Below, piece by piece: positions 1-37,018 of a stretch of 37,018 nucleotides of DNA. The notes below the pieces were generated by a model. That model worked only from the letters and a program-made list of their open reading frames with translations, did no database searches and was not told the origin of the DNA. This DNA is from a virus: IMG/VR virus record IMGVR_UViG_3300030333_004126, positions 1 to 37,018 of that record. One strand, written 5' to 3'. Each line of letters opens with the position of its first letter. The stretch's first letter is position 1. The position numbers and the translations under genes are program-made.

Positions 1-2763
1 GCATATATGGTGCCATTCATTATCGTTTAAATCTGTAGTATGATAAGCTGAATAATGATTACTCCCATCCCCAACAACAAAATATCCGTCCTGACCAGCA
101 GATATTCTTAAATGACATCCAAGATTTTGATAACCTGAATGTTGACAAGTAACTATAAAACCGCCTTCACCAGTTTGTTCTGTTTTAATCCAGGCCTCCA
201 TCGAAATATGACCTGTACCAAAATTAAAATCATCTGAATTATTATGACAACGAGCTTCAGATGTGAGTACATCAGGAGTTGCATTGTATCCTATAAAATC
301 TAAATTTAAACTATTAGTATCTCTTTGCCTATTCATTAAAAACCCTTGTGAATCTCTTGAACTATCTACACCTGCTGTAATAAGCATTGTTTCTGTAATA
401 CTGTTTGGTGTACCATCTCTATCATTATCTGTTAAATCTTGCCATGTAGCAAGTCCATTATTTCTCCAATAACCTATCAAATTACTAGAAGCGCTATGAG
501 TTGTAGCATCAAGAGCTAAACCGTCGTTATATAATTCTGTAATTTCTGCTTGAGATAATTCTTTATTCCATATACAAGATTCTGTTATTGCTCCATCAGA
601 ATAGTTAGCGCCATTTAAACTTGCTCCTATAGTAACGACACCATCTTTGTTTTCCATAGCTGTATAAGAACCACTGGTTGTATTGTAGTCATCAACACGT
701 TCCCCATTTACATACAACTTTAATCCAGCATCTGCATCAGCTTCATTTCCATCATAAGTTGCTGCTACATGCGCCCATTTTCCTGTATGTGGCCAAGTAT
801 CGTTTTGATATCTTCCTTGGTTTGCACCAGAACTATTATCAAGAACTAACATAGCTAGCCTATCATTTTGGTCGATATAAAGAAGCCATTCTCTATGTGA
901 ACTACTATTTTTACCCATAATAGGAAAATGTGTAGCTTCATTAACAAATATCCATGAAGATAAACTAAATGCGCTATCATTAATTCCATCACCAAAACTA
1001 AAATCATTATGGTCTGCTATTGATACATAATCAGCTGCCCCATCAAACCAAGCTAATTGGTTGTATGATTGTAATGCTGTTTGAGGTATATTAAGCTGTT
1101 GGTCTGAATCTGTCCAACCTGTTGCTGTACCTACTTCCTTTAAACTAAAATTATCAAAATAAACTGTAAATGCACTACTCGTAGTTGCATTAATCATTAT
1201 TTTAGCGTGGTTTGTAGTTCCATTATATATAAAATCCACATAGTCTGTTGCAGCAGCTTTAGTTGCTGTATAAGTTTTCTCACTATTAGTGTCCCTAGTA
1301 TTACTTGTATTTGCCATGCCTACAGATAATGTTCCAGAAGTATAAGCAGATATATGGATAGAATAACTTAATCTATAAGTTCTACCAGGCACCATACCTG
1401 TTTCAAATTCAGCACCATCAAGATAAGCTCCTTTATTATTAGAAGCATCACTTGTTACAGCTAAATGTAAGTAGTTATCTGTGAAATAATCTCCTTCTGT
1501 AGCCCCTGAAGAAGCTGATTCATTGTAAGTAGTCCAAGCAGCACCCATCGCCCTATTTGTCCAATTACTAGAAGAACTGAAATCTCTATTTTCAGTATCA
1601 GTTATTAATTCATCACCAAAAAATACAGTTGTTGCGTTGTTTTTATCGTTAACAACTTTAACAGACACATTATCAAAAGTAATATCATTTGCTGCACCAG
1701 TATCTCCCCTAACTACTTTAAAATCACCGTGACTTGCTGTAAAATATCCAGTAAATGTTCCAGTTTCTCCTTCTTGAGTTATCATTATTTGTGTACTACC
1801 ATGCATAAGTTTTATTCTTCCATCAGCAGATTCGGTTACTTCAAATGAATATTTATAAGTTTTACCGCTTGTAAGTATTGATTGTTTAATAGTTGTAGCA
1901 GTACCATCATTCGTTACAAGTCTACATTTGTTATTAGAAATTGAAAAATAATGAGTAGAATTATGAGTATCTGCACTAGTCCATCCAGCTAAAGCACCAC
2001 CTGTAGCTGTTGTAGTAACTGAATTATCACTAAAATCACCATTAGTAATAAGCTCAGGACCTAAACCTGTATTAGAAGCATCAAGTATATAAGACTGATT
2101 GCCTCTATGGCCCTCATTCATTGGAAACCATAATTTAAGATTAGAGTTAGTTAGTGATGAACCACCTCTATTTAATGCTAATTGTTCTGGATTAAGATAA
2201 TCATACATAACATCATCAGCTGAAAAAGCTGCATCCCAAAACTGCATATCAGATAATTTACCATCCCACATTCTTCCTCGATTAACTAATGAACCAATAG
2301 TTTGAACTTTCAAATGGTCAACTGAAGTAGAAACAGTATCTGTACCATCTGCGACTCCGTTTTGATAAAATGTTATATTTCCACTACCATCATAAGTAAA
2401 AACAACTCTTTTCCATATATTCTTTTTTAAACTTGTATTACTTGAACTATAACTTCCATCGTATACAACTAGTTTTCCAGTTGTACCTATCCCTATATAC
2501 TGTGATAAAAGAGAATTAGAGTAATCATTATTACTAAATAAAACCATATTATTCGAAGATGGATAATCTACAACATAAGCCCATACAGCAACTGTCCAAG
2601 CTGATGTTGATATAGTTAGGTCACTGCCTAAAGTAAGATTATCTGCAACACCATCAAACTCTAATGCTCTACCTGAATATATTTGTGCGTGATTATTATT
2701 ACCAGAAGTATCTAATGCTCTAGCTCGTGTTGGTTTTTCTATTGTTTGTATTGTAGCTGCCAT
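1..2763 (-). CDS. Laminin-G/carbohydrate-binding adhesin, 3' end outside window
   Basis: A minus-strand frame is open for 921 codons from an ATG at 2763 to the window edge, so the C-terminus is missing. The start shares its A with the preceding gene's stop (TAATG), which suggests translational coupling. Seen in the translation: an N-terminal laminin-G/concanavalin-like domain (about residues 30-200), two jelly-roll modules that begin with ITNGDFSDN-like and ITDTENRDFSSS-like phrases (about 225-530), a second LamG domain (about 550-730, with KWAHVAATYDG and KLYVNGE) and a third that stops at the edge with NEWHHIC. Such domains bind glycans and are common in phage tail fibres and capsid decorations. 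A role in host-surface recognition is inferred from the domains and from the virion-gene neighbours; which virion part carries it is unknown. Confidence 0.85.
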   Translation of the reverse strand, partial: MAATIQTIEKPTRARALDTSGNNNHAQIYSGRALEFDGVADNLTLGSDLTISTSAWTVAVWAYVVDYPSSNNMVLFSNNDYSNSLLSQYIGIGTTGKLVVYDGSYSSSNTSLKKNIWKRVVFTYDGSGNITFYQNGVADGTDTVSTSVDHLKVQTIGSLVNRGRMWDGKLSDMQFWDAAFSADDVMYDYLNPEQLALNRGGSSLTNSNLKLWFPMNEGHRGNQSYILDASNTGLGPELITNGDFSDNSVTTTATGGALAGWTSADTHNSTHYFSISNNKCRLVTNDGTATTIKQSILTSGKTYKYSFEVTESADGRIKLMHGSTQIMITQEGETGTFTGYFTASHGDFKVVRGDTGAANDITFDNVSVKVVNDKNNATTVFFGDELITDTENRDFSSSSNWTNRAMGAAWTTYNESASSGATEGDYFTDNYLHLAVTSDASNNKGAYLDGAEFETGMVPGRTYRLSYSIHISAYTSGTLSVGMANTSNTRDTNSEKTYTATKAAATDYVDFIYNGTTNHAKIMINATTSSAFTVYFDNFSLKEVGTATGWTDSDQQLNIPQTALQSYNQLAWFDGAADYVSIADHNDFSFGDGINDSAFSLSSWIFVNEATHFPIMGKNSSSHREWLLYIDQNDRLAMLVLDNSSGANQGRYQNDTWPHTGKWAHVAATYDGNEADADAGLKLYVNGERVDDYNTTSGSYTAMENKDGVVTIGASLNGANYSDGAITESCIWNKELSQAEITELYNDGLALDATTHSASSNLIGYWRNNGLATWQDLTDNDRDGTPNSITETMLITAGVDSSRDSQGFLMNRQRDTNSLNLDFIGYNATPDVLTSEARCHNNSDDFNFGTGHISMEAWIKTEQTGEGGFIVTCQHSGYQNLGCHLRISAGQDGYFVVGDGSNHYSAYHTTDLNDNEWHHIC

Positions 2764-3518
2764 TATGATAGTGTCCCATTGTTTGAGCCATGTGAATCAT
2801 TAGCATCTGCACTAAGATTCCACCATGATACTAAGTTTGTTTTTTCGCTGTCTGTTAGTCCAGCATAATTCTTATTCATTATAGATTTAATTTGTGCTTC
2901 TGTTAGTACTGAAGACCATATACCAACATTGCATATATACCCATCCCACATTTGGTCACCACCTGTATTTCCACCTATACGTAAAGCTTCACCTGAATCA
3001 TTTAAAGCGCCTGTAATACCACCAGTATCAGTACCATCATGAGCTCCGTCTACATATATTTTACCAGTTCCATTAGAAGAATTGTAATTAAATGCAACAT
3101 GATACCATTTATTGTAATCTGTATATGTTGAATCTGATTGTATAAGGTCATGGTCTGTTCCATTAGCAGATACTCTTGCAGAAAATCTATTAGTACCCTT
3201 AACATATCTAAAGTTCCAACCTTTATCAGTACCACCACCATCAGTCCCATCATTATCTATAACTCTAGGATAAGTATCTGTTGGAGCTTCTCCAGGAAGC
3301 TTAACCCAAGCACTTACTGTTATAGAAGAAGGAGTTAAATTTGAATTGTGCGCTACCGATATATAATCATCACTACCATCAAATAAAGCAGCACCATCAC
3401 TTAAAGGTACAACACTGCCTGCATTATAATTATGCTTTAATACGAGGTTTTCTGTTATTATACCAGGTGTTATAAGACCTGAATTGGTCGATTTATTGCC
3501 TAATCCTAATCTAGGCAT
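2763..3518 (-). CDS. Single-domain laminin-G-like virion protein
   Basis: This 251-residue protein consists of a short N-terminal segment and one LamG/concanavalin A-like domain (about residues 45-235). Diagnostic phrases are DDYISVAHNSNL, ITVSAWVKL, KWYHVAFNYNS, KIYVDG and the closing LVSWWNL. The start has an AGGAT Shine-Dalgarno (SD) site, and the stop overlaps the ATG of the larger LamG gene downstream (TAATG). The N-terminus (PRLGLGNKS) has no signal peptide, as expected for a phage structural protein. A glycan-binding fibre or decoration protein is the likeliest role. It may work with the larger LamG protein, because the two are co-translated and share fold and style. Confidence 0.8.
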   Translation of the reverse strand: MPRLGLGNKSTNSGLITPGIITENLVLKHNYNAGSVVPLSDGAALFDGSDDYISVAHNSNLTPSSITVSAWVKLPGEAPTDTYPRVIDNDGTDGGGTDKGWNFRYVKGTNRFSARVSANGTDHDLIQSDSTYTDYNKWYHVAFNYNSSNGTGKIYVDGAHDGTDTGGITGALNDSGEALRIGGNTGGDQMWDGYICNVGIWSSVLTEAQIKSIMNKNYAGLTDSEKTNLVSWWNLSADANDSHGSNNGTLS

Positions 3519-3521
3519 GAA

Positions 3522-3917
3522 TTATCCTATATAAGCTACACAACTACCAGTAGCTACATCTATTTCTTTCCATCTACCATAAATAGTCATTCCAGAAGGA
3601 AAAATTACCGAATCAACTGCTTTTCCACCAGAACCTAGTGTAGAAGTTTCTGAACTAGCTGCTGCATCATGAGCTGCTGTCTCTGTATTTATAAACTTAT
3701 TCGCATCTTCTGCTACTAAACCTCCTGTACTATCAAAAGTACAGTCAGTAACCATAGTAATAGCTACAAATGTTTGATTTAATGGTGGTACAATAGCATC
3801 ATTAGATGCTGCAGTGTATACGCTACCAGCCTGTCCTAGAGGAGCAAAAGGGTTAATAGGCCCTTGTCTTTCCTGTGTTTGAACCACTCCAGCTGTCGTT
3901 ATCTTTAAATCACTCAT
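3522..3917 (-). CDS. Small virion-type protein, first gene of the minus-strand operon
   Basis: This is a 131-residue protein without a recognised domain. It is rich in Ala, Ser, Thr and Gly and has beta-prone stretches (TFVAITMVTDCTFDSTGGL, VDSVIFPSGMTIYGRW). The start has a strong GGGGAAG SD site. The C-terminal part (FPSGMTIYGRWKEIDVATGSCVAYIG) resembles small capsid or decoration proteins that occur beside major structural genes in marine phages, but this is a resemblance in style only. It is the most upstream minus-strand gene in the window, directly behind the promoter candidate at 3959-3987 and 4 bases before the LamG gene. A structural role is inferred from that position. Confidence 0.65.
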   Translation of the reverse strand: MSDLKITTAGVVQTQERQGPINPFAPLGQAGSVYTAASNDAIVPPLNQTFVAITMVTDCTFDSTGGLVAEDANKFINTETAAHDAAASSETSTLGSGGKAVDSVIFPSGMTIYGRWKEIDVATGSCVAYIG

Positions 3918-3958
3918 ATCTTCCCCAATTGTTAAAATTATATAATTTTTATCAACTT

Positions 3959-3987
3959 AATATAGTATATATAACTATAAAATCCAA
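3959..3987 (-). promoter_or_regulatory. Promoter candidate for the left minus-strand operon
   Basis: On the minus strand TTGGAT (3982-3987) and TATATT (3959-3964) are separated by exactly 17 bases, and the -10-like box lies about 41 bases upstream of the ATG at 3917. The same pair with the same spacing (TTGGAA, 17 bases, TATATT) recurs at 27866-27894 before another minus-strand gene. Both resemble sigma-70 promoters. In such AT-rich DNA chance matches are common, so the repetition is the main support. Confidence 0.4.
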
Positions 3988-4283
3988 ACTATTTTATCAA
4001 TTAGGGGTAATACACTTCATTATCGCTGTACTCGCTAAAATGTTTATTAAAGGATAACTATATGTTGATTGTGCAGTCACAAACCCGATGAACTAGCCTA
4101 GTTACCCTAGGAGAGGTACGAATTTAAGGGTTTTTGGGGGTAAAAAGCAAGTGTTTTGGATAAAAAAATTAAAAAATTTTTGCAGAACACAGCTTTTATG
4201 AAGGGAATCTTAAATAAAGATGGATAGCAAAAAGGTTGATTTTCAAAAAAATAGCACGAGAATGCGTGTGGGAGAGATATATA
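3988..4283. other. Divergent intergenic region with small hairpins and A/T tracts
   Basis: No credible gene is seen here. The region separates the divergent operons. It holds short perfect hairpins: TTGTG/CACAA with a 4-base loop at 4069-4082, and AACTA/TAGTT with a 3-base loop at 4091-4103. The second has a competing pairing, CCTAG/CTAGG, at 4097-4111. A T/G-rich run (about 4126-4141) and an A/T-only run (about 4161-4183) follow. This could be a control or replication region, because it combines small hairpins with easily melted DNA, but no known origin or promoter was recognised. Confidence 0.4.
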
Positions 4284-4429
4284 GCACCGTACCCCGTTGA
4301 AATTACGCCTGTGGGTGCAACATCTCGTTGAAAACTCACTGTGTTGTCACTCTTGTGTGAGTTTATCATCGAGATAACCGTGTTGCACCATCACAGTGTG
4401 CGTAATTTGTTTTCAACGTGGTACAGTGC
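4284..4429 (+). ncRNA. Large rod-like inverted repeat, possible structured RNA or origin
   Basis: The two halves pair almost end to end. Segments, outside to inside: GCAC 4284-4287 with GTGC 4426-4429; GTACC 4289-4293 with GGTAC 4420-4424; CGTTGAA 4295-4301 with TTCAACG 4412-4418; ATTACGC 4302-4308 with GCGTAAT 4400-4406; CTGTG 4309-4313 with CACAG 4392-4396; GGTGCAAC 4314-4321 with GTTGCACC 4382-4389; ATCTCG 4322-4327 with CGAGAT 4370-4375; AAACTCAC 4332-4339 with GTGAGTTT 4357-4364. That gives about 50 base pairs broken by small bulges around a 17-base loop. It lies about 80 bases before the first early gene. It could be a leader RNA, a separate small RNA, an origin cruciform or a promoter element. 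The strand is assigned from the downstream operon. Confidence 0.6.
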
Positions 4430-4507
4430 ACCCCCGCACATCTTGCGATGTGAAAACATTGCTTAAATTAAACAATTAATTATTTAATAATATAAAGGAC
4501 ACATATT

Positions 4508-4789
4508 ATGAAACAAGTAATGGATTTAATTAAATCAATGTTAACACCTAATAAAGACGGTGTATATAGTATTGTTGAAGCCAAAAACAAAAACGGCTTC
4601 AACTGCTACGATATAAACCTTAGTTTATTAGATGTTCAGGCTATCAATGATTGCCTTCTAGAAAACGGTTTCACCGAACTAGAAGCCACTCATTTTAAAC
4701 CTGAAAAATATGGTGATACTCACCGTCTATTCGTTGGAAAAAAGCCCCAACGAAAAGAAGCCGATGTATCATCCTATTTTCAGGCTTAA
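4508..4789 (+). CDS. Small early protein of unknown function
   Basis: First plus-strand gene, 93 residues, with an AAAGGA SD site ahead of the ATG. It is mixed alpha/beta with no recognised motif, transmembrane segment or cysteine cluster. The middle (YDINLSLLDVQAINDCLLENGF) suggests a strand followed by an amphipathic helix, and the C-terminus is basic then acidic. It stands alone between the rod-like repeat and a factor-independent terminator at 4811, so it is probably transcribed as its own short unit. First-expressed phage genes often encode host-takeover proteins, but nothing in the sequence specifies a role. Confidence 0.65.
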   Translation: MKQVMDLIKSMLTPNKDGVYSIVEAKNKNGFNCYDINLSLLDVQAINDCLLENGFTELEATHFKPEKYGDTHRLFVGKKPQRKEADVSSYFQA

Positions 4790-4810
4790 GCCTAATTGAT
4801 AAAATTAAAG

Positions 4811-4846
4811 TAAGGCCTCACTTATGTGAGGTCTTATCTTTATATA
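4811..4846 (+). terminator. Rho-independent terminator
   Basis: TAAGGCCTCAC (4811-4821) and GTGAGGTCTTA (4826-4836) form an 11-bp stem with one G-U pair and a TTAT loop, followed by the T-rich run TCTTTATAT. It lies 22 bases after the stop of the 93-residue early gene and separates it from the next gene. Confidence 0.75.
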
Positions 4847-4918
4847 TATGTAACTAAACAGTGGTATTTTATATATTACTACACATAAACGCCTAAACAG
4901 GCAGAAAAGGATAAGTAA

Positions 4919-5734
4919 ATGAAGTATGTATACATTATGTTAAAACCAGTAAGATATTGCCTAAATACTATGGTATATCTTATTAAACTACCATTTAAAA
5001 CAATAAGATTATTAGGCAGGGCAGTGTTTTATCGCAAAGCCAAGCCAAGACGCAGGTTTAAACATTATAAACCTAGCAAACATAAGCATGATAACTATCA
5101 GTCTCAAATAGATATGTTAGCACGCAAGATAAATGAGTTATTGCTAAATGATGAGGCTTATAATAAACAGTTCAATAGGTTTGAAAGTTCTGTTGAAGAG
5201 AGAATAACTAAGTTCTTTAAATTGAATACTACTATGGTTGATAAAATCAAATCTATTGAAAATAGAATAACTGAATCATTTAAAATAGATATTTCTACTG
5301 ATAAACAGTTAGATAAACTTGAGAAGAAATACGAACATATACTAGGATGTTGGAATGTATATGGTGATAGTATTGAATCTCTTGAGGCAAAGGTTAATAA
5401 AATGTTATCAGAGAATAGCAAATTAACCTTTAAGCCTCTTACTAAGGAAGAAGAGGTATCATTAGAGATAGCCAAAGGTGAGTGTATTTGGGACGATAGG
5501 ACAAGAGATTATCCTGATGAACCAGACTTTCAGGCTGAGAAAAAGGCTATGGATAAACAAATAGCTAAGGTTAAGAAGCGTGATGAAGAATTTGAAGCAA
5601 ATTTGTCTAAAAATGATAAAATAAGGCTAAATAATATGTCATCATCTACAGATGTATCTAAATTTAACCTAAATCCTGAAGATGATGAAGAGTGGGAACC
5701 AATCACCAATAAATGGTTAAATGATAAGGCATAG
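4919..5734 (+). CDS. Putative membrane-anchored coiled-coil protein
   Basis: 271 residues with an AAAAGGA SD site. The N-terminus (about residues 1-36) is hydrophobic and aromatic (YVYIMLKPVRYCLNTMVYLIKLPF) and is followed by a strongly basic stretch KAKPRRRFKHYKPSKHKH. That pattern is compatible with an inner-membrane anchor with positive charges inside. Residues 60-170 have heptad-like hydrophobic spacing typical of a coiled coil. The C-terminal part is acidic (PDEPDFQ, NPEDDEEWEP). No enzyme motif was recognised. It follows a terminator, so it probably has its own promoter, and the structured element at 5738 begins 4 bases after its stop. The function is unknown. Confidence 0.65.
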   Translation: MKYVYIMLKPVRYCLNTMVYLIKLPFKTIRLLGRAVFYRKAKPRRRFKHYKPSKHKHDNYQSQIDMLARKINELLLNDEAYNKQFNRFESSVEERITKFFKLNTTMVDKIKSIENRITESFKIDISTDKQLDKLEKKYEHILGCWNVYGDSIESLEAKVNKMLSENSKLTFKPLTKEEEVSLEIAKGECIWDDRTRDYPDEPDFQAEKKAMDKQIAKVKKRDEEFEANLSKNDKIRLNNMSSSTDVSKFNLNPEDDEEWEPITNKWLNDKA

Positions 5735-5737
5735 GTG

Positions 5738-5817
5738 TCTTCTTAGATATAAATCACAGTTAATTCGTTGGGCTACCATTAGGTGGCCTGACGAACCTGT
5801 GAGTAAATTTAAGAAGA
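5738..5817 (+). ncRNA. Nested four-stem hairpin between genes
   Basis: Four stems lie inside one another: TCTTCTTA 5738-5745 with TAAGAAGA 5810-5817; CACAG 5755-5759 with CTGTG 5797-5801; TTCGT 5764-5768 with ACGAA 5791-5795; GGCTACC 5771-5777 with GGTGGCC 5782-5788 (one G-U) around the loop ATTA. This gives 25 base pairs in 80 bases, filling the gap between two genes exactly. No T-run follows, so it is not a classical terminator. An RNase III site, stabilising element or small RNA is possible. Confidence 0.55.
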
Positions 5818-5876
5818 TGAGTAAAAAACAATTATATTGGTTGTGGTATAATAAATCAAAGCACAAGGAGGCTTAA
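5817..5876 (+). CDS. Possible 19-residue leader peptide
   Basis: A short frame from ATG 5817 to TAA 5874-5876 encodes MSKKQLYWLWYNKSKHKEA. Its start lies at the last base of the nested hairpin and has no clear SD site. Its 3' end contains the AAGGAGG SD site of the next gene, whose ATG follows the stop directly. It may be a coupled leader peptide, or merely an open stretch in front of that gene. Confidence 0.25.
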   Translation: MSKKQLYWLWYNKSKHKEA

Positions 5877-5978
5877 ATGAGAGAAGTTACTGAACTTATA
5901 ATTTATGGCATCTCTACAACGTTACTTATAGTAGCGGCTATTTGGGTAGTATGTTATATACTAATGGCGTGTTCATAA
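5877..5978 (+). CDS. 33-residue single-pass membrane peptide
   Basis: ATG 5877 to TAA 5976-5978 encodes a 33-residue peptide beginning MREVTELIIYGIS and continuing with a hydrophobic segment (TTLLIVAAIWVVCYILM) ending in CS. This is a clear single transmembrane helix with a short polar N-terminus. The start has a perfect AAGGAGG SD site, and the stop overlaps the ATG of the next gene (TAATG), both of which support genuine translation. A small membrane effector, for example for superinfection exclusion or lysis, is possible, but no family is recognised. Confidence 0.6.
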   Translation: MREVTELIIYGISTTLLIVAAIWVVCYILMACS

Positions 5979-6271
5979 TGGCACGCTCTAAAGAAGAATA
6001 CTATAATGCTCTGATTTGGCTAGAAGAAGCACATTGGGCTAAAACAGAGCATTATTATTCAGATAAAGAAGTAAATAAAAGGATAAAAGAAAAAGAACGC
6101 AAGAGATACGAAGAATTTATAAAACCATTTGAAAAATATGGTATGAAGTGGGAATTTGTGGAGGATAAACCTATCCCTCATCACAAAAGACCTAAATACC
6201 CACCTCTTGTGATAGAATATGATGGTCAGCACCCCGCTGATGAAATATTCTTTGGTAGAAAAAAAGAGTAG
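5978..6271 (+). CDS. Hypothetical charged early protein
   Basis: 97 residues. I chose ATG 5978 (MARSKEEYYNAL) because it shares the TAATG with the upstream membrane peptide. An in-frame start at 5942 exists but would overlap that gene by 37 bases without an SD site. The first 60 residues are helical and highly charged (KEVNKRIKEKERKRYEEF); the rest contains a proline-rich basic linker (PIPHHKRPKYPPL) and ends in a basic tail. No catalytic motif was seen. Probably a small early regulator or partner of the membrane peptide, inferred from the coupling only. Confidence 0.65.
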   Translation: MARSKEEYYNALIWLEEAHWAKTEHYYSDKEVNKRIKEKERKRYEEFIKPFEKYGMKWEFVEDKPIPHHKRPKYPPLVIEYDGQHPADEIFFGRKKE

Positions 6272-6475
6272 AGAGCGGTAACCGTGAGGTCCGCCAAGGG
6301 TTATTCAATAGTAGTTATATCCTTTCAACTATTGACAGGTAATTATGAAACGCCTGATTAAGGTCCTTTTTGATACTCGCTACATAAGGCTGTGCATTGG
6401 CTCTTCTTATTTGTTGCACACATTCTCATAGACTGATGCATAGCCTTTAAATTATTAAACCATAAGGAGAAATAA
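6272..6475 (+). other. Non-coding gap with several hairpins
   Basis: No gene is seen here. The gap contains GCGG/CCGC (within about 6275-6295), CAATAGT 6306-6312 with ACTATTG 6328-6334, CAGG/CCTG around 6335-6356, and the longer 6386-6447 stem listed separately. The stacked hairpins suggest a structured transcript leader for the zinc-ribbon gene at 6476. Confidence 0.45.
6386..6447 (+). promoter_or_regulatory. Long stem with a competing alternative hairpin
   Basis: AAGGCTGTGCAT (6386-6397) pairs with ATGCATAGCCTT (6436-6447) over 12 bases with one G-U. The same TGTGCA (6391-6396) can instead pair with TGCACA at 6415-6420 inside the loop, so two folds exclude each other. The element ends about 15 bases before the AAGGAG SD site of the next gene. 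That arrangement fits a regulatory switch or attenuator, though this is unproven. Confidence 0.35.
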
Positions 6476-6649
6476 ATGAAATGTTATTATTGTGGTAAAA
6501 AGAGAGAAACTATGTATATAAAGTTTTGTAATAAATGTAGTAAAAGTCTTCCTAAATCAAAACAAGAAGAATTATTAAAAGAAAAGATTAAACTTGGTCA
6601 AAAGATTAGAGATTATTTTAATAAAACAACCGAGGGAAATGGGAAGTGA
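6476..6649 (+). CDS. 57-residue zinc-ribbon protein
   Basis: ATG 6476 has a strong AAGGAG SD site. The protein begins MKCYYCGKKRE, and C3-x2-C6 with C18-x2-C21 form a textbook four-cysteine zinc ribbon. A lysine-rich amphipathic helix follows (about residues 29-50). Small zinc ribbons of this type usually bind nucleic acid or a protein partner such as a polymerase. The target here is unknown. It stands between two stretches of structured RNA, close to the Ubl cassette. Confidence 0.65.
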   Translation: MKCYYCGKKRETMYIKFCNKCSKSLPKSKQEELLKEKIKLGQKIRDYFNKTTEGNGK

Positions 6650-6690
6650 GGATATAGGATAGATATAGTCTATCGAGTAGGTTGTTTAAA

Positions 6691-6757
6691 TTGAGAGAGA
6701 TGTAAGTCCCGAGAAGACACTTAGCATATAATGCGATAACGTAGGCTTTCTCTCTCT
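6691..6757 (+). ncRNA. Stem-closed structured element A
   Basis: GAGAGAGA (about 6693-6700) pairs with the TCTCTCTC run ending at 6757 and closes about 48 bases. Inside are GTC/GAC with a 7-base loop (within the phrase AAGTCCCGAGAAGACAC) and the hairpin GCAT-ATA-ATGC at 6724-6734. It shares the phrase AAGTCC-(4)-AAGACA-(2)-TAGC with the element at 7318-7400. The region 6650-7062 has no convincing gene. Confidence 0.45.
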
Positions 6758-6768
6758 AAAAACCTGGC

Positions 6769-6823
6769 TGGCATACCCTGGGCGGAGGATTAATACACAT
6801 GTGGTCCAAAGCAATGTATGCCA
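6769..6823 (+). ncRNA. Stem-closed structured element B
   Basis: TGGCATAC (6769-6776) pairs perfectly with GTATGCCA (6816-6823), closing 39 bases that contain the palindrome CACATGTG. It lies directly between elements A and C with only a few bases between them, so the three form a tandem structured block. Confidence 0.4.
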
Positions 6824-6825
6824 AG

Positions 6826-6960
6826 AATTAAATGAGAGTCAAGATATTAGCCTCACGAAGTTGGGTGCGCACCTGAATACCAGTTGAGCATATTATTTTC
6901 AACTCTGGTCGTTTGTAAAACTAATCATACGTGGCGGATTAGCACGACTCTCATTAAATT
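6826..6960 (+). ncRNA. Cloverleaf-like structured element C
   Basis: AATTAAATGAGAGTC (6826-6840) pairs with GACTCTCATTAAATT (6946-6960) at 14 of 15 positions. The closed domain holds three further local pairings: the palindrome GGTGCGCACC (6864-6873), CCAGTTGA 6880-6887 with TCAA..CTGG 6899-6908, and CTAATC 6921-6926 with GATTAG 6937-6942. This gives a long closing stem with three arms. It is not a tRNA: the arms have the wrong sizes and there is no T-loop sequence. A further pairing (ACCAG/CTGGT, around 6970-6995) continues towards the Ubl gene. Confidence 0.5.
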
Positions 6961-7062
6961 AGGCGGACAAACCAGTTTGCCTCTAGGGTCTGGTAAGTTA
7001 ATAATTGGTGTTACTTATCAGGCCCGCTTTGTAATCAAAACACCAAAGAAAGGATGGCATAA

Positions 7063-7308
7063 ATGCCTAGTCAAACAACACCAGTATTCTACCTAGACAG
7101 TTTTACAAGAGGTAGAGTTACTCAACTTAATGTATCAGATTACGCTACATTAGGTGCTTTATTAGAGGCTGAAAACATTTCAATGGCTAACGCTGTTATA
7201 ATGTTTAAAGACAAAAATGGAAACTCTAAAAATGTAGCAGCTAATACTGCTATAGAAGAAGGTGATTCTATTGATGTACAAAATGCATCTAATAAAAGTG
7301 GTAAATAA
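7063..7308 (+). CDS. Ubiquitin-like beta-grasp protein (Ubl)
   Basis: 81 residues from ATG 7063, with an AAGAAAGGA SD site 9 bases upstream. The predicted order is strand (VFYLDS), strand (RVTQLNVSD), helix (ATLGALLEAENI), strand (AVIMFKD) and a final NTAIEEGDSIDVQNA. This fits the compact beta-grasp fold of ThiS/MoaD and of the prokaryotic ubiquitin-like proteins, where GDxI/V before the last strand is typical. The tail is NKSGK, so the Gly is followed by one Lys rather than being terminal. Neighbouring E2-, JAB- and E1-like genes support a conjugated modifier rather than a sulfur carrier. Conjugation would probably require removal of the last Lys, for which the JAB protein is the obvious candidate. 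Family assignment is from pattern and context and needs a profile search. Confidence 0.72.
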   Translation: MPSQTTPVFYLDSFTRGRVTQLNVSDYATLGALLEAENISMANAVIMFKDKNGNSKNVAANTAIEEGDSIDVQNASNKSGK

Positions 7309-7317
7309 CCATTAACC

Positions 7318-7400
7318 ATTAAAAGAGAGGTATGGGAACAGTATGTATAATCGCTGTGTAATAAGTCCTACTAAGACATCTAGCGCACCTCTCTTTTAAT
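7318..7400 (+). ncRNA. Stem-closed structured element D between Ubl and E2 genes
   Basis: ATTAAAAGAGAGGT (7318-7331) pairs perfectly over 14 bases with ACCTCTCTTTTAAT (7387-7400). The 55-base interior holds ACAG/CTGT around TATGTATAATCG, and GTC/GAC with a 7-base loop inside AAGTCCTACTAAGACATCTAGC, which matches element A. It fills the gap between the Ubl stop and the E2 SD site. It could set the ratio of the small Ubl to the enzymes, for example by terminating or processing the transcript; no long T-run follows. Confidence 0.5.
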
Positions 7401-7422
7401 ACAAAGAGAAAAGAGGTAACAA

Positions 7423-8976
7423 TTGAAAGAACAATTAATAGAATTATTAAATACACTCTTCCAAAGAGACAATCAAGCTATTACTGATATAGTAGAAAAG
7501 TTTGATTATAAAGAGGAAGATTATGTAAGACCACCTGAAAATGTAGAAGAATTAGCTGAAAGTTTATTAGAAATAAACCAACCAGATATAAATTGTGCAT
7601 TCAGTCACGGTCATATTCATGCAGAAGAGACAAAAAGCAATGGCTTAAAATTACCAGAAGGTACTGTTGAGCTATGGTTCAAGTTCTTTGATGTAAGAAC
7701 AAAAAGAAAAAAGATATTTAGAACAGGTGATTATTATATGAGATTAATAAACACAGGTTTTGATAAATGGAATTGGTTATTTTATATTAAACTACCAAAA
7801 GTAGATGGAGAAACACTTATAACTGAATATGCTTTAGCACAGCATCCTCATATAAGCAGAGGCCAAGCTTGTCTTGCGGGTATGGAAACAGGTATAAGAG
7901 CATCTATAAATAACTATAATTTTAATGGATTTTTATGGAGAATGAGAACATTCTTAGATTCATGGAATTTTAGAAGTCCACATCATATGCCTGAAAGATT
8001 TGAATATCCTAGGATATTTAAATATGATGATATTAAAATAATGTTTGATAAAATAGGAGAAAGTGGTAATCGTGTAATGCGAATGAATAGATGGTCATTA
8101 GACCATAATGCTATAGGTTATCAACTTGATTCATTAATGCTAACTTCAGCAAGAAAGAAAGCATACGACCCTGAACCTGCTTCTAGAGCTTTATATCATT
8201 TAAATGTTGGCACACATTATTTAGATGGAGATAAAGTAGAATACAGCAGAATAAATAACTCTCATAATATATTATATAATTTAGCTCATTGGATAGAAGA
8301 GCATATAAATAATACTGAAGGGTTAACTATGAAAGAACTATTAGTTCTTGCTCATTATATGGTGAATAACTTTATAGCAAAAGCTAAAATAGTATCTATA
8401 GATGTTCATGGTGTATGGACAGATAATCATTCTAATATGTCAGCAAGTTGGTATAGAGCTGTTGAATCTTGGTATCATTATAGAGATACGATAAATGAAA
8501 AACAAACTGCGTTTAGTACAAAACATAGTTCTTATTTATGGTATTTAAATAAACAAGAAGACAATCCTGATAGTTGGGAACAATGTAGAGATATGATTAA
8601 TGAAATACATTCTATAAGAGATTCAGCTGAAAACTATAGGAATGATTTAGAATATGATGAACCATCTTTTACTAGAGTTAGAAGAACTGTCTTTAATGAA
8701 TTAACAGGAATTTTCAAAGATTTAAATGATATTGAATTTGAAAATGAAAGTGAATTTATAAGATGGGTAGATGGATGGATATTAGATGCTGGTAATTCAA
8801 GTAATATAGATGATATAATGAACAAATATCAAGAAAGATTTTTAGAAATAAAGAAAACTCTTGATGGAATTTACAATGAACTAATAATAGAATATCACGA
8901 AACAGAGCTAAGGAGGCTTACAAATGGCAAAGAAAGAAGACAACATACAGTGCAGATTGAAAATCTCAATCTATAA
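7423..8976 (+). CDS. E2-like ubiquitin-conjugating protein with long C-terminal extension
   Basis: 517 residues from a TTG start preceded by AAGAGGT; no better ATG is nearby. An E2-type core lies at about residues 40-190. The active-site phrase is HPHISRGQACL: H141-P142-H143, G147 and Cys150 match the eukaryotic E2 pattern HPN-x4-G-x-ICL. It is followed by a helix and FLDSWNFRSPHHMPE, which resembles the LLxxPNxxSP region of E2 proteins. Known prokaryotic E2 families (Prok-E2 A-E, including the PRTRC B type) occur beside JAB and ThiF genes, as here. The remaining 320 residues are mostly helical, rich in Trp, Tyr and His and unrecognised; they could bind the substrate. The gene overlaps the JAB gene by 53 bases, implying coupled expression. 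Confidence 0.78.
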   Translation: MKEQLIELLNTLFQRDNQAITDIVEKFDYKEEDYVRPPENVEELAESLLEINQPDINCAFSHGHIHAEETKSNGLKLPEGTVELWFKFFDVRTKRKKIFRTGDYYMRLINTGFDKWNWLFYIKLPKVDGETLITEYALAQHPHISRGQACLAGMETGIRASINNYNFNGFLWRMRTFLDSWNFRSPHHMPERFEYPRIFKYDDIKIMFDKIGESGNRVMRMNRWSLDHNAIGYQLDSLMLTSARKKAYDPEPASRALYHLNVGTHYLDGDKVEYSRINNSHNILYNLAHWIEEHINNTEGLTMKELLVLAHYMVNNFIAKAKIVSIDVHGVWTDNHSNMSASWYRAVESWYHYRDTINEKQTAFSTKHSSYLWYLNKQEDNPDSWEQCRDMINEIHSIRDSAENYRNDLEYDEPSFTRVRRTVFNELTGIFKDLNDIEFENESEFIRWVDGWILDAGNSSNIDDIMNKYQERFLEIKKTLDGIYNELIIEYHETELRRLTNGKERRQHTVQIENLNL

Positions 8977-9805
8977 AAAGATAAAACATTTACTAATGTT
9001 ATATCCAAGCACAGAATGGTCTGGAGTTGCTTTTTATAAAAAGATAAATCCAGATAAATTTGGTTATGCAACTAAATGGGAACTTGTAGCATTTTATCCT
9101 ATTGATTTAGGTAGTAGTGCTGCTACTGAATTTAGTGGTGAAGACCAAATAGAAATGATTCAGAAAGCTTATGCTAAAAATCCTAAACTAAAAGAATGTT
9201 ATAAAGGTTTGATACATAGTCATCATAATTTAGGTGGCGGAGCATTCTTTAGTGGGACTGATAGAGGACATATGGAAGAAAACGCTAATCAGTGTGGTTA
9301 TCCATCTTTAGTAGTAGCTGATGATAAAACTGGTAGTCCTTTTGCATTTTCATTTAGTTGGTTAGACCAAATGGGTAAAGTGCATTGGACTGAAGAAGAT
9401 AAAGGATATGTGTGTATTGACTATTCTGATTATAAACCTTCAGGTTTATTTGAAGAATGCCTTGATTCTTTAGAGAAGCAAAAGAAAAAGAAGGCTGCTA
9501 ACACACCTATGATTTATTATAATGGTCGTCAAGGTAGTTTGTTTAATACTGGCACATACAATAGAATGAGCTTGTATCAACCAACTACTAATGAATGGAC
9601 TGATGATTACTCAGATGATATAAAAGATAAAAAGTATCAAAAACTTCTAAAGAAATTTAGAGAAGCTGATGCTATTTATTTTGATTCTGATTTTCATCAA
9701 GACCCTGATTATGATAAAAAGAAACAAAATGCTGTTGATGCTGAATCTAAACTTGATGCATATTGTAGAGAAAAAGGCTACAATCAAGAGTTAGGATGGG
9801 TATAA
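8924..9805 (+). CDS. JAB/JAMM (MPN+) metalloprotease
   Basis: 293 residues; the start is fixed by AAGGAGG upstream and lies inside the end of the E2 gene. The zinc-protease motif is complete: Glu31 (STEWSGVAFY), His98-Ser-His100, then Ser110-Gly-Thr-Asp113 (HSHHNLGGGAFFSGTD). The spacing between the second His and Ser is nine residues instead of the usual seven because of a GG insertion. JAMM enzymes cleave isopeptide or peptide bonds after a Ubl C-terminal Gly. In this cassette it probably matures the Ubl precursor, reverses conjugation, or both. The C-terminal 120 residues are Tyr- and Asp-rich and unrecognised. Its stop abuts the E1 gene start with no gap. There is no sign of a tail-associated NlpC domain, which argues against a phage tail-assembly JAB. 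Confidence 0.92.
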   Translation: MAKKEDNIQCRLKISIYKKIKHLLMLYPSTEWSGVAFYKKINPDKFGYATKWELVAFYPIDLGSSAATEFSGEDQIEMIQKAYAKNPKLKECYKGLIHSHHNLGGGAFFSGTDRGHMEENANQCGYPSLVVADDKTGSPFAFSFSWLDQMGKVHWTEEDKGYVCIDYSDYKPSGLFEECLDSLEKQKKKKAANTPMIYYNGRQGSLFNTGTYNRMSLYQPTTNEWTDDYSDDIKDKKYQKLLKKFREADAIYFDSDFHQDPDYDKKKQNAVDAESKLDAYCREKGYNQELGWV

Positions 9806-10555
9806 ATGGCAGATAGATTCTTAAGGAACAAAGACCTAATTGACCAAAAGAATCTTGAAGAGCTTACAATTATAGGAGCTGGTGGTGTAGGGTCCGCGCT
9901 AATACTATCAGCTGCTATAATGGGCTTTAAAAAGATTCATGTATGGGACTTTGATGTACTTGAAGAACATAATTTAAGTACTACAATGTATCCATCTAGT
10001 TATTTAGGTGAATCAAAAACAGAAGCAGCTAAAGCTATGGTAAAATACTTTGGTTGTGAAACAGAAATAATTGAACATGATAGGTTTGGCTATATGGATA
10101 GCTTAACACCATGTACAATGATGGCTCCAGATAATATGGAAGTTAGAAAAATGGTATATATGAATTGGATACGTACACCAAACAGGAAAGTTCTTGTAGA
10201 TGGACGTATGGGTGCATTGTCAATGGATATTCACACTATTGACGCACTTCATGACAATTATATGAGTAATTGGAAACCAAGTAGAGATATACCTGATTTA
10301 CCTTGTACTGCAAAACATACAATATTTACAGCTAATATAATAGCTGGCATAATGTTGTCACAGATATTTAATGTCTTGCATCAAAGGTCATATTATTCGT
10401 ACATTTGGAAGTCGTTAGCACCGTATATGACTAAAGAATACGGTAAAGTAAACCCTTTAATTAAGGAGAATAACAGTGATAAAGAAAGAGAAACGCAAAC
10501 CAGTGTCTCTCAATCCCAAAGTACTTCTATTATACGGAGCACCCAAAGTAGGTAA
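9806..10555 (+). CDS. E1/ThiF-like Ubl-activating enzyme
   Basis: 249 residues. A Rossmann-type ATP site is clear: GAGGVGS at residues 24-30, then VWDFDVLEEHNL (Asp48, Asp50, Asn56) and Lys71 in ESKTEA. This is the ThiF/MoeB/E1 adenylation signature. The usual Arg after Asn (NxxRQ) is replaced by Thr (NLSTT), which may alter the mechanism. Cys167 in DLPCTAKH, ahead of the helix TANIIAGIMLSQ, is in the place of the catalytic or thioester cysteine region and is the best candidate. No rhodanese or second domain is present. The enzyme would adenylate the C-terminus of the Ubl and pass it to the E2. The last 27 codons overlap the Sak4-like gene in another frame. Confidence 0.92.
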   Translation: MADRFLRNKDLIDQKNLEELTIIGAGGVGSALILSAAIMGFKKIHVWDFDVLEEHNLSTTMYPSSYLGESKTEAAKAMVKYFGCETEIIEHDRFGYMDSLTPCTMMAPDNMEVRKMVYMNWIRTPNRKVLVDGRMGALSMDIHTIDALHDNYMSNWKPSRDIPDLPCTAKHTIFTANIIAGIMLSQIFNVLHQRSYYSYIWKSLAPYMTKEYGKVNPLIKENNSDKERETQTSVSQSQSTSIIRSTQSR

Positions 10556-11147
10556 AACTACTATGCTCTCAAAACTAGAAGACTGTTTGATTGTAGATAC
10601 TGAAAAAGGTACAAATATGCTTGAAGCATATGTACAAGAAGTAAATAACCGAGAAGAGTTAATCCAAACTCTTAAAGATGCTATGGAAGGTCACGATTTT
10701 AAATACATAGCTATAGATACTATCGATAAAGTTGTAGAATGGGCTGAAAAGGCTGTTTGTGCAGAATATGAAGTAGCATCTATTGCTGATTTAACATTCG
10801 GAAAAGGTTATGCGTTAGCTCGTGAGAAAGTAATGAATACTATCAATGCTTTTAGAGACTGTTGTGACCATTTAATTATCGTTGGACACAGAAAGGTTGC
10901 TAGGGCAGTCATAGATGGCAAAGCCCTAGTTGAACCTGAATCTTTAGATATAACTGGTAAGCTGAAGAATTTGATTATGTCAGATTGTGATGCTATCGGT
11001 TATGTCTTAAGAGAAGACGATAAACTAATGGTTTCATTCAAAGCAGATGAATCTATAGAAGCAGGTAGTAGATGTGAACACTTACGTGGCCAATGCATAG
11101 AATTTGATTGGTCTAACATATACAAAAAAGAAAGTGAAGGTAAATAA
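10476..11147 (+). CDS. Sak4-like RecA-fold recombination ATPase
   Basis: 223 residues from a GTG start with AAGGAG seven bases upstream. Walker A is GAPKVGKTT (residues 21-29), and the hydrophobic strand ending in Asp81 (YIAIDTIDK) is Walker B. IIVGHRK follows as a sensor-like strand. Length and motifs fit the phage AAA_24/Sak4 family, single-strand annealing or recombination ATPases that act with a phage SSB. The next gene, one base after the stop, is of the type that usually accompanies Sak4. The gene overlaps the E1 gene by 80 bases, so it follows the conjugation cassette on the same transcript. Confidence 0.8.
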   Translation: MIKKEKRKPVSLNPKVLLLYGAPKVGKTTMLSKLEDCLIVDTEKGTNMLEAYVQEVNNREELIQTLKDAMEGHDFKYIAIDTIDKVVEWAEKAVCAEYEVASIADLTFGKGYALAREKVMNTINAFRDCCDHLIIVGHRKVARAVIDGKALVEPESLDITGKLKNLIMSDCDAIGYVLREDDKLMVSFKADESIEAGSRCEHLRGQCIEFDWSNIYKKESEGK

Positions 11148-11759
11148 ATGGCAATATTCAGGCCAAAAGGAACAAGTAGTGGTTCTAACTTTTATGGTAT
11201 AACAGAGATAGCTTTAATGGGTTTTGAAGATAAATCTTCAGAATTTGAATGGGCTGATGTATATCTTGATGTTGAAATAAAACAAAAAGGTAGTGATTAT
11301 ACTAAACAGTTAAGAATAACAGGTAATCTTGAAAAAGATGCTAATGGTAAAATAACTGGTGGAAATGCATTAAAAAGAATTTATGGATTCTTTGATGTAA
11401 TAGATGAAAAATCAGGATTAAATGTAGATGGTGAATGGGAAGATGCAGAAGGCAATAAAATTGCTGGTATAGCTGCACAATTAAACCAAGGTCACGCTGC
11501 ATTAGTAATGCCTGACCAAGAGCCAGATTATAACTATTTAGCATATGTTTATAAAGAGAAACCTAAAACTCCTGGAGCTAAAGTTTATTCTAGAGTATTT
11601 TATAGAATACAAAAGAATGATGAAGATGGAAGAAGAAAGCTTGAGGAAGATGTTAAATGGTTCAAATCAAAAGGCTTTATAAAAGAAGCTAGTGAATCAG
11701 ATATGGCTACACCTGAACAGACTGTAGAAATGTCTTCAAGTGGTATTGGAAACTTATAG
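11148..11759 (+). CDS. Putative ssDNA-binding protein, Sak4 companion
   Basis: 203 residues, starting directly after the Sak4 stop with AAGTGAAGG upstream. The N-terminal 150 residues look beta-rich (FEWADVYLDVEIKQKG, YTKQLRITGNL, ALVMPDQEPDYNYLAYVYKE), as in an OB-fold protein. The acidic, Ser-rich tail (SDMATPEQTVEMSSSGIGNL) resembles the disordered acidic tip of SSB proteins that recruits partners. Proteins of this size and position follow Sak4 in many phages. The SSB role is inferred from context and composition. The stop overlaps the primase GTG start (TAGTG). Confidence 0.6.
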   Translation: MAIFRPKGTSSGSNFYGITEIALMGFEDKSSEFEWADVYLDVEIKQKGSDYTKQLRITGNLEKDANGKITGGNALKRIYGFFDVIDEKSGLNVDGEWEDAEGNKIAGIAAQLNQGHAALVMPDQEPDYNYLAYVYKEKPKTPGAKVYSRVFYRIQKNDEDGRRKLEEDVKWFKSKGFIKEASESDMATPEQTVEMSSSGIGNL

Positions 11760-13537
11760 TGCACGACTATGTTGAAATAGCAGTAGGTAGCCCTCGTCAC
11801 AGAGGGCGACTTATTGCAAAGAAAGATTTAGTCAACTATATTAAATCTGATACACCATTATTTAGGTCAGTTTATTTATATACTAAACAAGCAGTAGATT
11901 ATGCCGAATCAAACGGTGGGCTAAAGAATTACTTTGGCGAAAGAAGTATAGACTGGATATTGTTAGATATAGATAAATCAGGTAATAGTGATGAATATAC
12001 ATTAGAAAAAGCAAGAAATATAGTATACAGATTAGATGACTTAGGTGTCGATAAAGATAGCGCAATACAGGCATACTTTAGCGGCAGTGGTTATCATCTG
12101 GCTTTACCTAATAGTATATTTAACTTTCCAAGTAGTGATAATATACATTACTTGGTAAAAGGGACATTAAAGGGAATTTTTGGAAATGATATAGATAGTT
12201 CAATATTTATGAGAACTGGAATATATCGTGTTCAGCACACAATAAATAAAAAAACTAACTTACATAAGATACCATTAACAGTTGCAGAGTTATTAAATAA
12301 AGATGCACAAACAATACAAGAATGGGCTAAAGAACCTAGGCTTGATTATGGTTACAGTGAATTAGTTGGAAATGGTGAGCTAGAAGACAAAATTGTACGA
12401 AAAGCTCCTAGAATGACCCAAATAAGCAAAGTAGTTGAACCAAGGGACGTCATCCCATGTGTACAAGAAATGTTGACAAATGGGCCCCAAGAGGGCAATA
12501 GAAACCAAACGCTTATAAGAATAGCGTCACATTTCTTTAGACATGGTATACCCTCAGAATATGCAAAAACCGCTATTTTACACTGGAATAATAACAGTTT
12601 AAATGAAAATAGTGTGGTCGAAAAGGTTGAGTATGTTTATAATAGAGGCTATAGATTTGGTTGTCAAGATGAAATAATGTTAAAGCATTGTAAAACTAGA
12701 TGCATACATTTCAAAAGAAAAGACTACTTAATAGATGTTATGAGTTCAGATGATTTACAAGCAAAGCTAGAGGAAAGAATGTCAGCAGATTTTGCAGGAC
12801 GTTCATTACCTTTATCTGAAATGTTAGGTGTTAAAGAATCTGACACAGAGATATATCCAGGTGAGTTAGTTACTATATTTGGACCAACAGGTTCAAGTAA
12901 AACTACACTTGCTCAGAATATAGCTTTAGGTGTCGATTTTGCTAGTGATGATATTAATCCTGATTGGCAAATACCTACACTATATTTATCTTTAGAGTTA
13001 TCAGCTTGGTATATGCATAGACGTAATATGCAAATAGTATCAGGTTTAACAAAAGAAGAGATAAATGACAATCCTAAAGATGTTTATAAAAACAATAAGG
13101 ATAAGTTAAATCATATGGTAATTCAAACAATACCTCCTACATTGGAGCAAATACAAGCAAAGGTTAAAGAATTAAGACCAGCTTTAGTAATAGTGGATTA
13201 TATAGATTTAGTTGAAACTCCACCTCACGTTAGAGGAGAGTATGAACAAATTAAATATATATCACACTCACTATCATCTATGGCTGTTAATAACGATTTA
13301 ATTATAATTCAGGTATCCCAAGTATCTAGAGAGTATTCTAGAAACGAAGTTCTTGACTTATATGCTGGTAAAGGCTCTGGTGCAATAGAAAACGCATCAC
13401 GTAAAGTGATAGGCTTGAATGGTCAAGCTAATTCATCAAATAAAACACTTGAAGTATTAAAGAATACTGATGGTGAATTGTTTAAAACTGAATTAGAATG
13501 GCAACCAAGCTTTAGATTAAGGAGAAGGTATGATTAA
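11759..13537 (+). CDS. AEP primase-DnaB-type helicase fusion
   Basis: 592 residues from GTG 11759. The N-terminal primase domain (about 1-215) has the archaeo-eukaryotic primase motifs: DxD at Asp70/Asp72 (WILLDIDKS), SGSGYH (108-113) and a later D-x-R-K region (DSSIFMRTGIYRVQHTINKK). Residues 225-320 form a helical linker with Cys302, Cys311 and Cys315. The C-terminal RecA/DnaB-type ATPase has Walker A GPTGSSKTT (375-383), Walker B ALVIVDY (Asp480) and a Gln-containing strand IIIQVSQVSRE. Such proteins make primers and unwind DNA at the phage fork. It is the core of the replication module. The stop lies inside the following small gene. Confidence 0.88.
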   Translation: MHDYVEIAVGSPRHRGRLIAKKDLVNYIKSDTPLFRSVYLYTKQAVDYAESNGGLKNYFGERSIDWILLDIDKSGNSDEYTLEKARNIVYRLDDLGVDKDSAIQAYFSGSGYHLALPNSIFNFPSSDNIHYLVKGTLKGIFGNDIDSSIFMRTGIYRVQHTINKKTNLHKIPLTVAELLNKDAQTIQEWAKEPRLDYGYSELVGNGELEDKIVRKAPRMTQISKVVEPRDVIPCVQEMLTNGPQEGNRNQTLIRIASHFFRHGIPSEYAKTAILHWNNNSLNENSVVEKVEYVYNRGYRFGCQDEIMLKHCKTRCIHFKRKDYLIDVMSSDDLQAKLEERMSADFAGRSLPLSEMLGVKESDTEIYPGELVTIFGPTGSSKTTLAQNIALGVDFASDDINPDWQIPTLYLSLELSAWYMHRRNMQIVSGLTKEEINDNPKDVYKNNKDKLNHMVIQTIPPTLEQIQAKVKELRPALVIVDYIDLVETPPHVRGEYEQIKYISHSLSSMAVNNDLIIIQVSQVSREYSRNEVLDLYAGKGSGAIENASRKVIGLNGQANSSNKTLEVLKNTDGELFKTELEWQPSFRLRRRYD

Positions 13538-13751
13538 CCTTTTAAAAACAAATAACGAAATAGGGATAAATTTATTTAATTTATTCATATTTAAAATAGG
13601 CGCAAGTAGAGGCTTAATGGTAGATACAATTGGTATAACAATTAATATATTTAAATTTACTATAGGTCTTTATTTGGGAAAGGAAAGTAAAAATGGCAAA
13701 AAAGTCAAAGAGGGTTTCAAAGAGCAAAAAAATAATGATGCACTTGCTTAA
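13530..13751 (+). CDS. Small putative membrane protein
   Basis: 73 residues; AAGGAGAAGGT sits just before the ATG, which overlaps the primase-helicase end by 8 bases. Hydrophobic stretches INLFNLFIFKIGA and ITINIFKFTIGLYLG suggest one or two short membrane helices or a membrane-associated amphipathic protein, followed by a basic tail. The last 59 bases overlap the HTH gene in another frame. The strong SD site favours a real gene; the function is unknown. Confidence 0.5.
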   Translation: MINLLKTNNEIGINLFNLFIFKIGASRGLMVDTIGITINIFKFTIGLYLGKESKNGKKVKEGFKEQKNNDALA

Positions 13752-13938
13752 AGGTAAAACTTTAAATCAAGCACAAGCAGCTACATTATTTGGAGCTTGG
13801 AGATTATCAGCAGTTATACATAACTTGCGTAAAAAGGGCTTTGAAATAGATATGAAGCACAATACAAGAGGTAAGTATAAAGGGTTTGGTAGATACCAAA
13901 TGATAAAGACTCCTACTGGTCAAAAGATAGGTAAATAA
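13693..13938 (+). CDS. Small helix-turn-helix DNA-binding protein
   Basis: 81 residues with a GGAAAGG SD site. After a Lys/Ser-rich start, the segment LLKGKTLNQAQAATLFGAWRLSAVIHNLRKKGFEI forms a winged-helix/HTH pattern like the HTH_39-type domains of phages: a Thr-Leu-Asn-Gln-Ala helix, a turn at FGAWR, then a recognition helix with Arg-Leu and the Gly before the wing. It probably binds DNA as a phage regulator or replication accessory factor. It overlaps the preceding gene by 59 bases. Confidence 0.72.
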   Translation: MAKKSKRVSKSKKIMMHLLKGKTLNQAQAATLFGAWRLSAVIHNLRKKGFEIDMKHNTRGKYKGFGRYQMIKTPTGQKIGK

Positions 13939-13948
13939 CAAACTAGTT

Positions 13949-14425
13949 ATGAGTACTAATTCCAATAGGAAGTCGCGTAGTCCTAAAGAGTGGGAAGCGA
14001 AGTTTATGCGTAAACTTCGTCCTGCTCACGGGACACATGCTAAAAGAATGTTTCACAGGTTAATGAAAAAATCCTCTACTTTAAAATCTTCATTGAAGAA
14101 AAGAAGTAAAGAATATGAAGTGTCCTTTAATATATCATTAACAGAAATACGTGAAATGCTTTATTTAGCATACAACAGACCCTGTAAATACTGTAAAAAG
14201 AAGTTAGATGTAACAAACATGGTCTGTGACCATAAGCACCCTATATCATCTGGAGGAGGTTCGTTCAGGAAAAACCTTCAGATGATATGTGCATCTTGTA
14301 ACACTAAAAAAGGTCCACTTACTGATAAAGAGTATAGGACATTTATTAAATGGATTAGTAAACAGGATAAAAGAGTGCAGGATTACATCTTGAGAAAACT
14401 TGCAAAATCAGATGTATTTAATTAG
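13949..14425 (+). CDS. HNH endonuclease
   Basis: 158 residues. After a basic N-terminus, residues 78-124 have the zinc-stabilised HNH motif: Cys79-x2-Cys82, Asp94-His95, HPISSGG, Asn109-Leu and Cys114-x2-Cys117-Asn118. Catalytic His95 and the zinc cysteines are all present. It may be a free-standing homing-type endonuclease or a phage recombination/packaging nuclease. Its position among replication genes, far from where terminase genes would be, favours a homing or accessory role. No intron signature was found around it. Confidence 0.85.
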   Translation: MSTNSNRKSRSPKEWEAKFMRKLRPAHGTHAKRMFHRLMKKSSTLKSSLKKRSKEYEVSFNISLTEIREMLYLAYNRPCKYCKKKLDVTNMVCDHKHPISSGGGSFRKNLQMICASCNTKKGPLTDKEYRTFIKWISKQDKRVQDYILRKLAKSDVFN

Positions 14426-14433
14426 GAGATAAA

Positions 14434-14583
14434 ATGGGAGTTAATGATAGAAGAAAAGAAACGATGAATAGACTTAACAATAAGAGGAAACAAAGAATAT
14501 TAGACGCTACCAACAATGGTCGATGTTGGTGGATATATCAACAATTAATAGCTAACCCTAGACAAAACAGGACTAGTAAATGA
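14434..14583 (+). CDS. 49-residue basic protein
   Basis: ATG 14434 has a good TTAGGAG SD site and ends at TGA 14581-14583. The protein is Arg-, Asn- and Lys-rich (NDRRKETMNRLNNKRKQRILD) and has a C-terminal helix CWWIYQQLIANP. The charge suggests nucleic-acid binding, without a recognised family. Its stop overlaps the ATG of the next gene (ATGA), indicating a coupled chain of small genes. Confidence 0.5.
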   Translation: MGVNDRRKETMNRLNNKRKQRILDATNNGRCWWIYQQLIANPRQNRTSK

Positions 14584-14708
14584 AAAAAATAAATAGTTAC
14601 CAAAAAACGCTTATAAATTTTCTTAGGATTATTGGGTATAAACCTCGTAAATTAGCAGACCTTTTTAAGGTTTCAACAAGAACAATTTATAGGCATCTAT
14701 GGAAATAA
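14580..14708 (+). CDS. 42-residue helix-turn-helix peptide
   Basis: ATG 14580 overlaps the previous stop (ATGA). The segment RKLADLFKVSTRTIYRHLW (about residues 23-41) is a classic HTH of the resolvase/sigma type: Leu-Ala-x2-Phe, then the turn Val-Ser, then the recognition helix TRTIYRHL. It is unusually short for a DNA-binding protein, hardly more than the HTH itself, and may act as a dimer or as an accessory to the larger HTH protein upstream. Confidence 0.55.
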   Translation: MKKINSYQKTLINFLRIIGYKPRKLADLFKVSTRTIYRHLWK

Positions 14709-14791
14709 ATAACTGTTTACAATGTGGTAATATCGTTTCAGGTGGCGACTGTGGATATGTATGTATGACATGCGGCTACAGCGAAACCTGA
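14699..14791 (+). CDS. Possible 30-residue zinc-ribbon peptide
   Basis: ATG 14699 overlaps the HTH peptide and ends at TGA 14789-14791. Cys6-x2-Cys9, Cys18 and Cys22-x2-Cys25 (NCLQCGN, CMTCGYSE) give a zinc-ribbon spacing. There is no SD site, so coupling would be needed. Most of the frame lies within a 17-bp inverted repeat (14727-14802), so the alternative is a structured RNA in which the frame is accidental. The cysteine pattern favours coding, but only weakly. Confidence 0.4.
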   Translation: MEINNCLQCGNIVSGGDCGYVCMTCGYSET

Positions 14792-14802
14792 AGCGATATT
14801 AC
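14727..14802 (+). repeat. 17-bp inverted repeat closing a 42-base domain
   Basis: GTAATATCGTTTCAGGT (14727-14743) pairs with ACCTGAAGCGATATTAC (14786-14802) over 17 bases with one G-U. Inner CTGT/ACAG pairing (14749-14752 with 14778-14781) continues the stem. A separate small hairpin (AGAAC/GTTCT, 14808-14822) follows and holds the GGAGG SD site of the next gene in its loop and stem. The pair could regulate translation of the downstream genes. Confidence 0.5.
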
Positions 14803-14822
14803 ACCTAGAACTGGAGGTTCTA

Positions 14823-14957
14823 ATGAAAGGCGTAAGCAAAGCGTGGTTAAGGAGATTAAATGAACAAGCTTTTAATAGAGTACATAGAGAAGTATCTAAA
14901 GATGCCAATAGAAAGACTGGACTCAGAAAGAAGGTGGTACAGAAGAGGAAAAAGTAG
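14823..14957 (+). CDS. 44-residue basic protein overlapping the nuclease gene
   Basis: ATG 14823 follows a perfect GGAGG and ends at TAG 14955-14957. The product is Arg/Lys-rich (MKGVSKAWLRRLNEQAF at the start, KKVVQKRKK at the end) and resembles a small nucleic-acid-binding helix. The last 98 bases overlap the PD-(D/E)XK nuclease gene in another frame, and the nuclease's AAGGAG SD site lies inside this gene. It may be real and coupled to the nuclease, or serve mainly as a leader. Confidence 0.4.
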   Translation: MKGVSKAWLRRLNEQAFNRVHREVSKDANRKTGLRKKVVQKRKK

Positions 14958-15615
14958 TTGGAAACCTTCTGTAACAACTGTAATAGGAGAAACATGTACT
15001 AAAGGTAAATTCTTCGATGAATGGTTGATGAAGAATGGATTAAATGCTATGAAGCTGAGGGACGAAGCTGCAGAGAGAGGGACCGCAGTCCACGAAAATA
15101 TAGAGCTATTATTAGATGGAGAAGAAGTGATTATAGATAACGAATTTATCCAAAAATCACTAATGTCATTTGAAAAATGGTATAAAGAAACGTGTCCACA
15201 AGTGATAGGAAAAGAACTATTTCTTTATCATAAAGATATACCTTGGGCGGGTACTCCAGATATAATAGCTGAAATTAATGGTCGTTTATCTATTATAGAT
15301 ATAAAAACAGGAGACTATAGAAAGTCTCATGAGATACAACAGTTAATGTATAAAGACTTATGGAATAGTATATTTCCAACACATCGTGTAAAAGATATAT
15401 ATGGATTATACATTAAAGGTAAATGGATGAAGGAACCAAGTTATGGGTTTAGGAAGTTCAAAACGGACACAGATATACACGATAAGGTGTATGAATTGTG
15501 GTGCTTCCTAAACTTTCCCTATGGAAAACCTTGGCCTAAACAAAAGGCAAAATTAAAGGAGGTGTTTAGTATTGAACAAGATGGAACTGAACGAAGCCTT
15601 GAACAAATGCTGTGA
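14860..15615 (+). CDS. PD-(D/E)XK exonuclease, RecB/Cas4-like
   Basis: 251 residues from ATG 14860 with AAGGAG upstream. Motifs in order: PSVTTVI (37-42), RGTAVHE with His78, Glu119, GTPDIIAE with Asp134, the core IIDIKTG (Asp147-x-Lys149) and the following helix Gln160-Gln161-x2-Tyr. These are the active-site residues of RecB-type PD-(D/E)XK nucleases. No iron-sulfur cysteine set is seen, so this is not a Cas4 proper. It probably resects DNA ends for the Sak4/SSB recombination pair encoded upstream. The C-terminal 43 bases overlap the next gene. Confidence 0.88.
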   Translation: MNKLLIEYIEKYLKMPIERLDSERRWYRRGKSSWKPSVTTVIGETCTKGKFFDEWLMKNGLNAMKLRDEAAERGTAVHENIELLLDGEEVIIDNEFIQKSLMSFEKWYKETCPQVIGKELFLYHKDIPWAGTPDIIAEINGRLSIIDIKTGDYRKSHEIQQLMYKDLWNSIFPTHRVKDIYGLYIKGKWMKEPSYGFRKFKTDTDIHDKVYELWCFLNFPYGKPWPKQKAKLKEVFSIEQDGTERSLEQML

Positions 15616-15775
15616 TAAAGTAAGAGAGTTATCAATAGAGTTAAGGCACAAGGAGAAAACAATAATGAACCTTAAGCGTAGAATTAAGGGGGAAATACAA
15701 CTTCGAGAGAAAGCCGAGAGCTACTACAGAGAGCTCGAAGGCTTTCTTGCGAAAGAAGGAGAAGATAATGGCTAG
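15572..15775 (+). CDS. Small coiled-coil protein
   Basis: 67 residues from a TTG start with a perfect AAAGGAGGT SD site, overlapping the nuclease end by 44 bases. Almost the whole chain (MELNEALNKCCDKVRELSIELR to YYRELEGFLAKEG) is one charged heptad-patterned helix, suggesting a dimeric coiled coil. No family was recognised. The strong ribosome site and the overlaps on both sides support a real gene in the same operon. Confidence 0.6.
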   Translation: MNKMELNEALNKCCDKVRELSIELRHKEKTIMNLKRRIKGEIQLREKAESYYRELEGFLAKEGEDNG

Positions 15776-15995
15776 AAAAGGAGCAAAAGGGAAACCAACT
15801 AGAAAAGATGTAAGTGAAGCTTTAAGATTTATAGGGCAAAAGTTACAATTTTTAGAAGAGTTATCAAGAGCTACAGAAAATATATTAGACCAATATATAA
15901 GGTTTAATAAAGATGAAACAAAATTTCTTGAATTTTTAAAAGAAAGATTCCCAGAACCAGAAAAAGAAGTAGAATCTAAAGAAAAAGCTTCGTAA
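15768..15995 (+). CDS. Small charged helical protein
   Basis: 75 residues. I chose ATG 15768 (MARKGAKGKP) because AAGGAG lies seven bases upstream; an in-frame TTG at 15747 has no such site. The first ten residues are basic, and the rest is helical and acidic (SEALRFIGQKLQFLEELSRATENILDQYIRF, then a Glu/Lys-rich tail). It overlaps the coiled-coil gene by 8 bases. A small accessory protein, possibly a partner of the coiled-coil product; function unknown. Confidence 0.6.
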   Translation: MARKGAKGKPTRKDVSEALRFIGQKLQFLEELSRATENILDQYIRFNKDETKFLEFLKERFPEPEKEVESKEKAS

Positions 15996-16003
15996 ATTAA
16001 TAT

Positions 16004-16186
16004 ATGGATTTTTGTGATATATGCGGTGAAGAAATAGACCCATTGGAACCGTGCTTTAAAATAAGCCATGGGTTTTTAAATGTAGATAAATCATTTAGTG
16101 AAATGGTTTATATAAATATCCACATAGATTGCTGTAACGACGCTCAGTTGTTATCTAAAATATTAGATAAATTCGATAAAAATTAA
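16004..16186 (+). CDS. 60-residue zinc-binding protein, last early gene
   Basis: The N-terminus (MDFCDICGEEIDPLEPC) has Cys4-x2-Cys7 and Cys17, with His42 and Cys44-Cys45 (HIDCCND) near the C-terminus. These are consistent with one zinc site, though the spacing is not a standard ribbon. There is no SD site, so it is probably translated by reinitiation 8 bases after the previous stop. Its stop codon overlaps that of the convergent giant gene (shared bases 16184-16185), leaving no room for an intergenic terminator. Confidence 0.55.
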   Translation: MDFCDICGEEIDPLEPCFKISHGFLNVDKSFSEMVYINIHIDCCNDAQLLSKILDKFDKN

Positions 16187-19100
16187 TCTCTAGGAGCTTT
16201 ATAAACGGGATGGTAAGGAATATTATCTTTAAATTCTTTACGCTTTCTTTGAATATCACCATAAGGAAATCCTGTAAACTTCTCAACCATTCTATATGGA
16301 TTATCAAGAACATTGCCTTTAGCATAAGGAGAGAAATCTCTTGCTATTCTTCCAAAAGGAAACATTGTATAAATATGATAGTCAAGAAATTTATCATAGT
16401 TATCATCAGTTAAAGTTCTTAATATACTAAGAGGAACCCTAGCAATAGGTGGGGTAATCATTTGTAAAGGAGCTATCTTTGTAGGATAAGCACTAAAGAA
16501 AGCTTTATTACGAGTTCTTTCATCGCCAAATAACCATTCAGAAGTTTCTTTAAAATGATTTAAAGGAGCTGGTAATACATTTTCAAATAAAGACATAGCA
16601 AACACACTACCTAAAGCATATGTTAATAAATCAATTTGAGCAGTTCTTTTAAACTTTTCATATTCAGGAGTACCTTGACGATAACCTCTAATTCTAGCTT
16701 CTCTAATAACATCATTTCTAAATCTAGCAGAGTTCCAAGACCATAACTGGAAACGTGTCATAACTTTACCAAGAGCTGTTCTAGCAAAACCAGGACGATA
16801 AGGAGCACTATATAAGAATTGTGTAGCTTTAACACCTTTCTTAGCCATTTCAATTAAGAATGGGTCATCAAACTGAGTAATAGCTCCACCAAATCTTTCC
16901 CAGGCTTTAATATAATGAGACATAAAAGCATCTTTACGAAGTTGCATTTCTGGAACAGACATAAATTTAGCCGCAGCTCTAAGTATAGGAGCACCAACTT
17001 TATGTTTAGCAGCAATCTCTCTTAATGTAACCCCTTCTAATTCACCTTTATTATTAAGCTTTCTTCCAACGTCTTTTAAGAATGCTTTTGATTTAGCAGA
17101 TTGAAGTTCAGTTTGAAGCCCCCATTCATTTTGTAGCATTTCAGGGAATATACCTTGCTTTATAACAAAATCCATAATAGCTTGTTTATTTGTCCATTCA
17201 GGATTTATCGTTCTAAGGAAATTATAATCATAAACTTTTTTAAGAGCAGTAGCACCAACAGACTGAACTGTATGTAAAGAGCCACCAAATAAATTATTTA
17301 TCATAGATTTAGGATGAGCAAGTAAAGACATTAGCTCATATTTAGCTTCAAGATTAGACCATCTAGAAATATCTTGCAAACTATATTTCTCTTTACCTGG
17401 AATATCTTCTTTAATACCTAATGTTTTTGCAATTTTATTAACTTTATCTTTTACTTTATTATCAGCCCACCAAGCATAAGGAGTACCCTTTAATTTCATA
17501 CCTGGGTCATTAATCATATAATCTGGTATAACACTAGGATGTCCCATAGCATCTTGAACATATAATTTATAGTGGTCTGACCACCTATCTTTTAAACTTC
17601 TACCTGTTTTAGGGTCAAAATCAGTTATATGCCAATTCTTTTTAAATGCTTGATTATCATATTCTTGTAAAATGTCTCTTGATAATATTTGAGCTAATTG
17701 TTTAAAATATGTTTTATAAACATTTCTAGAATAAGTTTCAGCTACAGTAGCATCAATAGAGTGACCAGGTATATGACTTGTTCTTTGATGCATAGAACCT
17801 GTCATTTGATTAGCTTGAAACCAAGTAACTTTATCTGATTTATTTTGAGTTTTATCAGGGCTAGTATAATGGTCATAAGCGTCCCAATTTTCAGTACCAG
17901 TAATCCAATCACCTGTTAATGTTTTAGTACGCCACTGTATTTTATCTATCTCAGCATCCTTTTCACTTCTAGATAAATTAGATGCTTCAATCTTTTCTAT
18001 AGCTTGTTTTAAAGCTTTAGTAGCTATCCCTTTATCAAAGAACATATGAGGCCAATAACCATCTTTTATTTCTCCAGTAAGTTTAGGTATAGGAACTAAT
18101 TTTCTTAATTCACCTTTACTCATCTTTTTATGCTTATGCTGTAATTGAACCATCATAGAACGAGCAATAGCACGAAGACCATCAATTCCAAAGTCAGTAG
18201 TTATATCTTCACCTCTTTCATAAGCTTTATATATATCTCTAACAAATCTTTTATAATCATATATAGGTTCTTGAGGTTCTGGTTCTAAAAAATCAAAATA
18301 CATTTTTTTACCCTTATATCTTTTATGATAAGAATCTAAAAGTTTAGGGTCTCCAGATATAATTTTATACATTTGTTTAAAATGATTTTTATAAATAGAC
18401 TCAATCTGTTCTACAATTTGTTCACCAGTTAATTCAACACGTTTAACTTCACCATTTACAATTTTACTTACTCTATATTTATTATCTTTTAAAGTATTGT
18501 AATCATAAGTTTCCATTTCATTTTTATATTCTTTAAGATAATTATCAGCCCATTGTTTACCTAATATTTTATCGCCACTTAAATTCTCACTTACATTACC
18601 TTCAGCTTCTATTTTACGTACAGCAATACGTCTTAAACCCTCACCATCTTCTAAAGAATCAATAAACTCAAGTTTTTGTCTTAACTTTCCAACCTCTTCA
18701 TCACCTTTACCTTGAGCTTTATCCATAGATAAAGTAACTGCATGTTGGAGTTTTTCTGTAAAATTAGTAGGAATCAGTGTATCACCTCTAGATACTTCCC
18801 CAGCTTTAGTTATGAATAAACCTCTTTTTTTCATAAGCTCAATATCATATTTCATTGTCTCTCTACCAATAGATAAAGGGAATAAATAAGCATACCTTTT
18901 TTTAAGAGTAGGTGTCTTATCTCCAAATAACCTTTGCCAAATACTACCTCTTTGAATTTCTTTAAAGTAATTATTTAAATCAACAAAGTCTTTATATGTT
19001 AAAGCATTAAAATCTTTCTCAAGAATACCTCTTACAAGTTCGTTTAAATTCTGACCTATTTTACCATTATAAAATTTTAAGTTTTCAACAAGTTCAGTAA

Positions 19101-22100
19101 GCTCTTGTCTAATTTTCTTTGGAACTTTTGATAAATCTGGCTTACCATGAAGACCTTCATAACCTGTAGTTGTATCTTCTAATATAGTTTTATCAGGTAA
19201 ATCCTTTTCTACCATATCACCTTTGTTTATAGTTTTAATAAAAGTATCTTCAATAGGAGTTTTTTCATAAGCTCTATTCATTATAGTAGAGTAATCGCCT
19301 ATAAAATCTGTAACACTTTCTGAATCAACATTCTTAGATGATAAACCTAACTTACTAATAGAAGTTTCAGTTGTTCCATCTCTAAATGTACCTAACATAA
19401 GCATATCAAATATCTTTTGAGCTCTAGCATTAGGTAATGTAGCTTTAATTTTAGCTATTTCAGCATCTACTTGAGCTTGGTCTAAAGTAGTACTTCTTTC
19501 TTTCCCTTTAACAACAAGGTCACCAAAAGCTTCCCTTACAGCTCTTTCACCTCCTTTAGGCATTTTCATACCAGCAATATCACCTACAGCTTCTTCTTCT
19601 CCAATACCTTTTCTTTGAAGATAACTGTTACGCCTTAATCTACTAACATCTTTAAGTATTTTTTCAAATAATGTCCTATTTACTTCCACACCATCATAAT
19701 AACGATAAATTTGCCTAAAAGATACCATATCGCTAACATCTTGAGTAACTATATCTTCTGCAAATTTAACTAATTCTTTTAATCTATCTTTTCTATATTC
19801 CTCACTATTAATAACATTTTTTCTACCATATTTACTATCAATTTTATAGTTCCAGCTATTACCTTTAGCAAAAGGACTACCTTTAGAATACATTATAGTG
19901 TTAAATACTTTTAAATCCTTTGCAGCTGATTCTAAATTATGTTTTTTCCACAATTGACTTTTAACAATAGCTTTTAAAACAGGATTAAATGGTACATCTA
20001 AATTATTTAAAAGCTCCTTAAACTCAGGTAATTTATTTACAATAGAATTATGTTCAGCATACATTTTTATTAAATTTTCAATATTTATATTTCTAAATGG
20101 ACTATCATATAAATCAACACTATTGGCTAATTTACCCAATTTTAGTAACAAAGTATTTCTTACCTTATCTAAACCTAAACCATCAAAATCATTAACATAT
20201 CTAGTTTTTTCTTTTATTGATTGAGCATCCCAAGAGCGATTGTTTTGATAATCCCTGCCATATAAAGCTGAGTTTATATCTGCTATTTGGCCTATTATAC
20301 CATTTTTATCTCTCAGTAAAGTTACTACCTCTTCTGGAGAAGCCTTTGTTCCATCTATCTTAATATTAAAATAAGCCTTACTTAATTTATTAAAGTAGTC
20401 AGTATATCCAGTTAAACCAGCTACGTCAAGTGGGTCTGATGTGAAAGCAATCATAGAAGAAGCAAGTTGTCTAGCATCTGCTATTTCTTTAGCATCTGTT
20501 TTAGCTTGTATAGTAACCTTTATTGGTTTCATTTTCTTTGTTTTAGGGTCAGGTCTCCATACAATATACTCATTTATTCCATTAGGAAGACTTAAAATAG
20601 AATTATGTGCAGCTTTTATTACCTGAGCCATAGAAACTGTACCGCCAAGTAGATTACGACCATCTACTGCCCTTTCAGATATATCTTGTCTCCACATACT
20701 ATCATATTGCCATATTTTACTATCTCTAGAATCTGGGTTTATACCTGTTGTATTTTTACTATCCTGAGTTGTTAAATACTCTTCATAAGTCATTTTAGTG
20801 CCTGGAACAAATCCTTTTTTTCTATCAGGAATAGTTCCGTCTTTTGCTAAATATTCATCTTTATTTTTATGAAACTGTTCAATCCATTCTGGTTTAAAAC
20901 CACTTCCTTTACCACCTTTTCTTCCACCAAAGAATATAAATGCTTCATCACCATCAAGGTCAGCACCACCTTCTGCTCTCATAGCTCTTGAGTGCATAAG
21001 TATTCCATGTCCATCTCTTCCAGTAAATCCAGCAAATTCCATAGCTTGGGCTCCACTTACTGAATCCATAGGCACACGTACTGTTAAAGCTCTTAGTATC
21101 TTTTTAACATCTTTATTCTTATATAATTCACCACCTTTTTTACTATAAGCATTCCAAAGCTCTTCTAATGTAGTTTCTTTCCATTTACCTTCCAAATGAG
21201 TCTTTATAGGCATCTTTCTGTATGAGTTATCTAAAAAGAACACATCGTCTCTAGTATTTAATATATCAAATTTAGGGTCTGATTGAAGGAATTTATCGTA
21301 ACCACGCATTCTACCAACACCACTATTACCTATTTTTGGTTTAGATATAGTGTTGAATACATAGTTTCTTATAACTTGAAATCTATATGGTCTTATATAT
21401 TTATGCAATAAAACAGGATTAATATTGCCTGGTCTACCTAATAGTTTTTCTTTTTGAGACCATTTATTAGCAGCTTCTATTATTCTATCTGTAGCACTGT
21501 TAAATTCATTTATATTACTTAGTACTTTTTCAGCCTCATCTGGAGTAAGCTCACCTTCAGCCACTTTTTCAGCAATACTCTCTTTATTTAACTTCATTAA
21601 CCTCATATAAGCCACATCAGTAAAATCAGTAGGACTTTCATTTATAGCTTTTAAAAGATTTTCTATGCTTAACTTATCAACATTTTTTTCTAATATACTT
21701 AATAATGTTTTAGAATTAGGATTTTCTAAATATTCTTCAAAAACTTTATTATATTTATCTTCACCTTTATATCTTTTATATACTGTTTCATTAAAGAAAT
21801 CTTCTATCATTTTAACTGGAAATGATTTATAGGTATTCTGAGCCATAGCCATCAATAACTGTTTTGGAATACTGTGTTTATGAACACTACCATCAGGATT
21901 ATACCCAGCCATAGTATTACTTTGTTTTACATTGTATCCATATTTAATGTGCTCAACAGGTAGTTCATAAATTAAATTAGGGTCTTCTATAGTTATTTCA
22001 TTATTTTTATAATTATAGTTAGTAACTTTTCTATCACCTCTTTGTTTAACAGCTGATTCTTGCATTATCATATGAATGCCAGCTTCACGCATAGCCTTAG

Positions 22101-24978
22101 AAGCTTCTGGACCAACTGAATGCATCATATATTTACCAAGTAATGCACCATTTGTAGCATCTGGACTTACAATAAATGATTTACTTTGCCCATCACCTGG
22201 CATACCACTATCTTTTATAAGAGTTTTTAAATAATTATCTTCAACAAGTATCATACCATCAACATGTTCTCCATATTCAGTATTTTTACTGTTTTTATTT
22301 AAAGGTTTTATTCTAATTTTTGTAGGCTTTCCATCTTTATCTTTAACATATAAAGCATCATCTAAATCTTTAGTTATAATATATCTAGCTTTACCCTCAG
22401 CTGTAGCTGTTAAAAATTCAGTTGGTAATTTAGAAGCGTCTTTTAAGTTTGTTAAATAAGCATCATAAGAATCACTTACAAATTTAGCATCTGCTTTCCA
22501 TGTAGGGGTAAACCATATTTGTTGCCTTTTATTCCAAGCAGTAGCATTTTTAATATAACCTTCGCCTTTAAATAGTTTATTTAATACTTGACTATATTCA
22601 GTAGCAGTTTTAGGTTTAAATCCATTTAAAGAAATATCCCACATTATATTACTTAAATACTGGTCTTCAGCTTCCTTTTTTGTAAAGTATTTATTTCTTT
22701 TTATAGCTTGTTTATAATAAATTTCATTATCACCTTCTTTTAAAAATTCTTTAAACCAAGTATTAATGTAATGTCTAGAACTACCTTTTTTCATATTAGG
22801 GTGTTTTTTGATATATATAATTATATCATTATCACCTTTACCACCAAATGCATACATATCTTGCTCAGCCATTTTCTTATGTATTTTCTTAATAAATTGC
22901 TCATAAGCATCTCTTCCAAACTCTTTATTTTTGTTCATAAGATATTGCCTATACTGACTTAATGTTAAATCTTTAAACTCACCTTTTGGTCCTCTAATTG
23001 TAACATTATCAAATACTATATGCGGGTCTTCTTCTACACCTGTAAGTTCTTCATATTTTTCTTGTATTATTTTCTTAGGTTCTAAACTTTCTTTTCTATT
23101 ACCAGCAAATGTAAAACCATCTTCGCCTCTTACTTCAACTTGTTCTTGACCCTTTACCCAACCTATTTGACCTTGATTTCCACCTTTAACATTTAAATAT
23201 CTAACAGGTTGCCCAAAGTTTTTACGAGTTAACCACTGCCTTAAATTGTCTTTAGTAGCTTCATCTATTTTTATCTTAGTATTTTCTTCAGCTTGTATTC
23301 TATCTTCTATTTCTTTTGCTAACTCATCGACTTCTACACGTTGATTCTTTTTTAAATATTTATCTTGTCTAACTATATTATCTATAAGATTTGTTAATCT
23401 TACAATTTCATTACGCTTAGTTATAGGACTATATTCAGGTTTATTCCAAATATCCTCCATTTTTTCAGTAACTATAATTTCTGATTTCCTAAGTAAATCC
23501 ATACCAGAAGACATACCAATATCGTTACCATCATTAGCTCTAGATTCAGTTTTAATCTCACCTGTTTCTTTTTCTATATACTGATAAGGCTCTAACTTAA
23601 GTAATTCTTGTTCTCTATTTCTTAAATCAACTAATTCACCTTCAAGTTTAGCTATTCTATCTTCTTCTAATATCCTTTCAGAGCCCTCTAGTTTATCTAA
23701 ATTATTTTTTCTAGCTGTTAAATCTTCTATTACTGTTTTTCTTCTTTCAAATATATCATTAAATTCTTTTTCAGTTTGAGCAGCTAAACCAATTCTTTTT
23801 TGCTCTATAGGTTCTTCAGTTATTTTAACAAACTCTTCCCAAGCTTTTTTAGATTTTATTGTTTTACCTGGTTCAATACCCATTTCTGTCATAACTATCT
23901 CTTGCATAGCAGTTCTTGCAGCTTTATCTTCTGGGTCGTAATGAATACTTTCAGGGTCATTCATTGTTTTAATAACTTCTTTTTGTATTTCTGGGTCTAA
24001 TTCATTCCAACCTTTTACAAGTTCTGGGTCATTAGTAGCTCTTAATTTAGGGTCACCTTTTTTATCTCCTGAACCATAAGCTTGTTTTTCCTTTTTAACA
24101 AAAAATTCTGCAGCACCTTTTTGTTTCCAACCAACAGCACCACCACCAAAATATGCGCCTAATAAATATTCATATACCTGTTCAGGAGTAGTAGCTCCTC
24201 TTTGTGTAGCTGGAAGACCTTGGAAAAGAGAACCTGCTGTAGCTCTTAAAGCATAACTTGCTGCACCCTTACCTGGAATCATATTACCTAAAGCACCAAA
24301 AGCAGCACCAAATTTAGCTCCACCTATACCACCTTCTATCATTGCATCTACACCATGTTGCCAACTACTAACAGCACTAGCAACACCTAATTTAAATCCT
24401 TCTTCTGCAACATGTTTAGTAGCACCACTAGTAAGGAATTTAGCTACAACTCCAGTAGCATCGGCTCTACCACCTATAGCAGTTTTCATTACAGGTCCTA
24501 TAACTTTAGCAGCTTTTTTAGTTGCATACTCACCAATACCAAGAGGAATAGAACGAACACCAGCTATAGCATTAGCTTGTCTAGATAAACCTAAAAGCTT
24601 TAATGGTTTAGCTAACATATTAGGAGCAAAACCTAATAAATGCCCCACATTACGTGCTATTGCCTCATATTCATTATCAGGTGGGTCTACTACATTAAGT
24701 GTAGTAAAACCTTCTAATAAACCACCACCAAACTGCTGTAATGCTTCACCTATACTAAAATCACCTTCATAGAAAGCAACATTGTGATATATAGCATGCT
24801 GTTTTATAGTTTCTATATGTTCTGGTTTGTACCTTTTAGGGTTTCTTTTGTAACCTGAAATTATTTTCTTTAGTTGTTGTTTTGAGTATCTTGGAGTAAA
24901 ATTTTCAGGCGTAGCAGCCTTATCTCCTTGGAGTTCTTGATAATCATCTTGGTAAAGACCATAAGGATTTATGGCCAT
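16183..24978 (-). CDS. 2931-residue virion protein with DPBB RNA polymerase signature
   Basis: The largest gene of the window. Residues about 100-290 are Gly/Ala-rich and hydrophobic (GGIGGAKFGAAFGALGNM), typical of ejected inner-virion proteins that cross membranes. A coiled coil follows (about 390-480). At 1340-1344 is DLDGD within GGADLDGDEAF, preceded at about 1300 by RVPMDSVSGAQAMEFAG. This matches the RAPTLHR...NADFDGD arrangement of the catalytic double-psi beta-barrel of cellular-type RNA polymerases; the three Asp would hold Mg2+. About 410 residues earlier, GDGQSKSF (Lys933) may belong to the second barrel. The C-terminal third is helical. Giant single-chain polymerases with this fold are packaged in crAss-like phages. 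Virion location is inferred from the operon. Confidence 0.68.
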   Translation of the reverse strand: MAINPYGLYQDDYQELQGDKAATPENFTPRYSKQQLKKIISGYKRNPKRYKPEHIETIKQHAIYHNVAFYEGDFSIGEALQQFGGGLLEGFTTLNVVDPPDNEYEAIARNVGHLLGFAPNMLAKPLKLLGLSRQANAIAGVRSIPLGIGEYATKKAAKVIGPVMKTAIGGRADATGVVAKFLTSGATKHVAEEGFKLGVASAVSSWQHGVDAMIEGGIGGAKFGAAFGALGNMIPGKGAASYALRATAGSLFQGLPATQRGATTPEQVYEYLLGAYFGGGAVGWKQKGAAEFFVKKEKQAYGSGDKKGDPKLRATNDPELVKGWNELDPEIQKEVIKTMNDPESIHYDPEDKAARTAMQEIVMTEMGIEPGKTIKSKKAWEEFVKITEEPIEQKRIGLAAQTEKEFNDIFERRKTVIEDLTARKNNLDKLEGSERILEEDRIAKLEGELVDLRNREQELLKLEPYQYIEKETGEIKTESRANDGNDIGMSSGMDLLRKSEIIVTEKMEDIWNKPEYSPITKRNEIVRLTNLIDNIVRQDKYLKKNQRVEVDELAKEIEDRIQAEENTKIKIDEATKDNLRQWLTRKNFGQPVRYLNVKGGNQGQIGWVKGQEQVEVRGEDGFTFAGNRKESLEPKKIIQEKYEELTGVEEDPHIVFDNVTIRGPKGEFKDLTLSQYRQYLMNKNKEFGRDAYEQFIKKIHKKMAEQDMYAFGGKGDNDIIIYIKKHPNMKKGSSRHYINTWFKEFLKEGDNEIYYKQAIKRNKYFTKKEAEDQYLSNIMWDISLNGFKPKTATEYSQVLNKLFKGEGYIKNATAWNKRQQIWFTPTWKADAKFVSDSYDAYLTNLKDASKLPTEFLTATAEGKARYIITKDLDDALYVKDKDGKPTKIRIKPLNKNSKNTEYGEHVDGMILVEDNYLKTLIKDSGMPGDGQSKSFIVSPDATNGALLGKYMMHSVGPEASKAMREAGIHMIMQESAVKQRGDRKVTNYNYKNNEITIEDPNLIYELPVEHIKYGYNVKQSNTMAGYNPDGSVHKHSIPKQLLMAMAQNTYKSFPVKMIEDFFNETVYKRYKGEDKYNKVFEEYLENPNSKTLLSILEKNVDKLSIENLLKAINESPTDFTDVAYMRLMKLNKESIAEKVAEGELTPDEAEKVLSNINEFNSATDRIIEAANKWSQKEKLLGRPGNINPVLLHKYIRPYRFQVIRNYVFNTISKPKIGNSGVGRMRGYDKFLQSDPKFDILNTRDDVFFLDNSYRKMPIKTHLEGKWKETTLEELWNAYSKKGGELYKNKDVKKILRALTVRVPMDSVSGAQAMEFAGFTGRDGHGILMHSRAMRAEGGADLDGDEAFIFFGGRKGGKGSGFKPEWIEQFHKNKDEYLAKDGTIPDRKKGFVPGTKMTYEEYLTTQDSKNTTGINPDSRDSKIWQYDSMWRQDISERAVDGRNLLGGTVSMAQVIKAAHNSILSLPNGINEYIVWRPDPKTKKMKPIKVTIQAKTDAKEIADARQLASSMIAFTSDPLDVAGLTGYTDYFNKLSKAYFNIKIDGTKASPEEVVTLLRDKNGIIGQIADINSALYGRDYQNNRSWDAQSIKEKTRYVNDFDGLGLDKVRNTLLLKLGKLANSVDLYDSPFRNINIENLIKMYAEHNSIVNKLPEFKELLNNLDVPFNPVLKAIVKSQLWKKHNLESAAKDLKVFNTIMYSKGSPFAKGNSWNYKIDSKYGRKNVINSEEYRKDRLKELVKFAEDIVTQDVSDMVSFRQIYRYYDGVEVNRTLFEKILKDVSRLRRNSYLQRKGIGEEEAVGDIAGMKMPKGGERAVREAFGDLVVKGKERSTTLDQAQVDAEIAKIKATLPNARAQKIFDMLMLGTFRDGTTETSISKLGLSSKNVDSESVTDFIGDYSTIMNRAYEKTPIEDTFIKTINKGDMVEKDLPDKTILEDTTTGYEGLHGKPDLSKVPKKIRQELTELVENLKFYNGKIGQNLNELVRGILEKDFNALTYKDFVDLNNYFKEIQRGSIWQRLFGDKTPTLKKRYAYLFPLSIGRETMKYDIELMKKRGLFITKAGEVSRGDTLIPTNFTEKLQHAVTLSMDKAQGKGDEEVGKLRQKLEFIDSLEDGEGLRRIAVRKIEAEGNVSENLSGDKILGKQWADNYLKEYKNEMETYDYNTLKDNKYRVSKIVNGEVKRVELTGEQIVEQIESIYKNHFKQMYKIISGDPKLLDSYHKRYKGKKMYFDFLEPEPQEPIYDYKRFVRDIYKAYERGEDITTDFGIDGLRAIARSMMVQLQHKHKKMSKGELRKLVPIPKLTGEIKDGYWPHMFFDKGIATKALKQAIEKIEASNLSRSEKDAEIDKIQWRTKTLTGDWITGTENWDAYDHYTSPDKTQNKSDKVTWFQANQMTGSMHQRTSHIPGHSIDATVAETYSRNVYKTYFKQLAQILSRDILQEYDNQAFKKNWHITDFDPKTGRSLKDRWSDHYKLYVQDAMGHPSVIPDYMINDPGMKLKGTPYAWWADNKVKDKVNKIAKTLGIKEDIPGKEKYSLQDISRWSNLEAKYELMSLLAHPKSMINNLFGGSLHTVQSVGATALKKVYDYNFLRTINPEWTNKQAIMDFVIKQGIFPEMLQNEWGLQTELQSAKSKAFLKDVGRKLNNKGELEGVTLREIAAKHKVGAPILRAAAKFMSVPEMQLRKDAFMSHYIKAWERFGGAITQFDDPFLIEMAKKGVKATQFLYSAPYRPGFARTALGKVMTRFQLWSWNSARFRNDVIREARIRGYRQGTPEYEKFKRTAQIDLLTYALGSVFAMSLFENVLPAPLNHFKETSEWLFGDERTRNKAFFSAYPTKIAPLQMITPPIARVPLSILRTLTDDNYDKFLDYHIYTMFPFGRIARDFSPYAKGNVLDNPYRMVEKFTGFPYGDIQRKRKEFKDNIPYHPVYKAPRD

Positions 24979-24981
24979 AAT

Positions 24982-25935
24982 TTATTCCTCGTTGTTACCT
25001 AAAAGCATTGAACCTAAAAATAAAGCATTAATCCATGGATTAGCTGACCTAAAAAAGTTTTTAGTACGTCCCAAAAACCCCTTACCTTTTGGTTTGGTTG
25101 TTGTTTTTTTCTTTTTATCAAGATAATTAGCTTTAGACTTTTGTCTTTCTCGCTCATAAAAAGCTTCTTTAGAAAGTATGTTATCACTTCCTGGGTTTTC
25201 ATGTTTCATTCTAGCTATATATTCTGCATATTTTTTTGCTAAAGTTGATTCTCTAGGTCCTTTCCATCCTTTTAAAAGTTCAGATTCATCAACAGGTGGC
25301 TTTCCTCTTCCTGCCCACCATTCTCTTCCTTTATCAACACCATATTTTCCTAATCTATAACCACCATATGCTGTGCCTCCTAATAAAGCTCCAGCTTGAT
25401 TTGGATTTTCATCAGCCCATTCTTTTAATTGTTCTTGAAAATTATCAGACCAAGGCATACGGTCCCCCCAAGTTTTCCAAAAACCTTTACTATCTGTTAA
25501 ATAATCCGAATATAAAGCCTGTAATTCAGGGTCTCCTGAAGTTATTAATGTTTCTAATAGTTGGTTTTCTGGATTATTTTTTAAAGATTTACGAATATTC
25601 TTTTTAGAAAATCCTAAATTTTCAGCTGTAGATATTAAGTTTGCAATTTTTTTATCATCTTCACTCTTAAAGGCTTGATAATTTTGAGCAAAATGAGTAT
25701 AGTTAGGAGTAACACCTTGTTGTTTGGCTATATCTAAATAACTATTCCATAAATTATCTTGAGAAGGTAAACTGCTAGTAGGGAATGTTATATTTTTATT
25801 TTTAACATCAATGCTTCCACTATCATCTTTTATAAGTTTAGCAACTTGAGTCCAAAATAAAGCGTCTAATTGACTAGCTTTGTTTTGACGCATATTTGCT
25901 AGTCTCTCTGATTGTTCCCATTGATTAACTGCCAT
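24982..25935 (-). CDS. Putative inner-virion/ejection protein
   Basis: 317 residues; GAGTAG-type SD. The N-terminal half is helical and charged. A Gly-rich hydrophobic stretch lies near residues 180-200 (NQAGALLGGTAYGGYRLGKYG), and the C-terminus carries another (WINALFLGSMLLGN). This combination is common in podovirus ejection proteins that build a channel for DNA. It sits 3 bases upstream of the giant polymerase-like gene, whose SD site overlaps its end, so the two are probably co-produced and perhaps injected together. No enzymatic motif was seen. Confidence 0.6.
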   Translation of the reverse strand: MAVNQWEQSERLANMRQNKASQLDALFWTQVAKLIKDDSGSIDVKNKNITFPTSSLPSQDNLWNSYLDIAKQQGVTPNYTHFAQNYQAFKSEDDKKIANLISTAENLGFSKKNIRKSLKNNPENQLLETLITSGDPELQALYSDYLTDSKGFWKTWGDRMPWSDNFQEQLKEWADENPNQAGALLGGTAYGGYRLGKYGVDKGREWWAGRGKPPVDESELLKGWKGPRESTLAKKYAEYIARMKHENPGSDNILSKEAFYERERQKSKANYLDKKKKTTTKPKGKGFLGRTKNFFRSANPWINALFLGSMLLGNNEE

Positions 25936-25957
25936 TACTACTCCTCATTAAACATTC

Positions 25958-27043
25958 TTATCCTGTTATATACTTACTCAATTGATTAGTTTCCCAGGGC
26001 ATACCAAATTCATAGTCCTCTTCTAAACCTTGCAATATTTTCTCATATTCTTCTTTTGTCATACCATATTCTAACCAAGGTTCAGCACCCTCTGACATAT
26101 CACCACTTCCAAACATTAAACTTGGATTATTCATTATAGCATTTTGATGTTCAACTGATTTATATATGTCAGGAATAACTGCACCACTAGGTAAATAATT
26201 TCGAAATCTTTCAGGCATAGGCATAATTTGAGGAGCATCTCTTCCTTCAGTTGGAAGTAAATTTTTATAAAATTGACCTTGATTAGGGAATAAATAATCA
26301 AGCAAACTTTTTCTTTCTTTTTGAGTTTGCATACTAGTTTGGCTAGGGTCAAGATTTGTATTTTCCATACTAGTTTGGGTAGGGTCAAGGTTTGTGTTTT
26401 CAAATGTTTCACCTTCATATGTAGATGTATCACCTTCATATGTAGTATCTTCACCCCAAAATTCATCATCAGTTTCGTTTAACCAAGGATTATCTTCAAG
26501 ACCTTGTTTAGTTACTTGTCTAGCAAATTTTGCATCTTTTAAGCCTTGTGCAAATTGACCAGGCATACCAGCTATATCTTTAATAGTTCCACCTACTATA
26601 TTTTTTCCTATACCATAAATACCTTCTCCAGCATCCCTTAACCTTCCAAACATTCTATCTCTTGGTTCTCCAGAATCAAACCCTCCTTGAAACCAGCCTT
26701 CTTGGTCGGTCATTCTGGCTTTTATATTTTCAGGGCTCATGTACTCCCTTGCTCTTCCAAAAAGTTTACCACCTTCTCCAGTTTCAGGGTCATAAGAACT
26801 ACCACCTTGGAAAAAACCTTTATCGTCTCTAAATTTTTTACCACCTTCAGGTAAAAGTAAATTAAAAAGTCCTCCAGGGAGTTTTTTACCAAAATCCCAC
26901 AACTTCCCACCATGCTTTTTACCAAAATCCCACAACTCTCCACCATGCTCTCCTAAAGTTTCTCCCAAATTATAAGCAGCTGTTTGAGCAGCATCGTTTC
27001 TTGCTGCGCTTTTTGCTACTAATGGTGACCAATCAATTGCCAT
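25958..27043 (-). CDS. Low-complexity virion protein with internal repeats
   Basis: 361 residues with AGGAG before the ATG. It is Gly-, Asp- and Glu-rich and aromatic. Tandem repeats are visible: LWDFGKKHGGK/LWDFGKK near residues 32-55 and ENTNLDPTQTSM/ENTNLDPSQTSM near 215-238. It lacks enzyme motifs and looks largely disordered. Its place between other putative inner-virion genes suggests an internal virion or ejection protein. Confidence 0.55.
   Translation of the reverse strand: MAIDWSPLVAKSAARNDAAQTAAYNLGETLGEHGGELWDFGKKHGGKLWDFGKKLPGGLFNLLLPEGGKKFRDDKGFFQGGSSYDPETGEGGKLFGRAREYMSPENIKARMTDQEGWFQGGFDSGEPRDRMFGRLRDAGEGIYGIGKNIVGGTIKDIAGMPGQFAQGLKDAKFARQVTKQGLEDNPWLNETDDEFWGEDTTYEGDTSTYEGETFENTNLDPTQTSMENTNLDPSQTSMQTQKERKSLLDYLFPNQGQFYKNLLPTEGRDAPQIMPMPERFRNYLPSGAVIPDIYKSVEHQNAIMNNPSLMFGSGDMSEGAEPWLEYGMTKEEYEKILQGLEEDYEFGMPWETNQLSKYITG
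26330..26401 (-). repeat. Two tandem 36-bp repeats in a virion gene
   Basis: Units 26330-26365 and 26366-26401 differ at only a few positions and encode a 12-residue repeat (NLDPTQTSMENT/NLDPSQTSMQ type) in frame. This is a recent in-frame duplication. Confidence 0.8.
26883..26948 (-). repeat. Two tandem 33-bp repeats in a virion gene
   Basis: Units 26883-26915 and 26916-26948 are nearly identical and encode the repeated HGGxLWDFGKK segment in the N-terminal part of the same low-complexity virion protein. Confidence 0.8.
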
Positions 27044-27056
27044 TTTTTCTCCTAAT

Positions 27057-27833
27057 TTATTTTTCTATTTTTTTTTGTTCTTCCCACCAGTTTGAAAACC
27101 ATTGTGGAATAGCATCACCGCTAACATTTCCTCCAGCAAAGTTAAACACACCTCCACCGATTTGACCAAGTATATCACCAGGATGTGGTGACATAGTAGC
27201 TACATCTCTACTTGTTTTCATTTCTCCATATTCCTTCAACCCTTGTCCAACATCTTGTTTTAAGCCTAATCCTTTAGTATAATGGTCCATAAACCCTTGA
27301 TTTATCCTAGTCATTATATCAGCACTTGTTCTATTTAAATTAGCTTGATTTTGAGCACCCCTTATACCAGTATAACCACCAATTCCTCCTTGCATCTGGT
27401 TTCTATTATTTAACATATTTTGAAAAGCTAAATTATCCATACCTGTTTGAGTTGTTGTTCTAGCAAAATCTTGATTAAACTGAGATTCTCTATTCATTAA
27501 ACCTTCTGCATGTCTATTTAATTCATCTATATTATCTTGCCAACCTGCCATATTAGTTTCTAAATCATTATTTTTACTTTGTTCATTCGCAGCCCAAAGT
27601 GGACCTCCTACTGAAAGAACAGTACCTATTAATTGAGGAATCCAATACTCTTTCATACCAGTAGTAGGATTGGTTGTTCCAGAACCAATAACCAAAGTAA
27701 TTAACTCACCTAAACGTCCATAATTATCTATCAAATAAGCTTCTATATCATTAACGTGAGAAAGCTCTCCGTTAACTTCTCTTATTTGAGTGTCTCCAAA
27801 TCTACCATTATTAGCTAATTGATTATAAAGCAT
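27057..27833 (-). CDS. Putative inner-virion protein
   Basis: 258 residues with AGGAG upstream. A hydrophobic segment occurs near residues 64-80 (YWIPQLIGTVLSVGGPLWAA), followed by a long Asn/Gln-rich helical region (NMAGWQDNIDELNRHAEGLMNRESQFNQDF) and a Gly-rich C-terminus. This layout resembles small ejection or internal proteins of podoviruses. It begins a sub-cluster preceded by the promoter candidate at 27866-27894 and continues into the other putative internal proteins. Confidence 0.55.
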   Translation of the reverse strand: MLYNQLANNGRFGDTQIREVNGELSHVNDIEAYLIDNYGRLGELITLVIGSGTTNPTTGMKEYWIPQLIGTVLSVGGPLWAANEQSKNNDLETNMAGWQDNIDELNRHAEGLMNRESQFNQDFARTTTQTGMDNLAFQNMLNNRNQMQGGIGGYTGIRGAQNQANLNRTSADIMTRINQGFMDHYTKGLGLKQDVGQGLKEYGEMKTSRDVATMSPHPGDILGQIGGGVFNFAGGNVSGDAIPQWFSNWWEEQKKIEK

Positions 27834-27865
27834 AAAACTCCTAATTCTATATATTTCATCATTTT

Positions 27866-27894
27866 AATATAATATAATTTATATAATATTCCAA
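27866..27894 (-). promoter_or_regulatory. Promoter candidate before inner-virion genes
   Basis: On the minus strand TTGGAA (27889-27894) and TATATT (27866-27871) are separated by 17 bases, and the -10-like box lies about 32 bases upstream of the ATG at 27833. It is nearly identical in both boxes and spacing to the candidate at 3959-3987. The 69-base gap holding it is one of the few gaps in an otherwise closely packed minus-strand operon. Confidence 0.4.
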
Positions 27895-27902
27895 GTAAAT
27901 TA

Positions 27903-29024
27903 TTAACTATCATAAACTACGGTTACTACTGGCCTTAAATATACACTAGACCCATCAGTACTATCTTCTGACATTCCAGTTACAAGCAAAGACTCTCCAG
28001 CAGTAAATACTTTTGCTGTAGAATCAAGCCCTCCATTATCTGCTAAAGACTTATAATAGGTTGTATCACCAGGGTCAGTAAATGTTATTCTAGCTATATG
28101 GTCTAATGCTACAGATGTTAAAGCTGAACCAGTATCAGCAATAGCATCTACTTTCCATAAATCTACATCAACTTCACCATTTGCATTATCCCATTCACAA
28201 TCACAAACAAATCCAGTTACAGTACCAGATTCAGGCATCATTAAACAATATTTAACATAATCTACACCTAATGTAACATCTGCAGTATCTTGTCCAGTAT
28301 GTATACCGCTACTTGTACTTTTAACCCAATAACCTGGATAACCAGTAATATAATTATCAGAAGTACCTAAACTATACCTGCCAGCAAAATCTGAAGAAAA
28401 TACCACTTTACGTTTAATAGCTTCTGTATCACTTAAAACCTGCGCTCCTGTTCTATATTTTACATTATTTGAACCATCTAAAACTAAAAATTTATCAGGG
28501 TCAGAATCAGCATTTTCTACTGTAGTCATTTGTAAAGCTGATTGTAATATAGTATTTCCTGTAGATTCTATCTTTAAATTACCAATACCTTTTATAGTAG
28601 GCGTAGCTACTTGTCCAGTTTTTCTTTTAGAATTATCTAAATCTATTATTAATCTTTCTAATCCTTCGTAACTATAATTCCAAGAACCAGCACTTTGACT
28701 CATCTGATTTCCTGTACGTGCAGAATCAGTCCCTACTGGGCCAAATGAGGAATTATTATCCTTATGCCAACCATCTTCCCCTCTTATATAAAAATCGTAC
28801 TCATTTTTACCAACTTTGTTGATTTTTATATCACCTTCTGAACCTTTATATGTCTCTGCATCAGCACTAGCAGATAAAGTATTTGTAGATTCAGTTAATT
28901 TGTTTAATGAATCTTGTAGTACTTCTAAAGCAGAATCTACTTCATATTTACCAATATCACCTTTTTTATTAAATTTATTTCGACCAAATCTTTTTTTGAA
29001 TAGTCTTTTAAATAATACTCCCAT
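27903..29024 (-). CDS. Putative tail fibre or tail-associated protein
   Basis: 373 residues. The start shares TAATG with the giant tail gene upstream. A very basic N-terminus (LFKRLFKKRFGRNKFNKKG) precedes a short coiled-coil region (DSALEVLQDSLNKLTESTNTL) and a beta-rich body: KIESTGNTILQSALQM, DKFLVLDGSNNVKYRTGAQVL and a C-terminal jelly-roll-like part. The phrase 'FLVLDGSNNVKYRTGAQVLSD' is typical of phage tail-spike or fibre stalks. A fibre that attaches to the neighbouring tail protein is the likeliest role. Confidence 0.6.
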   Translation of the reverse strand: MGVLFKRLFKKRFGRNKFNKKGDIGKYEVDSALEVLQDSLNKLTESTNTLSASADAETYKGSEGDIKINKVGKNEYDFYIRGEDGWHKDNNSSFGPVGTDSARTGNQMSQSAGSWNYSYEGLERLIIDLDNSKRKTGQVATPTIKGIGNLKIESTGNTILQSALQMTTVENADSDPDKFLVLDGSNNVKYRTGAQVLSDTEAIKRKVVFSSDFAGRYSLGTSDNYITGYPGYWVKSTSSGIHTGQDTADVTLGVDYVKYCLMMPESGTVTGFVCDCEWDNANGEVDVDLWKVDAIADTGSALTSVALDHIARITFTDPGDTTYYKSLADNGGLDSTAKVFTAGESLLVTGMSEDSTDGSSVYLRPVVTVVYDS

Positions 29025-32000
29025 TACTTCATTCTACCTTTTCTATAAGTAATAGCAAATGAATCTATGTATGATTTTTGGTTTTTCATTACCACTTTTA
29101 CATTTTTACCTTTAGTTCCAGGAGGAAACTTCAATACAGGCATAGCAATTCTAACAGGATTCATAGTTACGCCATAAGCGCCTTCAGCATTATTAGCTTC
29201 TTCGTCCCAGTTAATAGCTTTTGTTCCTAACAAACCTCTAAATACAACAACTCTAACAGAAGAAGTTGGTGATATTTCATTGTTACCATTTACATCTTGA
29301 GTCCAATCAAATAATATTCTTCTTACTTTTACGAACTCTTCTATTTTATTACCTGATGAGTCTTCTCCTGAAAAATATAAGTACTGACCTGGATGAATAT
29401 GTACTAATTCTGAAAATTCTCCTTGTTTAGTAACTTCAGAATATTGGCTATTAGGAGCTTCTATAAACTCTGGTATAGATGTTATATTTAATGAAAATGC
29501 ATTTATTAATGCATTACCATCAGGGTCAACTAAACCATTAGAGCCTGTTTCAAATGCTGGTAAATGTTTTTCAACGGTGTAAATGCTCCCCGTTTTATCG
29601 TTTGCTAAATAATGTCCTATATGAGGTTTTCTATCTTGTACTCTCATAGTCTTTAATACACCATCAACATACACTTGTATATCATCATCTCTAGATGCAG
29701 GAGATGTTTCTAAAAGATGTTCATTATCTCCAGTTGTAAAATCAGTTCCTTCGCCATCAAACTGATAACTTCCACCACCCCAATCAAATACTTGATTTGT
29801 ACTACCTTCAAGTGCTGTTTGAGATGTTTGAGATGAATTATTAAAATTTAACAAACATACTTCTCCAGTAATATAAAGTCTTTTAAAGGATTTATCGTAA
29901 TTTGAACTTCCCATTGTAAATTCTTTACTTTCCCAAGTAAAGGATTTTCTATTTCTCTTATCCGCTCTGTAGTTATATATAGAGAAGCCATCTGTTAAAA
30001 CAACATCACCTTGACCAGTAACAACAGCAGATTTAACATTTGGGCAATCATAGTAATCCCATCTTTTTTCATTTATATTAAATGAATATAATCTTGATTC
30101 ATGAGTTCTGTAACTAGTATTAAAACTTTGAGTATCAGCATCGCTAAATCCTTGTAAAATAACGTATAAAGATTGTTTTACAGAATCAAATAAAACTTTA
30201 GGAGTATAACCTAAAGACTCAGCTTTTTGTATAGCATTTAAATAGCCTAATTGCCATTCAGGTCTAGATTGATTTCTTAATATAGGGTCTCCTATTGGAG
30301 TGGCATCTTTACCATTGTGTGCATAAATATTATTTCTATCAGCAAAAAATAACCCAATATCTGTAACAACATATGAATGACTATTTAATATACCAACACC
30401 TTCTACTCTTTCTTCTATATACATATCTGTAGGATTTATTATATAAGTATTGTTTTCATCCCATAAAAATACTCTGTTAGCAAAAGAAGCCATAGCAATA
30501 GGTTGAGTTGGTAAGTCTAGAAAATCATTTGACCAATCAAATACAGAAAATTTACCCTTTTTAGAACGAAGCAATATATGGTCACCTTGTTCTATTTCTG
30601 GATGATATATTTTTGAGACAAACAAAAAGTCATTTAATTGACAAGACAATGCATAATTGGGAGTGTATTTATCTAAAGTTTCAGAAACACCATTTAACCC
30701 TTCATAAGATACAGTAGTCCCTTCATCATTAAACTTATGTTCATATTTTCCTTCTCTAAATTGGAATTTAGAATCTATTCCATTTAAATTAACTTGTTTA
30801 ACTAATCTGTATAATTCTTTCAAATCATTTTTTCGATATATATTTACGTGAGTTACTCTTGGACTTAAACCTAACTGTGCAGAAGTAGGTAGTGATAATA
30901 AAAGTCTTATATATTGAGAATCACCAGTAATATCTATATCAAAAGTAGCAGAACTTAAAGGACCTTCTTGGAATCCATCATATGTATAACTAAACTTATA
31001 CCAAACTGTAGTATTTGCCTTAAATTCTACACCAAAAGGGGTACCGTTTACATCTTCTTCTGCTGGTTCTTCTGATAATTTTATCAAGAACTCATTTTTT
31101 TGCATTTTAACATGAGCCCCAAGAGTATTTGCTTTATTGTTAGTATGATTATAGCCTTCGTCAGAATTTCCATCTAAGTATTTTAAATCACCATCTGTTT
31201 GACTGCTAGTAGTAACTAAACTTCCAGCAGTACTTCCTATACCTTCTGTTAGTCTTTTAGATGTACCAACAGTAGAAGCAGGTTCATATGGTTCTGGTGG
31301 GGCAGGGGATGGAACTTGATATACAATTACAGAGTTATCAAAACCAGCCTCTATATCATAATCATCATAGTCAGTTTCAGAATTATTAGGAGACCTTTTA
31401 TTTTTTGACCAAAAATTCCATAAGTTATCGTAAGTATAACAAGGGAAATCCCCCATAGATTGTAAATTGGTACTACTACCTTCTGTAAGTTGAGGTCTAA
31501 CCCAGTTACTAACTGTTTCAATACCAGTCCCACCTGAGCTACCTATAACTAAAGGAGAATAAGGTGTTAATCTTATATCTTTTGTAATATTACTATTAGA
31601 ATCATTATTATAAAATGTCCTTTCCCAATAATCAAATTCAGAAGTACAATCAGATAATCCAGGATTTAAATTTTTAAATAATATGCTATTGTTTGTATAT
31701 GTGCAAATTTGAGGTAAAAATTTTGATTCATTCTGTTTATGCTGCTTCATTAATGGAGTCAATTCTGAAACCGCAGCCCTTGATTGTGATTTAAACCAAC
31801 CAAAACTCTTATTATCTGAACTAGTATGATGACCATAGCCTTCCACAAAATTTTTATTTATACTTTTATTATCGATAACCATACAAATACTTGCAGATTG
31901 GTCTGCATTACTTATTGGAGAATTTAATGCTTGACCATTAATCATATAACCATGCCTAGTAGTACTAGTGTTATCTGCATAATTAATTTTTTGCCATGAA

Positions 32001-35000
32001 GCAAAATCAACAGATTGTATACTTTTTAAATCATAACCAGAAGGAAGGTCTAATTTTCTAAAGGAACATCTAGGAGAAACTAAGACTTCCCAATCAGTAT
32101 CCATATCATATGGAGCGTCAGAATAATCTACATTTTTATACACAGATTCTGTTAAAGAAGTAGTAGACCAACACCAAACAGTTTTTCTATTATCCCATTT
32201 ACCACCACTTGGGTCAGTTCCATCCTTAGGTATAGTTATAGCAGCATCAGAATAATAACCTGCTCTATGAGAAGCGTAATCTCCATAATCAGCTGCATTA
32301 CCACCACTACCTGCTAAACTAGGGTCTTCAGTATGTGGCCATCTATATGTTAAATATCCAGTACCAAATCTAGTCTCTGCATATTTATCTGAATTTGAAT
32401 GAAAAACATTTAGTTGAAAATGACCTTCTCTTGGTCTACGGTGGCCAGAAAAACCACCTTCATCAGTTTCACCAGTAGTATTTCTCCATAATTCAGCATA
32501 TTTTTCAAAACCTAAACCAAATATTCTAAAATGGTCGTTCCATACAGAATACATACCAGCGGAACTAGGACTACCAGGGCTTGATGGTGTAATATGAGGA
32601 ATAGCATTCCAAGCAACCCCTCTATCTATATCATTACTTGCATTTCTATGAGTTGACATTATTTCTTGATTTGAAGCCCACGTAGTTGAAATCATATTGT
32701 AATGACCAAATCCATCTTGTCCATAATATTGACCACCACTTTGAGCGTCAGGGTCACTAAATCTAGTATTACAATAACCATGTCTATCTTCCTCATCACC
32801 ATCAAAACCCGAATCTAAATTTAAATCACCAGAACCATTAAAGTCGTGATGATGTCTGTATTGATTAAATCTACTATGACCTATTGTAGCTGGAACACTA
32901 GAATCAGTTCTAAAACCTGCTTCAGTATCTTTAAATCTAGCATCAGTAGTATCTCCATCAACTACAGGACCACCAATAGATGCATCTGATATAAGAGTAG
33001 CATCTTTATTTACCCTACCATAAGGAGCACCTTGAGTTTCTCCTGAGCTAAAAGTAGCAGTCCCTTGACCATTTGTTGATGTTAAAGTGCAAAAAGCCAC
33101 AGGTGAATCGTGCATAGTAAACATAGTTATATCTTCGTCGTATGTTTTTAAAGTTCCTTCTTTTCTTGAATACCAAGAAACATTTCCATTTTGTTTTTTA
33201 CCAACTACTTCACCACCAAAAGTGCAAAATTTTCCACTTAATTTTCCAAAAAATGATACTATATGAGCAACAGGTTTTGATAATTCTGTTGCACTATCTT
33301 TATCACCAGTACCTGTGAAATACCATTCTTTAAAATGGGGTTTTAAGCAATGTCTAAAATTAGTCCATTGTCTAAAGTTATCATTCTTTACTGACCAACC
33401 AATGTTAGTACCCATTGGAAAAACGTGAGAATTATCACTAACATAGCTACCTTTATAAACTTTCCAAGTCATAAATTCACCAGATGGATTTCTAAAATTC
33501 ATTAAATCTTGACTATCATCTACATTTGAAAAATGATTTTTTCTTTCACTACCTCCAGTTATAGAAAGCCATTCCGCTCCACGTTTAGAATCAGATTCAG
33601 CTCCATCATTATGGAGACTTTCATAAGTATCGCTAGGAGGATGCTCTCTTACATGAGACATAGAAAATTTATCATAAGGATAATATATTTTGTTTCTTGT
33701 GCCTCCCTCTCCAGTTTCTCTTGTATTTATATTTAAATAAGCAACTTCTTGATAAGGTGGAGTTTTATCATACATATATACAGTATAATTATCTTCTACA
33801 CCAATACCTTCTTGCGTATCATTAGGCGTTGAACTAAGTGTAAAATGTTGTTGTCCCGAACCTTCACCTATTCCTTGAGGTCTAAAGTTAAACAAAAATA
33901 AATCCCATCTAGTGTGTGGAATATGATTATCTTTATTATAAGTAACCCATACTCTCCATTTTCCAGAACCAATGCCTGCAGCAGCTCCATCTCCTAAATG
34001 TGATTTATGTGAATAAGTTTCACATATTCCAGATATAAATTGATTAGAAGGTTCATTTATCCAGTCGTAATCTCCAATAAAATCAGAATGGTCATCAGTT
34101 CCATATCCACCATACCATAGTCTAACTAAACCTTTACCATAACTTGTATAGTCAGTTGCAAATAATTGGTCATGTATTCTATCAAAATTTAGTTCTATTT
34201 CTTTAAAAGATAATCTTGGTCTAGTTGCATCTATTGAATCCCAATTAGTTATATCAACCAAATATAGTTTATTATATTCATCTCTATTAGAAATCCAAAG
34301 TTTTCCATAGCCCGCATAATAACTGCCTCTTGCAAAAGAATTATGTGAATCTCCACCAAAATTACCATCTCCGTCTGCACTTTTACATTCAGCTATTGTT
34401 CCTATTTTGAAATTAGAAATCCCCAGCTCTTCAGATAAATCAATTTTTTCAATAATAGTTTTTTCTTGAGCTATCACTCCACCAATTGAATTATTTATAG
34501 TTACTGCATTATCATTATTTGTAAAAAAACTTTCGCTTCTACTAGTATTTCTTATTCTATATAATTCATTACTATCATTTACATGACCAAAACAATAGGC
34601 TGGCAAACCATCAAAACAAACATTAGAATCATGTTTGGATGCAAATAATGTAGTTTTATTATCTCCTCTTAAATGACCAATATAAGAAAATCTTATTAAA
34701 TCAGAATCAGTTGCTACAGCTGATTCATCAATTGTAGCTGCGTCTGGAACGTAAACTATTTGAAATAAATCTCCGTCATGTAGTGCTTCATTATTTGCTC
34801 CTTGGGCATCTCCTGAAAAATTATCTGCATCGTTATCAGATATTCCAAGTTTTCCTTTTGCAAAACCCTTTAAATCCCTTAAGTGAGTAATTACATTTTC
34901 ACCCTCACCTGTTTGGTCCATAGTGTCGGTATCATGTATTACATAGTTATCACTACCTCCTATATCTATCCTAAATATCATTCCTAATTTAAATTCATTA

Positions 35001-36322
35001 TAATTACTTGGGGTAGAACTTAATGAATTTGTAAGGCATCTTTTTGCCCAATTATTTACAGTTCTAACTCTAACGTTAGAAGCAGTTATATTATATGCAT
35101 CGGTACCACTACCATCTACCCCCCATACACTAGCAGAACCAGCTATACCTCTATTTGTACTATTCAAACCATAATGAAGAGTAGGAACTACTAAATTATC
35201 AACAGATATTGGACCATAATGATTTGCTATAGTTTCTAAACTAGAATCGGATAACAAATAATCATCAACAAAATTCTTCTCTAACTGTTGTCTATCAACT
35301 TTACCAAACCATAAAGGTTTTGTTCCAGATGAACTTCCAGTACCTATATATAAATTAGTATTTCTTTGTTCAGCAGAAATATCAAATGAATCGGTAGATG
35401 TAGCAACATCTCCTAATTCTTCTAAAGCAAAATCAGGTTTACCAAGATTTGACAATAAAACAGCCTTAGATGAATGTGTTATGGTAAATAAATGAGAAGT
35501 GCCTTTTTCATTCATAGATTTTAAAAATTTAAAACCTAAAGGAGTTTCATCAGAAGGTGAAGTTGGAAGTAAACCAGTTCCTCGTATAAACTTGCCATCA
35601 ATACTAGTATCCCAGGAATAACCACTCCCTGTATGCCCATTATATTTATCTGAATCTGGATAGTATATCAATACTACATTTAATGCTTCATCAGTAAATG
35701 TATCAGTTCTCAAATCCCTATCTGTGTCACCAGTATCAGTATATACTAATTCAGCTGGACTTTCTGGAAAATTAAAATCACCTAAAAAATTACTTTGTAT
35801 CGCAAGGTAACTTTTACTATTTACATCTGTAACTCCATGAGCTGTGAAATAATTATTTATACCACTTGCTTGAGAAGTTGGAACTGGAGGTTTCAAAGAA
35901 TTTAAAGCTGTAACTAAATGATTTATAATATTAGTTCTATTGTCTGAAGTACCTATATCAACAGTAACTAGTTCCCAACCCATTTCAACAGCCCTATCAG
36001 ATACGTGCGTTTCTGCAGTACCAACAGAATTAACCATATAAATGCAAAATGTTTTATTATATCCATGAACTAAAAAAGCTTTTCTTCTATATAAAGATGT
36101 AGCATCAGAATTAAACCGCATTCTCCAGGTAGCTTTTCTAGGTAAAGCCCACCCTTCATGACCTAAAATATAATGTCCTTTTATACCTCTTAGTGCACCT
36201 TTTTCTTGCTCAGAATCTGTATTAAGTGAAAATGTTGCAAAATCATCACCTATATCGGTTTCTGAAGAAGAACCTATAAGACCACTAGTAAATTTACTTA
36301 CTTCTTTTGACTCAACAGCCAT
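29024..36322 (-). CDS. 2432-residue tail protein with nozzle-like region
   Basis: Starts at an ATG with AAGGG upstream. Most of the chain is beta-rich, with many Gly, Asn, Ser and Tyr and no enzyme motif. Residues about 1900-2150 contain the pattern FANRVFLWDENNTYIINPTD, VVTDIGLFFADRNNIYAHNG and DSVKQSLYVILQG, which resembles the beta-propeller nozzle/tail-tube proteins of podoviruses. If correct, the usual 600-900-residue nozzle has gained a large N-terminal region of about 1700 residues, perhaps for surface binding. The assignment rests on reading the pattern. It is co-translated with the fibre-like gene (TAATG). Confidence 0.6.
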   Translation of the reverse strand: MAVESKEVSKFTSGLIGSSSETDIGDDFATFSLNTDSEQEKGALRGIKGHYILGHEGWALPRKATWRMRFNSDATSLYRRKAFLVHGYNKTFCIYMVNSVGTAETHVSDRAVEMGWELVTVDIGTSDNRTNIINHLVTALNSLKPPVPTSQASGINNYFTAHGVTDVNSKSYLAIQSNFLGDFNFPESPAELVYTDTGDTDRDLRTDTFTDEALNVVLIYYPDSDKYNGHTGSGYSWDTSIDGKFIRGTGLLPTSPSDETPLGFKFLKSMNEKGTSHLFTITHSSKAVLLSNLGKPDFALEELGDVATSTDSFDISAEQRNTNLYIGTGSSSGTKPLWFGKVDRQQLEKNFVDDYLLSDSSLETIANHYGPISVDNLVVPTLHYGLNSTNRGIAGSASVWGVDGSGTDAYNITASNVRVRTVNNWAKRCLTNSLSSTPSNYNEFKLGMIFRIDIGGSDNYVIHDTDTMDQTGEGENVITHLRDLKGFAKGKLGISDNDADNFSGDAQGANNEALHDGDLFQIVYVPDAATIDESAVATDSDLIRFSYIGHLRGDNKTTLFASKHDSNVCFDGLPAYCFGHVNDSNELYRIRNTSRSESFFTNNDNAVTINNSIGGVIAQEKTIIEKIDLSEELGISNFKIGTIAECKSADGDGNFGGDSHNSFARGSYYAGYGKLWISNRDEYNKLYLVDITNWDSIDATRPRLSFKEIELNFDRIHDQLFATDYTSYGKGLVRLWYGGYGTDDHSDFIGDYDWINEPSNQFISGICETYSHKSHLGDGAAAGIGSGKWRVWVTYNKDNHIPHTRWDLFLFNFRPQGIGEGSGQQHFTLSSTPNDTQEGIGVEDNYTVYMYDKTPPYQEVAYLNINTRETGEGGTRNKIYYPYDKFSMSHVREHPPSDTYESLHNDGAESDSKRGAEWLSITGGSERKNHFSNVDDSQDLMNFRNPSGEFMTWKVYKGSYVSDNSHVFPMGTNIGWSVKNDNFRQWTNFRHCLKPHFKEWYFTGTGDKDSATELSKPVAHIVSFFGKLSGKFCTFGGEVVGKKQNGNVSWYSRKEGTLKTYDEDITMFTMHDSPVAFCTLTSTNGQGTATFSSGETQGAPYGRVNKDATLISDASIGGPVVDGDTTDARFKDTEAGFRTDSSVPATIGHSRFNQYRHHHDFNGSGDLNLDSGFDGDEEDRHGYCNTRFSDPDAQSGGQYYGQDGFGHYNMISTTWASNQEIMSTHRNASNDIDRGVAWNAIPHITPSSPGSPSSAGMYSVWNDHFRIFGLGFEKYAELWRNTTGETDEGGFSGHRRPREGHFQLNVFHSNSDKYAETRFGTGYLTYRWPHTEDPSLAGSGGNAADYGDYASHRAGYYSDAAITIPKDGTDPSGGKWDNRKTVWCWSTTSLTESVYKNVDYSDAPYDMDTDWEVLVSPRCSFRKLDLPSGYDLKSIQSVDFASWQKINYADNTSTTRHGYMINGQALNSPISNADQSASICMVIDNKSINKNFVEGYGHHTSSDNKSFGWFKSQSRAAVSELTPLMKQHKQNESKFLPQICTYTNNSILFKNLNPGLSDCTSEFDYWERTFYNNDSNSNITKDIRLTPYSPLVIGSSGGTGIETVSNWVRPQLTEGSSTNLQSMGDFPCYTYDNLWNFWSKNKRSPNNSETDYDDYDIEAGFDNSVIVYQVPSPAPPEPYEPASTVGTSKRLTEGIGSTAGSLVTTSSQTDGDLKYLDGNSDEGYNHTNNKANTLGAHVKMQKNEFLIKLSEEPAEEDVNGTPFGVEFKANTTVWYKFSYTYDGFQEGPLSSATFDIDITGDSQYIRLLLSLPTSAQLGLSPRVTHVNIYRKNDLKELYRLVKQVNLNGIDSKFQFREGKYEHKFNDEGTTVSYEGLNGVSETLDKYTPNYALSCQLNDFLFVSKIYHPEIEQGDHILLRSKKGKFSVFDWSNDFLDLPTQPIAMASFANRVFLWDENNTYIINPTDMYIEERVEGVGILNSHSYVVTDIGLFFADRNNIYAHNGKDATPIGDPILRNQSRPEWQLGYLNAIQKAESLGYTPKVLFDSVKQSLYVILQGFSDADTQSFNTSYRTHESRLYSFNINEKRWDYYDCPNVKSAVVTGQGDVVLTDGFSIYNYRADKRNRKSFTWESKEFTMGSSNYDKSFKRLYITGEVCLLNFNNSSQTSQTALEGSTNQVFDWGGGSYQFDGEGTDFTTGDNEHLLETSPASRDDDIQVYVDGVLKTMRVQDRKPHIGHYLANDKTGSIYTVEKHLPAFETGSNGLVDPDGNALINAFSLNITSIPEFIEAPNSQYSEVTKQGEFSELVHIHPGQYLYFSGEDSSGNKIEEFVKVRRILFDWTQDVNGNNEISPTSSVRVVVFRGLLGTKAINWDEEANNAEGAYGVTMNPVRIAMPVLKFPPGTKGKNVKVVMKNQKSYIDSFAITYRKGRMK

Positions 36323-36331
36323 GTATTACCC

Positions 36332-37018
36332 TTAAGTTAATGCTATATATACTTCAACATCACAAGCAGCTGTATCAGCTTGTACTGCTATACTTGTCAA
36401 ATCTGCTAATGTTAATCCAGAAGCCCCAGCAGTAGCAGTGAAAGTTAATGTCCCATTTGTTACCGAGCCACCTGTAGTACTAACATCAGTACTTGCACTA
36501 CCTGTTGCGGCATCTCCTAACTCAAATGAAGTAACCGCTCCTGGTGTATTAACTGATTTCACATATGAATTTGCTGGTATTCCAGTACCAGTTACAGCTA
36601 ATCCAGGTCTGATTTTATTACTTGCATCACAAGTTATAGTTGGGTCATTATTATAATCACAAGTCGCATCTGTGAAACTTGGATTTACAGTAAAAGCCTC
36701 AAAAACATCAACAACACCTGTAGATAAATCAGGACATAATATGAAAGATTGCCCCTTATCTATCTTTACAGCAAACTCATCACCCCACTCATTTTGAAAC
36801 TTTGCTGTTACGTGATTTGTATTATCTAGATTAGTTAATCTAATATATTTTACATCACCTTCTGCAAAAGTACCTAAACCTGCAGCTGCACCAAACGCAA
36901 CTAAATTTGTACTAGTAGTCCCTATACTTTCTGTTCTTCTGTATATATCAGAAATACTAGCTATAGTATGAGTATGCGTCTGTCCTTCATCTTTACTATT
37001 TAAAGTGATAGCTTCAGT
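36332..37018 (-). CDS. Virion-type protein, 5' end outside window
   Basis: The minus-strand frame is open from the right edge to TAA 36332-36334 (228 residues visible). It begins TEAITLNSKDEGQTHTHTI, so the true start is probably only a few codons outside. The sequence is beta-rich: YIRLTNLDNTNHVTAKF, FAVKIDKGQSFILCP, then Ala/Thr/Gly-rich repeats to the end. No named family was recognised. Small beta-rich proteins like this often form capsid decorations or tail parts. The next gene starts 9 bases downstream. Confidence 0.65.
   Translation of the reverse strand, partial: TEAITLNSKDEGQTHTHTIASISDIYRRTESIGTTSTNLVAFGAAAGLGTFAEGDVKYIRLTNLDNTNHVTAKFQNEWGDEFAVKIDKGQSFILCPDLSTGVVDVFEAFTVNPSFTDATCDYNNDPTITCDASNKIRPGLAVTGTGIPANSYVKSVNTPGAVTSFELGDAATGSASTDVSTTGGSVTNGTLTFTATAGASGLTLADLTSIAVQADTAACDVEVYIALT

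Follow-up and report, generated by a model that had tools for sequence, protein, structure and literature searches.

Gene content of the locus

The window analyzed here is a stretch of 37,018 nucleotides from a viral record of IMG/VR. Four adjacent genes were found at positions 7063-10555. The first codes for a ubiquitin-like protein (Ubl), the second for an E2-like protein, the third for a JAMM (JAB) protease, and the fourth for an E1 of the ThiF family with a single domain. A Sak4 gene follows directly (Table 1). All four ORFs of the initial annotation, which was made from the sequence alone, were present at their coordinates. The residues named in it, i.e., Cys150 of the E2-like protein, the JAB metal ligands, and the GAGGVGS motif of the E1, were right and were conserved among relatives.

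The E2-like and JAB genes overlap by 53 nt, the JAB gene abuts the E1 gene, and the E1 and Sak4 genes overlap by 80 nt. The E2-like ORF has a TTG start, which is preceded by a conserved AGAGGTAA(A)CAA stretch. By family scans, the neighbours of the cassette were Sak4, primase-helicase, HNH, and exonuclease genes. The initial annotation had reported no ParB or other PRTRC genes, and none were seen among the neighbours in this fragment. As a guess from its position only, the protein between Sak4 and the primase-helicase may be a single-stranded-DNA-binding partner. A close cultured relative of the fragment was not found, and a giant protein of 2931 aa encoded in the window had no match in phage records.

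Table 1. Features of the Ubl-E2-JAB-E1 locus and the genes downstream of it.
Feature	Position	Strand	Description
Ubl	7063-7308	+	81 aa; beta-grasp; C-terminus ...NKSG-K; from AF2, Foldseek, and hhalign
Putative RNA element between the Ubl and E2-like genes	7318-7400	+	stem-closed; perfect stem of 14 bp; z -3.2
E2-like protein	7423-8976	+	517 aa; UBC-like core at about residues 60-200; HPH141-143, Cys150
JAB/JAMM metalloprotease	8924-9805	+	293 aa; E31, H98, H100, S110, D113
E1-like (ThiF family) adenylating enzyme	9806-10555	+	249 aa, single domain; GAGGVGS, Cys167
Sak4-like single-strand annealing ATPase	10476-11147	+	overlaps the 3' end of the E1 gene
Protein adjoining Sak4	11148-11759	+	203 aa; without family match
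Primase-helicase	11759-13537	+	PriCT + DnaB C-terminal; within the + strand replication block

Ubl, JAB protease, and E1

The Ubl had been called a beta-grasp protein from its sequence, and the structural check was passed. The AlphaFold model showed a pLDDT of 85, and its best PDB matches in Foldseek were SUMO, Raf RBD, the ThiS-like Mth1743, and TtuB, with probabilities mostly of 0.9-1.0. ThiS-like matches also occur among the members of the Ubl family. The C-terminus has no Gly-Gly, and its conserved part is the SG of ...NKSG-K. S79-G80 was invariant in 33/33 aligned Ubls, and in the relatives a tail of 0-19 residues comes after it. An invariant SG with a variable tail is as expected for maturation by a protease, and the SG would be the processing point of the JAB.

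The JAB protein was matched to Pfam Prok-JAB at 4e-4, which is under the curated cut-off. E31, H98, H100, S110, and D113 were kept in 113/113 homologues, in agreement with the proposal of a JAMM protease with all metal ligands. The E1 was matched to Pfam ThiF at 6.8e-15. Its ATP-site residues, i.e., G24, G26, D50, N56, K71, D109, and R114, were found in 110/110 sequences, which upholds the assignment to ThiF/E1, and C167 was found in 109/110. The E1 is without the usual active-site Arg (Arg73 of MoeB); position 59 was T, G, S, C, or N in 108 of the 110 sequences.

E2-like protein

The 517-aa protein is the least certain member of the cassette. All of 50 sequences had H141, H143, and C150, and 96% had P142. 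In the predicted structure (pLDDT 88), a helix, a four-strand meander, the HPH loop, Cys150, and two helices come in this order. The family profile was aligned by hhalign with human UBC enzymes at an E value of 8e-5, with HPN...CL aligned, and the spacing of HPHI..G..CLG mirrors that of HPN...G.ICL. The score was well over the column-shuffled controls; one of 150 shuffles scored higher, an outlier of 132 that is probably a program artefact.

In 67 E2 proteins (37 window-type and 30 crAss-type), no Pfam E2 family was matched at E<=1, and the PDB sequence search using the E2 profile gave no match. Foldseek with the full 517-residue model found only chance matches in PDB, none of them an E2, and two unnamed viral proteins in BFVD. 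Prok-E2_D and Prok-E2_B were found 0 and 2 times in 296 genomes from the phylum of one Spirochaetia genome (L155), too few for bacterial E2 profiles. The fold check of the E2 assignment was thus mostly passed: predicted topology, motif, and the UBC profile match agree on a putative E2 of UBC order, but neither the Pfam scans nor the Foldseek search of the full model gave an E2 match. A second JAMM protein was also considered. It was not supported for the window family, which was matched to JAB at an E value of 0.62, with 45 of 150 shuffles equally good.

The C-terminal helical region of the E2-like protein was much less conserved. Its identity fell to 34% where the core showed 66% and Sak4 96%. 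This region evolves fast, which speaks for a target that varies and may be a host protein.

Occurrence in other phages

The order UBL-E2-JAB-E1 was found in 59 IMG/VR loci, some of them on the same contig, and Sak4 was next in 48/59. As the order is repeated in these loci, the gene set is not due to chance. The cassette is confirmed as real and larger than the initial annotation saw, and it extends beyond one odd phage.

In crAss-like phages, a homologous block was found within the replication region; among these phages are the cultured phi-crAss001 (gp79-gp76), related Bacteroides phages, and the Flavobacterium phage Fpv group. The gene order is that of the window, the setting is again one of replication genes, and the neighbours are primase, Sak4, UDG, resolvase, and exonuclease genes. 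In MAFFT alignments of E2 and Ubl over the window and crAss groups, the active site was misaligned; therefore, group-wise alignments and profile comparison were used. The crAss-like and window Ubls were matched by hhalign (probability 97.8, E 1.1e-12) with the KSG motif conserved in both, and the E2 profiles were matched at 1.9e-5. The JAB and E1 were homologous to the window proteins by BLAST. However, the crAss-like Ubl usually carries a long C-terminal extension, and in the E2, which is shorter, HSH is present and the loop ahead of the Cys is longer. Sak4 is not immediately downstream, and an additional gene stands at a conserved position after the E1.

The Ubl and E2 queries were each matched in 45 phage records with identical organism tallies. 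The block is patchy among crAss-like phages, i.e., the primase query was matched in 98 records. In genome contigs, the JAB search gave one match, a contig of a Spirochaetia MAG with the crAss-type cassette, which is probably a phage contig. No Crassvirales marker genes (MCP, portal, terminase) were identified within the 37-kb fragment itself.

Comparison with known systems

The initial annotation had compared the set to PRTRC and Bil operons. The comparison stands as a likeness of working but not as membership. The PRTRC plasmid system has a small Ubl, a single-domain ThiF, a JAB, and an E2, and is similar to the window set in this. However, none of the four proteins was matched by the PRTRC NCBIfam models at E<=10. 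CBASS type II Cap2/Cap3 and 6A-MBL have the E1/E2/JAB chemistry in common with the window, and the window E1 showed weak similarity to E1-E2 models. Cap2 of CBASS type II is an E1-E2 fusion beside a CD-NTase, whereas E1 and E2 are separate in the window and a Ubl is present. No CD-NTase occurred among the family matches of the window scans. PADLOC models showed no detectable similarity to the Ubl, E2, and JAB.

BilABCD also has Ubl, E2, JAB, and E1 within a single operon, but its genes are bacterial defence genes and those of the window are phage genes. BilA has two Ubl domains, BilD is an E1 of pseudodimeric type that includes a Cys domain, and BilB has a Cys and then a conserved E/H/H (PMC11354881). 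The window has a single 81-aa Ubl in place of the tandem. Its E1 is one adenylation domain of 249 aa, whereas BilD combines inactive and active adenylation domains with the Cys domain; the BilD model covered only residues 19-95 of the window E1 at 24 bits. In the window E2, the conserved His come before Cys150, and no conserved E/H/H follows. By the models and architecture tested, the cassette is neither PRTRC, Bil, nor CBASS Cap2. In phage lambda, the Ubl and JAB of TAPI/TAPK act in tail assembly, and the Ubl was predicted to be processed by the JAB (PMC1779556). This is similar to the window as a phage Ubl with predicted JAB processing, but no E1 or E2 is present there and the setting is tail assembly.

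Proposed pathway and alternatives

The four genes are likely to make up a working phage ubiquitin-like conjugation pathway, of which we infer the chemistry and the substrate. The conserved order, invariant active sites, SG with its tail, Ubl fold, E2 topology and UBC profile, crAss homologues, and position in the replication block all point to it. Against it stand the Pfam and PDB searches, which gave no E2 match, and the loss of the usual active-site Arg from the E1. The JAB would trim the Ubl tail and expose ...SG. The E1 would adenylate the C-terminal Gly with ATP and hold it as a thioester on Cys167, and the Ubl would then be handed to Cys150 of the E2-like protein. The E2 would link the Ubl to a target protein that is produced or encountered during early infection, and the JAB could also remove it. 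Neither an E3 nor a reader protein was found for the cassette; the variable C-terminal helical region of the E2 may be a built-in target selector that replaces a separate E3. The foremost candidate target, at a little under an even chance, is some protein that varies from one host or phage to another, as in host takeover or counter-defence. The second, somewhat less probable, is a phage or host replication or recombination protein, e.g., Sak4, its neighbour, or the primase.

A narrower version, in which the Ubl is conjugated to replication or recombination proteins of the phage itself (Sak4, its neighbour, primase) and would adjust these processes in the way that SUMO and ubiquitin act on PCNA or Rad51, is rather unlikely. 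The E1-Sak4 overlap and the replication genes beside the crAss-like block speak for it, but neighbourhood by itself is weak evidence. Moreover, Sak4 was 91-96% identical in relatives whose E2 C-terminal regions were mostly 26-34% identical, which is unexpected for a conserved target.

It is improbable that the cassette is a counter-defence device that competes with or reverses a host Ubl-based defence (Bil, CBASS Cap2/Cap3) and has no targets of its own. Host defences with E1/E2/JAB are known, and the patchy occurrence and fast E2 evolution would fit. However, the phage has a full set of Ubl, E1, and E2 and not a deconjugase alone, and the set lacks PADLOC similarity in three of its proteins. 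It is also fixed in the replication block of two phage lineages and not in a variable anti-defence locus.

The reading of the 517-aa protein as an unrelated enzyme, e.g., a divergent JAMM or an HxH...C metal site, with a cascade of only Ubl, E1, and JAB, is quite doubtful. It would account for the missing Pfam and PDB E2 matches, and the HSH of the crAss version is JAMM-like too, that version being no nearer to UBC than to JAB by profile. However, the window family is nearer to UBC than to JAB, its motif spacing mirrors that of UBC, and the predicted order of meander, Cys, and helices fits UBC.

A sulfur-carrier system (ThiS/ThiF, MoaD/MoeB, or phage tRNA or nucleoside thiolation), in which the adenylated Ubl is loaded with sulfur and maturation of this carrier is the sole task of the JAB, is very improbable. 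In its favour, the E1 is of the ThiF family, its crAss-like counterpart is annotated as thiamine biosynthesis, and sub-threshold ThiF/MoeB NCBIfam matches and the ThiS-like Ubl matches occur. However, equivalog cut-offs were missed by >100 bits (ThiF 49 of 159), the Ubl ends in SG-K and not in the GG typical of ThiS and other sulfur carriers, the E2-like protein with its invariant HPH...C motif always adjoins as a third member, and no sulfurtransferase or rhodanese was found among family matches of the scanned neighbours.

Implications for phage biology

Bacterial Ubl operons are mainly known as anti-phage defences, and here the full set is carried by a phage. Since the same set, so far unrecognised, is also present in crAss-like phages that infect human-gut bacteria and have been cultured, it is probable that phages tag proteins to their own advantage. 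It is fairly probable that a complete pathway dedicated to such tagging recurs in the replication module of two or more phage lineages, cultured gut crAss-like phages among them, and that it acts on host or replication proteins to the benefit of the virus. This pathway would have an -SG Ubl family of its own and an undescribed E2 family, the E2 bearing a fast-evolving region that selects the target. An E2 family that Pfam does not recognise would be added. In the literature searched, no description of the crAss-like block as a ubiquitin-like system was found; its four adjacent genes, now annotated as hypothetical protein, metalloprotease, or thiamine biosynthesis, are given a probable activity. 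Phage phi-crAss001 grows on Bacteroides intestinalis, so phage tagging of host proteins is directly testable.

Cassette organization and the ubiquitin-like protein

The window is a 37,018-base virus record from IMG/VR. Four consecutive plus-strand ORFs were found at window 7063-10555 in the order Ubl, E2-like, JAB and E1, in agreement with the initial annotation. The next plus-strand genes encode Sak4, a single-strand annealing ATPase, a 203-aa protein and a primase-helicase. The minus strand encodes two giant proteins, among other genes.

Features of the window and of related loci (window positions unless a locus is named)
Feature	Position	Strand	Remark
Ubl	7063-7308	+	ORF; Rad60-SLD 0.006, below cut-off (Pfam)
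E2-like, 517 aa	7423-8976	+	ORF; no E2 family in Pfam scan
JAB	8924-9805	+	ORF; Prok-JAB 4e-4, below cut-off (Pfam)
E1	9806-10555	+	ORF; ThiF 6.8e-15 (Pfam)
Sak4	10476-11147	+	ORF
2931-aa protein	16183-24978	-	ADLDGD motif
2432-aa protein	29024-36322	-	no Pfam or PHROG match
Small putative RNA	6692-6758; L010 1680-1745; L033 about 1480-1550
Ubl-E2 spacer	7318-7400		14-bp closing stem, fold z -3.2
Long-stem elements	6826-6960; 6768-6826		400-bp gap upstream of Ubl gene
Stem-closed elements	L050 4098-4235; L035 1816-1885		between JAB and E1
Reading-frame break (apparent)	L001 1462-1471		close relative of the window; near E2 C-terminus, 460 + 52 aa; either real or a sequencing error
gp75 of phi-crAss001	L158 11405-12217		directly after E1

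The Ubl AlphaFold model was confident and its Foldseek neighbours were SUMO, Raf RBD, Mth1743 and TtuB, so the proposed beta-grasp fold was borne out. Weak TGS, ThiS and Rad60-SLD matches were found in several family members. Ser-Gly was invariant in all aligned Ubls, with 0 to 19 residues beyond it, and the window Ubl ends in NKSG-K. A fixed Gly with a variable tail, beside a JAMM protease, gives it the look of a processed modifier.

E2-like protein

The 517-aa protein is probably an E2. In its AlphaFold model (pLDDT 88, pTM 0.82), an N-terminal helix leads into a long meander of four strands (82-138), followed by HPH (141-143), Cys150 and two helices (152-163 and 167-179), and this predicted order of elements is that of UBC. 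By hhalign, its family matched five human E2s at E 8e-5, their HPN...CL being aligned; controls against JAB, E1 and Ubl gave 0.6-0.7. The E2-UBC score was 32, versus a mean of 11 for column-shuffled profiles, one shuffle being an outlier. Despite the UBC order and the hhalign result, the assignment stays at probable because Foldseek with the full-length model found no E2. This miss is probably due to a dominant contribution of the helical C-terminal region.

Conservation among relatives

Scans of IMG/VR gave 257 loci with JAB, of which 80 were retained, and 75 with E1. Using iterated HMMs, the Ubl-E2-JAB-E1 order was found in 59 loci, a count that includes some contigs retrieved twice, and Sak4 came next in 48 of them; others were truncated at contig ends. 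E2 length ranged from 424 to 731 aa, and H141, H143 and C150 were kept in all 50 full E2 sequences, within HPHI..G.xCLG. The JAB metal ligands did not vary across 113 unique proteins. In E1, the ATP-site residues were invariant (110/110) and the Cys was present in 109/110. At the position matching MoeB Arg73, the Arg touching the gamma-phosphate (PMC12355090), 108/110 have T, G, S, C or N instead. Arg7, present in 108/110, may be the counterpart of the N-terminal Arg of MoeB-type E1s.

Cassette in crAss-like phages

By tblastn with JAB and E1, matches were found in crAss-like Bacteroides phages and Flavobacterium phages. The gene before the crAss-type JAB encodes a protein of mostly 370-460 aa with an HxH...CxG motif, in which H180, H182, C198 and G200 were invariant (30/30). 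The gene before it encodes a protein whose N-terminal domain has a KSG-like motif at its end in 39/40. The Ubl families of both types matched with prob 97.8 and E 1.1e-12, extending through SG, and the E2 families with E 1.9e-5, equalled by 0 of 150 shuffles. By profile alone, the crAss protein had no clear placement with UBC or with JAB; its candidate E2 assignment depends on homology to the window family. In phi-crAss001, gp79 (Ubl), gp78 (E2), gp77 (JAB) and gp76 (E1) have DNA primase on one side and uracil-DNA glycosylase on the other. With Ubl as query and with E2 as query, 45 phage records were matched, with identical organism tallies, versus 98 for primase; therefore the cassette is linked, yet not universal in the crAss-like group.

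A gene at the gp75 position is common to several crAss-like phages and absent from the window. A Spirochaetia MAG (L155) also includes a complete crAss-type set, on a contig of 6.8 kb that is probably a phage contig binned into the MAG. In the jumbo Xanthomonas phage PhiXhv-12 (L004), an 892-aa protein of no known family precedes a ThiF gene, possibly a third, rearranged version.

In the crAss-like phage papers examined, ubiquitin, ThiF and MPN were not mentioned. A search of open-access journal papers on crAss and ubiquitin gave nothing relevant, and an earlier description is possible. Where a 2006 survey on prokaryotic Ubl systems turns to phages, it treats tail-assembly Ubl/JAB.

Divergence and possible function

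The cassette lies within a replication block in both lineages. Between the window and the relatives L007-L025, identity was 91-96% for Sak4, 73-93% for E1 and 31-76% for E2; the E2 C-terminal region showed 26-34% versus 39-66% for the core, the closest relative excepted. In every computable comparison dN was below dS, and therefore constraint acts on all genes. It is most relaxed in E2, unless E2 is the gene most pressed to change. Such divergence agrees with a target that varies and is mild evidence against the main substrate being a conserved replication protein of the phage. The system could have a sulfur-carrier function, but this leaves E2 unexplained. Comparison with PRTRC and Bil sets, made in the initial annotation, did not extend to membership: no PRTRC model matched, and Bil differs in its tandem Ubl, its two-domain E1 and its E2 motif (PMC11354881). 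CBASS Cap2 was also rejected, since it fuses E1 and E2, unlike the window.

Giant proteins and putative RNA elements

The ADLDGD of the 2931-aa protein resembles DxDGD, a motif of multi-subunit RNA polymerases. The protein had no significant Pfam or phage-record match and is, from this motif, a possible virion RNA polymerase.

The small putative RNA, found in the window and two relatives, consists of GUAAGUCCCGAGAAGACACUYAGC-hairpin-AACGUAGGC, enclosed by a stem that differs in sequence from locus to locus. Rfam at gathering threshold gave no family for it in the window. In relatives, the stem of the Ubl-E2 spacer is either AAAAGAGAG/CTCTCTTTT or ATAGAC/GTCTAT, around an interior that varies. 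Stem-closed elements also lie in the JAB-E1 gaps of L074 and L097. An inserted small ORF of about 60 aa (DTIEIPFDSFKKLVRAFGEELF...) separates JAB from E1 in L007, L025 and L029.
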